Of a DNA stretch of 64,000 nt, positions 1 to 64,000 are shown one piece after another (within the stretch, counting starts at the first letter, position 1; each line of letters opens with the position of its first letter). Source of the stretch: Siphonodentalium dalli (lineage: Eukaryota > Mollusca > Scaphopoda > Gadilida > Siphonodentaliidae); contig CP136063.1 in NCBI GenBank assembly GCA_032622095.1, forward strand, positions 12,875,814-12,939,813, in the 5' to 3' direction. The position numbers were made by a program, and so were the translations under genes. The notes under the pieces were generated by a model, which saw only the letters and a program-made list of their open reading frames with translations, was not told the DNA's origin and did no database searches.

Positions 1-2
1 AT

Positions 3-120
3 CGATAGAAGCATTTCCGGACAGGAGTCTTCGATTCAAATCTAATATTTCTACCCCCGGTAACTATATAATACATGTTTACAAAGAGATAATCCACTTT
101 TAAATATAATTCCATAATTA
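3..120. repeat. Dispersed repeat copy next to zinc-finger remnants
   Basis: This segment is recognisably similar to 430-540 and to 21426-21590. Shared landmarks are a TTTCCGGACA block, an ACTATATAATACATGT block and an AGAGATAATCCA block. All three copies lie beside C2H2 zinc-finger remnants, so the repeat may have spread with that gene family. No coding capacity was recognised. Confidence 0.6.
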
Positions 121-264
121 AGTATATATAAAACATCTGTATTGATATGGAGGAATAAACAATGTAATTCAAGTCAAATATATTTGCTGAAACACGCATT
201 CTGATTGGCCGATAATTTTTAACTTTCACTTATTCTCTGGTATGAATTGTTTTATATAAAGTGA

Positions 265-833
265 TCTCACCGATTAAATTATTTCCCACACATATCACAA
301 TCATAATGCCCAGCAATTATCTTATGTTCGATCAAGTTGTTGCTGCAAGAGAACGGATTCCCCGCACCCGAATGGTATGTTCTAAAAATAGTAACATAAA
401 CGGGCCCGATTTAATATTCGAAATAAAAGCAATATTAATTGATACAAGCTTTTCCGGACATAGGTCTTCAGTTCATATCTATTATTTTATACCCACGCAA
501 CTATTTAAAATTTGTTATTTAAAGAGATAATCCATCTTTAAGTTATCGCTGCAAGAGAACGGATTCCCCGCACATATCGCATTGATACGGGCGACCTCTG
601 ATATGAATTGTTTTATATAAAGTGATCTCCCTGATTAAATGATTTCCCGCACATATCACAATCCTAAAGCCCGGCGATTTCCAGTGTGAATGGTCTTATG
701 TTCGATTAAGTTATTGCTCAAACGAATTGCTTCCCCGGACATATCGCATTGACACGGGCGATCTCCGGTATGAACAGTTTTGAATACAGTCAAGTGGCCT
801 GACTGACTACATATTTTCGGGCATATATCACAA
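265..833 (-). pseudogene. Decayed C2H2 zinc fingers downstream of the intact finger gene
   Basis: Reading the minus strand past the stop codon of the 836-1984 gene, finger-like sequence continues in the same frame. One finger keeps CDIC but has lost its first histidine. The next keeps QCDM but has serine where the second cysteine belongs. Further on are EHKTIHTGN and EHKIIAG-type linkers broken by stops. The ancestral array was therefore longer, and the 3' fingers are decaying. A dispersed repeat copy interrupts this stretch at about 430-540. An alternative is that these are untranslated leftovers of an unequal-crossover array. Confidence 0.7.
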
Positions 834-835
834 CG

Positions 836-1984
836 TTAAGGCTTATCTCCGGCATGTATTCTCGTATGTGTCACCAAGATGTCCGATCGATTAAATGAGT
901 TCCCGCATATATCACAATGATAGGGCTTATCACCTGTGTGGATTCTATTATGTCTCGTCAAGTCGCTTGATTGAATAAATGATTTCCCGCATATGTCACA
1001 ATGGTAAGGCTTATCTCCGGTGTGGATTCTTGTATGTGTCGCCAAACCTTGCGACTGATTAAATGATTTCCCGCATATATCACACCGGTGAGGCTTAACC
1101 CCAGTGTGGATTCTCTTATGCGTCAACAAATCCCTCGATCGAATAAATGATTTCCCACATATATCACAATCGTAAGGCTTATCGCCTGTGTGGACTACCT
1201 TATGTTTCACCAAGTTGCTTAACTGATTATATGATTTCCCGCATATATCACAATGGTAAGGCGTATCTCCTGTGTGGATTATCTTATGAGTCACCAAGTT
1301 GGTCAATTGAGTGAACGATTTCCCGCATATATCACAACGGTAAGGCTTATCTCCTGTGTGGATTCTCGTATGTGTCACCAAGACACTGGAATGACTAAAC
1401 GATTTCCCGCATATACCACAATGGTAAGGCTTATCTCCGGTGTGGATTATCTTATGCGACACCAAGTTGCCTGATTGATTAAATGATTTCCCACATATAT
1501 CACAATGGTAAGGCTTATCTCCGGTGTGGATTCTCTTGTGTGTCACCAAGTCGCTCGAACCATTAAATGATTTCCCGCAGATATCACAATGGTAAGGCTT
1601 ATCTCCGGTGTGGATTCTCTTATGAGTCTCAAAGTTGCTCGACTGAGTGAACGATTTCCCGCATATATCACAATGATAAGGCTTGTCTCCTATGTGAATT
1701 TTCTTGTGTTTAAACAAGTAGCTTGATTGATTAAACGATTTCCCGCATATATCACAACGGTGATACGTATCTCTGGTGTGGATTCTCTTATGTGCCACCA
1801 AGTTGCTGGATTGATTAAATGATTTTCCGCATATATCACAACAGTAAGGCTTATCTCCAGTGTGGACTCTCTTATGTCTCGCCAAGCTGTCTGATCGAGT
1901 GAACGATTTTCCGCATACTTCACAACTGTGACGTCTATTCCCCGTCTGGACGGTCTCGGGTACAGTCGTGTTAATATCTCCCAT
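836..1984 (-). CDS. C2H2 zinc-finger protein, 13 tandem fingers
   Basis: Single-exon 382-residue protein made almost entirely of 13 C2H2 fingers (CX2CX12HX3H) joined by HTGDKPY-type linkers. This is the architecture of poly-finger DNA-binding transcription factors, which act in the nucleus. A ~20-residue N-terminus precedes the first finger, and no KRAB, BTB, SCAN or other effector domain is visible. All 13 fingers keep their two cysteines and two histidines, while residues in the base-contacting helix (for example TRSDSLAR, NQSSNLVA, IRSRDLLT) vary between fingers. The ATG at 1984 has G at -3 and G at +4. It lies inside the last unit of a 60-bp tandem repeat whose other units also carry ATG codons. 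The protein ends just after the finger-13 linker, and degraded fingers follow. The gene is divergent from the retrotransposon, which starts 318 bp upstream. An upstream exon with an effector domain cannot be excluded. Confidence 0.85.
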   Translation of the reverse strand: MGDINTTVPETVQTGNRRHSCEVCGKSFTRSDSLARHKRVHTGDKPYCCDICGKSFNQSSNLVAHKRIHTRDTYHRCDICGKSFNQSSYLFKHKKIHIGDKPYHCDICGKSFTQSSNFETHKRIHTGDKPYHCDICGKSFNGSSDLVTHKRIHTGDKPYHCDICGKSFNQSGNLVSHKIIHTGDKPYHCGICGKSFSHSSVLVTHTRIHTGDKPYRCDICGKSFTQLTNLVTHKIIHTGDTPYHCDICGKSYNQLSNLVKHKVVHTGDKPYDCDICGKSFIRSRDLLTHKRIHTGVKPHRCDICGKSFNQSQGLATHTRIHTGDKPYHCDICGKSFIQSSDLTRHNRIHTGDKPYHCDICGNSFNRSDILVTHTRIHAGDKP

Positions 1985-2150
1985 CGCGTAGAATTGTTCT
2001 ATAGATCAGCTGACCTCGTGAACAGTCATGTTAACATCTCCCATCGCGTAGAATTGTCGATTGAGCAGCTGACCTCGTGAACAGTCATCTTAACATCTCC
2101 CATCGCGTAGAATTATCCTATAGATCAGCTAACCTCGTGAATCAGCAGTC
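1971..2150. repeat. 60-bp tandem repeat (3 copies) containing the zinc-finger start codon
   Basis: Three units with 59-60 bp spacing; CCATCGCGTA recurs at 1981, 2041 and 2100. On the minus strand each unit offers an ATG in the same GCGATGG context. In the two upstream units the reading is MGDVNMTVHEVS-type and then a stop, while in the terminal unit it runs into the zinc fingers. The outer units would therefore act as short upstream ORFs if transcribed. Confidence 0.8.
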
Positions 2151-2184
2151 TATAAATAGCCGAAATCTAATTTAATAAGAATCG

Positions 2185-2302
2185 AAATCCATTAACACAA
2201 AATAACTGTAGGTTATATAGCGCGGTATAAATCCATTAACACAGAATAACTGTAGGTTATTTCGCGCGGTATAAATCCATTAACACAGAATAACTGTAGG
2301 TT
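2185..2302. repeat. 44-bp minisatellite, left half split by retrotransposon insertion
   Basis: AAATCCATTAAC recurs at 2185, 2229 and 2273, giving a 44-bp period. Each unit contains AGCGCGGTAT and ATAACTGTAGGTT blocks. The third unit is cut at TAGGTT, where the LTR sequence starts. The same unit resumes at 15537 beyond the 3' LTR, so this was one array before insertion. Confidence 0.9.
2297..2302. repeat. Left target-site duplication (TAGGTT)
   Basis: TAGGTT directly precedes the LTR start TGTAGCGG and recurs at 15531-15536 after the 3' LTR. Beyond it the minisatellite sequence continues. The length (4-6 bp) suits a gypsy-type integrase; the exact length is uncertain because the LTR end is not a clear CA. 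Confidence 0.75.
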
Positions 2303-2321
2303 TGTAGCGGTTTTGGCCTCT
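2303..2321 (+). repeat. 19-bp remnant of the 5' LTR
   Basis: These 19 bases equal the first 19 bases of the 3' LTR (15301-15319). Sequence then jumps straight into the middle of gag coding sequence. The rest of the LTR, the primer-binding site and the start of gag are absent, so an internal deletion is the simplest reading. Confidence 0.85.
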
Positions 2322-3302
2322 GCGCCGGGGGCAGTCCAGCAGAGACAGGCAGTATTAAAGTTCTGCCAAGGACTACTGGACAAGGAAACAGGGCAACATG
2401 TTGCCACTTCCGCCCAGCCAACCATTAAAATGGCAGTAGAAAAGGCGCAGCTCTTCCAGCAGACCACGCAGGCGATATACGGGAAGAGACTGAAGAAAGA
2501 GGTAAAGGCCACATGGGTAGATTCGGATTCAGATTCGGATGGGGCCCAGATCAGCCAAATGTATAGGGATCGGGACAATAGGGGACGAGGGAATGGAAGA
2601 AGGGTTTCCGACTTGGAGGATGGAAGAAGGAACAATTCCAGGTTCGACCGGAATTGGAGGTCAGAGAGATCTGAGGGTTCCAACAATTCCAGGTATGACC
2701 GGAATCAGAGGTCGGAGAGCCCGAACAATTCCAGGTATGACCGGAATCAGAGGTCGGAGAGCCCGAACAATTCCAGGTATGACCGGAATCAGAGGTCGGA
2801 GAGCCCGAAGAACTCCGGGTATGACCGGAATTGGAGGTCGGAAAGTCCGAAGAACTCAGGGTATGACCAAAATTCCCGATATAACCGGTCCCGAACAACA
2901 GAAAATACAAAGCCGACAAATGAGTCCACTCCATGGGGCAGGAGTGGAACTACAAGAGATGGAGACACTGTCAAAAACAGGACGTCCGCCAACCAATCCT
3001 CGGATGTCAACTCAAGGGTGAGATCACTAGAGGGAGGAATGGGTGAGATGGCAGCGGACATTAAGAAGCTGATGGGCCTAGTAGAGGAGAAGTCAAGATA
3101 CCGGAATTATTCCAACTATGGGGACAGATCGAGAAGCCCTTCACCTAGGCGAAATGGGGAATTGATTTGCTTCAAATGTGAAAAACCAGGCCACTTTCGC
3201 CGTAACTGTCCCCAGAATGAACAACAGGACAAATTCCAGAAGAAAGTATCATTCAATAAGAACGAGGAGTTAAACGAGAGCGGGTCGTCCATCGAGGCCT
3301 AG
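2313..3302 (+). pseudogene. gag: Gag, N-terminally truncated, with CCHC nucleocapsid
   Basis: The ~329-codon frame has no proper ATG and begins inside capsid. The first ~55 residues (FCQGLLDKET through QQTTQAIYGKR) resemble the C-terminal capsid region of gypsy Gag. Residues ~110-190 are six imperfect 14-residue repeats of the type YDRNQRSESPNNSR, encoded by 42-bp DNA repeats. A zinc knuckle CFKCEKPGHFRRNC (CX2CX4HX4C, about residues 286-299) marks nucleocapsid. The frame ends at TAG 3300-3302, and pol lies in the -1 frame overlapping its last 43 bases. Matrix and most of capsid are gone with the 5' deletion, so this copy could not form particles on its own. Confidence 0.85.
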
Positions 3303-3326
3303 AAACGACCCGAATCAAAGAAGGCC
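3269..3326 (+). promoter_or_regulatory. -1 ribosomal frameshift signal joining gag to pol
   Basis: The heptamer GTTAAAC (3269-3275) lies in gag phase as G TTA AAC, the X_XXY_YYZ layout; the same heptamer is the slip site of equine arteritis virus. A 5-nt spacer (3276-3280) is followed by an 8-bp perfect stem, CGGGTCGT 3281-3288 with ACGACCCG 3305-3312. The gag stop (3300-3302) sits in the loop. Loop bases GGCCT (3296-3300) can also pair with AGGCC (3322-3326), which would make an H-type pseudoknot. The pol frame is open from 3260 (after TAA at 3257-3259), so a -1 slip leads directly into pol. Pairing was found by eye; function is inferred. Confidence 0.8.
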
Positions 3327-3439
3327 CAAGCAAAGACAACAAGCCTTCAGAACGTGGAAGCTCCATTATAAGTAGAGAGGGTAAGGCACAACCAAGTTGT
3401 AGAACTTATAGCCTGGAGGACGAAGAGTTCAATGCATCG

Positions 3440-6400
3440 ATGTTCGATGTTGACTCTGACCAAACAGGTAGTGGGTTCAAAGAAGTTGTGAGCAAGCCCG
3501 GGAACGAGGTAGGTACATCAAACCGCCCTAGCCCAATGGTGAAGCTGGACGATGCATCGTTATCCGATGCTCAGCCGGCTTACCAGGAGGATAGGGACAT
3601 GAGTGGGCCTATCTTGATATCTGCCAATGAAAGAAATAAGTGGAGTAGACCAGAACCTAGGAAGGAACCGATAGGTGACGCAAGGGACGAAATACCCACG
3701 ACTGGTAGAGGGGTAGAGCAAGTCGAAGAAAACTCGTGGAAGGGTGACGACGAAATCCTATCGGAAGAGAAAACAGAATGGATCATGCCAGCTAACAGCA
3801 TGAGTGGACCCCCTAGTCAAAGAAAGGCTGAGATCAACGAGATGGGGAACTCAGAGGATCACGATGAAACGGATCTGGTAGATTCCCCAGAATTGGAAAT
3901 CGCTCAGCCTAGCGAACCATCTCCGGGTACGCTAAACAACGAAGAATTACCCGTTGAATTCACGATCCAACAAGTTAGGGGAACCATGCTGTACATCCCA
4001 GTAGAAATCAATGGGAGCAGATTGAATGCCGTTGTTGATAGTGGTGCAGAAGTAACCATCATATCGGATAAGGCTTTCAAGAGGCTGGAGAAACCACCTG
4101 ACATCCAGAAAAAGGCGAAGATGCATACGGCAGGCAGGAATTTATGCATGAATGCGTGGATCACCCAGCCGACCAACTTGCTAATAGGGGGAAAAACATA
4201 CAGCCACCCCTTATATGTTGCTCCCGTGGGCGATGATATGCTGTTGGGGTTGGATTTCATGAAGAAACATTCTGCCCGTATAAACCTAGACCGGGATATT
4301 ATCGAATTGGGGGGAATCACTATCAAAATGGAACGCTTAGGGGATGCTGCCCATGATGGACAAATCCAAGTACGAGTTTCCAAGGCGACTGTGGTACCTC
4401 CAGGTCAGGTGCGCTTGTGCCAGGGTGTCATGGCCGAAAATCTCAAACCATACATCCTGGAAGGAACGGAGCATCCTAGTATCATCATTCCGAGAACTGT
4501 TCACAGTGCCGGGAAAACCCCAGTGATCTGTCTCGTCAACACTTCAGAGAGATATATTAAATTCAAGCGAGGGCAAGTTATCGCCGCAGCATCTGAGGTG
4601 GAAGTATTGCGCTGTGACGGCGGCGCCAGTGTATCAGCAGTGCGAGTCGGAACAGAACCGTACAAAATCCCAGAACATCTGATGGATTTATACAATCGTT
4701 CAGCGGAAAATTTAGAGGCAAGCCAGCAGGACGCTCTGGCTCAACTCATAAGTGAGTACGCTGATGTTTTCGCAATAGACGAATATGATCTGGGGAACTT
4801 CACGGCAATGGAACACACTATTGATACCGGAGATGCTCTGCCCATTAAAATGAACCTCCGCCGAACCCCCGTGGCTTTTGTCAATGAAGAAAAACAGCTG
4901 TTGGACAAAATGCTGAGGGCCGGCGTGATTGAACCCAGCACTTCAGAATGGGCAGCTGCACCAGTACTGATCCGGAAACGGGACGGCAGTATTCGCTGGT
5001 GCCTCGACTACCGCGGTCTGAACTCGGTGACTAAAAAAGATGTCTGGCCCATTCCCCTGTTCTCAGAATGTGTGGATTTGTTAAGCCAGAAACAGTATTT
5101 TAGCCATCTGGATGGAAATTCTGCGTATTGGCAGATTCCCATTCGAGAGGAAGACCGCCACAAGACTGCTTTCCTGACAAAATACGGGACCTTCCATCAC
5201 GTCCAACTCGCTTTCGGTCTTTGTAACGCGCCAAGTTGCTATTCCAGGGCCATGAGCCTTGTGCTGCAGGGGTTAAACTGGAATATAGCATTGGCATTCT
5301 TAGACGACGTTCTGGTGATGGCGTCGGATTTTTCTAGCCACGTCATCAACCTTAAGAGGGTCCTGGAAAGATTCCGGAAATACCAACTCCGCCTAAAACC
5401 CAAAAAGTGTGGCTTGTTTCAAAGAAAAACAGAATTCTTGGGGCGAACGATAGACGGCCAGGGCATGACGATGACAGATGCCTCCTGCAAGGTCATCGAG
5501 GAGTGGCCGACCCCTCGAAATAGCAAGGACGTAGAAAGATTTTTGGGATTGGCAGGATACCACAGAATGTTCGTAAAGAACTTCTCGAAGCTCGCCGCCC
5601 CCCTACACCAGCTCACGGGGAAGAATCCAAAATTTGAATGGGGATACGAGCAAGAAGAGGCTTTCCTTGCCTTAAGAGAAGCCCTTATGACACCCCCGGT
5701 TCTTGCTCTACCGACAATAGAGGACCCATTCATACTGGATATGGATGCCTCGGACGGGGCGATAGGCGCAGAGCTAATCCAAGTCCAGGAAGGGGTGGAG
5801 AAAGTCATTGCGTATGGAAGCATATCTTTGAGTCGTGAGCAAAAGAACTATTGCACGACTCGTAAAGAATTACTGGCCGTGGTATTTTTCGCCAGGACGT
5901 TCCGGCACTATTTGCTGGGGCGACCTTTTGTGGTGCGAACTGACCACGCCAGCCTGACATGGCTCCTACGCTTCAAGCACCCCCAAGGCCAGATTGCACG
6001 ATGGCTGGAAGAACTGAGCCAATACCAAATGACAATTAAGCATCGCCCAGGAGCGCGTCATCAAAACGCAGACGCAATATCACGCCTAGTGGATGAAGAT
6101 CCTTGTCATTGTTTCAAGGCAGGGGTGATATTAGAAGATTTGCCCTGTGGTGGGTGCAAATACTGCCAAAAGGCAGAAGAGAAATGGGGAGCGTTCATTG
6201 ATTCGGTGGATGACGTGATCCCCTTGGCTCAGGTCCGGGCACAGTCCATAAACTTGGAGCACCAAGTTATGGACGTGACGTGTCCCATGCTGTGGCCATG
6301 GGATCCAGGGGGGTCAAGAATGAAAGAACACCGGACGGAAATAAGGGAACTTACCTTAATTCCCGACTGGGGTTCGGAACTAGGATCCCACCCTACCGTG

Positions 6401-8350
6401 ACCTGTGTTGCGAAAGTGACAAATGGGGAGGAAATCTCCCACCAAGTTGGGGTAGGTGTTGCGAAAGCGACAATAGGGGAAGTTCAAGGGAACCCCGAAT
6501 GCGGGTTAATAAAGGTAAGTGCGACCGACTTAGGAAAAGTCCATTTTATCGGTTCCATTGACATACCCCATATGGAAATCATTACGGTGAGTCAGGTCGT
6601 GGCAGACGCATGCCCGCTTCAACTGTATACGGCTGACGACCTGAAAGAAGCACAAGGCGAGGACGTGGATTTACACAAAATTATAGAGTGGGTACAACAG
6701 AAAAAGGATCCTGAAGAGGGAGAATTATTTAGATGCAGTCCTTGGGTGAAATATCTGTGGATAAATAAAGATCGCTTGAAGATGAGAGAGGGAGTACTCT
6801 GGATGATAAACAGACAAGAGCAGACAGTCAGAGTTCTTCCTTGGAATTTACAAGGTGAAGCGATAAGAGTGTGCCACGATTTACCAGCATCAGGGCACCA
6901 AGGGATGGAAAGAACGTTGGAAAGAGCTAAACAGAATTTCACGTGGTACCACATGTCGGAAAGCGTCCGCCAATATGTTTCGGGGTGTCAACAGTGCAAT
7001 GCAAGTAAGAAGTTGAACCGAAAAGCAAAGAACCCCATGATTATGTTTCATTCAGGTTACCCCATGGAGAGAGTTCATCTAGACTTTCTGGGACCGCTCC
7101 CAGCCACGGATCGTGGCAATGAGCATATCCTGGTGATGGTCGATCAATTCACTAAATGGGTGGAATGCGTACCGTTACCTAACCAGACTGCGGAAACGAC
7201 TGCCCAGGCAGCCGTGAACGAGTTTTTTACTAGGTTCGGGTACCCGTTCCAAATATTTACTGACCAGGGTGCCAATTTCCAAAGTAAATTGTTTACGGCA
7301 CTATGTGACCTGATGAAGATACATAAGACTAAAACTACAGCCTATAGACCATCGGCGAATGGGCAATGTGAGAATCACAACAAGACCTTGATGGCAGCTG
7401 TTAGATGCTTTGTGGAGAAATGCCCAAATCAATGGGACAAGTACGTTTCTCAGATAGCTGGGGCACTACGTTCATCTGTGAATCGATCCACAGGATTCAC
7501 GCCGAACAAATTAATGTTGGGGAGGGAAGTGAACCATCCAGCTGCATTGATGTTCGGAGATCCCAGCCCGGGAGAAGAAGAAGTCCACGAGTATCTAAAG
7601 GTCTTGAGTAAGAATATCCGTGAGGCTCACGATATAGCAAGAAAAACTCTGGTAACCACGCAGAAGAAAATGAAGCGAGATTATGACACCAAAATATTAC
7701 AGAAGGTATACCATCCTGGGGAATTAGTGTATATTTTGGACACAGCCGTCATAAAGGGAAAACCCAAGAAGCTTCAGCCGGTATGGAAAGGTCCGGGAAT
7801 TGTGGTTGACCAGATAACACCCTTCTTGTATAAAGTCAAGTTGCAAAAGGCCCAATTCGTCACTAATCACGACAAGATGAAGCTATGCCGGAACCGGGAA
7901 ATCCCACCTTGGCTGAAGACCTTTGTGGATAATGGGTTCAGCTTGGGGGAGGTTGTGGATAGTTATTCATCAGTCCTAAAGGGTAAAGGGAAAAAGGTGA
8001 GTCCGGACTGGCAGGGGCCGAAGATTATCACTCAGAAATTATCACCTTTTCTGTACGAGGCAAAAGACCAAACCATCGTTAGTCGTCTTCTGCCTGACCG
8101 ACTAAGAAAACACAAAGGTAAGATGCCGACATGGATAAAAGCCATCCGCAAGGAACTACCCATTTTGGGAACCAAGACGCGCTCCGAATATTGTTTCTGT
8201 AGAAAGCCGGACAAAGGAACATTTATGATTCAGTGTAACACCTGCGAAGAATGGTTTCATGGGCCTTGCGTGCGAATCTCCGAAGAAGACGCGAGACATC
8301 TGGATATTTACAGTTGTCGGAACTGCCTAAATCAAAGCGGAAAAACGTAG
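3440..8350 (+). CDS. pol: Pol polyprotein: protease, RT, RNase H, integrase, two GPY/F-like modules, PHD finger
   Basis: The uninterrupted frame is open from 3260 and is probably made as a Gag-Pol fusion by -1 frameshift; the first ATG is at 3440, and numbering here starts there. It copies element RNA into DNA and integrates it. Aspartic protease: DSGAE at D200. RT: motif A LDGNSAYWQI (D558) and FLDDVLV (D622, D623). RNase H: from about 767 (DMDASDGAIG) through RTDHASLTWL. Integrase: zinc-binding H1146, H1153, C1183, C1186; catalytic D1215, D1275, E1311 (35 residues between the last two). After the core come two related modules, around 1430-1490 (WKGPGIV then TPFLYKVK) and 1505-1575 (WQGPKII then SPFLYEAK). 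The C-terminus, about 1584-1632, is a C4HC3 PHD finger (YCFCRKP, QCNTC, EEWFHGPC, YSCRNC). All catalytic residues checked are present. Confidence 0.93.
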   Translation: MFDVDSDQTGSGFKEVVSKPGNEVGTSNRPSPMVKLDDASLSDAQPAYQEDRDMSGPILISANERNKWSRPEPRKEPIGDARDEIPTTGRGVEQVEENSWKGDDEILSEEKTEWIMPANSMSGPPSQRKAEINEMGNSEDHDETDLVDSPELEIAQPSEPSPGTLNNEELPVEFTIQQVRGTMLYIPVEINGSRLNAVVDSGAEVTIISDKAFKRLEKPPDIQKKAKMHTAGRNLCMNAWITQPTNLLIGGKTYSHPLYVAPVGDDMLLGLDFMKKHSARINLDRDIIELGGITIKMERLGDAAHDGQIQVRVSKATVVPPGQVRLCQGVMAENLKPYILEGTEHPSIIIPRTVHSAGKTPVICLVNTSERYIKFKRGQVIAAASEVEVLRCDGGASVSAVRVGTEPYKIPEHLMDLYNRSAENLEASQQDALAQLISEYADVFAIDEYDLGNFTAMEHTIDTGDALPIKMNLRRTPVAFVNEEKQLLDKMLRAGVIEPSTSEWAAAPVLIRKRDGSIRWCLDYRGLNSVTKKDVWPIPLFSECVDLLSQKQYFSHLDGNSAYWQIPIREEDRHKTAFLTKYGTFHHVQLAFGLCNAPSCYSRAMSLVLQGLNWNIALAFLDDVLVMASDFSSHVINLKRVLERFRKYQLRLKPKKCGLFQRKTEFLGRTIDGQGMTMTDASCKVIEEWPTPRNSKDVERFLGLAGYHRMFVKNFSKLAAPLHQLTGKNPKFEWGYEQEEAFLALREALMTPPVLALPTIEDPFILDMDASDGAIGAELIQVQEGVEKVIAYGSISLSREQKNYCTTRKELLAVVFFARTFRHYLLGRPFVVRTDHASLTWLLRFKHPQGQIARWLEELSQYQMTIKHRPGARHQNADAISRLVDEDPCHCFKAGVILEDLPCGGCKYCQKAEEKWGAFIDSVDDVIPLAQVRAQSINLEHQVMDVTCPMLWPWDPGGSRMKEHRTEIRELTLIPDWGSELGSHPTVTCVAKVTNGEEISHQVGVGVAKATIGEVQGNPECGLIKVSATDLGKVHFIGSIDIPHMEIITVSQVVADACPLQLYTADDLKEAQGEDVDLHKIIEWVQQKKDPEEGELFRCSPWVKYLWINKDRLKMREGVLWMINRQEQTVRVLPWNLQGEAIRVCHDLPASGHQGMERTLERAKQNFTWYHMSESVRQYVSGCQQCNASKKLNRKAKNPMIMFHSGYPMERVHLDFLGPLPATDRGNEHILVMVDQFTKWVECVPLPNQTAETTAQAAVNEFFTRFGYPFQIFTDQGANFQSKLFTALCDLMKIHKTKTTAYRPSANGQCENHNKTLMAAVRCFVEKCPNQWDKYVSQIAGALRSSVNRSTGFTPNKLMLGREVNHPAALMFGDPSPGEEEVHEYLKVLSKNIREAHDIARKTLVTTQKKMKRDYDTKILQKVYHPGELVYILDTAVIKGKPKKLQPVWKGPGIVVDQITPFLYKVKLQKAQFVTNHDKMKLCRNREIPPWLKTFVDNGFSLGEVVDSYSSVLKGKGKKVSPDWQGPKIITQKLSPFLYEAKDQTIVSRLLPDRLRKHKGKMPTWIKAIRKELPILGTKTRSEYCFCRKPDKGTFMIQCNTCEEWFHGPCVRISEEDARHLDIYSCRNCLNQSGKT

Positions 8351-8669
8351 GGTTGAGCGCGGTTCACTAAATCTCCGGACATGTTATCCCCGTGAATGCC
8401 TATCCGACTGGTAAAGCTTGTAACCAAATTAGATCCGTACGAGTTTATTGGTTAAGATAGGCTAGATGAAAATGTAACAGGTAAGGCCTGATGATCAGGT
8501 TTGCTATCATTTAAAGGGATATACGTAAATTAACCGGGGACCGGTAACGCCAAACAATCATTAATACGTCAAAATTACAATCTTATTTGATATACAGTAT
8601 CAAGGAATAGAGGTGGAATGGGCCCTTAAAGATGCCTTTGCTTTTCAGGCTCGAACACACGAGGATTCC

Positions 8670-8870
8670 ATCCATCTTCCAGTCTTCCGTCTTCCAGTCT
8701 TCCGTCTTCCAGTTGTCCGTCTTCCAGTCTTCCGTAGCCACGCGTCGTCCATCCTCGCAAGTCTACAGTTTTCCAGTCTTCCGCTGCCACGAGTCTGAAA
8801 TCTTCTGCGGCCACAAGCCTTCCGTCTTCCCATCTTCTGCTGTCAAAGTCTTCGGTTGTCAAACGTCTTT
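8670..8870. repeat. CTTCCAGTCTTCCGT-type low-complexity repeat
   Basis: Short units of CTTCCAGT and CTTCCGT alternate for about 200 bp. Apparent open frames across it on both strands are products of the repeat and are not counted as genes. Confidence 0.8.
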
Positions 8871-8914
8871 CAACTGCTCACAGCACATAATATATGTTGG
8901 CTTCAAAACGTAAC

Positions 8915-9095
8915 GACCCAACCTTCTTGAAACCTTCAACCGTCAGTATCTTCGAAGAAAATCAACCTTCTTGAAATCTTCAAGCGTCAGTATCTTCGAA
9001 GAAAATCAACCTTCTTGAAATCTTCAAGCGTCAGTATCTTCGAAGAAAACCAATCTTCTTGAAAACGTCAAGCATCAGTATCTTCAAAGAAGATC
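8915..9095. repeat. 44-bp tandem repeat, about 4 copies
   Basis: CGTCAGTATCTTCGAAG recurs at 8941, 8985 and 9029, with a diverged copy at 9073, always 44 bp apart. A looser CATCAGCATCTTCAAAG pattern continues to about 9190. Confidence 0.85.
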
Positions 9096-9749
9096 ACCCA
9101 ACATCGTGTTAAGTAATCTGCATCAGCATCTTCAAAGAAGATCATCCAACATCCAACATCTGCATCAGCATCAGTATCTTCGAAGAAGACCCTCCAGTTC
9201 CCGTTAAGTAGGATACATCGATGTCTTGAAAGAAAATCAGCTAAATTTCTGTTTAAACTGTTTAAAGTGACATTTAATCTGGACCATGTCTCTAAAGAAG
9301 ATCGTCCACCTTCCGGTGAAAACTTATTGAAATTCATATTGTTACCTGGATCAGCATCTCGAGAAAAGATCAGTATCAGTGTCAGAATAGTCACTCATAG
9401 CTGAGGCGTTGTCCATCTCAACACTCAAGCTGACCGCAGATCAGAGTTACACTTTCCCGTGGTTCATCAGTATCCAAATCTGGGCAGAAAGCTCTAATGT
9501 TGGTTGTATGTCGATTGTGTCCCTATCTGTAGTTTTGGAGGATAATGAGTTTGCAGATTGTAATGAATTATTGAAAATTGGTAAAGAAATATTCTATATT
9601 AAGTTGTCATAAGGAGGTAATTTTAATATCTCATCGTAATAGGTCTTTTCGGTTAGGCTATTGGTATTGTTCTTCTGTTTACACGGTTAAAAATGTTGCC
9701 GTCGTAATTCAATCTCTTATGGGTACTGTATTTCCAAGATTGTTTTGAT

Positions 9750-9772
9750 TACCTTGATCTCCATCTCCCTAG
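9750..9772 (+). promoter_or_regulatory. Possible splice acceptor upstream of ORF3
   Basis: A pyrimidine-rich run, GATCTCCATCTCCCTAG, ends in AG at 9771-9772, 29 bp before the ORF3 ATG. ORF3 lies 1.45 kb after pol and would need a subgenomic message, as retroviral env does. A consensus donor, AAG|GTAAGT, is present inside pol (GT at 6515). The usual leader donor would have been lost with the 5' deletion. Purely inferential. Confidence 0.3.
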
Positions 9773-9801
9773 TTCTTTGTAAAGTTTTTCCTCCCTAAAA
9801 T

Positions 9802-12800
9802 ATGGACGTGGATAAGGAAAATATCAGCCCTAGAAGGGATTGGCGCCCAAAATTGTCTATCACGGAGAGGGTCCAGAAGGCATGTCGCAACCACTCGTTG
9901 ATGGATGTCACCACCTTGTTCAATGAGATTGGGTTTGATGATAACCTGCACGCCCCTCAGATTGAGGATCTGACCCTGATGCAATATCGGCTCGCGGTGT
10001 ACCAGAAAAACGCTCGATGGATCACGCGATGTAGACAAGATGCTAGACTATTTTTGGATGATACCTGGATAGATAACAAGCTTCCAAGTCTCGACGGAAA
10101 ACAGAAAATTTCTCGCCAGCGCCCGGCTACAAGACGCCCTACTGAAACAGAAACCATAGATACCAGAGATCACACCACCGTCCTTTATGAAATCTCTTCC
10201 TCTCGAAGAAACGACACCGAGGTTAGAAATTCCTCATATTCTTCCACGTCTTCCTCAGTAAAGCCACCGCCTTCCGCAGCATCATCTTCACAGTCATCCG
10301 TACTGCTTAACCAGGAGCAGCCTCCTTCTTCCAGACCTTCCGGTCAGAGACCTGCCATACCTTCTGCGTCGATGTCTTCTTCCTCGTTAGATCAACCGTT
10401 GCGACCGTACCGCGTACTGCGACCACGCTCCGAAGCCGAAAGGAACTGGTCTCACTCACATCAAAGACAAAGTCATTCCTCTCATAGAGAATCTCGACAA
10501 CCGCAGGGTGCATCTCGTGCAGATAGACGCCATTCACCACGTATTCCCCGAAACCATGGACGGCGGGACTCTAGGGCAACCATTCCCTATCGCCATTCTC
10601 CAGTAAGGAAATCTTCAATGCGCCACTCACCATATCCGAGATCTCAGGGGTCAGGGAGGGCACAGCCTTATGAACCACCCCTTCGAGAACGTCAACGTTC
10701 GGTCGCACCCTTTCGATCACATCAGGGTAACATGTCATTGCGGAGATCAAGGTCTTCTCCTTCTCGTAGGAATCCATCCAGTCTCGACTCGCGAGATATT
10801 GTGATTCCTTCAGCTCAGTCTTTTCGTAGGAATCCGCCCCGTCTCGACTCCCGAGATATTGGGATTCCTTCATCTCAGTCTTCTTCCCAGAAGAATCAGT
10901 CTCGTCTCGACTCCCGAGACATTGGGATTCCTCCGTTTCAGTCTTCCCGGATAGACCCGTCTCGTCTTGACTCCCAGGATAGAGGGGTCCATCCATCACC
11001 TTTTATCTTGCGGAATCCTCCCCGTCTCGAATCTCGAGGCTCTGAGGCTTCACCATTATATTCTTCTATTCTGAAGAATCCTCCCCGTCTCGAATCTCGA
11101 GGCTCTGAGGTTGCACCATTAAATAATTCTATTATGAGGAATTCGCCCAATCTCGATTCTCGAGATTCTGAGGGCCCATCATCATATTCTTCTGTTCTGG
11201 GGAACCTACCCCGTCTCGAATCCCGAGATTCTGAGGTTTCCAGTTTTAACGTCATGCCATTGACTGGGGGAGCTACGACAGAGATCAATACCTCTGTTAA
11301 ATCTACAGATTCTCGGGTAATTCTTCCCATGGAGTTACTGACTGAGGAAGTCAATTCTCTTCCTTCTTTGGAGACCTCTCTTGTTGAGCCAGGTGAGAAG
11401 CAGGTTAGCAGGAAAGTTCCACCTCGTAACGACACCAAGTGTCCTCTGTGCGGTCAACCGTCTAAGAAGATGAAACGGCATTGCATGGTCCATCATCTCC
11501 CTCAAACAGTCTGGGAATTTAGGACAGCAGATCAACCCCAACCGGAAGATTGGGAATTTCTTTTGCTCTTCCTTGCTAAACGTCTTAACTGTAGTCTCGC
11601 GGAGTTGATTGGAAAGTGTAACAACAGCTCCGTAAGGATGCCGTCTTCGAGCATCACACCCGATTGTTTGACCATGATGGCAGAATTTCAGTCTTTTCTT
11701 CACACACAGTATGATTGGCCAGTGGTGGGCAAGTTTTCTCTCCATCCCATAAACTCTGTGGCCGTGCTTCTGCACTGGAGACCTCTTTGCAATTTACTAC
11801 TCCAAATTCCCCTGGAGGGACAGAAGAGTTTTCGTAATCTTTGCCCAGGTCGCCTTTGCAATTTTGTAACCAGATCTGGGAAAGCTCGACTGAACCAGCA
11901 GCATCTGACCGCTGAATTGAACCTGACCAGTGTAAAGAAGTCCGATGGAGTACCCATATCCACAAAGAAGAAACCGGTTTATCCGAATCTCCACATCCAG
12001 ATATCAGGCGAGTCTTTTCCACCGCCCCATAAACTCCAGATAGAATGCGGACCTCCCCGGATTGTCAGCTGTTCCCCTCCAACTGCAGATCCTGCGATTT
12101 CAACGCTCCCCCCACCTTCTGAGGTTAAGATCAGCCACTCACCAGGTTCTGACAAGACTGTTCCACCTGTCCCGCAACCACCAATCTACACTCCAGATGC
12201 TGTTTCTACAGTTCTGGATCCAGGTGTACTTACTGTGGATGCTGTACGGACAGTTCCGATTCTCTCGGAATCTCCCACTGGGTCAATGGACACGACCCTG
12301 GTTCTGGGAAGTGACCCTCCCCTTACACCGGAGGTCAGCGACTCTGCCAACGTGGATAGTATTCTTGGGAGCCCATCAGGCCAGTGGCCTCCCCTCAGTG
12401 TTCCGCAGAATAGGATCAGCCGAATCACTCTTCCTATTCTTCCCCCACCTCGTGATTTTGGGCTAGCTAGAATGGCTGTAGATTCACACTTCCATTTAGA
12501 TCGCTTGCATGATTGTCTTAGAGGCTATCCGAAATTTGACATAGACGACATGCTCCAATATCGACCTTCGCCGTTCCCGACGACTCCTATCAACCTTATA
12601 GGTGGAGTGATGATCTTCTGTGATCCCTCCACTTACCCGGTTGACATCCGTGTTGATACCCCGTTTAAGACGGCCGTTGGTCTCCATCCAAAGAAAGCCG
12701 GTCTTTATTCATCTTACCATAAACGTCTCGATGAATTGTTTGCACATCCCGGTACGGTCGCAATTGGCGAAATTGGACTGGACCGGACTATGGCACCCAG

Positions 12801-13302
12801 CTACTGGGAGCAACAAGATTCTGTCTTTAGGGATATCGTCAAGTCTGCAGTACTATATCAGAAGCCCATAGTTCTTCATTTACGAGGTCTTGCGAATTTC
12901 CCTGCGGATGTCTATGCCCGAGGACACAAGATTGTCTCTGACGTCTGTCCTCCTAACCAACTAATTCATCTTCACTGCTTCAATGCTGGCGTGGAGGAGT
13001 TCCAACAGTGGAGCAACTCCTTTCCCCATTGCTACTTTGGTTTTACGGCTGCTGTGACATTCTTCAACGTGTCTCAGAAAAGGGCGTTGCAAGCCATACC
13101 TTCTTCCCGTCTTTTGTTGGAAACTGACTCTCCCTACTTTGGTCATCCTTGGGGAGCCGAAATCAGTAGCCCCGCCTATATTGGAAATGTTGCACGAGTC
13201 GTATCTGACATCCGGAACGAAAGTCTTCAGGACATCTTACAAGCAACGATTCTGAATACTAGCCGGTTTTACGGAACACCTGTTCCGGGGAACTTCCTTT
13301 AA
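9802..13302 (+). CDS. ORF3: retrotransposon-borne TatD-family nuclease with long Ser/Arg-rich N-terminus
   Basis: Intact 1166-residue protein from ATG 9802. Residues 1-110 form an unrecognised, probably folded segment. Residues ~130-330 are Ser/Arg/Pro-rich, and ~320-480 hold about eight ~20-residue repeats of NPPRLDSRDIGIPSSQSS type. Residues 547-565 fit a C2H2-like finger (CPLC then H560 and H564 or H565). Residues ~566-690 are an unrecognised globular-looking region, followed by a proline-rich linker. Residues 891-1166 are a complete TatD hydrolase domain with HxH (H896, H898), E990 in AIGEIGLD, H1026, H1058 in LHCF, and D1109 in LETDSPY. TatD proteins are metal-dependent 3'-5' exonucleases or DNases; the long-tailed metazoan relative is TATDN2. 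The gene is co-oriented with pol, inside the LTR boundaries. All metal ligands are present, so activity is plausible, but the role in the element is unknown. Confidence 0.9.
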   Translation: MDVDKENISPRRDWRPKLSITERVQKACRNHSLMDVTTLFNEIGFDDNLHAPQIEDLTLMQYRLAVYQKNARWITRCRQDARLFLDDTWIDNKLPSLDGKQKISRQRPATRRPTETETIDTRDHTTVLYEISSSRRNDTEVRNSSYSSTSSSVKPPPSAASSSQSSVLLNQEQPPSSRPSGQRPAIPSASMSSSSLDQPLRPYRVLRPRSEAERNWSHSHQRQSHSSHRESRQPQGASRADRRHSPRIPRNHGRRDSRATIPYRHSPVRKSSMRHSPYPRSQGSGRAQPYEPPLRERQRSVAPFRSHQGNMSLRRSRSSPSRRNPSSLDSRDIVIPSAQSFRRNPPRLDSRDIGIPSSQSSSQKNQSRLDSRDIGIPPFQSSRIDPSRLDSQDRGVHPSPFILRNPPRLESRGSEASPLYSSILKNPPRLESRGSEVAPLNNSIMRNSPNLDSRDSEGPSSYSSVLGNLPRLESRDSEVSSFNVMPLTGGATTEINTSVKSTDSRVILPMELLTEEVNSLPSLETSLVEPGEKQVSRKVPPRNDTKCPLCGQPSKKMKRHCMVHHLPQTVWEFRTADQPQPEDWEFLLLFLAKRLNCSLAELIGKCNNSSVRMPSSSITPDCLTMMAEFQSFLHTQYDWPVVGKFSLHPINSVAVLLHWRPLCNLLLQIPLEGQKSFRNLCPGRLCNFVTRSGKARLNQQHLTAELNLTSVKKSDGVPISTKKKPVYPNLHIQISGESFPPPHKLQIECGPPRIVSCSPPTADPAISTLPPPSEVKISHSPGSDKTVPPVPQPPIYTPDAVSTVLDPGVLTVDAVRTVPILSESPTGSMDTTLVLGSDPPLTPEVSDSANVDSILGSPSGQWPPLSVPQNRISRITLPILPPPRDFGLARMAVDSHFHLDRLHDCLRGYPKFDIDDMLQYRPSPFPTTPINLIGGVMIFCDPSTYPVDIRVDTPFKTAVGLHPKKAGLYSSYHKRLDELFAHPGTVAIGEIGLDRTMAPSYWEQQDSVFRDIVKSAVLYQKPIVLHLRGLANFPADVYARGHKIVSDVCPPNQLIHLHCFNAGVEEFQQWSNSFPHCYFGFTAAVTFFNVSQKRALQAIPSSRLLLETDSPYFGHPWGAEISSPAYIGNVARVVSDIRNESLQDILQATILNTSRFYGTPVPGNFL

Positions 13303-14577
13303 TATTCTCTCCCTCAGTCGGGACCAACCGCCACATCGGCGTTTCTTTGTGTATTATATTGTAATGTTTCAACTAGCCGGACCAATGAAGTAATCATCAT
13401 TCCTGTTTTTCATGGTAGAATTATCATCTTCCCCTTTAGTAGAATTCCCGTATATACTCCGGAACTCCTCTTGGACTAGACGGACCCATCATGATTCCTG
13501 TTTTAGATAACGTTGGAAACCAATTAATTTGTCAAATGTTTGAGTATTCTTCCATATATTTCCCCGTAGGTTCACTAAACAAGTCTGAGGTGACTGAATC
13601 AATTGGATAGTATTGTTGGGTGTATGGAAGCATATCACGAGTATCTGTATTGTCTATTTAGTCAGGAAGTAATAATGGGATTCTATATTCATAAGTTAAC
13701 ATGGTTTATTATAAAGTATTATATATCACATTAAGTTTGTCAAGTTGAAACTAAACAGAGCCCCTATTCTATTTAACACAGAGGTTATTAATCACATTAA
13801 TTCATAAGTAAGCATAATAAATGGTAATTTCCACCTGTCAGCCATGGTGTCAGAAAGAGTGCGTCTTTCTTGTTCAGTGTCCAGTTCTGTTTCCTCTGTC
13901 TTTGGAGATACAGGGAGTCCTTTCTACATCCATATTTCGGCCAGGCCAACTGGACATCTTTTCTTAACCACACCACTGTCTTTATGCTATTTTTGGCACT
14001 ACAACGCGGGGATCCGTGTTTGCTTCGTCGCCAATGAAACCAAACAGGACATTGTATTCAGGTTTAACATCATGGTTTATTCTATCATACATTGTCACAA
14101 TTCATGATAACACAAGATGTCAGCCAAATAGGTGCTTCTTGCTCGGTATTCAGTTCTGTTCTAAAATAATAAAAGGAATCTACTCTCTGTATATAATATG
14201 GTCAATAAAGTAATAGGACATTGAATTCTCTATTTAACCTAATTCGTTATAATAGCAAGAATGGGTCTTGCTCGGTCAGCGATCAGTTATGTTTTGTCAT
14301 ACTGGGTCGCTAAGATTTTGTAAATATGTTATGAGTTTGTCTGATCCGGCCCGAGGAACTATTGTAGATGCGAGTTTCTCGTTCTGCTGGTCCTCCTTGG
14401 TATTGAGCTTGTCCTTTTCGCTGAGAAGAAGTCTTCATTCTCCTTGTCTGACAGCCTTGCCCAACCAGATGCCGGCCTGGAAGCGAGCACATCGTTCCAT
14501 ATATTCTTTGTTTAATGCACTCGAGAGAGGAAACAGCTCCACAACAATCTTGGGTAACGAGGTCACCCGACCCAGAC
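13303..14577 (+). other. Non-coding 3' spacer of the element, first part
   Basis: AT-rich sequence after ORF3 with no frame longer than about 100 residues and no recognisable domain. It may be the 3' UTR of ORF3 or decayed coding sequence. Confidence 0.6.
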
Positions 14578-14845
14578 TGACATGAGAAATGAACCCCAAA
14601 TGAAGACTTCCTAGTCTGATGTAGTGGTTCTATATATCATCTTTGTCACCATAATCCGTCCGAACCAAGATCGATACGAGAAATGAACCCCAAATGAAGA
14701 CTTCCTGGTCTGATGTAGTGGTTCTCTATATCGTCTTTGCCGCCTCAATCCGTCCGAACCATGACTAACCCAGGAAAGGAATCTCGATGAAGACTCTTGG
14801 GTCTGATGTATTGATTCCCTGTATCGTCTATGCCACCATAATTCG
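14578..14845. repeat. 94-bp tandem repeat, about 3 copies
   Basis: GAGAAATGAACCCCAAATG occurs at 14584 and 14678, and a diverged third unit starts near 14772. Each unit also carries TCTGATGTAGTGGTTC-like and CGTCTTTG blocks. Confidence 0.8.
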
Positions 14846-14995
14846 CAAATCACAACGAATAGCAAAGGCACTAGTCTAGTTGGAAGGATCAGGGCCCTGA
14901 TGACGACGGTCGGCGTCTACCCGAAGATTTAAGCTGAGTAGAATCCTCAAGGGAGCATCATGTTGTACATATGTATATTCTGCATTATTTCCTGT

Positions 14996-15235
14996 CCCAC
15001 GGAGCATCCGAATAAACTCATTCTTCCACGGAGCATCCGAATAAACTCATTTCGTCCACGAAGCGTTCCGAGGAATCCAATTCTTCTACAGAGCATCTGA
15101 ATCGACTCATTCCTCCATGGAGCCTCCAAATAAACTCATTTCGTCCGCTGAGCGTTCCAGAAAATTCAACCCTTCTACGAAGCATCCGGCGGGACTCATT
15201 TCTTCTATGGAGCATCCGGGGTCTTTCATTTCTTC
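14996..15235. repeat. ~30-bp tandem repeat, about 8 copies
   Basis: GGAGCATCCGAATAAACTCA and variants recur every 29-30 bp up to just before the polypurine tract. Position next to the tract suggests it belongs to the element, not the host. Confidence 0.85.
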
Positions 15236-15286
15236 AATTCAGATGTCTGGTTTATCTCACTCCACCGGAGATGGAGCCAATTCTTC

Positions 15287-15300
15287 AAAGTGAGGGGGAA
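15287..15300 (+). promoter_or_regulatory. Polypurine tract (plus-strand primer)
   Basis: AAAGTGAGGGGGAA is a 14-base all-purine run that abuts the LTR start TGTAGCGG. It is the expected primer for plus-strand DNA synthesis in LTR elements and fixes the left edge of the 3' LTR at 15301. Confidence 0.92.
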
Positions 15301-15530
15301 TGTAGCGGTTTTGGCCTCTTGTTCCACCGAGATCCTCCGGAAACCCACGGAGATGTATCTACACCACTCGGAACGACTCACGTGACCCGACTCTTCCCGA
15401 AGGTGACGTCATCCGGGAATTCACGACACTTCAACGACAGCCTTCAAACCGACAACATCGCTCCGCGCTCAAGACTTCTATAATAGGTAATTTCATTAGA
15501 TAACATCACTTATAAACCCTAATCATGTTA
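15301..15530 (+). repeat. 3' LTR (about 230 bp)
   Basis: It begins TGTAGCGG after the polypurine tract, and its first 19 bases match the 5' remnant. It ends near 15530, just before the TAGGTT duplication. A TATAATA-like box lies at about 15478-15484. The end is not a clean CA, so the right edge is good to within a few bases. Confidence 0.85.
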
Positions 15531-15536
15531 TAGGTT
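15531..15536. repeat. Right target-site duplication (TAGGTT)
   Basis: Matches 2297-2302 and is followed by resumed minisatellite sequence. Confidence 0.75.
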
Positions 15537-15645
15537 ATATCAGTGTATATAGCGCGGTATAAATTCATTCACACAGAATAACTGTAGGTCATATAGCGCG
15601 GTATAAATCCATTAGCACAGAATAACTGTAGGTTATATAGCGCAG
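15537..15645. repeat. 44-bp minisatellite, right half
   Basis: Two further units with the AGCGCGGTAT and ATAACTGTAGGT blocks seen at 2185-2302. They continue the array interrupted by the retrotransposon. Confidence 0.85.
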
Positions 15646-16550
15646 TAGAAAAGACCTAAAGTCTAAAATAATCACAAATGTGGAGATACGTTATGAAGAA
15701 TTAAATGAACAACGTGCTATCGCGACTAAAACCATAATGATCCGAAATATAAAACTGGTCACACATATCATATACACACAAAGCACGCTCACATTAAACG
15801 CAGTCATAAAACTTCAATACTGCAGCGAAGTTCGAATGGAGTATATTACTACAAGGAATGATTGCAATGAACTACATGTATCATGGTCACCTGACTGGAA
15901 TATCAGGAACACTTGAAAGGATTTACATCATTTTATATAGCAGCATATTATATCGAATCATTTTGTATAACATTAGAATAATTGTCATTGTATCGATGTG
16001 TCGCGGTCAATTGGGTTGGCTTGGTGGACGAGTTCATTTGTACTCAGAATTCTCATCGGTCGCTGCTTCTCTCCGATTGGCTGAGATCTCGTTGCTTGAT
16101 TGGACAGCACCCAATGTTTATTGATGATTCGTTTTGACAGCGGCTCATTGTTTACATCCGACCACGTGCATTACATTTACTATTTCCTAAATTCACTACA
16201 ATACATAATGGCGGAATGATCGCGTATCAAAGGACGATGTAAATCCCGTATTCTCTTGAGTTCATATGCATCGCAGTCTATAATATACGAAGATGGTCAG
16301 AAGCCATTGTCAACAACGAGAGTGTATCGTTATTCCATTCGTATACTTACAGATAAAAATATGTTTGTATTGTTATTTACAATATCGTAAATAGCATTTC
16401 ACAATCGTGTCATACGTGTGCATCCTTATGACATGTTCCACATGTTCTCACGTATCAAACTGCCAGTAACCCTCCATATAAGTTAGTTTAGTTACACCTC
16501 CTGTACTTGGGTATCAAGATTATTCTAAAAGTTTTAAATTACATACATAC
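15646..16550. other. No recognised gene
   Basis: AT-rich sequence with no convincing coding frame. Two ATTGG (inverted CCAAT) boxes occur at about 16070-16110 and could be promoter-like, but no transcript start can be supported. Confidence 0.5.
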
Positions 16551-17170
16551 GCTTCATCTCATGGACTTGGTGTTATACTGTACCAAGAATCTGAAGGTCA
16601 CAATAGAGTAATTGCTTATGCCAGTCGAAGTTTAAATGCAGCAGAAAAGAACCCTACCCTGCACATAAGCTGGAATTCTTAGTCTTAAGTGGGCAGTTAC
16701 CGACAAATTCATGGATTACTTGTATGGCAACAAATTTGTGGTGTTTACTGACAATAATCCACTTACCTATGCTCTTTCCACTGCAAAACTGGATGCAACT
16801 GCTCACCGATGGCTCGCAGCTCTCTCTGCATAATTTTATGACTTCGAGATCTTTTATCGACCTGACAAATCCAATGCAGATGCAGATGGTATGTCGCGCC
16901 TTCCAAGCAAGCAGGATATGGAGGACAACCACAAGATTTCAAGAGAATATGTGAAGACCGTGTCCAAATCCATGCAATTTCTGCAGCCTTATGCCCAGTT
17001 TTTGTGCTTCTCAGATATGTGATTGATGATCCTGATCAAGGTATGGGGTTAGATGATATGACACATATTGACTGACGAAGACTACAGGACAAGGACGCAT
17101 TGATTGGACCATGGATGACAGCAGAGAGAAGTGGTACTCGTCGAACCAAAGGTACGTTTGAGCCATCCAA
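16551..17170 (+). pseudogene. Ty3/gypsy RNase H fragment, frameshifted
   Basis: Translation across two or more frames gives a gypsy RNase H: SHGLGVILYQ, then VIAYASRSLNAAEKN, KLEFLVLKWAV, VVFTDNNPLTYAL, HRWLAALSA and FYRPDKSNADADGMSRLP. The reading shifts frame near 16660 and meets a stop near 16830. Trailing sequence (KDALIGPW) resembles the RH-IN connection. No LTRs flank it. The residues differ from the intact element upstream, so this is an older, different family. Confidence 0.8.
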
Positions 17171-19096
17171 AGAAAATTATGCCTTTTTAGAATATAGTAT
17201 ATGCCGGTATAGTGGAATATTTTGTGTAAATAATGTTTTTAATAGTGTAGTCATGTCATATGTTGGATGTAAACCAAAAAAAATAGTTCATTTGAAATGT
17301 TGATTAGCCTTTTGTTATAAACACATTTGTTTGAAGATTGTATTGTATCTTCATGTGATTTATATTGTCTGTGAGTAATTTAACATATATATGTATTCTG
17401 AGCTATTGGATATGTTATGGCGGGTTTCTTTTGTTATTCCACCCGCAATCAGCATGGACAATCTGAGCTGAACTGCATGTTATGTGAGAGACTCTTTGTG
17501 ATATTGCCAATAACAACAGCAGTTACTGTTAAGTCAGCAATGACAATAATGTCATTTTTTTCATCAGGTGTGAGGATGTAATAGTGTTGTACTTTACGTT
17601 ATTTTCAGTTGGATGTAATAGTGTGGTACTTTATGGTATTTTCAGCTTCTAAACAGTATTACTATTAATCGGCAACAAAGGGTTAACTCATTGCAATATT
17701 TCTATTGTATTCCTTATTTGATACTAACACGCGCATGCGCAGTTTGTATTGGTTGCCACATTTCCTTATTTGGCTATCCAATCACGTCGTGAATATTGAG
17801 TGAGTCGATTGTTGTTCATGCTTCATTATTTCCCACCATGCACTAATTTGTTCTCTTTCTTAAATTGTCATCGTCCATGGCGGATGTTCATGTAGCTGTC
17901 TATTCAGTACATTGTGATAAAACGTGGCTTTGTCGGACTGACAGGTAAATATCAATTTCATAGTTTATATATGCCTTTACTATTGTTGCTACCCAGCAAT
18001 TTTATATCTATTATAATTTATATAAAACGCTGAAACTAGTAAATTGTATTCTGTGATAAACTGTTTTATCAAAGTCTCTAAATTAATGAATCATTGTAAT
18101 AAAACCGCCATTTTTATAAAATGTTGTCATGTGATTGTAAATGGCTACATTTTTGTAAAGCCTGTGCTTTTTTGATTTGATATAAAGTCATTTTATGTCA
18201 TTTTAGTCAGTGGATAATTTTGAAATAGTTTTCATAATTTCGATGCTAAAGTAAAACTGTATCTGCTGCAAACTAATCATAATTTTAATATATGTTGTTC
18301 AATTTTTTACAGGGCTACAACTGATTTGATTTATTTATTCATCACTTCACCTATACATCGATAATATAGAATATTTGCAATCATACACGACTTCTGTTTT
18401 GTGAACCCAACCACCCCGAGATGACAAAACTACGAGTAGGCTATCTACTGCGGTCTAGTTCAAAATTTATCGGTATCAATCTTTTGTTACTTCTGTTAGA
18501 ACTTTGCCTATTGATTTCTGCGATGTGACAAAGTCTAACTTGCGTACATTTCCGACATGATCGGACATTGAAAACAGACGGGGCGAAAGAGGGGTCAATA
18601 TAAAGTTGTCTCACCTAATTCCTCTCGTCTTGTTTCCGTGGTCCGTTTATAATGGTCGTAATCGTGGGCTGGTCCGTAGTTGCTGTCCGTGATGGCAGGT
18701 ATATGAAGATGATCAAGGTGAAATTAGTTGGATATTGACAACCGTCCTAAATAAGTAGATACTCGACAAAGTCCAATGTTGATTTGTCCGTTCGCAGTCG
18801 AAACGATGAGAGACAGAGAGCGAGAGTCCCGTATTCCTGCGCGCCACGATCTTGGCCCTTTTTTCGCTAACAACGTGCGTCCACCCAGCGCCTTGGATTC
18901 TGTCACCTGATGTCGTGACCTTTCACGTGATGTTTAACAACAACAATAGTCAGCAAACACATGTGCACAGTCCACGTGTACCTCAACATTCACCACACTT
19001 TTAACAGCGTTCAATGAACAAAGGAAATCTGTGTTTCGTGTTGAAAATTATTTGTTTCGTATATTGAAATTAGGGAACAAAATAGACATTCCCTTA
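17171..19096. other. No recognised gene
   Basis: AT-rich intergenic sequence. Short open frames lack similarity to known domains. A GTTGGATGTAATAGTGTGGTACTTTA-like segment is partly duplicated near 17570-17650; no other structure was noticed. Confidence 0.5.
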
Positions 19097-19681
19097 TAAT
19101 TAAAATATATTTTGTATTAATATTTACCTATACGTAGATACAGGTATGAATCAAACAACCATATTCTTATTCATGCTACTGGCAACTGGTCATTGGGTTA
19201 TTTTGAGAATTACATTCTCAAAATAATTAATCTTACTGGAATTTAGGAACGACTTGTTGTGGATTCCGACATTTTGAAGAAGTTTCCTTAGGCCTTCCAG
19301 AACCTCCAATTCGATGGGGTCCTCGACCACCGTATTGTCCAATCGCATTTGCGTAAGTAACCAGTAGGACGCTTCATATTGGTTAAGAGTTTGAAAGTTG
19401 TAAAAATAGGTTAATTACGGTATGTTTTTCTTGATAATTTCATTTGAAATTTGACATTTGATCGCTACTTAGCTCGTATTTTGATATATTTTGATATAAG
19501 TGGCCAGTACCTTATGTCAACTCACTACTGCCTGTCAACCATGGGAAGTGTTGAAATGGACAAATGAGTCTTGTACACTGTAAAGTGACCAGTTGCCAAT
19601 ATCAGGGAGATGAATATGGCTGTTCTTTTCATACCTGTATCTACCGGTAGGTAAATATTAATACAAATTATATTTTAATTA
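19097..19681. mobile_element. MITE-like element with ~110-bp terminal inverted repeats
   Basis: The left arm (19097 to about 19205) matches the reverse complement of the right arm (about 19573-19681). Shared blocks include TAATTAAAATATA, TTAATATTTACCTA, GATACAGGTATGAA and TGGCAACTGGTCA. TA flanks both ends, as for Tc1/mariner-type target duplications. The interior is non-coding. It sits just upstream of the zinc-finger pseudogene. Confidence 0.75.
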
Positions 19682-19819
19682 CTCACTGTTTAGAAGGCCT
19701 GTGGTGGATACATCAGCTTCTTCGTTCGAACAAAAATAGTCTGCACAGGAGATAATTCACAAACACCACACGAGTCCCGATATAAGCCGGAAATTATCCG
19801 GATACTGGGGGAATCTTAC

Positions 19820-21420
19820 AAACGTGCTCGCCCACTCGAGTGTGAAGTGTGTGAAAAGCCCACACATAATGCAGTCCACTGGAAGTGACCTGATATATAC
19901 GGGAATCCACACCGGCGACAGTCCGTATCAATGCGATATATGTGAGAAATCATTCACCCGGACGAGTAGCCTAATGAGACGTAAGAAAGTCCACACCACC
20001 AATAGTCCGTATCAGTGCGATACATGTATATATGAGAACTCATTAGCCCAGAGTGGTGATATGATAAAATATAAAAGAACACACACCGGCGATCACCAGT
20101 ATCGGTGCGATATATGCGAGAAATCATTCACACATGCGAGTACCATAAGGGCGCATAAGAGAGTCCACACCGGTGATCGTCCATATCAGTGTGATGTGTG
20201 TGATAAATCATTCATTCAGAAAAGTGATTGGATGAAACACAAAAGAACTCACGTCCGTGATCGTCCATACTAGTGCGATTTGTGTCAGAAATCATGAGAA
20301 GTCGTCTGATAACACATAAGAGAATCCACACAGATGAGCGTCCGTTTCCATGTGATATGTGCGATAAATCATTCGCCCAGGCTGGTAATCTAATGGCACA
20401 CAAGAGAGTCCACACAGGAGAGCGTCTGTATCAGTACGGTATATGTGAGAGATCATTCACCCAGAACGGCAGCCTGATCGCACATAAGAGAATACACACC
20501 GGAGAGCGTCCGTATCAGTGCGATCTGTGTGAGAGATCATTCACACAGAACGGCAGCCTGGTCGCACATAAGAGGATACCCACCGGAGAGCGTCCGTATC
20601 AGTGCGTTATATGTGGGAAATAATTTGCCAAGAACAGTATCCAAACAGCGCATAAGAGAATCCACACCGGCGATTGCCCGTATCAGTGGGCATATGTGAG
20701 AAATCATTCGCCGAGAGAAGTGATCTGATAAACCATAAGATAATCCACACCGGCGATCGTCCGTATCAGTGCGATATATGTGAGAACACTTTCGCCCAGA
20801 ACAGTGATATAATAACACATAAGATAATCCACACCGGAGAGCGTCCGTATCAATGAGAAACCATTCGCCAACAAAAGTGGTCTCATAAACCATATGTGAG
20901 AACCCATTCGCACAGAAAGGTCATCTAATGGCGCACAAGAGAGCCCAAACAGGCGAGCGACCATGTCAGTGTGATGTATGTGGTAAACCATTCGCCAACA
21001 CAAGTGGTCTGATAGAACATAACAGAATACACACCGGCGATCGTCCGTATCAGTGCGGTCTGTGTGAGAGATCATTCACACATAATTTTAACCTAACGAC
21101 ACATAATCGAGTCCACACATGAGAGCGTCCATATCAGTGTGAATCATTTGACCGGAAAGTTGACTAACGCAACATAAGATAATCCACGTTGGCGATCCAT
21201 GAATCCATATCGGTGCGATCTGTGTGATAAATCATATACTGCTTCATCTCAAGCCAGCATTCATAAGACAACACACGCTGGTGATCGTCCATATCAGTGC
21301 GATGTGTGTGAGAAATAGTTTGCACAGAGAGGTGATCTGATGAAACATAAGTTAATCCAGACTGGCGATCCATAGACCCATACCAGTGTGAAATGTGTGA
21401 GAAATCATTCGAAATAAAAT
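19820..21420 (+). pseudogene. C2H2 zinc-finger gene, broken by stops and frameshifts
   Basis: About a dozen to sixteen C2H2 fingers with GERPYQCD and GDRPYQCD linkers can be read in plus-strand pieces (19824-20273, 20273-20623, 20674-20856, 20928-21122 and shorter bits to 21400). Stops and indels separate them: a TAG ends the first block after HVRDRPY, and a TAA follows VICGK. Several fingers have lost ligands (PHC to YG, H to P). The linker style (YQCDICEKSF) differs from the 836-1984 gene (YHCDICGKSF), so it is a separate paralogue. Confidence 0.85.
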
Positions 21421-21425
21421 TAATA

Positions 21426-21590
21426 TTAGTGATAGAAGCATTTCCGGACAGGATTTCCGGATTCAGATATAATATTTTATACCCCAGTAACTATATAATA
21501 CATGTCTACAAAGCGATAATCCACCTTTATAACCCGGTAACTATATAATACATGTTTACAAAGAGATAATCCACCTTTAATGATAATTTG
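21426..21590. repeat. Dispersed repeat copy with internal duplication
   Basis: Matches 3-120 in the TTTCCGGACA, ACTATATAATACATGT and GATAATCCACC blocks. The last ~50 bp is tandemly duplicated. Confidence 0.7.
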
Positions 21591-21727
21591 ATATGAAATA
21601 TGTAGGCCCCTAGTTCAAATATTTGTAAACATGTTTGAATGTAAAATTAATTAATAATCATGTAGAATATTAATTTCTACTCTTAGAAATAACAAGCCGT
21701 ATATGTCGTTCGTAGTACCTATATGTC

Positions 21728-21813
21728 TTGTAGTGCCAAAGTCTTAGGTACCGAGAAGAATTAGGTTATATATATTGATATAATACCTAAGCATTTGGTA
21801 CTAGCGGCGATTT
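21728..21813. repeat. Short inverted repeat
   Basis: A left arm containing GTGCCAAAGTCTTAGGTA pairs with a right arm TACCTAAGCATTTGGTAC with few mismatches; the ~35-bp loop is AT-rich. Probably a small foldback element. Confidence 0.55.
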
Positions 21814-21829
21814 CGGAACCAAATATTGA

Positions 21830-22110
21830 CCCACGTGATTGAATCACGTGATGCACGATACATTTGACGAAAACATGGCGGCGTCAGGCCACTTGAGGCG
21901 ATTGAGTCTTTTGTTTACAGTATATAAAAATGGACGGAAGACACAAACTAATAGCAGGCTTACACTTTCATGTTGGAATAGCTCTCGGCCTCGGCTTACA
22001 TGCTGTAGCGTGTACCCATTTAGGTACGCTGTTCTCTCGCCGGGGGTATTTAAGATATGGGAAGTGAACTTCTCGGAAATTCATCAACATATTTATTGTG
22101 TGTAAAATTG
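21830..22110 (+). other. Promoter-like segment with CACGTG and AAAACATGGCGG, uncertain short frame
   Basis: CCACGTGATTGAATCACGTG has two E-box cores. It is followed by AAAACATGGCGGC, which fits a YY1-type initiator, and then an open 77-codon frame from ATG 21875 to TAA near 22103. The protein has no recognised domain. It could be a first exon or chance, and no downstream exon was found. Confidence 0.25.
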
Positions 22111-23422
22111 GACATAATTTGCTTCTTAATAACCTGGAATAGTGTTAGCACTGTGTGGACTATGTTTGTATATGAACGGGACAAGATGTGATAACCTCCG
22201 AAAATTAACGGACGCTAATCATTGATAGTTTCCTCTGCAAGAAAGCAGCAATTTTCAGTGAACTGAGACATACCAAATTCAAACAGCATGAGTCATTGAG
22301 TGCAGTGGAGTTACACTTGACATGCACGACAATATTGTGAATTTCAAAAGACAGATCTATACTTAAGTTTCATAAAATTAAAAACAGCACAATTAAATTA
22401 AAGTAAAAATAAGTCAGAATTATGACGTCACAGATCAGTCATGACTCATGAGTAAGTCACAAGTTTGTTGGCTACAACGTACAAGTACCGTACACAGGAC
22501 GATGTATCATATTCTTCAATTTTCATCGAAACGTGATTTGTGAACCATGTTGCCATGACATATCGCCCAGTTACGGAGTCGGCTATTCTTTTGATCGAAA
22601 CGCAGGTGATATTGTTGTGATATATTTATGGAATGACGGATAATCTCGGAGATACGGATCCAATTCTGGGACACACATTATCACTGAATCAATCACAAGC
22701 TTTTAGTAACGTACTACAGCTATGCTCTAATTAATCGCCCCCTTTAACAAGGTTGTAGGGCGTTAATGACACCGGTTATACCATACCGTCGTTTAACCAC
22801 GGTCAAGTAGTTGATATGTGGCAACCGCAGGTAATCTTTCTACAGTACTATTAATAATATTTTGCGACCACTGTACTCCGCACTAATTTTTCATATGGCC
22901 ACCTTGTAAACACCCAGTCCAGCTTTTCATCAGCGCCATGCACCATGTTAACTATACACAAAACAATATTTCAATTAATAATTTGTTTACGGTGTAATCA
23001 ACATTCGAAGTTGGTCATTGACCGACATTCGCAAGTACAAAGGCAGCGTCAAGCCATGCCAGAAATATACACTATGTGGTGGTTATAATGCTGACTTTAA
23101 AACGGTTCGAAGGTCGGCCATGGTATGATTAATCAATGTTAATAGTATCAACATTAGAGCTAAGCTGTATATATACTTGAATATGTAGACCATTCCAATG
23201 TCCAGATGCATCATGTTCGTATCAAAACATGTGTGGCTATCATTCTAATCGATTCGGCCATTTTAGCTTTGCTATGAAATAACCTCATCCATAACTGGAA
23301 ACCATATTCGCGAAATTCTACATTATATGTCTCTGGTGATCAGGCAATGACATTGACTCGTTGACGCATATATGCGAACGGAGAATAATTTATTAACTAT
23401 GGCTTTACCAAACGTTATCATA
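22111..23422. other. No recognised gene
   Basis: AT-rich intergenic sequence with no coding or repeat structure that could be defended by eye. Confidence 0.5.
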
Positions 23423-23506
23423 TAATATGATCGTACGTGACACGTAATGGAGCAACCACCAAGTTGATCATTAGGTTCAATATTACAATAATTATAGGAT
23501 GTTCCG

Positions 23507-24055
23507 TACAGGGTACTGGCCGGGTACTACAATCTACATGATTGTGCTACACCACTCGGAGAAATGACTGTGTCATCACACTAAAATACCATGTTAGAAC
23601 TTGGATTGATATATTCGTAATCGTATATAGTCACCAATAGCCGGGTTACTACCGTAGTACCTAACATTGCCCATCTAGTGAACTATTCAAACCCAGCATT
23701 AATATCATGGTTATGATCAGTCTAAACATATGACTAAATTTCGAACATCAGATAATAATAGCTGAGAACCTGGTGTGAATTAAATGGGATAAGTAGCTTG
23801 AGGATGGAAGTGAACCATCATCACACAGCGAAATCAACCAGGTCAACAGGTCCTCGATGTCTGCAATCACATTACCACAACTACCGGTACAGGTTTAAAA
23901 ATTTCAATGGATTAGTTTTTCATGAATGCAGTAGTAGGTACTGTATGTATATGTAGTGACTATATACGATTACGAATATATCAATCCAAATTCTAACAAG
24001 GTATGTGATGACACAGACATTTCTCCGAGTGGTGTAGCACATGTAGTACCCTGTA
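23507..24055. mobile_element. Foldback element, copy A
   Basis: Ends TACAGGGTACTGG and GTACCCTGTA are inverted. The arms include CACCACTCGGAGAAATG, GATATATTCGTAATCG and ATATAGTCACC. The right arm is partly deleted compared with the copy at 57417-57941. No coding sequence inside. Confidence 0.75.
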
Positions 24056-24372
24056 TATATATCACAGCAGAAGTTTCCTTAGAATTAATGGATGGAGATG
24101 GAATGCACCTTAATATTTTGAGTCGGACATAGATTACCTATTTACCTTAGCTGAATGCAATAAATGTAAGCTATGTAGAAAAAGAAATTATTGAATGAAG
24201 TGTAGTGAATATGATGCGTCACTTTAATATTTGAGTCGGACATAGATTACCTTAGCTAAAAGCAATGAAAGTGTCAATGACACTGTAGCTAAACTTGGAA
24301 AGTGAAAAATTTCATGTATTACAGTCAATGGAGTGATTAGGAATGTGGAAAGTTGAAAGGCCCAGTAAAGGA

Positions 24373-27300
24373 AATAGTAAAATCCAAGATGGCTGCTGGT
24401 GGCCATAATTTTGGTCGAATAACCCAAAAATGACTCGTTCCCATCTACATGTCATTGTAAACATTCATGACAAATTTCATGAAGATCCGACCAAATCTAC
24501 GACCTGTAGCCTGCGCCAAATGATGTAGTCGTGCAAAGAGTAAAATCCAAGATGGCTGCTGGCGGACAAGTTTTTTGGCCGAACAACCCCAAAATGACTC
24601 GTTCCCATCTACATGTCAATATTAACATCCATGCAAAATTTCATGATGATCAGACAAGCAATACGACCTGTAGCCCGCACCAATGGATTGAATTTTGAAA
24701 TCATAGATGGCCGCCGCCATCCATGTTTTTTTGCCGAATGACCCCAAAATGACTCGTTCCCATCTACATGTCAATGTCAACATTCATGACAAATTTCATA
24801 AAGATCAGACTTAAGGTACGACCTGTAGCCCGCGCCAAAGGATTTAGTCATGCAAAGAGTAAAATCCAAATTGGCTGCTGACAGCAATGTTTTGGCCAAA
24901 AGGACTCGTTCCCATCTACATGTCGTTGTTAACATCCATGACAAATTTCATGAAGATCTGACCAAAACCACGACCTGTAGCCCGCGCCAAAGGATTTAGT
25001 CATGCAAAGAGTAAAATCCAAGATGGCTGCTGGCGGTCACGTTTTTTGGCCGAACGACCCCAGAATGACCCGTTCCCATCTACATGTACATGTCAATATT
25101 TACATCCATGCAAAATTTCATGATGATCAGACAAGCAGTACGACATGTAGCCCGCGCCAATGGATTGAATTTTGAAATCCAAGATGGCCACTGGCAGCCA
25201 TGTTTTTATGCCGAATGACCCCAAAACTACTCGTTCCCATCTACATGTCATTATTAACATCCATAACAAATTTCATGAAGATCTGACTAAAGCTACGACC
25301 TGTAGCCCGCGCCAAAGGATTTAGTCATGCACAGAGTAAAATCCCAGAGGGCTGCTGGCGTCCATTTTTTGGGCCGAATGACCCCAAAACGACTTGTTCC
25401 CATCTACATGTCATTTTTAACATCCATGACAAATTTCATGAAGATCTGACGAAAGCCACGACCTGTAGCCCACGCCAAACGATTTAGTCATGCAAGGAAT
25501 AAAATCCAAGATGGCTGCTGGCGGCCATGTTTTTTTGCCAAATGACCCCAAGATGACTTGTTCCCATCTATATGTCAATGTCAACATTCGTGACCAATTT
25601 CATAAAGATCAGACCAAACGTACGACCTGTAGCCCGCGCCAAAGGATTTAGTCATGAAAAGAGTAAAATCCAAGATGGGTACTGGCGGCCATGTTTTTTG
25701 GCCGAATTACCCCAAAACGACTCGTTACCATCAACATGTCATTGTTAACATCCATGACAAATTTCATGAAGATCTGACCAAAGCCACGACCTGTAGCCCG
25801 CGCCAAATGATTTAGTCATGCAAAGAGTAAAATCCAAGATGGCTGCTGACGGCCATAACAACCTCAGAATGACTCGTTCCAATCTACATGTCAATATTAA
25901 CATCCATGCAAAATTGCATGATGATCAGACAAGAAGTACGACCTGTAGCCCATGCCAATGGATTGAATTTTGAAATCCAAGATGGCCGCTGGCAGCCATG
26001 TTTTTTTGGCCGAATGACCCCAAAATAACTCGTTCCCATCTACATGTCAATGTCAACATTCGTGACAAATTTCATAAAGATCAGACCAAAGGTACGACAT
26101 GTAGCCCGCGCCAAATGATTTGTCATGCAAAGAGTAAAATCCAAGATGGCTGCTGGCGGCCATGTTTTTTGGTCAAACTATTCCAAAATGACTCGTTCAC
26201 ATCTACATGTCAATGTCCATGACAAATAGCATAATGATCTGACCAAATTTACAACCTAGAGCCTATGTTGAAGGATTTAGTCAAGCAAAGAGTAAAATCC
26301 AAGATGTATTTTGGCCGAATGACCACAAAATGGCTCGTTCCCATCTACATGTCATTGTTAACATCAATGACAAATTTCATAAAGAACCGACCAAAGCTAC
26401 GACCTGTAGCCCACGCCAAAGGATTTAGTCATGCAAAGAGTAAAATCCAAGATGGCTGCTGGCGGCCATGTTTTTGGCCGAACGACCCCAAAATGGCTCT
26501 TTCCCATCTGCCTGTCATTATTAACATCCATCACAAATTTCATGATAATCAGACGAACAGTATGACCTGTAGACCACTCCAATCGATTTAATTGTGAAAT
26601 CCAAGATGGCTGCCAGCGGCCATGTTTTTTTGCCGAATGACCCCAAAATGACTCGTTCCCATCTACATGTCAATGTCAACATTCATGACAAATTTCATAA
26701 TGATCTGACCAAAGGTACGACCTGTAGCCTGTGCCAAAGGATTTAGTCAGGCAAAGAGTGAAATCCAAGATGGCTGCTGGTGGCCCTGATTTTTGGCTGA
26801 ATGACCCCAAAAGGATTCTTTCCAATATACATGTCATTGTTAACATCCATGGCAAATTTCATGAAGATCCTATCAAAGCTACGACCTGTAGCCCGCGCCA
26901 AAGGATTTAGTCATGCAAAGAGTAAAATCAAAGATGGCTGCTGGCGGCCATTGTTTTTGGTGGAACGACCCCAAAATGACTCGTTAACATCCATGACATA
27001 TTTCATGATGATCAGACAAACAGTACGACATGTACACCGCGCCAATCGATTTAATTTTGAAATCCAAGCCATGACAAATATCATAGTGATCTGACCAAAT
27101 GTACAACCTAGAGCCTGTGCTGAAGGATTTAGTCAAGCAAAGAGTAAAATCCAAGATGTATTTTGGCCGAATGACCACAAAACAGCTCGTTCCCATCTAC
27201 ATGTCATTGTTAACACCAATCACAAATTTCATGAAGATCCGACCAAAGCTACGACATGTAGCCCGCGCCAGAGGATTTAGTCATGCAAAGAGTAAAATCC

Positions 27301-30300
27301 AAGATGGCTGCTGGCGGCCATGTTTTTTAGCCGCACGACCCAAAAATGGCTCGTTCCCATCTGCCTGTCATTATTAACATCCATGACAAATTTCATGATA
27401 ATCAGACGAACAGTATGACCTGTAGACCACGCCAATCGATTTAATTTTGAAATCCAAGATGGCTGCCAGCGGCCATGTTTTTTTGCCGAATAGCCCCAAA
27501 AGGACTCGTTCCCATCGACATGTCAATGTCCATGACAAATATCATAATGATCTGACCAAATTTACAACCTAGAGCCTATGTTGAAGGATTTAGTCAAGCA
27601 AAGAGTAAAATCCAAGATGTATTTTGGCCGAATGACCACAAAATGGCTCGTTCCCATCTACATGTCATTGTTAACATCAATGACAAATTTCATAAAAAAC
27701 CGACCAAAGCTACGACCTGTAGCCCACGCCAAAGGATTTAGTCATGCAAAGAGTAAAATCCAAGATGGCTGCTGGCGGCCTTATTTTTTGGTCAAACTAC
27801 CCCAAAATGACTCGTTCACATCTACATGTCAATGTCCATGACAACTCTCATAATGATCTGACCAAATTTACAACCTAGAGCCTATGTTGAAGGATTTAGT
27901 CAAGCAAAGAGTAAAATCCAAGATGTATTTTGGCCGAATGACCACACAATGGCTCGTTCCCATCTACATGTCATTGTTAACATCAATGACAAATTTCATA
28001 AAGAACCGACCAAAGCTACGACCTGTAGCCCACGCCAAAGGATTTAGTCATGCAAAGAGTAAAATCCAAGATGGCTGCTGGCGACCATGTTTTTTGGCCG
28101 AACGACCCCAAAATGGCTCTTTCCCATCTGCCTGTCATTATTAACATCCATCACAAATTTCATGATAATCAGACGAACAGTATGACCTGTAGACCACTCC
28201 AATCGATTTAATTTTGAAATCTAAGATGGCTGCCAGTGGCCATGTTTTTTTGCCGAATGACCCCATAATGACTCGTTCCCATCTACATGTCAATGTCAAC
28301 ATTCATGACAAATTTCATAATGATCTGACCAAAGGTACGACCTGTAGCCTGTGCCAAAGGATTTAGTCAGGCAAAGAGTGAAATCCAAGATGGCTGCTGG
28401 CGGCCATTTTTTTTGGTGGAACGACCCCAAAATGACTTGTTAACATACATGACATATTTCATGATGATCAGACAAACAGTACGACATGTACACCGCGCCA
28501 ATCGATTTAATTTTGAAATACAAGCCATGACAAATATCATAGTGATCTGACCAAATGTACAACCTAGAGCCTGTGCTGAAGGATTTAGTCAAGCAAAGAG
28601 TAAAATCCAAGATGTATTTTGGCCGAATGACCACAAAACAGCTCGTTCCCATCTACATGTCATTGTTAACACCAATCACAAATTTCATGAAGATCCGACC
28701 AAAGCTACGACCTGTAGCCCGCGCCAGAGGATTTAGTCATGCAAAGAGTTAAATCCAAGATGGCTGCTGGCGGCCATGTTTTTTGGCCGCACGACCCAAA
28801 AATGGCTCGTTCCCATCTGCCTGTCATTATTAACATCCATCACAAATTTCATGATAATCAGACGAACAGTATGACCTGTAGACCACTCCAATCGATTTAA
28901 TTTTGAAATCTAAGATGGCTGCCAGTGGCCATGTTTTTTTGCCGAATGACCCCATAATGACTCGTTCCCATCTACATGTCAATGTCAACATTCATGACAA
29001 ATTTCATAATGATCTGACCAAAGGTACGACCTGTAGCCTATGCCAAAGGATTTAGTCAGGCAAAGAGTGAAATCCAAGATGGCTGCTGGCGGCCATTTTT
29101 TTTGGTGGAACGACCCCAAAATGACTCGTTAACATCCATGACATATTTCATGATGATCAGACAAACAGTACGACATGTACACCGCGCCAATCGATTTAAT
29201 TTTGAAATCCAAGCCATGACAAATATCATAGTGATCTGACCAAATGTACAACCTAGAGCCTGTGCTGAAGGATTTATTCAAGCAAAGAGTAAAATCCAAG
29301 ATGTATTTTGGCCGAATGACCACAAAACAGCTCGTTCCCATCTACATGTCATTGTTAACACCAATCACAAATTTCATGAAGATCCGACCAAAGCTACGAC
29401 ATGTAGCCCGCGCCAGAGGATTTAGTCATGCAAAGAGTAAAATCCAAGATGGCTGCTGGCGGCCATGTTTTTTAGCCGCACGACCCAAAAATGGCTCGTT
29501 CCCATCTGCCTGTCATTATTAACATCCATGACAAATTTCATGATAATCAGACGAACAGTATGACCTGTAGACCACGCCAATCGATTTAATTTTGAAATCC
29601 AAGATGGCTGCCAGCGGCCATGTTTTTTTGCCGAATAGCCCCAAAAGGACTCGTTCCCATCGACATGTCAATGTCCATGACAAATATCATAATGATCTGA
29701 CCAAATTTACAACCTAGAGCCTATGTTGAAGGATTTAGTCAAGCAAAGAGTAAAATCCAAGATGTATTTTGGCCGAATGACCACAAAATGGCTCGTTCCC
29801 ATCTACATGTCATTGTTAACATCAATGACAAATTTCATAAAAAACCGACCAAAGCTACGACCTGTAGCCCACGCCAAAGGATTTAGTCATGCAAAGAGTA
29901 AAATCCAAGATGGCTGCTGGCGGCCTTATTTTTTGGTCAAACTACCCCAAAATGACTCGTTCACATCTACATGTCAATGTCCATGACAACTCTCATAATG
30001 ATCTGACCAAATTTACAACCTAGAGCCTATGTTGAAGGATTTAGTCAAGCAAAGAGTAAAATCCAAGATGTATTTTGGCCGAATGACCACACAATGGCTC
30101 GTTCCCATCTACATGTCATTGTTAACATCAATGACAAATTTCATAAAGAACCGACCAAAGCTACGACCTGTAGCCCACGCCAAAGGATTTAGTCATGCAA
30201 AGAGTAAAATCCAAGATGGCTGCTGGCGACCATGTTTTTTGGCCGAACGACCCCAAAATGGCTCTTTCCCATCTGCCTGTCATTATTAACATCCATCACA

Positions 30301-32335
30301 AATTTCATGATAATCAGACGAACAGTATGACCTGTAGACCACTCCAATCGATTTAATTTTGAAATCTAAGATGGCTGCCAGTGGCCATGTTTTTTTGCCG
30401 AATGACCCCATAATGACTCGTTCCCATCTACATGTCAATGTCAACATTCATGACAAATTTCATAATGATCTGACCAAAGGTACGACCTGTAGCCTGTGCC
30501 AAAGGATTTAGTCAGGCAAAGAGTGAAATCCAAGATGGCTGCTGGCGGCCATTTTTTTTGGTGGAACGACCCATAAAATGACTTGTTAACATACATGACA
30601 TATTTCATGATGATCAGACAAACAGTACGACATGTACACCGCGCCAATCGATTTAATTTTGAAATACAAGCCATGACAAATATCATAGTGATCTGACCAA
30701 ATGTACAACCTAGAGCCTGTGCTGAAGGATTTAGTCAAGCAAAGAGTAAAATCCAAGATGTATTTTGGCCGAATGACCACAAAACAGCTCGTTCCCATCT
30801 ACATGTCATTGTTAACACCAATCACAAATTTCATGAAGATCCGACCAAAGCTACGACCTGTAGCCCGCGCCAGAGGATTTAGTCATGCAAAGAGTTAAAT
30901 CCAAGATGGCTGCTGGCGGCCATGTTTTTTGGCCGCACGACCCAAAAATGGCTCGTTCCCATCTGCCTGTCATTATTAACATCCATCACAAATTTCATGA
31001 TAATCAGACGAACAGTATGACCTGTAGACCACTCCAATCGATTTAATTTTGAAATCTAAGATGGCTGCCAGTGGCCATGTTTTTTTGCCGAATGACCCCA
31101 TAATGACTCGTTCCCATCTACATGTCAATGTCAACATTCATGACAAATTTCATAATGATCTGACCAAAGGTACGACCTGTAGCCTATGCCAAAGGATTTA
31201 GTCAGGCAAAGAGTGAAATCCAAGATGGCTGCTGGCGGCCATTTTTTTTGGTGGAACGACCCCAAAATGACTCGTTAACATCCATGACATATTTCATGAT
31301 GATCAGACAAACAGTACGACATGTACACCGCGCCAATCGATTTAATTTTGAAATACAAGCCATGACAAATATCATAGTGATCTGACCAAATGTACAACCT
31401 AGAGCCTGTGCTGAAGGATTTAGTCAAGCAAAGAGTAAAATCCAAGATGTATTTTGGCCGAATGACCACAAAACAGCTCGTTCCCATCTACATGTCATTG
31501 TTAACACCAATCACAAATTTCATGAAGATCCGACCAAAGCTACGACCTGTAGCCCGCGCCAGAGGATTTAGTCATGCAAAGAGTTAAATCCAAGATGGCT
31601 GCTGGCGGCCATGTTTTTTGGCCGCACGACCCAAAAATGGCTCGTTCCCATCTGCCTGTCATTATTAACATCCATGACAAATTTCATGATAATCAGACGA
31701 ACTGTATGACCTGTAGACCACGCCAATCGATTTAATTTTGAAATCCAAGATGGCTGCCAGCGGCCAAGTTTTTTCGCCGAATGACTCGTTCCCATCTACA
31801 TGTCAATGTCAACATTCATGACAAATTTCACAATGATCTGACCAAAGGTACGACCTGTAGCATGTGCCAAAGGAATTAGTCATGCAAAGAGTGAAATCCA
31901 AGATGGCTGCTGGCGGCCATGATTTTTGGCTGAATGACCCCAAAAGGATTCTTTCCAATCTACATATCATTGTTAACATCAATTACAAATTTAATGAAGA
32001 TCCTACCAAAGCTACGACCTGTAGCCCGTGCCAAAGGATTTAGTCATGCAAAGAGTAAAATCAAAGATGGCTGCTGGCGGAAATGTTTTTTGGTGGAACG
32101 ACCCCAAAATGACTCGTTAACATCCATGACAAATTTCATGATGATCAAACAAACAGTACGACATGTAGACCGCGCCAATCAATTTAATTTTAAATCCAAG
32201 ATGGCTGTCAGCCGCCATGTTTTTTGGCCAATGACCCCAAAATGACTTGTTCCCATCTACATGTCAATGTCAACATTCATGACAAATTTTATAAAGATCA
32301 GACCAAAGGTACGACCTGTAGCCCGCGCCAAAAGA
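24373..32335. repeat. Satellite array of ~158-bp monomers, about 50 units
   Basis: Monomers recur every ~150-165 bp with blocks CCAAGATGGC, GGCGGCCATG, ACTCGTTCCCATCTACATGT, AAATTTCATGA, TACGACCTGTAGCCCGCG and GGATTTAGTCATGCAAAGAG. Two monomer types alternate irregularly, one with GGATTTAGTCATGCAAAGAG and one with GATTTAATTTTGAAATCC. Short open frames on both strands repeat with the monomers and are by-products. A shorter array of the same monomer is at 58686-59318. Confidence 0.92.
26930..31790. repeat. Higher-order repeat, ~2145-bp unit, about 2.3 copies
   Basis: Matching points recur 2145-2146 bp apart (27099 and 29244; 27578 and 29723; 28555 and 30701; 29244 and 31390) with near-identical sequence, far closer than monomer to monomer. 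Within each unit a 689-bp sub-repeat is also visible (28555 to 29244). This is the pattern of recent unequal exchange inside the array. Confidence 0.88.
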
Positions 32336-32604
32336 AATTGTTGACGGACACACACACGCACACATCGATGTCGTTGAGCTAATAATGAATATATGATGTG
32401 TCGCTTTTGGTGAATTGGCAATGACAGCAGTATGGAAACGGTCACTGCGGTGGAGTTACATGCCGTTAGGTTATGATACACGGTCTACAGCCCTACAGGT
32501 ATTAGCGGGTTGTCACACCAGACGTTGAAGAAAATTATGATATATGTCCATGAGGATCTTTTTTAAAGATTGGGTAAGTGTTGGCGCTGGGTATAGCTGT
32601 TAAA

Positions 32605-33102
32605 GCCACGTGCGGCCTTAATTGTCGAAAAAATATTCATATTTGTTCCAACCACCGTAAACAGAAAAACATTAAAACGCATACAGTTCCAACCATATAT
32701 ACCATGACCATAGCGTAAATAGCATGTTACCATAAAGCCCTAAGTACTATATTTTACCTAAGCAAGAGCCTGATTGTGTTACAGAAGACAGCACAATTCT
32801 ACTGGCTAATCACACACAAATGACATAAACGCTCTTTATTAGTTCCATATCAGGTATTCACCAACAAAGAACGCTCTTTATGTTTACCATCATAATATAA
32901 ACAAACACCAGAAAATTAACTTTTTATGCTTTTGTTTACATAACAATAGTCAAACAAATGACCATAACATGCTGTTTATGCGATATTTCTTATTTGTATA
33001 CGGACAAAGTCTATCTACATTTTGATGTTCTTTCTGTTAGTGGCGGTTTTTGACGGGTGGAGATATTTTCACAGGATACCCACCGCCAAGGCCAACCGTG
33101 TC
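32605..33102. mobile_element. MITE-like insertion present in duplication copy A only
   Basis: Copy B lacks this ~498 bp at 59587, where sequence passes straight through TTAAA. In copy A TTAAA occurs on both sides (32600-32604 and 33104-33108). The ends (GCCACGTGCGGCCTT and AAGGCCAACCGTGTC) are imperfect inverted repeats. An inverted relative lies at 45236-45734. The TTAA-like target suggests a piggyBac-type element, but the ends do not show the usual CCC start. Confidence 0.6.
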
Positions 33103-33286
33103 TTTAAAACAGTCACATCCATTAAAACTGCCATAAACATAATTAATATTATAAACAAACCTTGTTCTTATACCAATCATAAATAAATGTATCACATTAA
33201 TTTCAGCATGTTATGTTAGTACTTTGTGTTACATTGTATGTAAGCAAACGTCATCTTATGTAAACAAACAGTAGATGTATGTAAAG

Positions 33287-33503
33287 AGTATGCGATAAAC
33301 AAAACACTAAACACCGAGTAGACCCCCACTGCATATACATGTATATGAAATTTTGTTAGAAATGCCACCGTTATTTACAACATACCGCATTACCGGTGTA
33401 GCCATTTAATAAGCTAAATCTCAGATTTTGGTGTTGAATGTGTCACCATGAATCACTCTCAACCTAATCAATCGCCACGGTGTTTTGCTTATCGCTCACT
33501 ATT
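33287..33503. mobile_element. MITE-like element with GCGATAAGCAAAACACT-type ends
   Basis: The left end TGCGATAAACAAAACACTAA and the right end GTGTTTTGCTTATCGCTCA are inverted. The same ends bracket 36747-36948 and 59769-60955, with different interiors in the 36747 copy. Confidence 0.6.
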
Positions 33504-34361
33504 TACATGCTGTATATATACAAACGCTCCGCTCACACAAAGTGTTTTGCGAAAAATAACGCACTCTTAATATGATCATTATTCTATACTATTAGGATAT
33601 TATTGAGTAAATTTTCATAATTTGGTAACTGTTATTTCTAAATTATTACTTATTACATGTACATATGTACATGTACCGGTACACTTAGCTGATGTGCCTG
33701 ACTTCATCCGGGCTCTTTAGTGAACAACGTTGCCAACCGGTATACATGTACAATGTATGAGTATATATCAAGGTCGCAGTCAAGGAGACAGTCGCATATG
33801 AAAATAGACCCACCCATACATGTATACTGTAGTTCCCGGGATCAAAGTAGGCCTTTGGTACATTAATTACCAAATTTGAGTCCGATCAGTCGTGCAGTTT
33901 TAAAGTCTATAACACAGAGACAGAAGTTCTAAAATATAACATAATAGACCAAATGATGTACCTGACTTCATCCGCGCTATTTAGGGATTTCTCTATGATC
34001 GCCTGCGTTTGGACAAAATATACAGCATCTGGTCAGTGGACAAACGATCAGTCGAGGTCCAGAAACATATGAGTGTATATGTGCGCGACCGGTAGGTCAA
34101 TGTCAAGGACAGTCGCATGTGAAATTAGACCTCCCATATTGTTTCCAGATGAAAGAAGCCTACCATGCATACAGTGTACATGTACCGGTACCAATCGATT
34201 GGTTGAGTTCCAGACACATGCCTATAGTACCGGTACATGTATATGAGCATATACCTACATGTATATGAGCAAGGTCATGGTCAAGGACATGGTCACTCAT
34301 GAAATTGGACCCGCCCATTTCCGGGATCAAAGTAGACATACAATACATGTACCCCGCTGGA

Positions 34362-34706
34362 CAAAACAAGTATCCATTGGCACCGCAGTATATTTGCTGT
34401 TCGGCTGCGGTGTCAGAGTTTGTAACTGCAATTGAGCACCTCGTCCGAACGGCAAGTAAACCGCGACCAAACGGCAAGTTCACTGCGGCCGAAAGGCAAC
34501 TACCCTCACGGTCGAATGGCATGTACACCGTGGTTAGATTTCTGGTTTGTATTGTATTTTTTCAGTTTGATGAAAGTATACCGTGGCAAATACACCATGC
34601 CGAATGACAATTACATCACGACCCAACTGTAGTTAGCCGGTGGCGTCGCGGTGTAGTTGCATTTCGGCCACGGTGGCAATGCTAACCGCGCCGCTGTTAA
34701 GTGGAC
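34362..34706. mobile_element. Truncated copy of the CTGGACAAAACAAGT MITE
   Basis: It starts TA then CCCCGCTGGACAAAACAAGT and follows the reverse complement of 35013-35386 for ~340 bp, but ends at GTGGAC without its right terminal repeat. The orthologous position in copy B is 62095-62444 with the same truncation, so the loss predates the duplication. Confidence 0.75.
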
Positions 34707-35012
34707 CCACACACAGACAGAATTTCCGGAAAACAACCGATGAACAAATGACCGATGATGGAAAACAACTAACGAAAAAACACACCGGCTGACGAATGGT
34801 GGCAAATGACAGATAAATGACGAGGATGACGATGGCAAATGGCAACAAACAACAACGAAGTAAAATACCGACTGATGACAACAAATTACTGATGACGAAA
34901 AACAAACAGCCATACAGTAGATGAACACGATGTCGAATGATCGATGACGAGAAATGTCTTGATGACAAACACATCGACCAGGCCTGAAGGTTTCAAAATT
35001 ATGTGTAACCTA

Positions 35013-35386
35013 CCCTTCTGGACAAAACAAGTGTCCACTTAACTGCGGTGCCGTTAGCATTGCTACCGCGGCTGAAATGTAACTACACCGCGGCTCCACC
35101 GGCTATCTACAGTTGGGCCGCGGTGTAATTGCCATTCGGCATGGTGTATTTGCCACGGTGTACTTTCATCAAACCGAAAAAAGACAATACATACCAGTAA
35201 TCTAACCACGGTGTACATGCCATTCGACCGTGAGGGTAGTTGCCTTTCGGTCGCAGTGAACTTGCCGTTTGGCCGCAATGTACTTGTCGTTCGGCGCGGT
35301 GCTCAACTGCAGTTACAAACTCTGACACCGTAGTCGAACGGCAAATACACCGCGGTGCCAATGGACACTTGTTTTGTCCAGCCGGG
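35013..35386. mobile_element. Complete CTGGACAAAACAAGT MITE with empty site in copy B
   Basis: 374 bp bounded by inverted CCCTTCTGGACAAAACAAGT and its complement, preceded by TA. Copy B reads straight across (near 62812) where copy A carries the element, so it inserted after duplication. The interior has short CCGCGG-type inverted motifs and no transposase. TA target and size suit a Tc1/mariner-type MITE. Confidence 0.8.
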
Positions 35387-35459
35387 CACAGTACATGTAT
35401 TTTTTTTCGCCTGGTTTGTGCTTAGGTAATCCTAGTCCAAATCTACGGGATATAATGTA

Positions 35460-35595
35460 CCCTGCTGGACAAAACAAGTTTCCACTTGACCACGGCGCAG
35501 TTAGCATTGCCACTGCCGCCGAAATGCACTACATTGTACACCGTGGCTCCACTGGCAAACTACATTTGGGCTGCGGTTTACTTGCCACAAAAACC
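35460..35595. mobile_element. Partial CTGGACAAAACAAGT MITE
   Basis: It starts after TA with CCTGCTGGACAAAACAAGT and loses similarity near a CCACAAAAACC block. Its counterpart in copy B starts near 62886. Confidence 0.6.
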
Positions 35596-36746
35596 ACGAC
35601 TGATCACAAATGAACAAAGGATGAAAACAAACGACCAACAATAAACACGACGACAAACTACCAAAGACGAATAACGACAGACGACAACCAAACACGAATG
35701 ACGACAAATACACTGACTGTGACACTGACGACCAACGAATTACCACAACAAATTGTCAAATGATGAAAAATGATTAAATGAAATAATAATCAAATTTAAT
35801 TTTTAATTTAAAGCAAACAGACCTACCTTTATTAAACAAATCTTGGATTTGGAGAAAAATGCCTCCAGAAGCACGCATTGTGCTGTTGTGTTCACCAGAT
35901 GTCATCAGATATCAATTCCTTGAACTTAAGTTGAAGTTGAAGATGGTAACTAGGAAACATACTACAATTTTAGTATCCATTACAATTTACACGTAACACA
36001 GAATTCGTTCTTTCATTTTTTATCTTTCTTTGAACTTCGAACTTTTTGGTTGATGAATGATTCTGTTGTTGTTGTTATCTTGACCATTGTTGTCTGTAAC
36101 AGTTTACAGTGAAGCCTAACTCAGTAACTGTCGATTGTCACGAAATCAAGCGATTAATTAATCTACGTACACTCGTACATTTGTGAAAATTGTTTGCCAT
36201 GAAGCGAAGGTGAAGGCCTTATCGGTCTATGGGACATACGGAAGTAATTTCCGATCAAGTAACCGCCGTAAGCCGGATGACACTGCCAGGGCGGTCACTA
36301 GACGGGGATAATTAATTATTATGCTAATGATATACTAACGATTTTTATCAGATGAAAAGGCTGTAATTAATCCTCGGAAAGAACTGAATAGGGTAAACTT
36401 GAAAGTCGGGTACATTCTAGAATATGGGAATGAATTTGATCAGTTGTTGTTGTTGTCTGCATATTCCTCCGTTATATCGGAGCACCCTGTAGTTTCTGCT
36501 GGATTTTGCGCAGTCACCACCCGGAAATCACGTGTTAAATTCACAAATAAACGTACCAGGTAATTTCTCTCATGGTATAGAAATATATAAAAATTATAAA
36601 ATTATATAAAAATTATATAAAAATTATATTACGTCATAATTCCCATGCATTTAGGTAAAAAGCACCCTTGGTGGTTGCTATTAAATACATTAAACTCTCT
36701 TTGTGTTATCTCATCATTTGTTCATATACCGATACAGCACATTGGA

Positions 36747-36948
36747 AGTGTACGATAAGCAAAACACTGAACACCGTGGCAATTTTTTTGGGAGGGTGAT
36801 AATAATTTTGGTAACCCATTCAACAACTCCTTGTAGCGAGGACTAGTGAGCGCTATAGTGGTATTTTGCAAACAACATGGTGTCAGTTTTAATTAACCAA
36901 AGTTAATAGTCTCCCCATTGTTGAGTATTTTGCTTATCGCACGCTATT
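36747..36948. mobile_element. MITE-like element with GCGATAAGCAAAACACT-type ends
   Basis: The left end TACGATAAGCAAAACACTGA and the right end AGTATTTTGCTTATCGCAC are inverted, as at 33287-33503. The interior is different and non-coding. Confidence 0.6.
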
Positions 36949-37009
36949 TACAAAGGTTTGGGAGTTATCGCAAAGTCTTTTTGTGATTTATCGCAAAGAT
37001 TTGCTCCCC

Positions 37010-38610
37010 TGGCTGTGAATGACCGATCGGTCTATTTTAGCATGACCGGGAAATTATAGATTGATAGGTTGTTCACTCAGACCTGTATAAGATATCTGAT
37101 TTATAATGTTTACTTTAATTACACACAAATTAAGAAATTTGGAAGATTATTTCAGACAATCAGACAAATTTTACTCCATGTGCAGGCAACAGGTCAGGGA
37201 AATCCTGACCCAGACCTGTTTAAGATGTCTGAATTATAATGTTCACAGAAGCCCATTATCGGCAAAAATCCTTTGCGACAAATCTCAAACATCTTTGCGA
37301 TAAATCGCAAAATATGATCGCCCAGTACGTAGTCTGAGAGTTATCGTAAAGATGTTTGAGATTTATCGTAAATGTTTGTGTGTTATCGCAAAGGTGTTTG
37401 TGATTTCGCAAAGTTTTGCGATTTATCGCAAAGGTTTGCTCCCCTCATCACTCATGCATCTGGCTGTGAATGACTGATCGGTCTGATTTTAGCCCGACCA
37501 GGCATAGATTGATAGGTTGTTCACTCAGACCTGTTGAAGATGTCTGATTTATAATGTTTACTTTAATTACACACAAATTAAAAAAAATTGAAGATTATTT
37601 CAGACAACAGGTCAGGGAAATCCTGACCCAGACCTGTTTAAGATGTCTGATTTATAATATTCATAGAAGCCCATTAGCGCCAAAAATCTTTGCGACAAAT
37701 CTCAAACATCTTTGCGATAAATCGAAAAATATAATCACACAGTACGTAGTCTGAGAGTTATCGTAAAGATGTTTGAGATTTATCGTAAAGGTTTGCATGT
37801 TATCGCAACGTTTTGTTCCTCTCACCATTCATGCATCTGGCTGTGAATGACTGATCTATGTATTTTAGCCCGACCGTGCAATTATAGATTGTTCACTGAG
37901 ACCTGTTTAATATGTCTGATTTATAATGTTTACACACAAATTAAGAAATTTGGACGATTATTTCAGACAAATTTTACTCCACGTGCAGGCAACAGGTCAG
38001 AGAAATGTCTGATTTATAATGTTTACAGAAGTCCATAAACGCCAACAAAATTTGCCACAAATTTCAAACATGTTTGCGATAAATTACAAAATATAATCAC
38101 CCAGTACGCAGTCTGAGAGTCATCGTAAATATGTTTGAGATTTATCGTAAAGGTTTGCGAGTTATCGCAAAGGTTTTTGTCATTTTTCGCAAAGTTGTTT
38201 TGTGATTTATCGCAAAGGTTTGCTCCCCTTATCCCACAGGCATGCTGGCTGTCAAAGAACGATCGGTCTATTTTAGCCCAACCATGCTAATATAGATCGA
38301 TGGTGGTTTACCCAGACTTGTTGAAGATGTCTGATTTATATTTATATTTATACGGTTCAAGTCCATTAGTGCCAATGCATAAAAATATATCTGCGATAAA
38401 TCTCAAACCATTGCGATAAATCGCAAACCTTTTGTAATCAATCAAAAACCTTTACACTAAATCGCATATATTTATTGCAAAGTAGTTGCGATTCGCAAAG
38501 GTTTGCGATTTATCGCAAGGTAGTTTTTTTACTTATCGGGCTATTCTAGATCGATTGGTGTTTCATCCAGACCTGTTTCAAGATGTTTGATTTATAATGT
38601 TTGCTTTAAT
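37010..38610. repeat. ~430-bp tandem repeat rich in TTTGCGATTTATCGCAAA palindromes, about 4 copies
   Basis: GGCTGTGAATGACTGATCGG-like and TCAGACCTGTT blocks recur near 37010, 37455, 37840 and 38260. Between them are dense TTATCGCAAAG and CTTTGCGATAAA motifs, many forming short palindromes. Short frames starting at 37106 and 37554 are copies of the repeat. Confidence 0.85.
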
Positions 38611-38925
38611 ATTATTGCACACAAATTAAGAATTGAAATCCTGAAATCGAGATATTAACCTGTGAATTAAGTACAAAATCACGATCAAGGTTCTATACTA
38701 ATAAAAGTAATGCATGTATAATTCGGATTAGTTCATTATAACTCTGCAATGGTGTTCATGTGGTTTTGTACTTTATTCATATAATATAATGGGTGTGTCA
38801 AGAAAGCGTGTATTTCTTGGCACTTCATATCGTGTGTGTCATGGCTTCGGTGACATCAAGGCGGAGTGGGTATTACATGCACAATGCCCGGATAGAACCT
38901 AAGTATTTAGTAGGTAGTCCAGAGT

Positions 38926-39090
38926 ACCAACAATTTGGTATTCTAGAGTACCAAAAAGTTGGTACTCTAGAGTACCAAACATTTTGGTACTCTAGAGTAC
39001 CTAAACCTTTGGTACTCCAGAGTACCAAAAAGTTGGTACTCCCCCTGGGACAAAGCCTAGTACCTATGTAGGTACTCTGTAGTACCTATT
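38926..39090. repeat. Cluster of TTGGTACTCTAGAGTACCAA palindromes
   Basis: A perfect 20-bp palindrome and close variants occur about five times in ~150 bp, with GTAGGTACTCTGTAGTACCT variants at the right end. The cluster could form alternate hairpins. Confidence 0.85.
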
Positions 39091-40056
39091 TTTTAAAGAG
39101 TGTAACCTTCAAAATGATGTATCACAAGCCTGTGTCTGGTGCCGATGGACTAAACTCCTACTTCTAGTGAGCTTTTTTAGTTTGTCCGCTCTACTACTCG
39201 GGGTGTATTGGGCTTCGCGATCGATGCATGGGGCGCATTCGGGGCCTATACTTATCACATATAATCATTACATATCCGGTACCTAAATGCAAATTGTTTA
39301 CAATCAGCCCATTAAAGCTGCAATATATTTTATATATGCCTATAATAATATGATCTTGAGGGCGTTACAATTTCTTCTCGTTCTTGTCCCGGGTTGCCTA
39401 TTGCTATCATATAATATACGATGTGTTCATTTTGGTTTCTGTTTTAGTTATTGTTTATCCGTCAATATCGTCTGATCTCAAGCCGAGAATTCCGGTTCGC
39501 TTTCCAGCTCAAACTATCACCGCCTCTGTTTTCGGTCACTTCAGATTGAATTATCTCTCATTAATCTGAAACCTAATTTCACAGCATCTTGTTTGTATTT
39601 GCTGAAGTATCCAAACAATTGAACAACATACTACTTTATTGTCCCATTTGAGGAGAGATATGTTGTGACTCTCAACCGCCCGGTACATATCTCACAACTA
39701 CTTGAGGAATTTCAAAAAAATAACTAAATAAATAAATTAAAAAAAATAAAAATTAAAAAGAAATCAATCCAACAATCAATTATAAATAAATAATATATTT
39801 AACCGAAAAGTTGTATAAATGCCAGAGAGCATATGGCACTTTTGATCAAATTTCGCTTCATATCAATGATCTTGCTTGTTTGCTGGTTTGACACCCTGAT
39901 ATACTACTACATGCAGCTGAAAATTTCCACAACACTGAATACCTACAGATGTACTACCCGGTAGTAAAAAAAATTGCTACTACCCCAAATAAGAATATAA
40001 GAATTCGTTTTTGTTTTGTGTTGTGTGTTAAATCAACCTTAAGTTAAATGCACTCT
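39091..40056. other. No recognised gene; A-rich tract at about 39710-39800
   Basis: AT-rich sequence with an A-rich, T-poor run near 39710-39800. Short frames lack recognisable domains. Confidence 0.5.
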
Positions 40057-40514
40057 TAAAGGTACTTAATCCGATTTGATGGTCCCCATATAATCAGATT
40101 CCAACAAAAACAAAAGTTGTTATAAATTCTGCTTCAGTTATCAGAATCGATTAATCGCCAAAATATAATGCTAGCCGCTGTCGGCTGTGGTGTGAAATTG
40201 CCTGAAACATGTTATTTATCAACATGTTGTTCGACGAAATTTATTATTATTATCAACACAAAGCCTCTTGATTTTAGAGTTATCCATCTTCAAACCACAA
40301 TTTGGTCGAAGACCGTCGGCTCGTTGAATTTTTAAGGGCCACAAACAGTCTCGATGGTGAAAAATAATAAGATTTCAAAATTCGATATCTAATAACTCTT
40401 GAGCTTTGATGGGTGGGTTCTTCGACTTGAATCTAAAAAAAAAAATTTACCCCCCCCCGAATCCAAATAAATAGTAATTGAGGAGCGCTAGATCGGATTA
40501 TGTATCTTTCAAGT
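40057..40514. mobile_element. MITE-like element with AAAGGTACTTAATCCGAT ends
   Basis: The left end AAAGGTACTTAATCCGATTT and the right end GATCGGATTATGTATCTTT are imperfect inverted repeats about 455 bp apart. The interior is non-coding and contains an A and C homopolymer stretch at 40430-40460. Confidence 0.5.
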
Positions 40515-42299
40515 GAATTATATCAAAGAACCCTTACCAACATGGAAAGAGTCTCTCTACTCAATTCAACATAGCCCGGCCCTAATATTTTAAACCAATC
40601 TATTCACCGAAAGCAGCCTTTATAGACAAAACAAAAGCCTAAAATCACCTTGCGGAGCTCGGTTGATCCCACTTTATATTTGTAGGTGCATACAAATATG
40701 TCAAAAACATTATATGTAACAGTTAATATCAACGTTGGTTTCCCAAACCAATTTTACTTTATTTTCATCCTTTTCTATACGAGAAAGTTTCAAATAAAAG
40801 TTAATAAAAGAAGAAAAGTAACTTAGTTGACCCAGTAGAGAGACTCAGACTTATATGTTGTCTTACCCATCATACAGGATGCTCACAACACAGAGTAAAT
40901 GTGCTGTTTCCGATTGTTTACTTTACTCAGATTTATATACATCAAGACTGAACAGATTATCAGCATAAATTCCAACAAACTATTGTTGTTTTTGTATATA
41001 TATGTATATGTATGTATATATATTATATGCATATAATATGTATTGGTATATATATGTTTGTAGATGTGTGCACACCGGTATATACATGTGCAGGTACATA
41101 CACTTGTGGTTTCGGGTTTTTCCTACCCACCCTAGTCTAGACCCTGCTATTCTAAAGTTATTATCCAGGATTCACAAGTAATTTCTTTCTTAATTTTTAT
41201 GTGCTTATTACAGTTTATACAAAGGAAATATACCGCCCCCATCCACCTGCACCACACCATGCAAATTACTATGCTACACCCATGTACCTTAATTTTACAT
41301 CTGGATTAACGTACTTGCTACACCCATGACACAATAGGCTTACTTATATAAATTTTATAACTTAACCGCCTGTGCTCTGTTTCTCATACACTGGAAAGCT
41401 GTAATTTGTAAAACTAACTGGAACTTCATGTACCATAGCTTTGAACAACATAAAAACATGCAAATACCTGTCTACCTATCCCCACCAAATGGTCCCTGTG
41501 TAATCATGTCGGTGAGAAGGTCTCTGCGCAGTGCACAGTCAAGTGAAGAAGTTCTTTTGGCAAAATTAAGCCTGACCTACAAAACTAAATCCATCAGGTG
41601 TTTCGGAAAATAATTTCGCACGAGACTCCGTCACACCGTTGCATTTGGTAAATATCCCAAAACAGGTGCTATTATTGATGCGACTGACCTAAGTACGGAA
41701 TACCAGAACGCCAATAACTTTAGTATGTATCTTACTGCTGGTCGTAATATCAGCTCTACTGTGTGTACGAGACCTCCTCTATCGACAGTTTATAGTGCGC
41801 TCTGTGATCTCGAGATAATTCGGAACATGTACGCGATACCTTATGCGAAATTAAACAATTGGACCACCCTTTCTCTGCCAGTCAAAACTGGACTATTGCG
41901 ATGATTTTTTTCTTCTTCATTTTTGACGTTTAGTATTCCAAATTCATATCTGAACTTTGAGAAACAACTCAATTAGTCGCCAAACCGCGTATATGTTCGT
42001 TTTCAGAGTTGTGTATCTCAGACTCAGAGCGCAATAAAAACAATAATCCCGGCCCTGTTTTTGTCCGCGAACAATCGAGCCCCCTTCGTGCTCTAAATGT
42101 CATATCATCAAACTCATCATCATTATGTACATATGCACATTGTTTTCTTTGTCCATGTTGTTTGCATGTTTTCTATTATTCCATGTTTTTCATCATATTC
42201 ACCAACTATACCAATGATTCAATTAATAGTACTATGTTATGTGGCAACACCCCCTCACAAAATATCCCGAGTACAAAACGTCCGAACTGGGGTGTGAAA
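40515..42299. other. No recognised gene; possible LINE 5' region near its right end
   Basis: AT-rich, with TATATGTATATGTATG-type simple sequence near 41000-41090. A 134-codon frame at 42009-42413 overlaps the LINE fragment below and shows no recognised domain. Confidence 0.45.
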
Positions 42300-42930
42300 G
42301 CAACGATGGTGGAAGGCAGCTTTTCTTTCGAATCCGGGCCATTTGCAGACCTATACTTCATGCCTCAATCGGCGACTAAAATATGTCGTGTTGTCTGCGA
42401 TTGGTATCTTTGATTCGAGGAAAAAGAGTTCGCCCTTCACCATCCACATTCACAGTAGTCTGCATATCCGTAGCGGTTTTTTGAGAATTAACATCAAACT
42501 TATATTTCTTTTTACCCTCTTTCTGATATTGTTATCGGGCGACATAGAGACCAACCCAGGCCCTCCCACTCACTCGAAAAATGTACCTAATTCCATCTCT
42601 ATCTTTCATTACAATGTAAGAAGTATCCGACACAAGTTAGAAAAGATAATTGACTTGATCAACGAATTCGACGTTCTCTGCTTTACTGAGACTCATCTTC
42701 ATCCAGCATATTCCTCCGAACATTTAGAAGTCAATGGATACTGTTCCCCTATTCGAAAAGACCGAGACTGGATTGAGATGTTTTAAACCTCGGAGTTTCA
42801 AACCACTTGGGTGTTTATGCAACAATATCTCTCAACATGCCCCACAGTCTCCGCTTTCCAGAGAAAAGTATGGAATTACAAAAAAGCTAATTTCCAGTGA
42901 GCGAACTGCTTGTCCTATAATCGGCCGTAG
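42300..42930 (+). pseudogene. 5' fragment of an APE-type non-LTR retrotransposon with a 2A peptide motif
   Basis: The plus-strand frame from about 42300 to 42786 reads a hydrophobic segment (LIFLFTLFLILLSG), then GDIETNPGP (42538-42564), a 2A-type ribosome-skipping motif, then an APE endonuclease start (FHYNVRSIRHK, FDVLCFTETHLH). No in-frame ATG precedes it, so the 5' end is degenerate. After ~105 residues of endonuclease the frame is lost. VWNYKKANF soon follows in another frame; this resembles sequence ahead of the RT domain, implying an internal deletion. 2A motifs at the N-terminus of APE-type LINE proteins are known in marine invertebrates. No RT domain was found. Confidence 0.82.
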
Positions 42931-44249
42931 ATCGTCTCTCCACGTTGGGTAACAGGTCCAGACACAGTTTTGTAGATACACAATCTTTTATTGTAACATC
43001 AAAGAATGCATGGATATATATTTACCACAACAACTTTTAAAAGGCTAGCAGTTGAGAATATGCCTGAAGTCTGTCGCGGGGCCACTCGGTCACTTAGAGA
43101 ATTATAACCGAAAAGCCACGATCTAAAGCAAACCTAGTATTAACCTACTCTATACAAACTTCCAGGCAAATATTAACCACCACCATTCGACTATGGTACA
43201 CACCTCCCTTTTTTCGAGTTTAATTATTTAAGTAAACTAACAACCGGTGAAAAATCGGTTTCGTTGATTAAGTTATATGAAAATATCCAAAAATCTTCAT
43301 TACACTGTTAGGATTCGCGACTCCCTTCCAGTACTCCACTACCATAGTGTTATGTTCGGTCAACTCCAACTTCTAAACAACTGCTTTACATAACATCAAT
43401 GTTCTATTATATCGACTATTCCAGTTAAGGTGTTCTATTTCACCCTCATCATAACTCATTTAAGTTCTAAACAATTCTAGACGTACCATACTGAAAAAGA
43501 CATAAGGACTTACGCACTTGACTACAATATGTCATACATGGTGATACATTCAATTCAAGAGCAATATTCATCAACAACATCTTAGACAAATATCAATACA
43601 TTTCAAATCATTCCGTTTTCATGAATTCTTTATCCACTTCACATGTTGTTGTCACGTTAATTCGTGACTATTCAATATGTTGTACTCTTTTCTCAGAGAC
43701 GGAACAATGCCCTCAAAAACAACATACCAATCACATCATGAAAACCTAATCAGTATACCCTGATCATTGACCAACTTATTTTGCAACCACCGCGGGCTTA
43801 AAATACCACAACTTGTCAATATTTTCTAACTTGACCATCGCGCAATCGACCCCTCTCTCTCTGGTATCGCAAACCAATTTCTATTTTGAACAGTCCATAT
43901 CTGTTCTGTATTTGTCTTACTATCATCTCGGCTATAAGTCAATTTACTAGTTACAATTTCTATTTCGAACAGTTCAGTATCTGTTATGTGTTTCACTTAT
44001 TATCATCTTGGCTATAAGACAATTAACTTATTTTCGTTTCCAATTTGGTTATATGTTCGTTCAATTTCCATAACCACTTAAAAATATATTGAACTTATAA
44101 GTTATTATGTGAACATGTCCTTCAATTAAATAACTCTTTTATACCGGTATTAGCTGTTATTATGTGCTTATTTTTTCATGAACACACCTCCAGATTAATA
44201 ACAGGAAATTCCAATGTATACTTTCATAACTTAGGGAAAATACATAAGT
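42931..44249. other. No recognised gene; small tandem duplication at about 43870-44030
   Basis: AT-rich sequence. A ~100-bp segment containing CAATTTCTATTTTGAACAGT and GGCTATAAG is duplicated in tandem with divergence. Confidence 0.5.
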
Positions 44250-45213
44250 ACCGGTGTAACAGTTTATCTCCCCCCTGGTTATCTTCCTCCCCGCCCTGGG
44301 TATCTTCCCCCCACTCATATATTTTTTCCCCCTCACTTATTTTATATTATTATGGTAAGAAATGCCGAGAAAACTATTAAAAACATTTTTTTATAAATTT
44401 TTTTTATTTTGAAGTTAAACTTAACCCCTCACACAACCCAATAACATAAATATGTCAAAATATTACCTTACGATTTTATCGTTTATTTTGCTTTATATTG
44501 TCATGAAATGGCTATAAATTAACTTTATATGAGAACAATTTAATAGAGTAAGAATTTGGGGTGGGGGAAATATCCAGGCCTGAGTATCTCCCCCCCCCCC
44601 GGTTACATATGACAAAAATTAAACGTATGATTTTATTGCTTAATTTGCTTTATATAGTTATGAAATGGCGAGAAATTAACTTTATATGAGCAAAATTTGA
44701 TAGAGTAAGAATTTGGGGTGAGGGGAAGATACTCAGGCCTGGGTATCTCCCCCCACCCCAAATTCTTACTCTAATCAAATTTTGCTCATATAAAGTTAAT
44801 TTCTCGCCATTTCATGGCTATATAAATCAAATTAAGCAATAAAATCATACGTTTAATTTTTGTCATATCTCCCCCACCCAAAATTTTTACTCTAAAATTT
44901 TTTGCTCATATAAAGTTAATTCCTCGCCATTTCATGACTATATAAAGCAAATTAAACGATAGTATCATAGGGTAATATTTTGACATATTTATGCTATTAT
45001 TTGATTAAGTTAGACTTCAAAATAACCAAAATATTTTTTTTTTAATAGTTTTCTCGGCATTTCTTACCATAATATAAAATAAGTGAGGGCAAAAAATGCA
45101 CAAGTGGGGGGAGATACCCAGGGTGGGGGAAGATACCCCGCGGTATATTGGAATATTCCCCGGGGGGGGGGGGGAATACCCAGGAGGGGGTGAAGATATC
45201 GTGTTACACCGGT
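44250..45213. mobile_element. Long palindromic MITE-like element (~0.96 kb)
   Basis: The ends ACCGGTGTAAC and GTTACACCGGT are inverted with TA outside. The whole ~480-bp left half pairs imperfectly with the right half about a centre near 44740. Repeated blocks are CCCCAAATTCTTACTCTA, GCTCATATAAAGTTAATT and GAAATGGCGAGAAATTAAC in both orientations. The left half also contains an internal duplication. G and C homopolymer runs near both ends complicate assembly. Confidence 0.8.
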
Positions 45214-45235
45214 ATAGAACGAGTTGAAGATATGG

Positions 45236-45734
45236 GCGGCCTTGGAGGTGGGTTTGCTGTTTAAATATTCACCTCAGTCAAAAACCACCATAAACAGAAA
45301 TAATAGTAAAATATAGACAGACTTTGTTCTTATCCCAATCAGAAATATGGCATAAACAGTATGCTATTGTAAATGTGTTCCCCTTGTTATGTAAACAGAA
45401 GCAAAAAAAGTTACGTTTCCTGACTTTTGTTTAGATCCGGATATTGTAAACATAAAGAGCGTTATTTGTTACTCTTTTCCCGATATGGAATTAATAAAGA
45501 GCGTTTATATAATTATGTTGTGATTAACCAATAAATTACGTTGTGTTGTGTAAACAGAAGCACAACTGTTTTAACACAAGCAGGTTCTTGTTTACGTACA
45601 CCACCGTACGTCTTGTTATATTTACGCTCTGATTATGTTTGGCATATGAGCGGAACTGTATGTATTTTGGTCTTCCTTCCGTTGATGGCGATTTGAACAA
45701 ATATAAATTTTCCTGCAACGAATGCCGGCCGTGC
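45236..45734. mobile_element. Inverted relative of the 32605-33102 insertion
   Basis: Its reverse complement follows 32605-33102: GGTGGTTTTTGAC, AATATTT, CCCACC, CCAAGGCC, and GAGCGTT/ATAAAGAG blocks in the same order. The right end abuts CTTTAA, again a TTAA-like site. Divergence from the other copy is substantial. Confidence 0.6.
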
Positions 45735-47390
45735 CTTTAATGTTCTCCAGATAATACTGAGTATCAGATGACTTTCATGTCAAATCCAATTATCATCAGC
45801 AAATTCTTGCACAGACAAGGTCTACTATCAATGGAGCGAATTTATGCAACAAACATGATATGTTGAATCTTCCTATCTAGGGGAAAGGGGGGTCTGATGG
45901 GGGTCTAACATTTGATGATATTGAGTTGGGAAAATCCTGTGCCAATGCATTCTCTTATATAAGAGTCTCCCCCGCCAATACAAGATAATACATTGGCCTA
46001 ACAATATATACCATGACCTTGTAAGCCAGTGCATTCTCTTATATATCAATTAATAATATGTGAGGCTCCATATGCCAGTGATCTTTACTGATTAGACCGT
46101 GTTGTGGCTGAGGTAGCTGTCACCCGGAGATGGAGAAATTCCTATTTTGATTTTCTATTTCTGGGTACTATTCTACATCAGAATTTCTGAGGTGTATGGG
46201 GCAAACCCCAGAATTTAGTTTTTAAATGGTCAAACTCATGTCAAAATTCCTTGAAAATGGCTATATTCTAAAAAATCAATCAATGATAGTTAAAATTGTG
46301 ATAAATGAAAACGAAACATCCACTTAACTGACCCCAATAATCTACTTATTATGAGCAAAAAGAAATATCACAAAAGGATAGACGTATTTTGAAAAAAAGT
46401 CGATAATTTTTTGGCATATATATTTGACGAAATATCAATGGTCATAACTTAAACATCGTTCCTTAAATCACAAGCAAATGAGGTTTAAAAACAGCTCACA
46501 TCATTTGTGCTACTATCTAATGAGAAATAATTACCATGTATTGTATATGTTTCGTTATATTCATGATATTGTTACCCCTACCGTCATTTTGTAATCTAGA
46601 ATGGTCATGTCTCCCAATGTTTGCACTACGAACTCCCACGCCACGGGGATCTCTATTCAAGAAATATCAATCATCAGCATATTGCTTATAAACCCCCTTG
46701 TTTACGTAATACACTTACTTGTCAGAAAAAGCAGCATGTATTGGATCAATGTACTTTCTCCTTGCATATTATAAAACTGTTTAAGTCGGTTATACCTTAT
46801 TGGACTCGCTACCGGACATTCATAAACTAAATGGTCCCGGGTTATGCCCTTGACAATCTTGGCATCTAGTTTACGAATGTCCAGTAGCTCTTCCGTTAAC
46901 CCTGACATAGAGCCACATCGGTTTTTGTGTACAGGTACTCCAATCAATAATGCAGGCATGCCAAAAATATCTTCAGAAATTCCACCAGATATTTACAAAA
47001 ATAATGCTCTGCTAGTATTTAATGTTATATGTACATGTAGCTACAATGGCACTGATTATTGTTACATCCAAAGCTGTTTTAGATTTAATTATATCTTTGA
47101 GCATTTTCCGAAATATAATTAATGTACAAAAACATGACAAATTCTGAATATTACGGTTTGGTTATAACCAATTTTGGGCACCCAATCCTGTTGTAATGGG
47201 TCGGCAAAGGCCTAGAACAATGTGTGATATATGAATCTGCTTAACGGAAGGTATACTCTTCAATCCATCACTGGAAAATTCCACCTTCATCATTCCATGA
47301 TGTTCTGTGAGAATTATATCTCATGTCCAAGCTGAGCTACATTAACACTTTTATTAACGTACATGTACATCATCTCGTTTGGCCCTTATT
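45735..47390. other. No recognised gene
   Basis: AT-rich. A minus-strand frame at 46702-46959 contains DHLVYECPVASPIR, which is weakly reminiscent of the C-terminal zinc-binding region of LINE proteins, but it is too short and isolated to call. Confidence 0.45.
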
Positions 47391-47394
47391 TGCA

Positions 47395-47975
47395 GATAGG
47401 AACATGTTTGGAACTACATTGGAACTACAGAGAAGAATATGATCCCGATCTCTGAGCTTCGGGTAGTGTAAATCGATGTTCATACTAAGAATTAAAGGTT
47501 CAACATCATACCCACAGGTTGCATCCATGTACATGTGTATGTATAGCAGGAAATTCTCTAACGTGGTGACCAGTCATACAATGTTCCAATAAGAAACCAC
47601 ATCTTTGATTGGTCAGAAAGTCGCGCAACATATCCCATCTTTACATCTGGAGCCATCAACATAACGGAAACATGTTTGGAACTACATTGGATGTACAGAG
47701 AAGAAGTTCAACACAACAAACACCTAAATGATTCTAAGCTTGAGGCAGTGTAGTTTGGTGTTCGTACTAAGAATTAAAGGTTCAGCATCGTACGCACAGT
47801 TTGCACTTATGTACATGTGTATGTACTGCAGGAAATTCTCTTAACATGATGACCAGGTTAAAAATCATTCAGTGTTCCGCTCCCAGTAAGAAACTCCGTC
47901 TTTGATCAAAGAGTTGCATAACAGATTCTATGTTTACATCTGGAGCATCAACATAACGGAAACCAAGACCGTTCC
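47395..47975. repeat. ~270-bp tandem duplication
   Basis: ACATGTTTGGAACTACATTG occurs at about 47402 and 47668. Each is followed by ACTAAGAATTAAAGGTTC, GTACATGTGTATGTA and AGGAAATTCTCT blocks in the same order. Divergence is about 15-20% by eye. Confidence 0.75.
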
Positions 47976-48116
47976 ATCGTCTCTCGATGGTGTTTTCATG
48001 ACGTCATTTATGTTGGAGAGAGGTATAGGAGATTATGACATTTTCTGCTGATCATTCTTCGGAATAAGTGCCAAATTAATGTGAATGACCAGGACTGTTG
48101 GTAGAACATATACGCT

Positions 48117-48253
48117 ATTGTGGTGGATTGACGGTAACATGGCATGACATTGACCGCTTCTATCGTATGTTCAACCTCATTGCTTTGCGAATTGGTTGAA
48201 CATAAACCCGAAGTCGTCAATGTCACACCATGTTACCATCAATCAACCACAAC
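48117..48253. repeat. Inverted repeat, ~40-bp arms
   Basis: The left arm around TTGACGGTAACATGGCATGA pairs with a right arm around TCACACCATGTTACCATCAA. Likely a small foldback element; an apparent frame here is a by-product. Confidence 0.65.
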
Positions 48254-49906
48254 TAAACTAAAAACGTTTTACTGAACAAACAGTTTCGCTATAAAATTAT
48301 GAAACGTTCTTAGACATTATAATTGAAATTACCATATGTAATCACATATTGAATGTATACAATGTGTTCATTTTATCTCGGATTTAGAAACCTGAATAAT
48401 ACGTTAAAAATGTTTGGATCTTGAATCTACAGTTAAAGGTGACATATGCAACTGGTTTCATCATTTGGCAAAATAATGAATTTAATTGGTCGCCCATTTG
48501 GTCAGCCAACATATCCTGCAATCGTGCTATTTTATAAATGCGCTTATCTGCTGATGTGCAGCATAACATTTCAATGTTTTGAGTTAGGTTTCGCATTTTG
48601 AGCGAAAACTTCATGACCTATCTCCCCATATTTTGTGACATCACTAATTGAGGTTAAAGCAATCGCTGTTTATTTCTCCCAACACATATCATATTTCAGC
48701 AATATGATAAGTCAAGAGATACATGTATTTATTCTTTTACAAAGTGTATCTTATAATTGGATACAGAGCCAATGATAGGATTTGACCAGTAAAAGAAGAG
48801 TTTACTGCCTGTCTCAAAATTATTTTAAAAATCTGATAGACAATTTTGGGGCTATCCCCTATGTGCTATAGGCCTATTGTGCGACGTTAATATGCCGCTT
48901 GTGAAATGGTATTCCTTGAACTAATAAAATATAGGATGGATTCTCATCTAACTGAAAAGTGTGGCTGTTACACAAACACAACCTTCGGGTTTCCACTTTT
49001 TGGGATCATGGAACATTAATATGTGTGGCCCAGATCACTCTAAAAACTGCTGCATGTCACCTTGAAGATTTTTTTCTATTATTATGTGTATTAATTTCAC
49101 TATATCATTGAGATGTGTGAAGCGTGTGTATTATATAATTATATAAATTGAACAAGCTACCGGTTTGCATTAAAGAGTCTAAGGAAAATATCTTGGAATT
49201 CCATTACCACCAAGAATCTTTACATCAGCGTCAGTCAAGCACAACATTTAACAGTAAAGTGATGAAGCCAATCAGTCAATTGACGATTTTCATCGAATCC
49301 AGAGTTTTTCGACACATAGCTAAAATAGCATAATAAGTTTCCTGTCATTATGTCATATCTAGTCACATTGCTATTTTCACAGTGTTCACAAATTTGGTGA
49401 TTACAACAACTAATTTAACACTAATGTGTGTATACTTGAAGAGTCCATAATTGATCAATAATACCCATCAAGGAGAATAGAATTAAGCATTTCCAAGAAT
49501 TGCAACAGTTAGCACCCATTTTTCTTATCGCCAAAATGAAAGTGACAGGAGATAGCATTCTGTCCATCGTAACACTGCGAGTTGATGTTATACAGCAGGA
49601 ATTGTATGCAGAAGCTATTTATAGCGACGGCTATTTGACTGATAGTTATATTCATTAAGACTATGATGTACACATGGAAAACTTGTTCGTTCATATGTAT
49701 TGACAAGACACAACAGGTGTATCCTCATGTCATGGCTGATTGGTCATCTGTAGCAGTTGATAACACATGCATGCCGTGAACATGTGATTAGAATCCAGGG
49801 ACATTTTCATTAACTATATATGCTCATTGTAACTTTAACAGAAATAAAAATTCTGAATGCAAAAAATTATGGGCGCAGCGCGTGTTCAGCTGAAGTTAAG
49901 TTGAGA
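48254..49906. other. No recognised gene
   Basis: AT-rich intergenic sequence with short frames only and no domain or repeat recognised. Confidence 0.45.
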
Positions 49907-50065
49907 CCAGAATAATATTATCCGTCATGACCTGGGGCGTGGGATGGAAAGATCTCACCCGAGGGACAAGATATTTCGACCGATTGTTCGGACCCAATAG
50001 CTGGCCCCGAAGATAAGATTTTTCTATGCCCACATCCCAGGTCATAATGGATTATTTTTCTCCCT
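49907..50065. repeat. Foldback element around ATGACCTGGG
   Basis: The left arm ATTATCCGTCATGACCTGGG pairs with a right arm CCCAGGTCATAATGGATTAT; arms are about 45 bp with interruptions. Probably a decayed MITE. Confidence 0.65.
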
Positions 50066-50600
50066 AACCCAAGAGCCTCATACTCATTGTTTTGTTTTAT
50101 ACCAAATATTGGCACATTTCAGTAGTTTCATAACGGTACATCTGGGGAGAAATCTGATGCCACATTTGTGATTTTATTTGTTGATTTTGGTATATACTGG
50201 GAAAGCAAAGCACGATACCCACACAAGCTAGCCTATATCATCAATGCTCCTGGCATGAATTACAAGACATTATGTTAGACTGTCAGTCGTTGCTGCATAT
50301 TCCGAATGACGTGTGGTACCATGGCATTGACCAATATGGTACTGAATGTTTTCTCTACATGTCAGATGATCACTGACAACAATCTGACTCGCTTGCTGGT
50401 TAGGTCGGCCGCATTTATGTGGAAACAGTTTCATTTTGATAATGGTGATGATGTGCAATTGCCCTTACAATTACTTGTTTGTGATTCTGTACTTGGCGGA
50501 ATTGATCCCCAGGGAATGACGACACAAGGGGAGAGAGTTGTTGTCACTCTCGGGCATCGCATCGATGAGTTGATTGAGTGGTTAAATATAGAATATCCAT
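50066..50600. other. Unassigned open frame between two foldback elements
   Basis: A 98-codon plus-strand frame (50306-50602) has no recognised domain and ends at the edge of a foldback element. It could be a stray exon or chance. Confidence 0.3.
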
Positions 50601-50752
50601 AAGTACTGTTTGACGAGATACATCGTTTATTTTCGCGAGTATGATTCAGTAAATAAATTCCAAATGGGAACCGAGCTTTAGCGAAGTTCCCCCATTTGCT
50701 GAATTATATATTCGAGCGAAAATAAGCCTTGTATCTCGTCAAACTATATGGG
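50601..50752. repeat. Foldback element around TTTGACGAGATAC
   Basis: The left arm GTTTGACGAGATAC plus TTATTTTCGC pairs with GCGAAAATAA plus GTATCTCGTCAAAC on the right. The inner part CAAATGGG/CCCATTTG also pairs. A near-complete hairpin of ~150 bp. Confidence 0.75.
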
Positions 50753-52590
50753 TATTATTTTTATCCATTTTAAATATAATGAATTTATGTGCAATTGTTG
50801 GCTAAAAAAAGCAGTACACAAGAGCGTTCTCAATTATGATTGTCTATACTTTTTGCTTTTGTGGATTTACGTGATACCCATACAAAAAATGGTGATGCCA
50901 AGTATTTTTCCTTGTAAGCTGAACTTTATCTAAGGCAATTTTGGCAAATTTGGTGATTAATATTTTCTTTCACTGCATATAACGATACCTCAAGTGGACT
51001 ACACAAAATTATAAAATTATCTTTTGGCTAATGGCTATGCGAGGTGCGAGGGCTGTTGTGACTCTACTCGACTGAAATGGTATGAAAGAGGCTACAATAC
51101 TATTTCGGATGCCACCACCTGGTGTCTCAATGCTCGTAATGAATGATACGGTAGAGTGGCTCCGCCCAGTTGTGATGAGGGATACTAATCCATGCCCGTA
51201 ATGTTCTCTGGGTTGAAGACTGATATCATGTCTGAAGGGTGCTTCCGTCTTTTTTATTATTGGTTAAAGCTATAAAACAATATTTTGAACATGAACATGT
51301 TATGTTCTTTGGAATTATTTATCGACTCTTTATAGTCCACAACTGCATATACACAATACAACCATTAGTTCATGCACTCCCATTAGTATTGCAAAGCCCA
51401 CAAAGTGAATTTGCTTAATATATATAAATATGTTTGAACAAATAAAATCTCTAAAATAGATTAAAACGTCCCAATACGTGAATTTTTTAGAATAAAGTAG
51501 AGACCCAGTGAAAGACCAGGATTTTTTTATGCGACCGTTCACATGAATATATCAATTGAGTTTGAAGATTTATTTTACCTGAATTATAGCCCTTAGTATG
51601 TCAGTTTTGTAATGTTATATATGACCTTTGGCATGATAACATGAACAAACTTCAACAAATTCCATTAATATTGGTTATATGGATATTTCACAACAATATC
51701 TCATTTGAGTTCAAAAGTAGGGATTGTCAGATATCTTTTCTACCAGAGTTATGTCACTTAGTTCTTCTTTAGTTCATCCATTTTTTTATATATACATAAA
51801 TTTATTGATTCTTGGTAAAACAGATTCACTCTAATATGAGCAACCAAAAAAAACTTGACCAGGGCAATTTTTTATGCACAACCTTAGCTGGGTAGCATCA
51901 GTGCTCATGTTAAGAATGCGTTATTTGCGACCCTTCAAGTCATTTAAATAATTAAGTATCTGGGATAAACAGCAGCTGAAATATAACTCCTGACAAAGTT
52001 ACATCTATGTTTTAAGAATATAATAAAGCTCTTTATTTCTGATTAGCCCACAGCACCTATCCAAAATATTAACCATGCATTACTAGTTTTACTTTTGTCC
52101 AATTTTGCTACATATTTTTAAAGGAACGCTCTTTATTGCTCATTTTTGCTTTTTAAAGGCGTCTGAGGTCAAATGACACTCCATTTCAGTTTATCGCTGT
52201 TTTAAAAAAATGACAAATCAGATTGCAACAACAATTTTGGTTATATAATCAATTATGTGTATGAAATAAGTTTTAGTGTCCTTTTAAGACATTTGAAGTC
52301 TGATGAGATTCCCTGGCATTGGGTCAAATTTTCAACTATTAGAATCCATCGATTTTCAAAAAATTGACATTGTTTTGTGCAGGCTAATGTACTTATTCCT
52401 GGTAAGAAACCTTGTATTGCAATTTTCTAAAAGCACAAATGCTCTGAACTATATATATATATATTTATGATTTGTTTTGTTTTTAATAAATATTGAAATT
52501 ATTTTCTGCATTGTCTTATTTTGTGGTCCACATGTCATTACTATCTTTAGAGGCAAAATTATCAACTAAAAGTTGATAAAATAGCTACCT
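50753..52590. other. No recognised gene
   Basis: AT-rich intergenic sequence; short (TA)n run near 52450. Confidence 0.45.
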
Positions 52591-52990
52591 GGAGTGGTTA
52601 GATGGGACACCGTTGAATTACCAATTAAAATAGTTAGAATAACCACTCTAGGTAGAAAACTTTCCCACCAATAGTAGTTAACAGGTTAACTACCCACAGG
52701 TAGCAAAAAATACAACCACCTACAAGTAGTAAAATTAACTAATGGGTAGTTCCTATTCATCCCCCTACCCAAAGTAGTTAAATATTAGCCTCCCGTTGGG
52801 TAGTTAAAATAGCCCCCGGGGGTAGTTATTTCAACTACCGAATGTAGTTATTTTAACTACCAAAGGTATTTAATTTTTTACCTACTCACCAGGTAGTAAA
52901 ATTAACCTCCCAAGGTAGCGGGATGAATATGAACTACATAAAGAAGTAAAATTTAACTACTTTTTGGGTTAATTTACCAACTTTGAATTT
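52591..52990. repeat. Cluster of GTAGTTA/TAACTAC motifs in both orientations
   Basis: GTAGTTA, GGTAGTTAAA and TTAACTACC variants recur about twenty times in 400 bp in alternating orientation, often separated by 5-15 bp, so many short hairpins are possible. Confidence 0.7.
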
Positions 52991-54097
52991 AGTGTGTGGA
53001 TTCTGCCGACCCGAGTAACTTCATGAACAATAGTGCTTAATCACTGAACAATTATAATTTAAAAACAGTACTGTAAAACGTTTATACATGTAAATTGCAG
53101 GTTTACGGGAATAAGAATATAATAAATTTATTTTTCCATAACCCAAATGACCCTTTATAATGTTGGTGTGTGGTTTATAACTTTGGAGATTTCCAGTTCC
53201 TAATAAGTTACACGTGTAGAGCTGTCCCAGTGCTGACGTGTGTGGTAAACAAAACGTAGTAAAATATTTTTACAAAGATCCGATTTTCGGCACAATACTT
53301 TTAAATTTGCCATAAAATTATCATAAGAAAATACACTAACGCATATAAGGAAATGGTCGTCATATACGTCATAATGACAAAGTTAATTTGCAGAACAATG
53401 CTCTTTTTCATATCGATTCTAATAAAATGGTCGACTGCGTGTGGTTTGTGGTGTTATTATTTAAAATTGACACAGCCCGTCTGTTACCCTAAATAATGTT
53501 CGCGGATTGATCAACTGCCAATTGGGTCACCCGTTTCATACCCCAATAAAACACAGTCCGTAACACCGTAACAATGACCTAATCACCAAAAGTGGTCAGC
53601 TTTTCAAAGTTCAACCGAATTGTACAAGGAGCCAGTTATGTATATCGAATACGTTATCGTTGCTAAGTTCTTGGCAATCTTATATTGGACTGACTTGATG
53701 TGCTGCGTGGGCTAGTCTCAAATTATCCGCAGATTTTGTGAAAATAAATAATAATACACGCTTTTTTTGGAATTAAATTATAAAAATGCCACATGGATAT
53801 AAATATAAGAAAATAATGTAGTGATTGTGAGTGTCATTAGGTGATATGGCGATGTGGTTGTTGTGGGCAAATTTAGTGAAATCTGCTTCACAGTTCACAC
53901 AATGTACCCCATCGACCTCAGCCAACACAGCGCCGTATCATCCAAGAACACACACTCACACTACATTCACTTCTTAAAGATATAACATATTTTACTGATG
54001 AAAATTAGACAAGAATGTCACATGTTTAATCCAAATTACCCATTGACATCAAAGCAAGATGTTTCATTCAATTTGATATGGGATACTGAGTATATTT
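52991..54097. other. No recognised gene
   Basis: AT-rich intergenic sequence with no recognised domain or repeat. Confidence 0.45.
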
Positions 54098-54250
54098 AAG
54101 GAATAATCTCGGTTTCCTAATGTAATTACACAGTCTAAAGGCATATGGCGAATCACAAACCTATAAATCGCGAAGCGATTTATAAGAGTTTGTGATTCGG
54201 CATATGCATTTAGACTGTGTAATTACATTAGGAAACCGAGATTATTCCTT
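54098..54250. repeat. Near-perfect 153-bp palindrome
   Basis: Two arms of about 75 bp surround a GAA centre (TATAAATCGC, GAA, GCGATTTATA). The ends AAGGAATAATCTCGG and CCGAGATTATTCCTT are inverted, and TA lies on both sides. Very few mismatches, so it is a young hairpin or MITE. Confidence 0.9.
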
Positions 54251-54769
54251 ATAATTATACCATTAATTGTTAAATATTGATGTTAAAAACATTTTCGCCC
54301 TTGAAAGACGGTTGAAGCAAGGAACTATATGTTCTCAAATAACGGACCGAAACAGAGTCGCTGTCCGATTAATATCGATCGATTGATTGATCGAGTGGGT
54401 TTTTCCCGAAGCGTATGTCAAGGACGAAACCAAAATTAATAAAAATTTGCCATCGCTGAAGGACAATTAAACATTATTAGCAGAATTTTGGAATACATTT
54501 AGTCTCCATATGTCAACTAGGACTCATGAACAGGCGATAATCAATAAGTTTAGTGAACATTTTCTTATAGGAATTCTCCTATCTGTCGGCATTGAGCCAA
54601 ATATTTTTTTCTATTTCGATTTTTCGCTCCACAGTTAGTATACACAAACAAGTTTTCAGAAGAATAAACTATCATGGTCAAGATGATTTATTTATCAAAA
54701 ACTAATATATTTGGTAAAATTCAAAGTGATTATTAAAAAAAAACTTGTATCCAGACATGAATATGACCA
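54251..54769. other. No recognised gene
   Basis: AT-rich intergenic sequence; nothing recognised. Confidence 0.45.
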
Positions 54770-55565
54770 GTTTCTGAGGAATCTCAGAAATCACAAAATG
54801 TTCTTCAACTTGTCAATTCATTTCTTTGATTTCTAACAATTACATGTTGCTACACTGCGATGGGGTGAAGAAAATTCTGCTGTTATTCTCATGGGGACTT
54901 GGGAGCTTTGAATTGAACAATAATTTGAACACCCGTCTACGATCTGTGGATCTCATAAATCACATAAACCTTCGTAACTACACTGAGACGAGTTGAAGAA
55001 ATATCCTCGGTTTTCTCATAGGGACTTTACATGATTTGCATACACTCATCAACGAGAGGTCTATGTGGATCTCAGAAATCACATAATGTAATGCTTCGTA
55101 AAACTTTGTAACATAACTTACCGCTACACTCGATTGATATGAAAAAATATAATGCCGTTTTCTCACAGGGACTTTATATCATTTGTAACAACTGTCTACG
55201 AGCGGTCTCTGTGGATTTTAGAAATCATTTACGTAACGCTTCGTAACACTTTGTATCGCTGCATTGAGATGAGTTTTGAACATATGCTGCGGTTTTCTTA
55301 TGAGGACTTTATATTATTTGTAACACGTACCGGTTACAACTTACACTTCGTAACACTTTGCAACATATCATTACACTGAAACGCTGTGATGAAACATGCT
55401 GCATTTCTGACAGGGTCTTTGTAAGTTTGTAGGGTCATCTACTCCTCTGGCTCTGTAGCCTGTAGGGACAGTCTATGGGATCCCGTGCAGAAATCACGTA
55501 AAGGTTTGTAACATAATTATCGCTACACGGAGACGAATGGAAAACAAATCTGCTGCGGTTTTCTC
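54770..55565. repeat. ~130-bp diverged tandem repeat, about 6 copies
   Basis: Blocks CTTCGTAACACTTTG, TACACTGAGACGAGT, GGTTTTCTCA, GGGACTTTA and AGAAATCAC recur in the same order at ~110-140-bp spacing. Confidence 0.8.
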
Positions 55566-55582
55566 ACGGGGACTGGTAGTGG

Positions 55583-55663
55583 TAGATCATGCCATGAATC
55601 TCTACTCTGGCTGACGCCGTAGACACGGGCGTCAGCCAGAGTAGAGATTCATGGCATGATCTA
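55583..55663. repeat. Perfect hairpin: 36-bp arms, 9-base loop
   Basis: The left arm 55583-55618 and right arm 55628-55663 are exact reverse complements by eye (TAGATCATGCC outermost, TGACGCC innermost). GGGACTGG occurs on both sides (55569-55576 and 55665-55672), an 8-bp duplication as hAT-type elements make. Confidence 0.9.
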
Positions 55664-55689
55664 AGGGACTGGGTACAATGTTTGGGAAC

Positions 55690-56985
55690 ATTTGTAAACA
55701 ATAATTCACAGTTAGCTAGTAAACAATACTTAATGGGGAGTTCACGGTTAGATAGTGAACAATGCTTAATGGGGGGTTCACGGTTAGACAGTGAACATTA
55801 CTTAATGGGGGTTCACAGTTAGCTAGTGAACAATGCTTAGTATGGGATCACGGTTAGATAGTGAACAATACTTAATAGCGGTTCACGGTTAGATAGTGAA
55901 CAATACTTAATGGGGGTTCACGGTTAGATGGCGAACAATACTTAATGGGGGTTAACGGTCAGATAGTGAACAATACATAATTGGGGTTCACGGTTAGATA
56001 GTTAACAATACTTAATGGGGATTCACGATTAAATAGTGAACAATACTTAATGGGAGTTCACGGTTAGATAGTAAACAATACTTATTGGGGTTTCACGAAT
56101 AGATAGTGAACAAAACTTAATGGGGGTTCACGGTTAGATAGTGAACAATACTTAATGGGGTTCACGATTATATAGTGAACAATACTTAATGGGGGTTAAC
56201 GGTTAGATGCGTAATGGGAGTTCACGGTTAGAGAGTGAACAATAATTATTGGGGTTTCACGATTAGATAGTGAACAAAACTTAATGGGGGTTCACGGTTA
56301 TATAGTGAACAATACTTAATGGGGGTTCAAGGTTAGATAGTGAACAATACTTAATGGGGGTTCACGGTTAGATAGTGAACAATATTAAATTGGGGGGTTC
56401 ACGATTATATATTGAACAATACTTAATATGGGTTCACGGTTATATAGTGAACAAAACATAATGGGGTTAACGATTAGATAGTGAACAATTCTTGATGAGG
56501 GTTCACGGTTAGATAGTGAACAATACTTAATGGGGGTTCGCGATTAGATATTGAACAATACTTGGGGGGGGGTTCACGATTAAATAGTGAACAATACTTA
56601 TTTGGGGTTCACGATTAGATAGTGAACAATACTTAATATGTGTTCACGGTTAGATAGTGAACAATACTTAGTGGGGGTTAACGGTTAGATAGTGAACAAT
56701 ACTTAATGGGGTTCATGATTATATAGTGACCAATACTTAATGGGGTTCACGATTAGATAGTGAACAATACTTAATATGTGTTCACGGTTAGATAGTGAAC
56801 AATACTTAGTGGGGGTTAACGGTTAGATATTGAACAATACTTAATGGGGTTCACGATTAGATAGTGATCAATAGTTAATGGGGGTTCACGATTATATAGT
56901 GAACAATACTTAATGGGGTTCACGGTTAGATAGGGGAACAATTAGTATTAATTGGGATTCACGATTAGATAGTTACGTTCTATAT
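55690..56985. repeat. 36-bp minisatellite, about 35 copies
   Basis: Unit of the form GGTTCACGGTTAGATAGTGA followed by ACAATACTTAATGGG. GTTCAC and GTGAAC inside each unit are inverted around GGTTAGATA, so every unit can form a small hairpin. Copies vary by point changes and small indels. Confidence 0.95.
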
Positions 56986-57127
56986 AACTCAGTGTACTGT
57001 ACTTATTTCTAAATGCAATCCTAACCTCCGTTGTCATTTATTAATGCTTGTGTATACAAATCGCGACCCCCGATTAAGTATATTTATCTTTATAACGGTG
57101 TTTCGTATTAAGTGGTACTACCAACTC

Positions 57128-57330
57128 CTTTCTTACAGTGGACTATCACAAATGTACCCAGTCCGTATCATTACAGTGGACTATCGCTCGTGTACCCAGT
57201 CCTTATAATTACAGTGGACTATCGATAATGTACCAATCCTTATATTTACAGTGGACTATCGATAATGTACCCAGTCCTTATAATTACAGTGGACTATCAC
57301 TAATGTACCCATTCCTTATAATTACATAGG
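57128..57330. repeat. ~43-bp tandem repeat, 5 copies
   Basis: TACAGTGGACTATC recurs five times at ~41-43-bp spacing, followed by AATGTACCCAGTCCTTATAA variants. The 63-codon frame across it is periodic and not a gene. Confidence 0.9.
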
Positions 57331-57416
57331 ACTAATATGATCGTACGTGACACGTAATGGAGCAACCACCAAGTTGATCATTAATTTCAACGTTACAATA
57401 ATTATATGATGTACCA

Positions 57417-57941
57417 TACAGGGTACTGCATGTGTTACACCACTCGGTGAAATGTCTGTGTCGTCACACAAATACCATGCTAGAACTTGGATTAATATAT
57501 TCGTAATCGTATATAGTCACCAATAGCCGGGTTACTACCGTAGTAACGGACATTGCCCATCTAGTGAACTATTCAAACCCAGCATTGAAATCATGGTTAT
57601 GATCAGTCCAAACATATGAGTAAAGTTCGAACATAAGATAATAATAGCTGAGAACCTGGTGCGAATTTAACTGTGGTGGGGCCTCAAGCATATCTACCCC
57701 TGCACGGCAGAAAAGAAAAGTAGCTTGAGGATGGAAGTGAACCATCATCCCACAGTGAAATCAACCAGGCCTGTTGGGTTTGAATAGTTCACTAGATAGG
57801 CAATGTCAGGTACTACGGTAGTAACCCGGCTATTGGTGACTATATACGATTACGAATATATCAATTCAAGTTCTAACATGCTATTTTAGTGTGATGACAC
57901 AGACATTTCTCCGAGTGGTGTAGCACATGTAGTACCCTGTA
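57417..57941. mobile_element. Foldback element, copy B (more complete)
   Basis: 525 bp with inverted arms of ~180 bp. The left arm has TACAGGGTACTGC, CACCACTCGG, TAGCCGGGTTACTACCGTAG and ATCTAGTGAACTATTCAAAC; the right arm has their complements. The middle is unique and non-coding. No transposase. Confidence 0.85.
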
Positions 57942-58685
57942 TGTATATATACATATATATATCACAGCAGAAGTTTCCTTATAATTAATGGATGGAAATG
58001 GAATGCCTCTAATATTTGTATTATTTGAGTCGGACATACATGTAGATTACCTTAGCTGCAGGCAATCAATGCAATACGTGTAAACTATGTAGAAAAAGAA
58101 ATTATTGAATAAAGTGTAGTGAATATGATGCGTCACTTTAATATTTGAGTCGGACATAGCTTACCTTACCTGAAGGCAATCAATGCAATAAGTGATGTAG
58201 AAACAGAAATTATTGAATGAAGTGTAATGAATATGAAGCGTCATTTTAATGCAATATCGATTGGGAGGAAGAGAAATGTCACTTTAATAGTTAACAATGA
58301 TATACATATATAATTATAGATTATCCCCATTGAAGACGATCAATGCAATGACCAGTGTAGAAATGGAAATAAATGTTGCCTGAATGAATCGATGTGTGAA
58401 AATGGAAATAAATGTTGCCTGAATGAATCGATGTGTGAACATAAAGTCTCACTTTAATGAAATGTTGAGATGATGGAATCAACGATGAATTTGCAATTTC
58501 TGTAATGATGAAATTGGTTCACATACCGGTATACATGTATATGCAGCTGAAAATGTGAATTGACTGAAATGTAATTATGAAAGTGTCAATGACACTGTAG
58601 CTCAATGAGGAAAGGGAATAATTTCATGTGTTACAGTTAATGGAGCGATTAGGAATGTGGAAAGTTGAAAGGCCTAGTTATGCAA
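57942..58685. other. No recognised gene; 36-bp tandem duplication at about 58366-58440
   Basis: AT-rich. GGAAATAAATGTTGCCTGAA is duplicated in tandem. TTTGAGTCGGACAT blocks recur here and at 24117-24245 in copy A. Confidence 0.55.
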
Positions 58686-59318
58686 ATATTAAAATCCAAG
58701 ATGGCCGCGACAGCCATCGTTTTTTTGCCAAATGACACAAAAAAGACTCCTTCCTATTTACATGTCATTGTTAACATCCTTCACAAATTTCATGACGATC
58801 CGACAAAAGATACGACCTGTAGCCCGTGTCAAAGGATTTAGTCGTGTAAAGAGTAAAATACAAGATGGCTGCTGGCGACCAGGTTTCTTGGTTGAATTCA
58901 AAATGAACCTTTTCCCATCTACATGTAATTGTTAACACCAATGACACATTTCATGAAGATCCGACCAAAGCTACGACCTGTAGCCCGCGCCAGAGGATTT
59001 AGTCATGCAAAGAGTAAAATCCAAGATGGCTGCTGGCGGCCATGTTTTTGGCCGAACAACCCCAAAATGGCTCGTTCCCATCTGCCTGTCATTATTAACA
59101 TCCATGATAAATTTCATGATGATCAGACAAACAGTAAGACATGTAGACCGCGCCAATCGATTTAATTTTGAAATCCAAGATGGCTGTCAGCCGCCATGTT
59201 TTTTGGCCAATGACCCAAAATGACCTGTTCCCATCTACATGTCAATGTCAACATTCATGACAAATTTGATAAAGATCAGACCAAAGGTACGACCTGTAGC
59301 CCGCGCCAAAGGAAATTG
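58686..59318. repeat. Satellite array, copy B (about 4 monomers)
   Basis: Same ~158-bp monomers as 24373-32335, bounded by the same flanks on both sides, so the arrays are orthologous parts of the duplication and differ more than tenfold in length. Confidence 0.9.
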
Positions 59319-59863
59319 TTGACAGACACACACACGCACACATGGACGTCGTTGAGCTAATAATGAATATGTGATGTGTCGCTTTTTATGAATTGGCAAT
59401 GACAGCAGTATGGAAACGGTCACTGCGGTGGAGTTACGATACATGCCGTTATGTTATGATACACGGTCTACAGCCCTACAGGTATTAGCGGGTTGTCACA
59501 CCAGACGTTGAAGAAAATTATGATACTAGTATATGTCCATGAGGATCTTTTTAAAGATTGGGTAAGTGTTGGCGCTGGGTATAGCTGTTAAAACATCTGT
59601 TAAAACCGCCATAAACAGAATTAATATTATAAACAAACCTTGTTCTTATACCAATCATAAATACATGTATCACATTAATTTCAGCATGTTGTTATGTTAG
59701 TACTTTGTGTTACATTGTATGTAAGCAAACGTCATCTTATGTAAACAAACAGTACATCTACATGTATGTAAAGAGTATGCGATAAGCAAAACACTCAACA
59801 CCGAGTAGACCCCCACTGCATATACATGTATATGAAATTTTGTTAGAAATACCACCGTTATTT

Positions 59864-60818
59864 CTCGCCTTTAGATTAGGCTAATTTGGGGACATTTTGG
59901 GGGACAGAGGTGATATGTTTGAGTGAGGGGGGGTACCCCCTTGTGACTATTGGGGGTACTTTTTAAAGTAAACCTAAAATGGGGGCTGTCTGGTTGTTCT
60001 GAAGCATATGAAAGGTGAAAGAAATGAACCAATGGCCCCCATATCATTTCCTGGCAACTTGGGCTTATATCAGCATTCAGCAAGTTATGTTACATGTACC
60101 CTTATATTTTCAAGTTTTGTACACGTGTAGGTCACAATTTATTGAATATTGGGAATATTGGATCATTTGACATCAACAAAGCCATTTTATAGATGTACGG
60201 TGCTTGAAAGTTCACCAAGCAGTTCACCAACACACTGATCATAGGTATTTCCAATTAAAATTTAATTTAATCCAAGTTAAATCGCATAATCAAAGTAATT
60301 AATGGCTGAACATCACCAACTTCAACTGTGGAATCTGACCCAATGCCCCCCATACAGAGAGGCCTAAGCTGAATGAGGTTCCCAGAGGGTGAATTTGGTG
60401 ATGCTAGCCCTCTGGGGACCTCATTCCGCAAATATCAGCCACACTAAATTCAGGCTTGGGGACCGCCCACCTCTAGTTCTATTGAGAATCATATATTAAC
60501 CCTTCATTTACTAAATGCTTATTGACAAGTAGATGTTGTGGGAAGTGTTCAGATAAAGTCGTTTGTTGAACTTTTCTGAACATTTCCAACCAATTAATAG
60601 ATATCCTTCTACACATGTACATGTATGTATTATCTGTTAGTCTGTTATCATCTGCTTGCATTTCCTGAACACCCCTCTGAATGAATAATAGATCATTCAA
60701 ATAAATTCTTTTTTACTTGGTGGGAGAATCCATTTAGTAAAGAAAGGGTTATATCAAATTTTCGCTACGATAAGGCAGCAATGATTCATAGCCCCTACAA
60801 TTCAGTGGAATCATGAAC
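59864..60818. mobile_element. 955-bp insertion present in copy B only
   Basis: Compared with copy A (near 33378), copy B has 955 extra bases between two TTATTT copies (59858-59863 and 60819-60824), a 6-bp target duplication. No terminal inverted repeats, poly(A) tail or coding domain were seen. It lies inside the GCGATAAGC-type MITE, so it is nested. Confidence 0.7.
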
Positions 60819-61147
60819 TTATTTACAACATACCGCATTACCGGTATAGCCATTTAATAAGCTAAATCTCCGATTTTGGTGTTGAATGGGTCACCATGAA
60901 TCACTCCCAACCTAATCAATCACCACGGTGTTTTGCTTATCGCTCACTATTTACATGCTGTATATATACAAACGCTCCGCTCACACAAAGTGTTTTGCGG
61001 AAAATAACGCATTCTTAATATGATCATTATTCTACATGTATACTATTAGGATATTATTGAGGAAACTTTCATAATTTGGTAACTGTTATTTCTAAATTAT
61101 TACTTATTACATGTACATATGTACATGTACACATACATGTATACCGG

Positions 61148-61744
61148 CAGACTTTAATTTTTAGAAAATGTAGGCGCGCAGAGTCCCGCTCGCTGGGTTT
61201 TGGCCAAGATAAAATAAACAGCGGAAATACATTCATAAATGCCGCGTAAATTGAATTTGTTTACTCACGATCGATGTCCAGTGAATCTCTTTGATGGTTT
61301 AACACTGCTTAATCCACTATCCATAAGCACAAGTGAATGTTACACACTATGTTTTATATTCTACCTGCTCCTATATTAAATGTAATTCATAATAATTAAT
61401 AAGGAATCAATTTAATACTCAGATTCCAAGCTGACAGAATAAATATCAACATCTCCCGGCCACGTGGTCTCGATTTGATTTTCGAGGAATTTATGTGACG
61501 TCATAAGCCATACCGGTACATAGAAATGTATTTTTAGCTTCGAATCATTCAGTCTCAGACAGATAGTGCATTTGACACGTCACACCGTGTGACCTCGCCT
61601 GGGAAGACAGTGATAATAGCGTTATCAGGTTCGCTCTCTGTATTTGGCCTACTAGTAGGTGCGCAATCGATCGCTCGCTGGTTTTCAGTTTTAGCCGTGC
61701 GATGGTGCGCAAGAGCGATCGCGCGCCTCAAAAATGAAAGTCTG
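61148..61744. mobile_element. 597-bp TIR element present in copy B only
   Basis: The ends CAGACTTTAATTTTT and AAAAATGAAAGTCTG are inverted, and subterminal AGGCGCGC and GCGCGCCT also match. TACCGG flanks both sides (61142-61147, 61745-61750), while copy A has it once near 33674. The interior has no transposase. Superfamily uncertain; a palindromic target makes the exact duplication length ambiguous. Confidence 0.8.
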
Positions 61745-62094
61745 TACCGGTACACTTAGCTGATGTGCCTGACTTCATCCGGGCTCTTTAGGGAACAACG
61801 TTGCCAACCGGTATACATGTACAATGTATGAGTATATATCGAGGTCGCAGTCAAGGACACAGTCGCATATGAAATTGGACCCACCCATATAGTTCCCGGG
61901 ATCAAAGTAGGCCTTTGGTACATTAATACCAAATTTTAGTCCGATCAGTCGTGCAGTTTTCAAGGCTATAACACACAGAAACAGAAGTTCTATGTACCTA
62001 CATGTATATGAGCGAGGTCATGGTCAAGGACATGGTCACTCATGAAATTGGACCCGCCCATTTCCGGGATCAAAGTAGACATACAATACATGTA

Positions 62095-62444
62095 CCCCGC
62101 TGGACAAAACAAGTATCCATTGGCACCGCAGTGTATTTGCTGTTCGGCTGCGGTGTCAGAGTTTGTAACTGCAGTTGAGTACCGCAGCCGAACGGCAAGT
62201 ACATTGCGGCCAAACGGCAAGTTCACTGCGGCCGAAAGGCAACTACCCTCACGGTCGAATGGCATGTACACCGTGGTTAGATTTCTGGTTTGTATTGTCT
62301 TTTTTTCAGTTTGATGAAAGTATACCGTGGCAAATACACCATGCCGAATGGCAATTACATCACGACCCAACTGTTAGCCGGTGGCGCCGCGGTGTAGTTG
62401 CATTTCAGCTGCGGTGGCAATGCTAACCGCACCGCAGTTAAGTG
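62095..62444. mobile_element. Truncated CTGGACAAAACAAGT MITE in copy B
   Basis: Counterpart of 34362-34706, with the same left end and missing right terminal repeat. A second partial copy starts near 62886. Frames read on either strand here follow the repeat and are not genes. Confidence 0.7.
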
Positions 62445-64000
62445 GTCCCACACACAGACAGAATTTCCGAAAAACAACCGATGAACAAATGACCGATGAT
62501 GAAAAACAACTAACGAAAAAACACACCGGCTGACGATTGGTGGCAAATGACAGATAAATGGCGAGGATGACGATGGCAAATGGCAACAAACAACAACGAA
62601 GAAAAATACCGACTGATGACAAAAAATGACTGATGACGAAAAACAAATGGCCAACGACTAACACGATGTCGAAAAATCGATGACGAAAAATTACTGATGA
62701 CGAAAAACAAACGGCCAAAGATGAACACGATGTCGAATGATCGATGACGAAAATGTCTTGATGACAAACACATCGACCCAGGCCTGCAGGTTTCAAAATT
62801 ATTTGTAACCTACAGTACATGTATTTTTTTTTTCGCCTGGTTTGTGCTTAGGTAATCCTAGTCGAAATCTAAGGGATATAATGCACCCTGCTGGACAAAA
62901 CAAGTTTCCAGTTGACCACGGTGCAGTTAGCATTGCCACTGCGGCCGAAATGCACTACATTGTACACCGCGGCTCCACTGGCTAACTACATTTGGGCTGC
63001 GGTGTACTTGCCACAAAAACCACGACTGATCACAAATGAACAAAGGATGAAAACAAACGACCAACAATAAACACGTCGACAAACTACCAAGGACGAAAAA
63101 CGACAGACGACAACCAAACACGAATGACGACAAACACACTGACTGTGACACTGATGACCAACGAATGACCACGACAAATTGTCAAATGATCAAAGATGAT
63201 TAAATGAAATAATAATCAAAATTAAAATTTTAATTTAAAGCAAACAGACCTACCTTTAAAAAAATCTTGGATTTGGAGAAAAATGCCTCCAGGAGCACGC
63301 ATTGTGCTGTTGTGTTCACAACTCCACAAGAATCCTCATCAGATATCAATTCCTTGAACTTAAGTTGAAGTTGAAGATGGTAACTAGGAAACATACTACA
63401 ATTTTAGTATCACAATTTACACGTAACACAGAATTCGTTCTTTCATTTTTTTTTATCTTTCTTTGAACTTCGAACTTTTTGGTTGATTGAATGATTCTGG
63501 AATCTTGATCATTGTTGTCTATAACAGTTTACAGTGAAGCCTAACGCAGTAACTGTCGATTGTCACGAAATCAAGCGATTAATTAATATACGTACACTCG
63601 TACATTTGTGAAAATTGTTTGCCATGAAGCGAAGGTGAAGGCCTTATCGGTCTATGGGATATACCGTACGGAAGTAATTTCCGATCAAGTAACTGCCGTA
63701 AGCCGAATGACACTGACAGGACGGTCGCTTGACGGGGGGTAATTAATTATTATGCTAATGATATACCAATGATTTTTATCAGATGAATAGGCTGTAATTA
63801 ATCCTCAGAAAGAACAGAATAGGCTAAACTTGAAAGTCGGGTACATTCTAGAATCTGGGAATGAATTTGATCAGTTGTTGTTGTTGTCTGCATATTCCTC
63901 CGTTATATCGGAGCACCCTGTAGTTTCTGCTGGATTCTGCGCAGTCACCACCCGGAAGTCACGTGTTAAATTCACAAATAAACGTACACGGTAATTTCTC
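62445..64000. other. No recognised gene; GACGAAAAACAAA-type simple repeats at 62460-62790 and 63010-63190
   Basis: Low-complexity GATGACGAAAAACAAA and ACGACAAAC variants produce apparent frames on the minus strand. The rest matches copy A (35760-36563) with no coding content recognised. Confidence 0.55.

Follow-up and report, generated by a model that had tools for sequence, protein, structure and literature searches.

A predicted TatD nuclease as the third gene of a Ty3/Gypsy retrotransposon lineage in molluscs

Downstream of a gypsy-type pol in the scaphopod Siphonodentalium dalli lies an intact open reading frame (ORF3) that ends in a TatD-like domain. Does this gene belong to the retrotransposon or to the host, and what might an LTR element do with a nuclease of this kind? 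We analyzed the window, a stretch of 64,000 nucleotides of contig CP136063.1, together with further copies in the genome and homologues in other animals.

Architecture of the element and domains of ORF3

The window copy contains the following features (window coordinates):

2299..2302, no strand: target duplication (4 bp, GGTT) on the 5' side, located at a tandem repeat of 44 bp
2303..2321, + strand: 19-bp remnant of the 5' LTR, same sequence as the first 19 bp of the 3' LTR
2322..3302, + strand: 3' part of gag with a CCHC zinc knuckle (listed open frame, 329 aa)
3440..8350, + strand: pol, 1636 aa, with aspartic protease, RT, RNase H, integrase (H2C2 and core) and C-terminal PHD finger
9759..9772, + strand: splice-acceptor-like sequence CTCCATCTCCCTAG, as read from the sequence, its end 29 bases before the ORF3 ATG
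9802..13302, + strand: ORF3, 1166 aa plus stop, open from the ATG at 9802 to the stop at 13302
9850..10086, + strand: N-terminal domain (ORF3 residues 17-95), predicted five helices
10147..11421, + strand: Ser/Arg/Pro-rich linker (residues 116-540), low-confidence (disordered) in the model, with 60-63-bp tandem repeats
11422..11850, + strand: CCHH-like finger and helical domain (residues 541-683) with the motif NSxAVLLHWR
12457..13299, + strand: predicted Group II (HxH) TatD domain (residues 886-1166), from Pfam, ligands and fold
15292..15300, + strand: polypurine tract GAGGGGGAA, directly before the 3' LTR
15301..15532, + strand: 3' LTR, 232 bp, TGTAGCGG...GTTATA
15533..15536, no strand: target duplication (4 bp, GGTT) on the 3' side

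The original prediction had placed an ORF3 of 1166 codons between pol and the polypurine tract and 3' LTR, in the same orientation, and the open frame agrees with it. ORF3 starts 1451 bp after the pol stop and is followed at about 2 kb by the GAGGGGGAA tract and LTR. The pol order is that of Ty3/Gypsy elements (protease-RT-RNase H-integrase). Although pol and ORF3 are open, the window element is a broken copy: little of the 5' LTR remains, the leader is missing, and about two thirds of gag, including its start, are gone (329 codons versus 891-913 in six other copies). A full-size 5' LTR was present in seven of the eight other copies examined with extra flank, and related copies have paired LTRs, a target duplication and the polypurine tract. 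GAGGGGGAA also precedes the 3' LTR in eight other copies inspected. Directly after the 5' LTR, 7/7 related copies carry TTGGCGACGAGG, a candidate primer-binding site absent from the window copy, which may fit a serine tRNA as primer. The acceptor-like CTCCATCTCCCTAG recurred in all three other copies inspected and may be used as a splice acceptor.

The Pfam family TatD_DNase matched ORF3 with 132 bits (E = 3e-38; cut-off 27). Because this match spans residues 957-1158 only (profile positions 57-253 of 253), the assignment of the HxH part relies on the fold and on the alignment of homologues. All six metal ligands that had been predicted (H896, H898, E990, H1026, H1058 and D1109) are present in ORF3. 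The full set is kept in 121 of the 132 aligned sequences (window included), the counts for H896 and H898 being conditional on prior removal of 5 of 137 sequences that lacked an HxH-like motif. The modelled domain matched solved TatD structures, including human TATDN1 and TATDN3, with 1yix and 2y1h among the Foldseek matches. By alignment and modelled fold, the C-terminal part of ORF3 is a complete TatD domain of Group II (HxH). The N-terminal domain gave no significant fold match in the structure search, and the finger/helical domain neither a Pfam match nor a significant fold match.

In gypsy elements that have an env gene, env sits after pol, a position that would suit ORF3 as an envelope-like gene with an incidental TatD-like fold. 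However, the highest 19-residue hydropathy of ORF3 is 1.38, with no transmembrane-like stretch by this measure, and a value of 1.6 was reached by just 3 of 35 homologues. In addition, the TatD ligands are kept and the domain is under selection (see below). Envelope identity was rejected on hydropathy, and we regard this reading as very improbable.

Dispersal of ORF3 with pol and selection on its domains

A search of the 2.23-Gb genome with ORF3 yielded 72 matches on 8 of 9 contigs; these are pieces rather than copies and come from 40 scored of 2127 candidates. When 23 of the 72 matches were combined with 21 pol matches, 14 of 15 same-strand LTR pairs were found to contain a co-oriented ORF3, accompanied in 12 cases by a scored pol. 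The LTR-to-LTR size was mostly 17.4-20.1 kb, with one pair at 11.9 kb. All ten copies with fetched flanks had pol upstream at 94-100% identity, truncated in one copy and partly duplicated in another, and matched the LTR downstream, over just 120 bp in one case. LTR pairs were identical in five of seven cases. Exact 4-bp target duplications flanked the window copy and five of the seven copies with a 5' LTR, while C2a (ATAA/ATAC) and C5a had mismatched ones. Thus, LTR pairs and flank comparison bear out the prediction that ORF3 copies sit between a gypsy pol and an LTR at several loci: the arrangement gag-pol-ORF3-LTR recurs at many dispersed sites, so that ORF3 travels with the element, supporting that it belongs to the element and not to the host.

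The opposite outcome had also been considered, namely a host TatD gene trapped once between unrelated repeats, recognizable by a single locus, introns and host synteny. We found instead many loci with uninterrupted frames, bounded by LTRs and placed the same way relative to pol across several pol lineages. Single-locus capture is ruled out by the many loci and by the LTR pairs enclosing ORF3, and its probability is vanishingly small.

We then compared integrase and TatD positions. The set comprised 82 integrase matches, taken from 131 pol matches after removal of 49 short PHD pieces; one locus contributes two of the 82 as separate pieces, and another two lie within a single element. To the linkage test, 13 new places, of 66 found, were added. 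For 59 of the 82 (51-100% identity), a TatD/ORF3 match lay 1.5-7.4 kb downstream on the same strand, and this pairing occurred in all four integrase identity bands. Upstream or on the opposite strand, none and none were seen within 12 kb among 150 TatD matches, 13 of the 72 ORF3 matches and the 82 integrase matches. All 150 TatD matches scored, of 529 candidates, exceed the family cut-off, and 48 of them have a scored pol just upstream. The 23 integrase matches without TatD neither show nor exclude members lacking ORF3, because 150 of the 529 TatD candidates, plus the 13 added places, were scored. Since the pairing is common to pol lineages only about half identical, it is, by this sequence comparison, not a recent capture.

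Seven of 16 loci examined have decayed and fall short of an ORF3 of 1100 codons. The selection estimates come from the remaining nine, with an ORF3 of at least 1100 codons, a choice that excludes stops and not amino-acid changes. The TatD domain had 20 synonymous versus 5 non-synonymous changes (P = 4e-8) and the N-terminal helical region (residues 1-115) 8 versus 1 (P = 1e-4). In contrast, the linker was near neutral (31 versus 65, P = 0.28; TatD versus linker, Fisher P = 2e-5), although varying numbers of tandem repeats may have inflated its ratio by misalignment. Constraint on the finger/helical domain (6:8, P = 0.12) was not significant by itself. The corresponding dN/dS ratios, with slightly different domain bounds, were 0.071 for TatD, 0.028 for the N-terminal helical region and 0.71 for the linker, compared with 0.28 for pol, 0.51 for gag and 0.34 for whole ORF3. 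Ratios well below 1 between copies had been proposed as a check and were found, both for ORF3 and for TatD (0.07). Purifying selection thus acts on the TatD domain and on the N-terminal domain. Together with the presence of ORF3 at many insertions, selection on the enzyme part suggests that the elements use the putative nuclease when copying themselves.

The N-terminal domain is constrained at least as much as TatD, and the activity of ORF3 is read from sequence and fold; both points would suit a structural, nucleic-acid-binding particle protein that keeps its ligands for folding or binding only. Conservation of six ligands in nearly all aligned sequences is, however, hard to explain without catalysis, and we consider this reading improbable.

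Relatives in other animals and the origin of ORF3

Bivalves, a gastropod, a sea urchin and a hemichordate have proteins with the same finger, helical and TatD parts. Of 23 unused homologues in which 450 residues or more precede TatD, only 11 contained the N-terminal domain. One gene model joins pol to ORF3 in Mytilus edulis (P0006) and another in Nucella (P0121), where residues 897-985 match, at 98%, the beginning of P0033, the ORF3 protein of Nucella; the pol-ORF3 order thus recurs in predicted genes of two other molluscs. Across other species, pol and TatD matches had six equal-size contigs in common versus 0.41 expected (at most 3 in 5000 trials), an indirect pairing in which one of the six sizes is common to two pol proteins. 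Pol and TatD identities were correlated (r 0.81-0.86), a value that rests largely on one close pair. ORF3 is best explained as a third gene of an old Ty3/Gypsy lineage whose pol ends in a PHD finger.

A search of viral and prokaryote contigs with the single ORF3 protein returned no relatives. An alignment search with capped patterns returned at least 7 loci in viral contigs and, in bacterial genomes, at least 523, of which the best 80 were kept (identity 23-33%). We took these as ordinary TatDs by sequence and used them in part as outgroup. In a tree of 38 of the 136 homologues, the window ORF3, 30 of the 80 bacterial loci and three other S. dalli TatDs, the 39 ORF3-type domains formed one clade apart from the remainder.

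The HxH motif of ORF3 is common to TATDN2 and TATDN3, and four listed mollusc and sea-urchin homologues carry the database name TATDN2; a scallop protein and a clam protein of this name (P0253, P0256) bear part of the ORF3 finger domain. The original prediction held that the element had captured a TATDN2-like host gene. Ownership by the element stands, ORF3 being multi-copy, LTR-bounded and linked to pol, while host TATDN2 is a candidate donor. In a figure of the giant squid Hox cluster, a 'TATDN2' is listed next to ZMYM1 and a pogo transposable element gene (PMC6962438); this may be the same kind of gene.

In the open-licence literature on TatD or TATDN2 and retroelements, we found no report of a TatD-carrying retroelement, a weak absence given that scope. 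Wider queries (TATDN2, bivalve LTR elements with additional ORFs, PHD finger Gypsy, mollusc third ORF or DNase) gave none among the matches listed. The 'DNase' mentioned in PMC8556966 is a reagent.

Proposed role and comparison with known systems

With a probability of about 0.75, we propose that ORF3 is the element's third gene, delivered to the element's own nucleoprotein as a two-metal nuclease acting on replication intermediates. ORF3 would be made from a spliced mRNA, using the acceptor-like site just before its ATG, and its helical, finger and Ser/Arg-rich parts would bring it to the nucleoprotein. The nuclease role is proposed because TatD ligands and fold are kept, with the human enzymes as analogy. 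The most likely task would be to clear or repair flawed cDNA ends and abasic sites, as a 3'-exonuclease or AP-endonuclease; cutting of RNA in RNA:DNA hybrids, as by TATDN2, would come next. According to PMC10085689, human TATDN1 and TATDN3 have 3'-exonuclease and AP-endonuclease activities, and Group II TatDs comprise TATDN3, TATDN2 and E. coli YcfH and YjjV.

By cutting RNA in hybrids or R-loops, ORF3 might assist RNase H, the removal of primers or the element's transcription. The HxH motif in common with TATDN2 and the four homologues so named are consistent with this, as is the description of TATDN2 as an RNase that resolves R-loops (as cited in PMC12709183). However, pol already contains an RNase H domain, and the link to TATDN2 is one of motif and database names. 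We regard this as a possible but doubtful main function.

Retroelement accessory genes often answer host defence. ORF3 might likewise repair cDNA damaged by deaminases and uracil removal, or attack host nucleic acid, and a cell without such defences could then do without it; TatD enzymes are known to act on abasic sites (PMC10085689). However, there is no sign of an arms race, because the linker ratio is indistinguishable from neutral rather than raised above 1, and conservation marks the catalytic domain. Such counter-defence is tentative at best.

More speculatively, the element may represent an ancient Ty3/Gypsy branch of molluscs, and probably other bilaterians, whose repair-type nuclease mends abasic damage in cDNA, partly in answer to host deaminases, and many mollusc TATDN2 or TatD genes could then be element genes and not host genes. 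Among the accessory genes of LTR retrotransposons, one for a conserved nuclease kept by selection outside pol would be of a new kind, and it would offer a way to study what limits LTR-element cDNA in invertebrates. The findings also bear on annotation of S. dalli TatD matches near pol and of bivalve 'TATDN2' proteins with part of the ORF3 finger.

Compared with known systems, the element has the gag-pol order, pol domain order, short LTRs, polypurine tract and 4-bp target duplication of Ty3/Gypsy elements (Metaviridae), but its pol ends in a PHD finger, it mostly measures 17.4-20.1 kb from LTR to LTR and its third ORF encodes a predicted nuclease instead of env. In retroviruses and errantiviruses, the third ORF is env, located between pol and the 3' LTR and preceded by an acceptor-like site. 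ORF3 shares this position and site, but has a conserved enzyme domain and no transmembrane-like stretch. Additional ORFs are reportedly present in plant LTR retrotransposons (work cited in PMC8220671), likewise an extra gene carried by an LTR element; to our knowledge none of them is a TatD nuclease. With Group II TatD nucleases, ORF3 shares the HxH motif, the other metal ligands and the predicted fold, but adds the N-terminal helical domain, the Ser/Arg-rich linker and the finger/helical domain, and is borne by a mobile element. Retroviral dUTPase is likewise carried by the element and guards cDNA against uracil-type damage; ORF3 is a different enzyme, and the parallel would be functional only, for the role proposed here.

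The element copy in the window

The Ty3/Gypsy element in the window is 13.2 kb long and is flanked on each side by the 4-bp sequence GGTT; a 44-bp tandem repeat adjoins it at both ends. From left to right it consists of:

2299-2302: GGTT, left boundary
5' LTR, 19 bp only
gag, last 329 codons, with zinc knuckle
3440-8350 (+): pol, 1636 aa, with a PHD finger at its end
1451 bp between pol and ORF3, with no long ORF on the strand of the element
9802-13302 (+): ORF3, 1166 aa, with a C-terminal TatD domain
3' sequence of ~2 kb, then the polypurine tract and finally an LTR of 232 bp
15533-15536: GGTT, right boundary

Since gag measures 891-913 aa in six other copies, the window copy is without most of the 5' LTR, the leader and about two-thirds of gag. 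Its ORF3 is an open frame. The PHD finger that closes pol in this lineage, reported for most of 120 pol homologues, could recognize histone marks and guide integration.

Near the element lie two arrays of C2H2 zinc fingers with 84-bp repeats, at 836-1984 (-; Pfam-confirmed) and ~19824-21400 (+; from translation and repeats only). The window also contains a repeat array at 24317-32191, with steps of ~164 bp arranged in higher-order blocks. The stretches 32221-36569 and 59199-64000, at a distance of ~27.4 kb, show piecewise similarity of 90-97% and represent either duplicated DNA or members of a second repeat family.

Genomic copies of ORF3 and their pairing with pol

A search of the source genome (G000; 2.23 Gb, 9 contigs, denoted by C numbers) with ORF3 raised 2127 candidates; the 40 that were scored gave at least 72 matches (pieces). 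The ten best had open frames of 1167-1207 codons, and a second subfamily showed 62-63% identity in the TatD part. When the flanks of ten copies were read, all ten had pol sequence upstream of ORF3 (one pol truncated, one other partly duplicated) and an LTR match downstream (one of just 120 bp). After extension of the flank 5', a 5' LTR was found in 7 of 8 copies, followed in all seven by TTGGCGACGAGG, which presumably fits a serine tRNA. Exact 4-bp duplications surrounded five of these seven copies, with no match in the other two. The LTR pairs were identical in five of seven; the remaining pairs had 2 mismatches, and 1 mismatch plus 6 gap columns. Part of the insertions are recent.

An LTR search of the genome (40 scored of 62 candidates) yielded 15 same-strand pairs spaced 11.9-20.1 kb, 14 of them enclosing ORF3 in the same orientation and 12 a scored pol as well. 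The original test of whether copies lie between a gypsy pol and an LTR at several loci came out positive. The fifteenth pair (G000 C8:188678630-188696552), with minus-strand LTRs 17.9 kb apart, encloses pol and ORF3 in plus orientation, either as an inverted interior or as a nested, rearranged insertion. Ten LTRs, among them that of the window, were unpaired. The 21.9 kb at G000 C7:210353202-210375085 contain two LTRs and two copies of pol arranged in inverted order, the result of either an inverted duplication or a fold in the assembly.

An integrase/PHD search of the genome gave 131 matches, 82 of which fell in the integrase, with identity from 100% down to 51%. Their positions were compared with those of 150 scored TatD candidates (of 529) and 13 ORF3 places, and later with 13 further places. 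A same-strand TatD/ORF3 match lay 1.5-7.4 kb downstream for 53 of the 82 integrase matches at first, and for 6 more, 59 in all, after the additions; with the first position set, none of the 82 had one upstream or on the opposite strand within 12 kb. The first 53 were distributed over pol identities of at least 86% (19/23), 64-72% (5/8), 56-57% (6/7) and 51-54% (23/44). Note that the 23 integrase matches left without a TatD match carry little weight, because 150 of the 529 candidates were scored. The pairing of pol and ORF3 is old.

Architecture of ORF3 and selection on its parts

ORF3 opens with an N-terminal domain predicted to have five helices, followed by a disordered linker rich in Ser, Arg and Pro. 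Next come a CCHH-like finger and a helical domain, and then a second linker that leads to the TatD domain. A profile of the finger/helical part matched 111 of 136 homologues, many being fragments, and 72 of the 74 homologues outside profile building with at least 150 residues before TatD; none of 120 pol proteins matched. Matches to the N-terminal domain are rarer (41/136; 11 of the 23 unused homologues that have 450 or more residues ahead of TatD). A basic, Ser/Arg-rich linker is widespread among homologues, though some lack it.

Selection was analyzed in nine copies whose ORF3 reaches 1100 codons or more, out of 16 loci examined including the window. The dN/dS ratio was 0.34 for ORF3, 0.28 for pol and 0.51 for gag (6 copies each for pol and gag). 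Inside ORF3 it was 0.03 in the N-terminal domain, 0.71 in the linker, 0.33 in the finger/helical part, 0.52 in the second linker and 0.07 in TatD. The values for ORF3 as a whole and for TatD answer the question, raised beforehand, of whether dN/dS between copies is well below 1. By event count, TatD had 20 synonymous and 5 non-synonymous changes versus 31 and 65 in the linker (Fisher P = 2e-5). The linker served as internal control, although alignment of its tandem repeats is difficult. The finger/helical changes (6 synonymous, 8 non-synonymous) had no significance alone in the nine copies.

Relatives, origin and proposed function

With ORF3 as query, 35 full-length relatives were found; a TatD profile search gave 938, the best 120 of which were listed. 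Named among the matches listed are the bivalves Mytilus, Saccostrea, Ostrea, Pinctada, Pecten, Argopecten, Mizuhopecten, Mercenaria and Dreissena, the gastropod Nucella, two sea urchins and the hemichordate Ptychodera, the likeness in sea urchin and hemichordate being one of protein architecture only. Several relatives sit in MAGs named Sedimenticola or Candidatus Thiodiazotropha, which are symbionts of bivalves; these sequences are therefore probably host DNA. The named relatives found with ORF3 itself are from bivalves or gastropods or from such MAGs, which makes a mollusc the likely source of the window.

In Mytilus edulis, a single predicted protein fuses ORF3 to pol parts of this lineage, namely the protease (30% identity) and the segment that runs into the zinc domain of the integrase (34%). 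It is the sole protein with a pol match among the 35 full-length relatives. A Nucella pol protein with a terminal PHD finger continues into the ORF3 N-terminal domain; over its residues 897-985 it matches, at 98%, the beginning of a distinct ORF3 protein from Nucella. TatD was found in 0 of 120 tested pol homologues. Contigs of exactly equal size occurred 6 times among pol and TatD matches, versus a mean of 0.41 by chance (5000 jittered trials, maximum 3), pointing indirectly to pol and TatD on the same contig. The gag part of P0040, a gag-pol homologue from Ostrea edulis, gave a weak Pfam PNMA match (23 bits vs cut-off 25).

A tree was built from 39 ORF3-type TatDs, three other TatDs of this genome and 30 bacterial TatDs, with no further eukaryotic TatDs. 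The ORF3-type sequences formed one clade (local support 0.99), which supports a single origin. Their sister was the three other TatDs, each one open frame of ~300 codons, and both together were nested among the bacterial TatDs. Such single-frame TatDs (e.g. G000 C6:103057155, C1:56547136 and C5:96621661) may be host genes or other mobile genes. The TatDs at G000 C3:80495244 and C7:145794264 had equal scores, as expected of copies.

ORF3 is a separate frame with its own ATG, shortly upstream of which lie in-frame stops; together with an acceptor-like site, this suggests production from a spliced mRNA. For human TATDN1 and TATDN3, 3'-exonuclease activity, mainly on single strands, and AP-endonuclease activity on duplex DNA are described (PMC10085689); TATDN2 is described as an R-loop-resolving RNase (PMC12709183). 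By analogy with these activities, ORF3 would most likely act on the replication intermediates of its own element; we infer both this role and the spliced expression beyond the cited papers. The TatD domain of ORF3 is of Group II (HxH), and the HxH class is described as common to TATDN2 and TATDN3 (PMC10085689).
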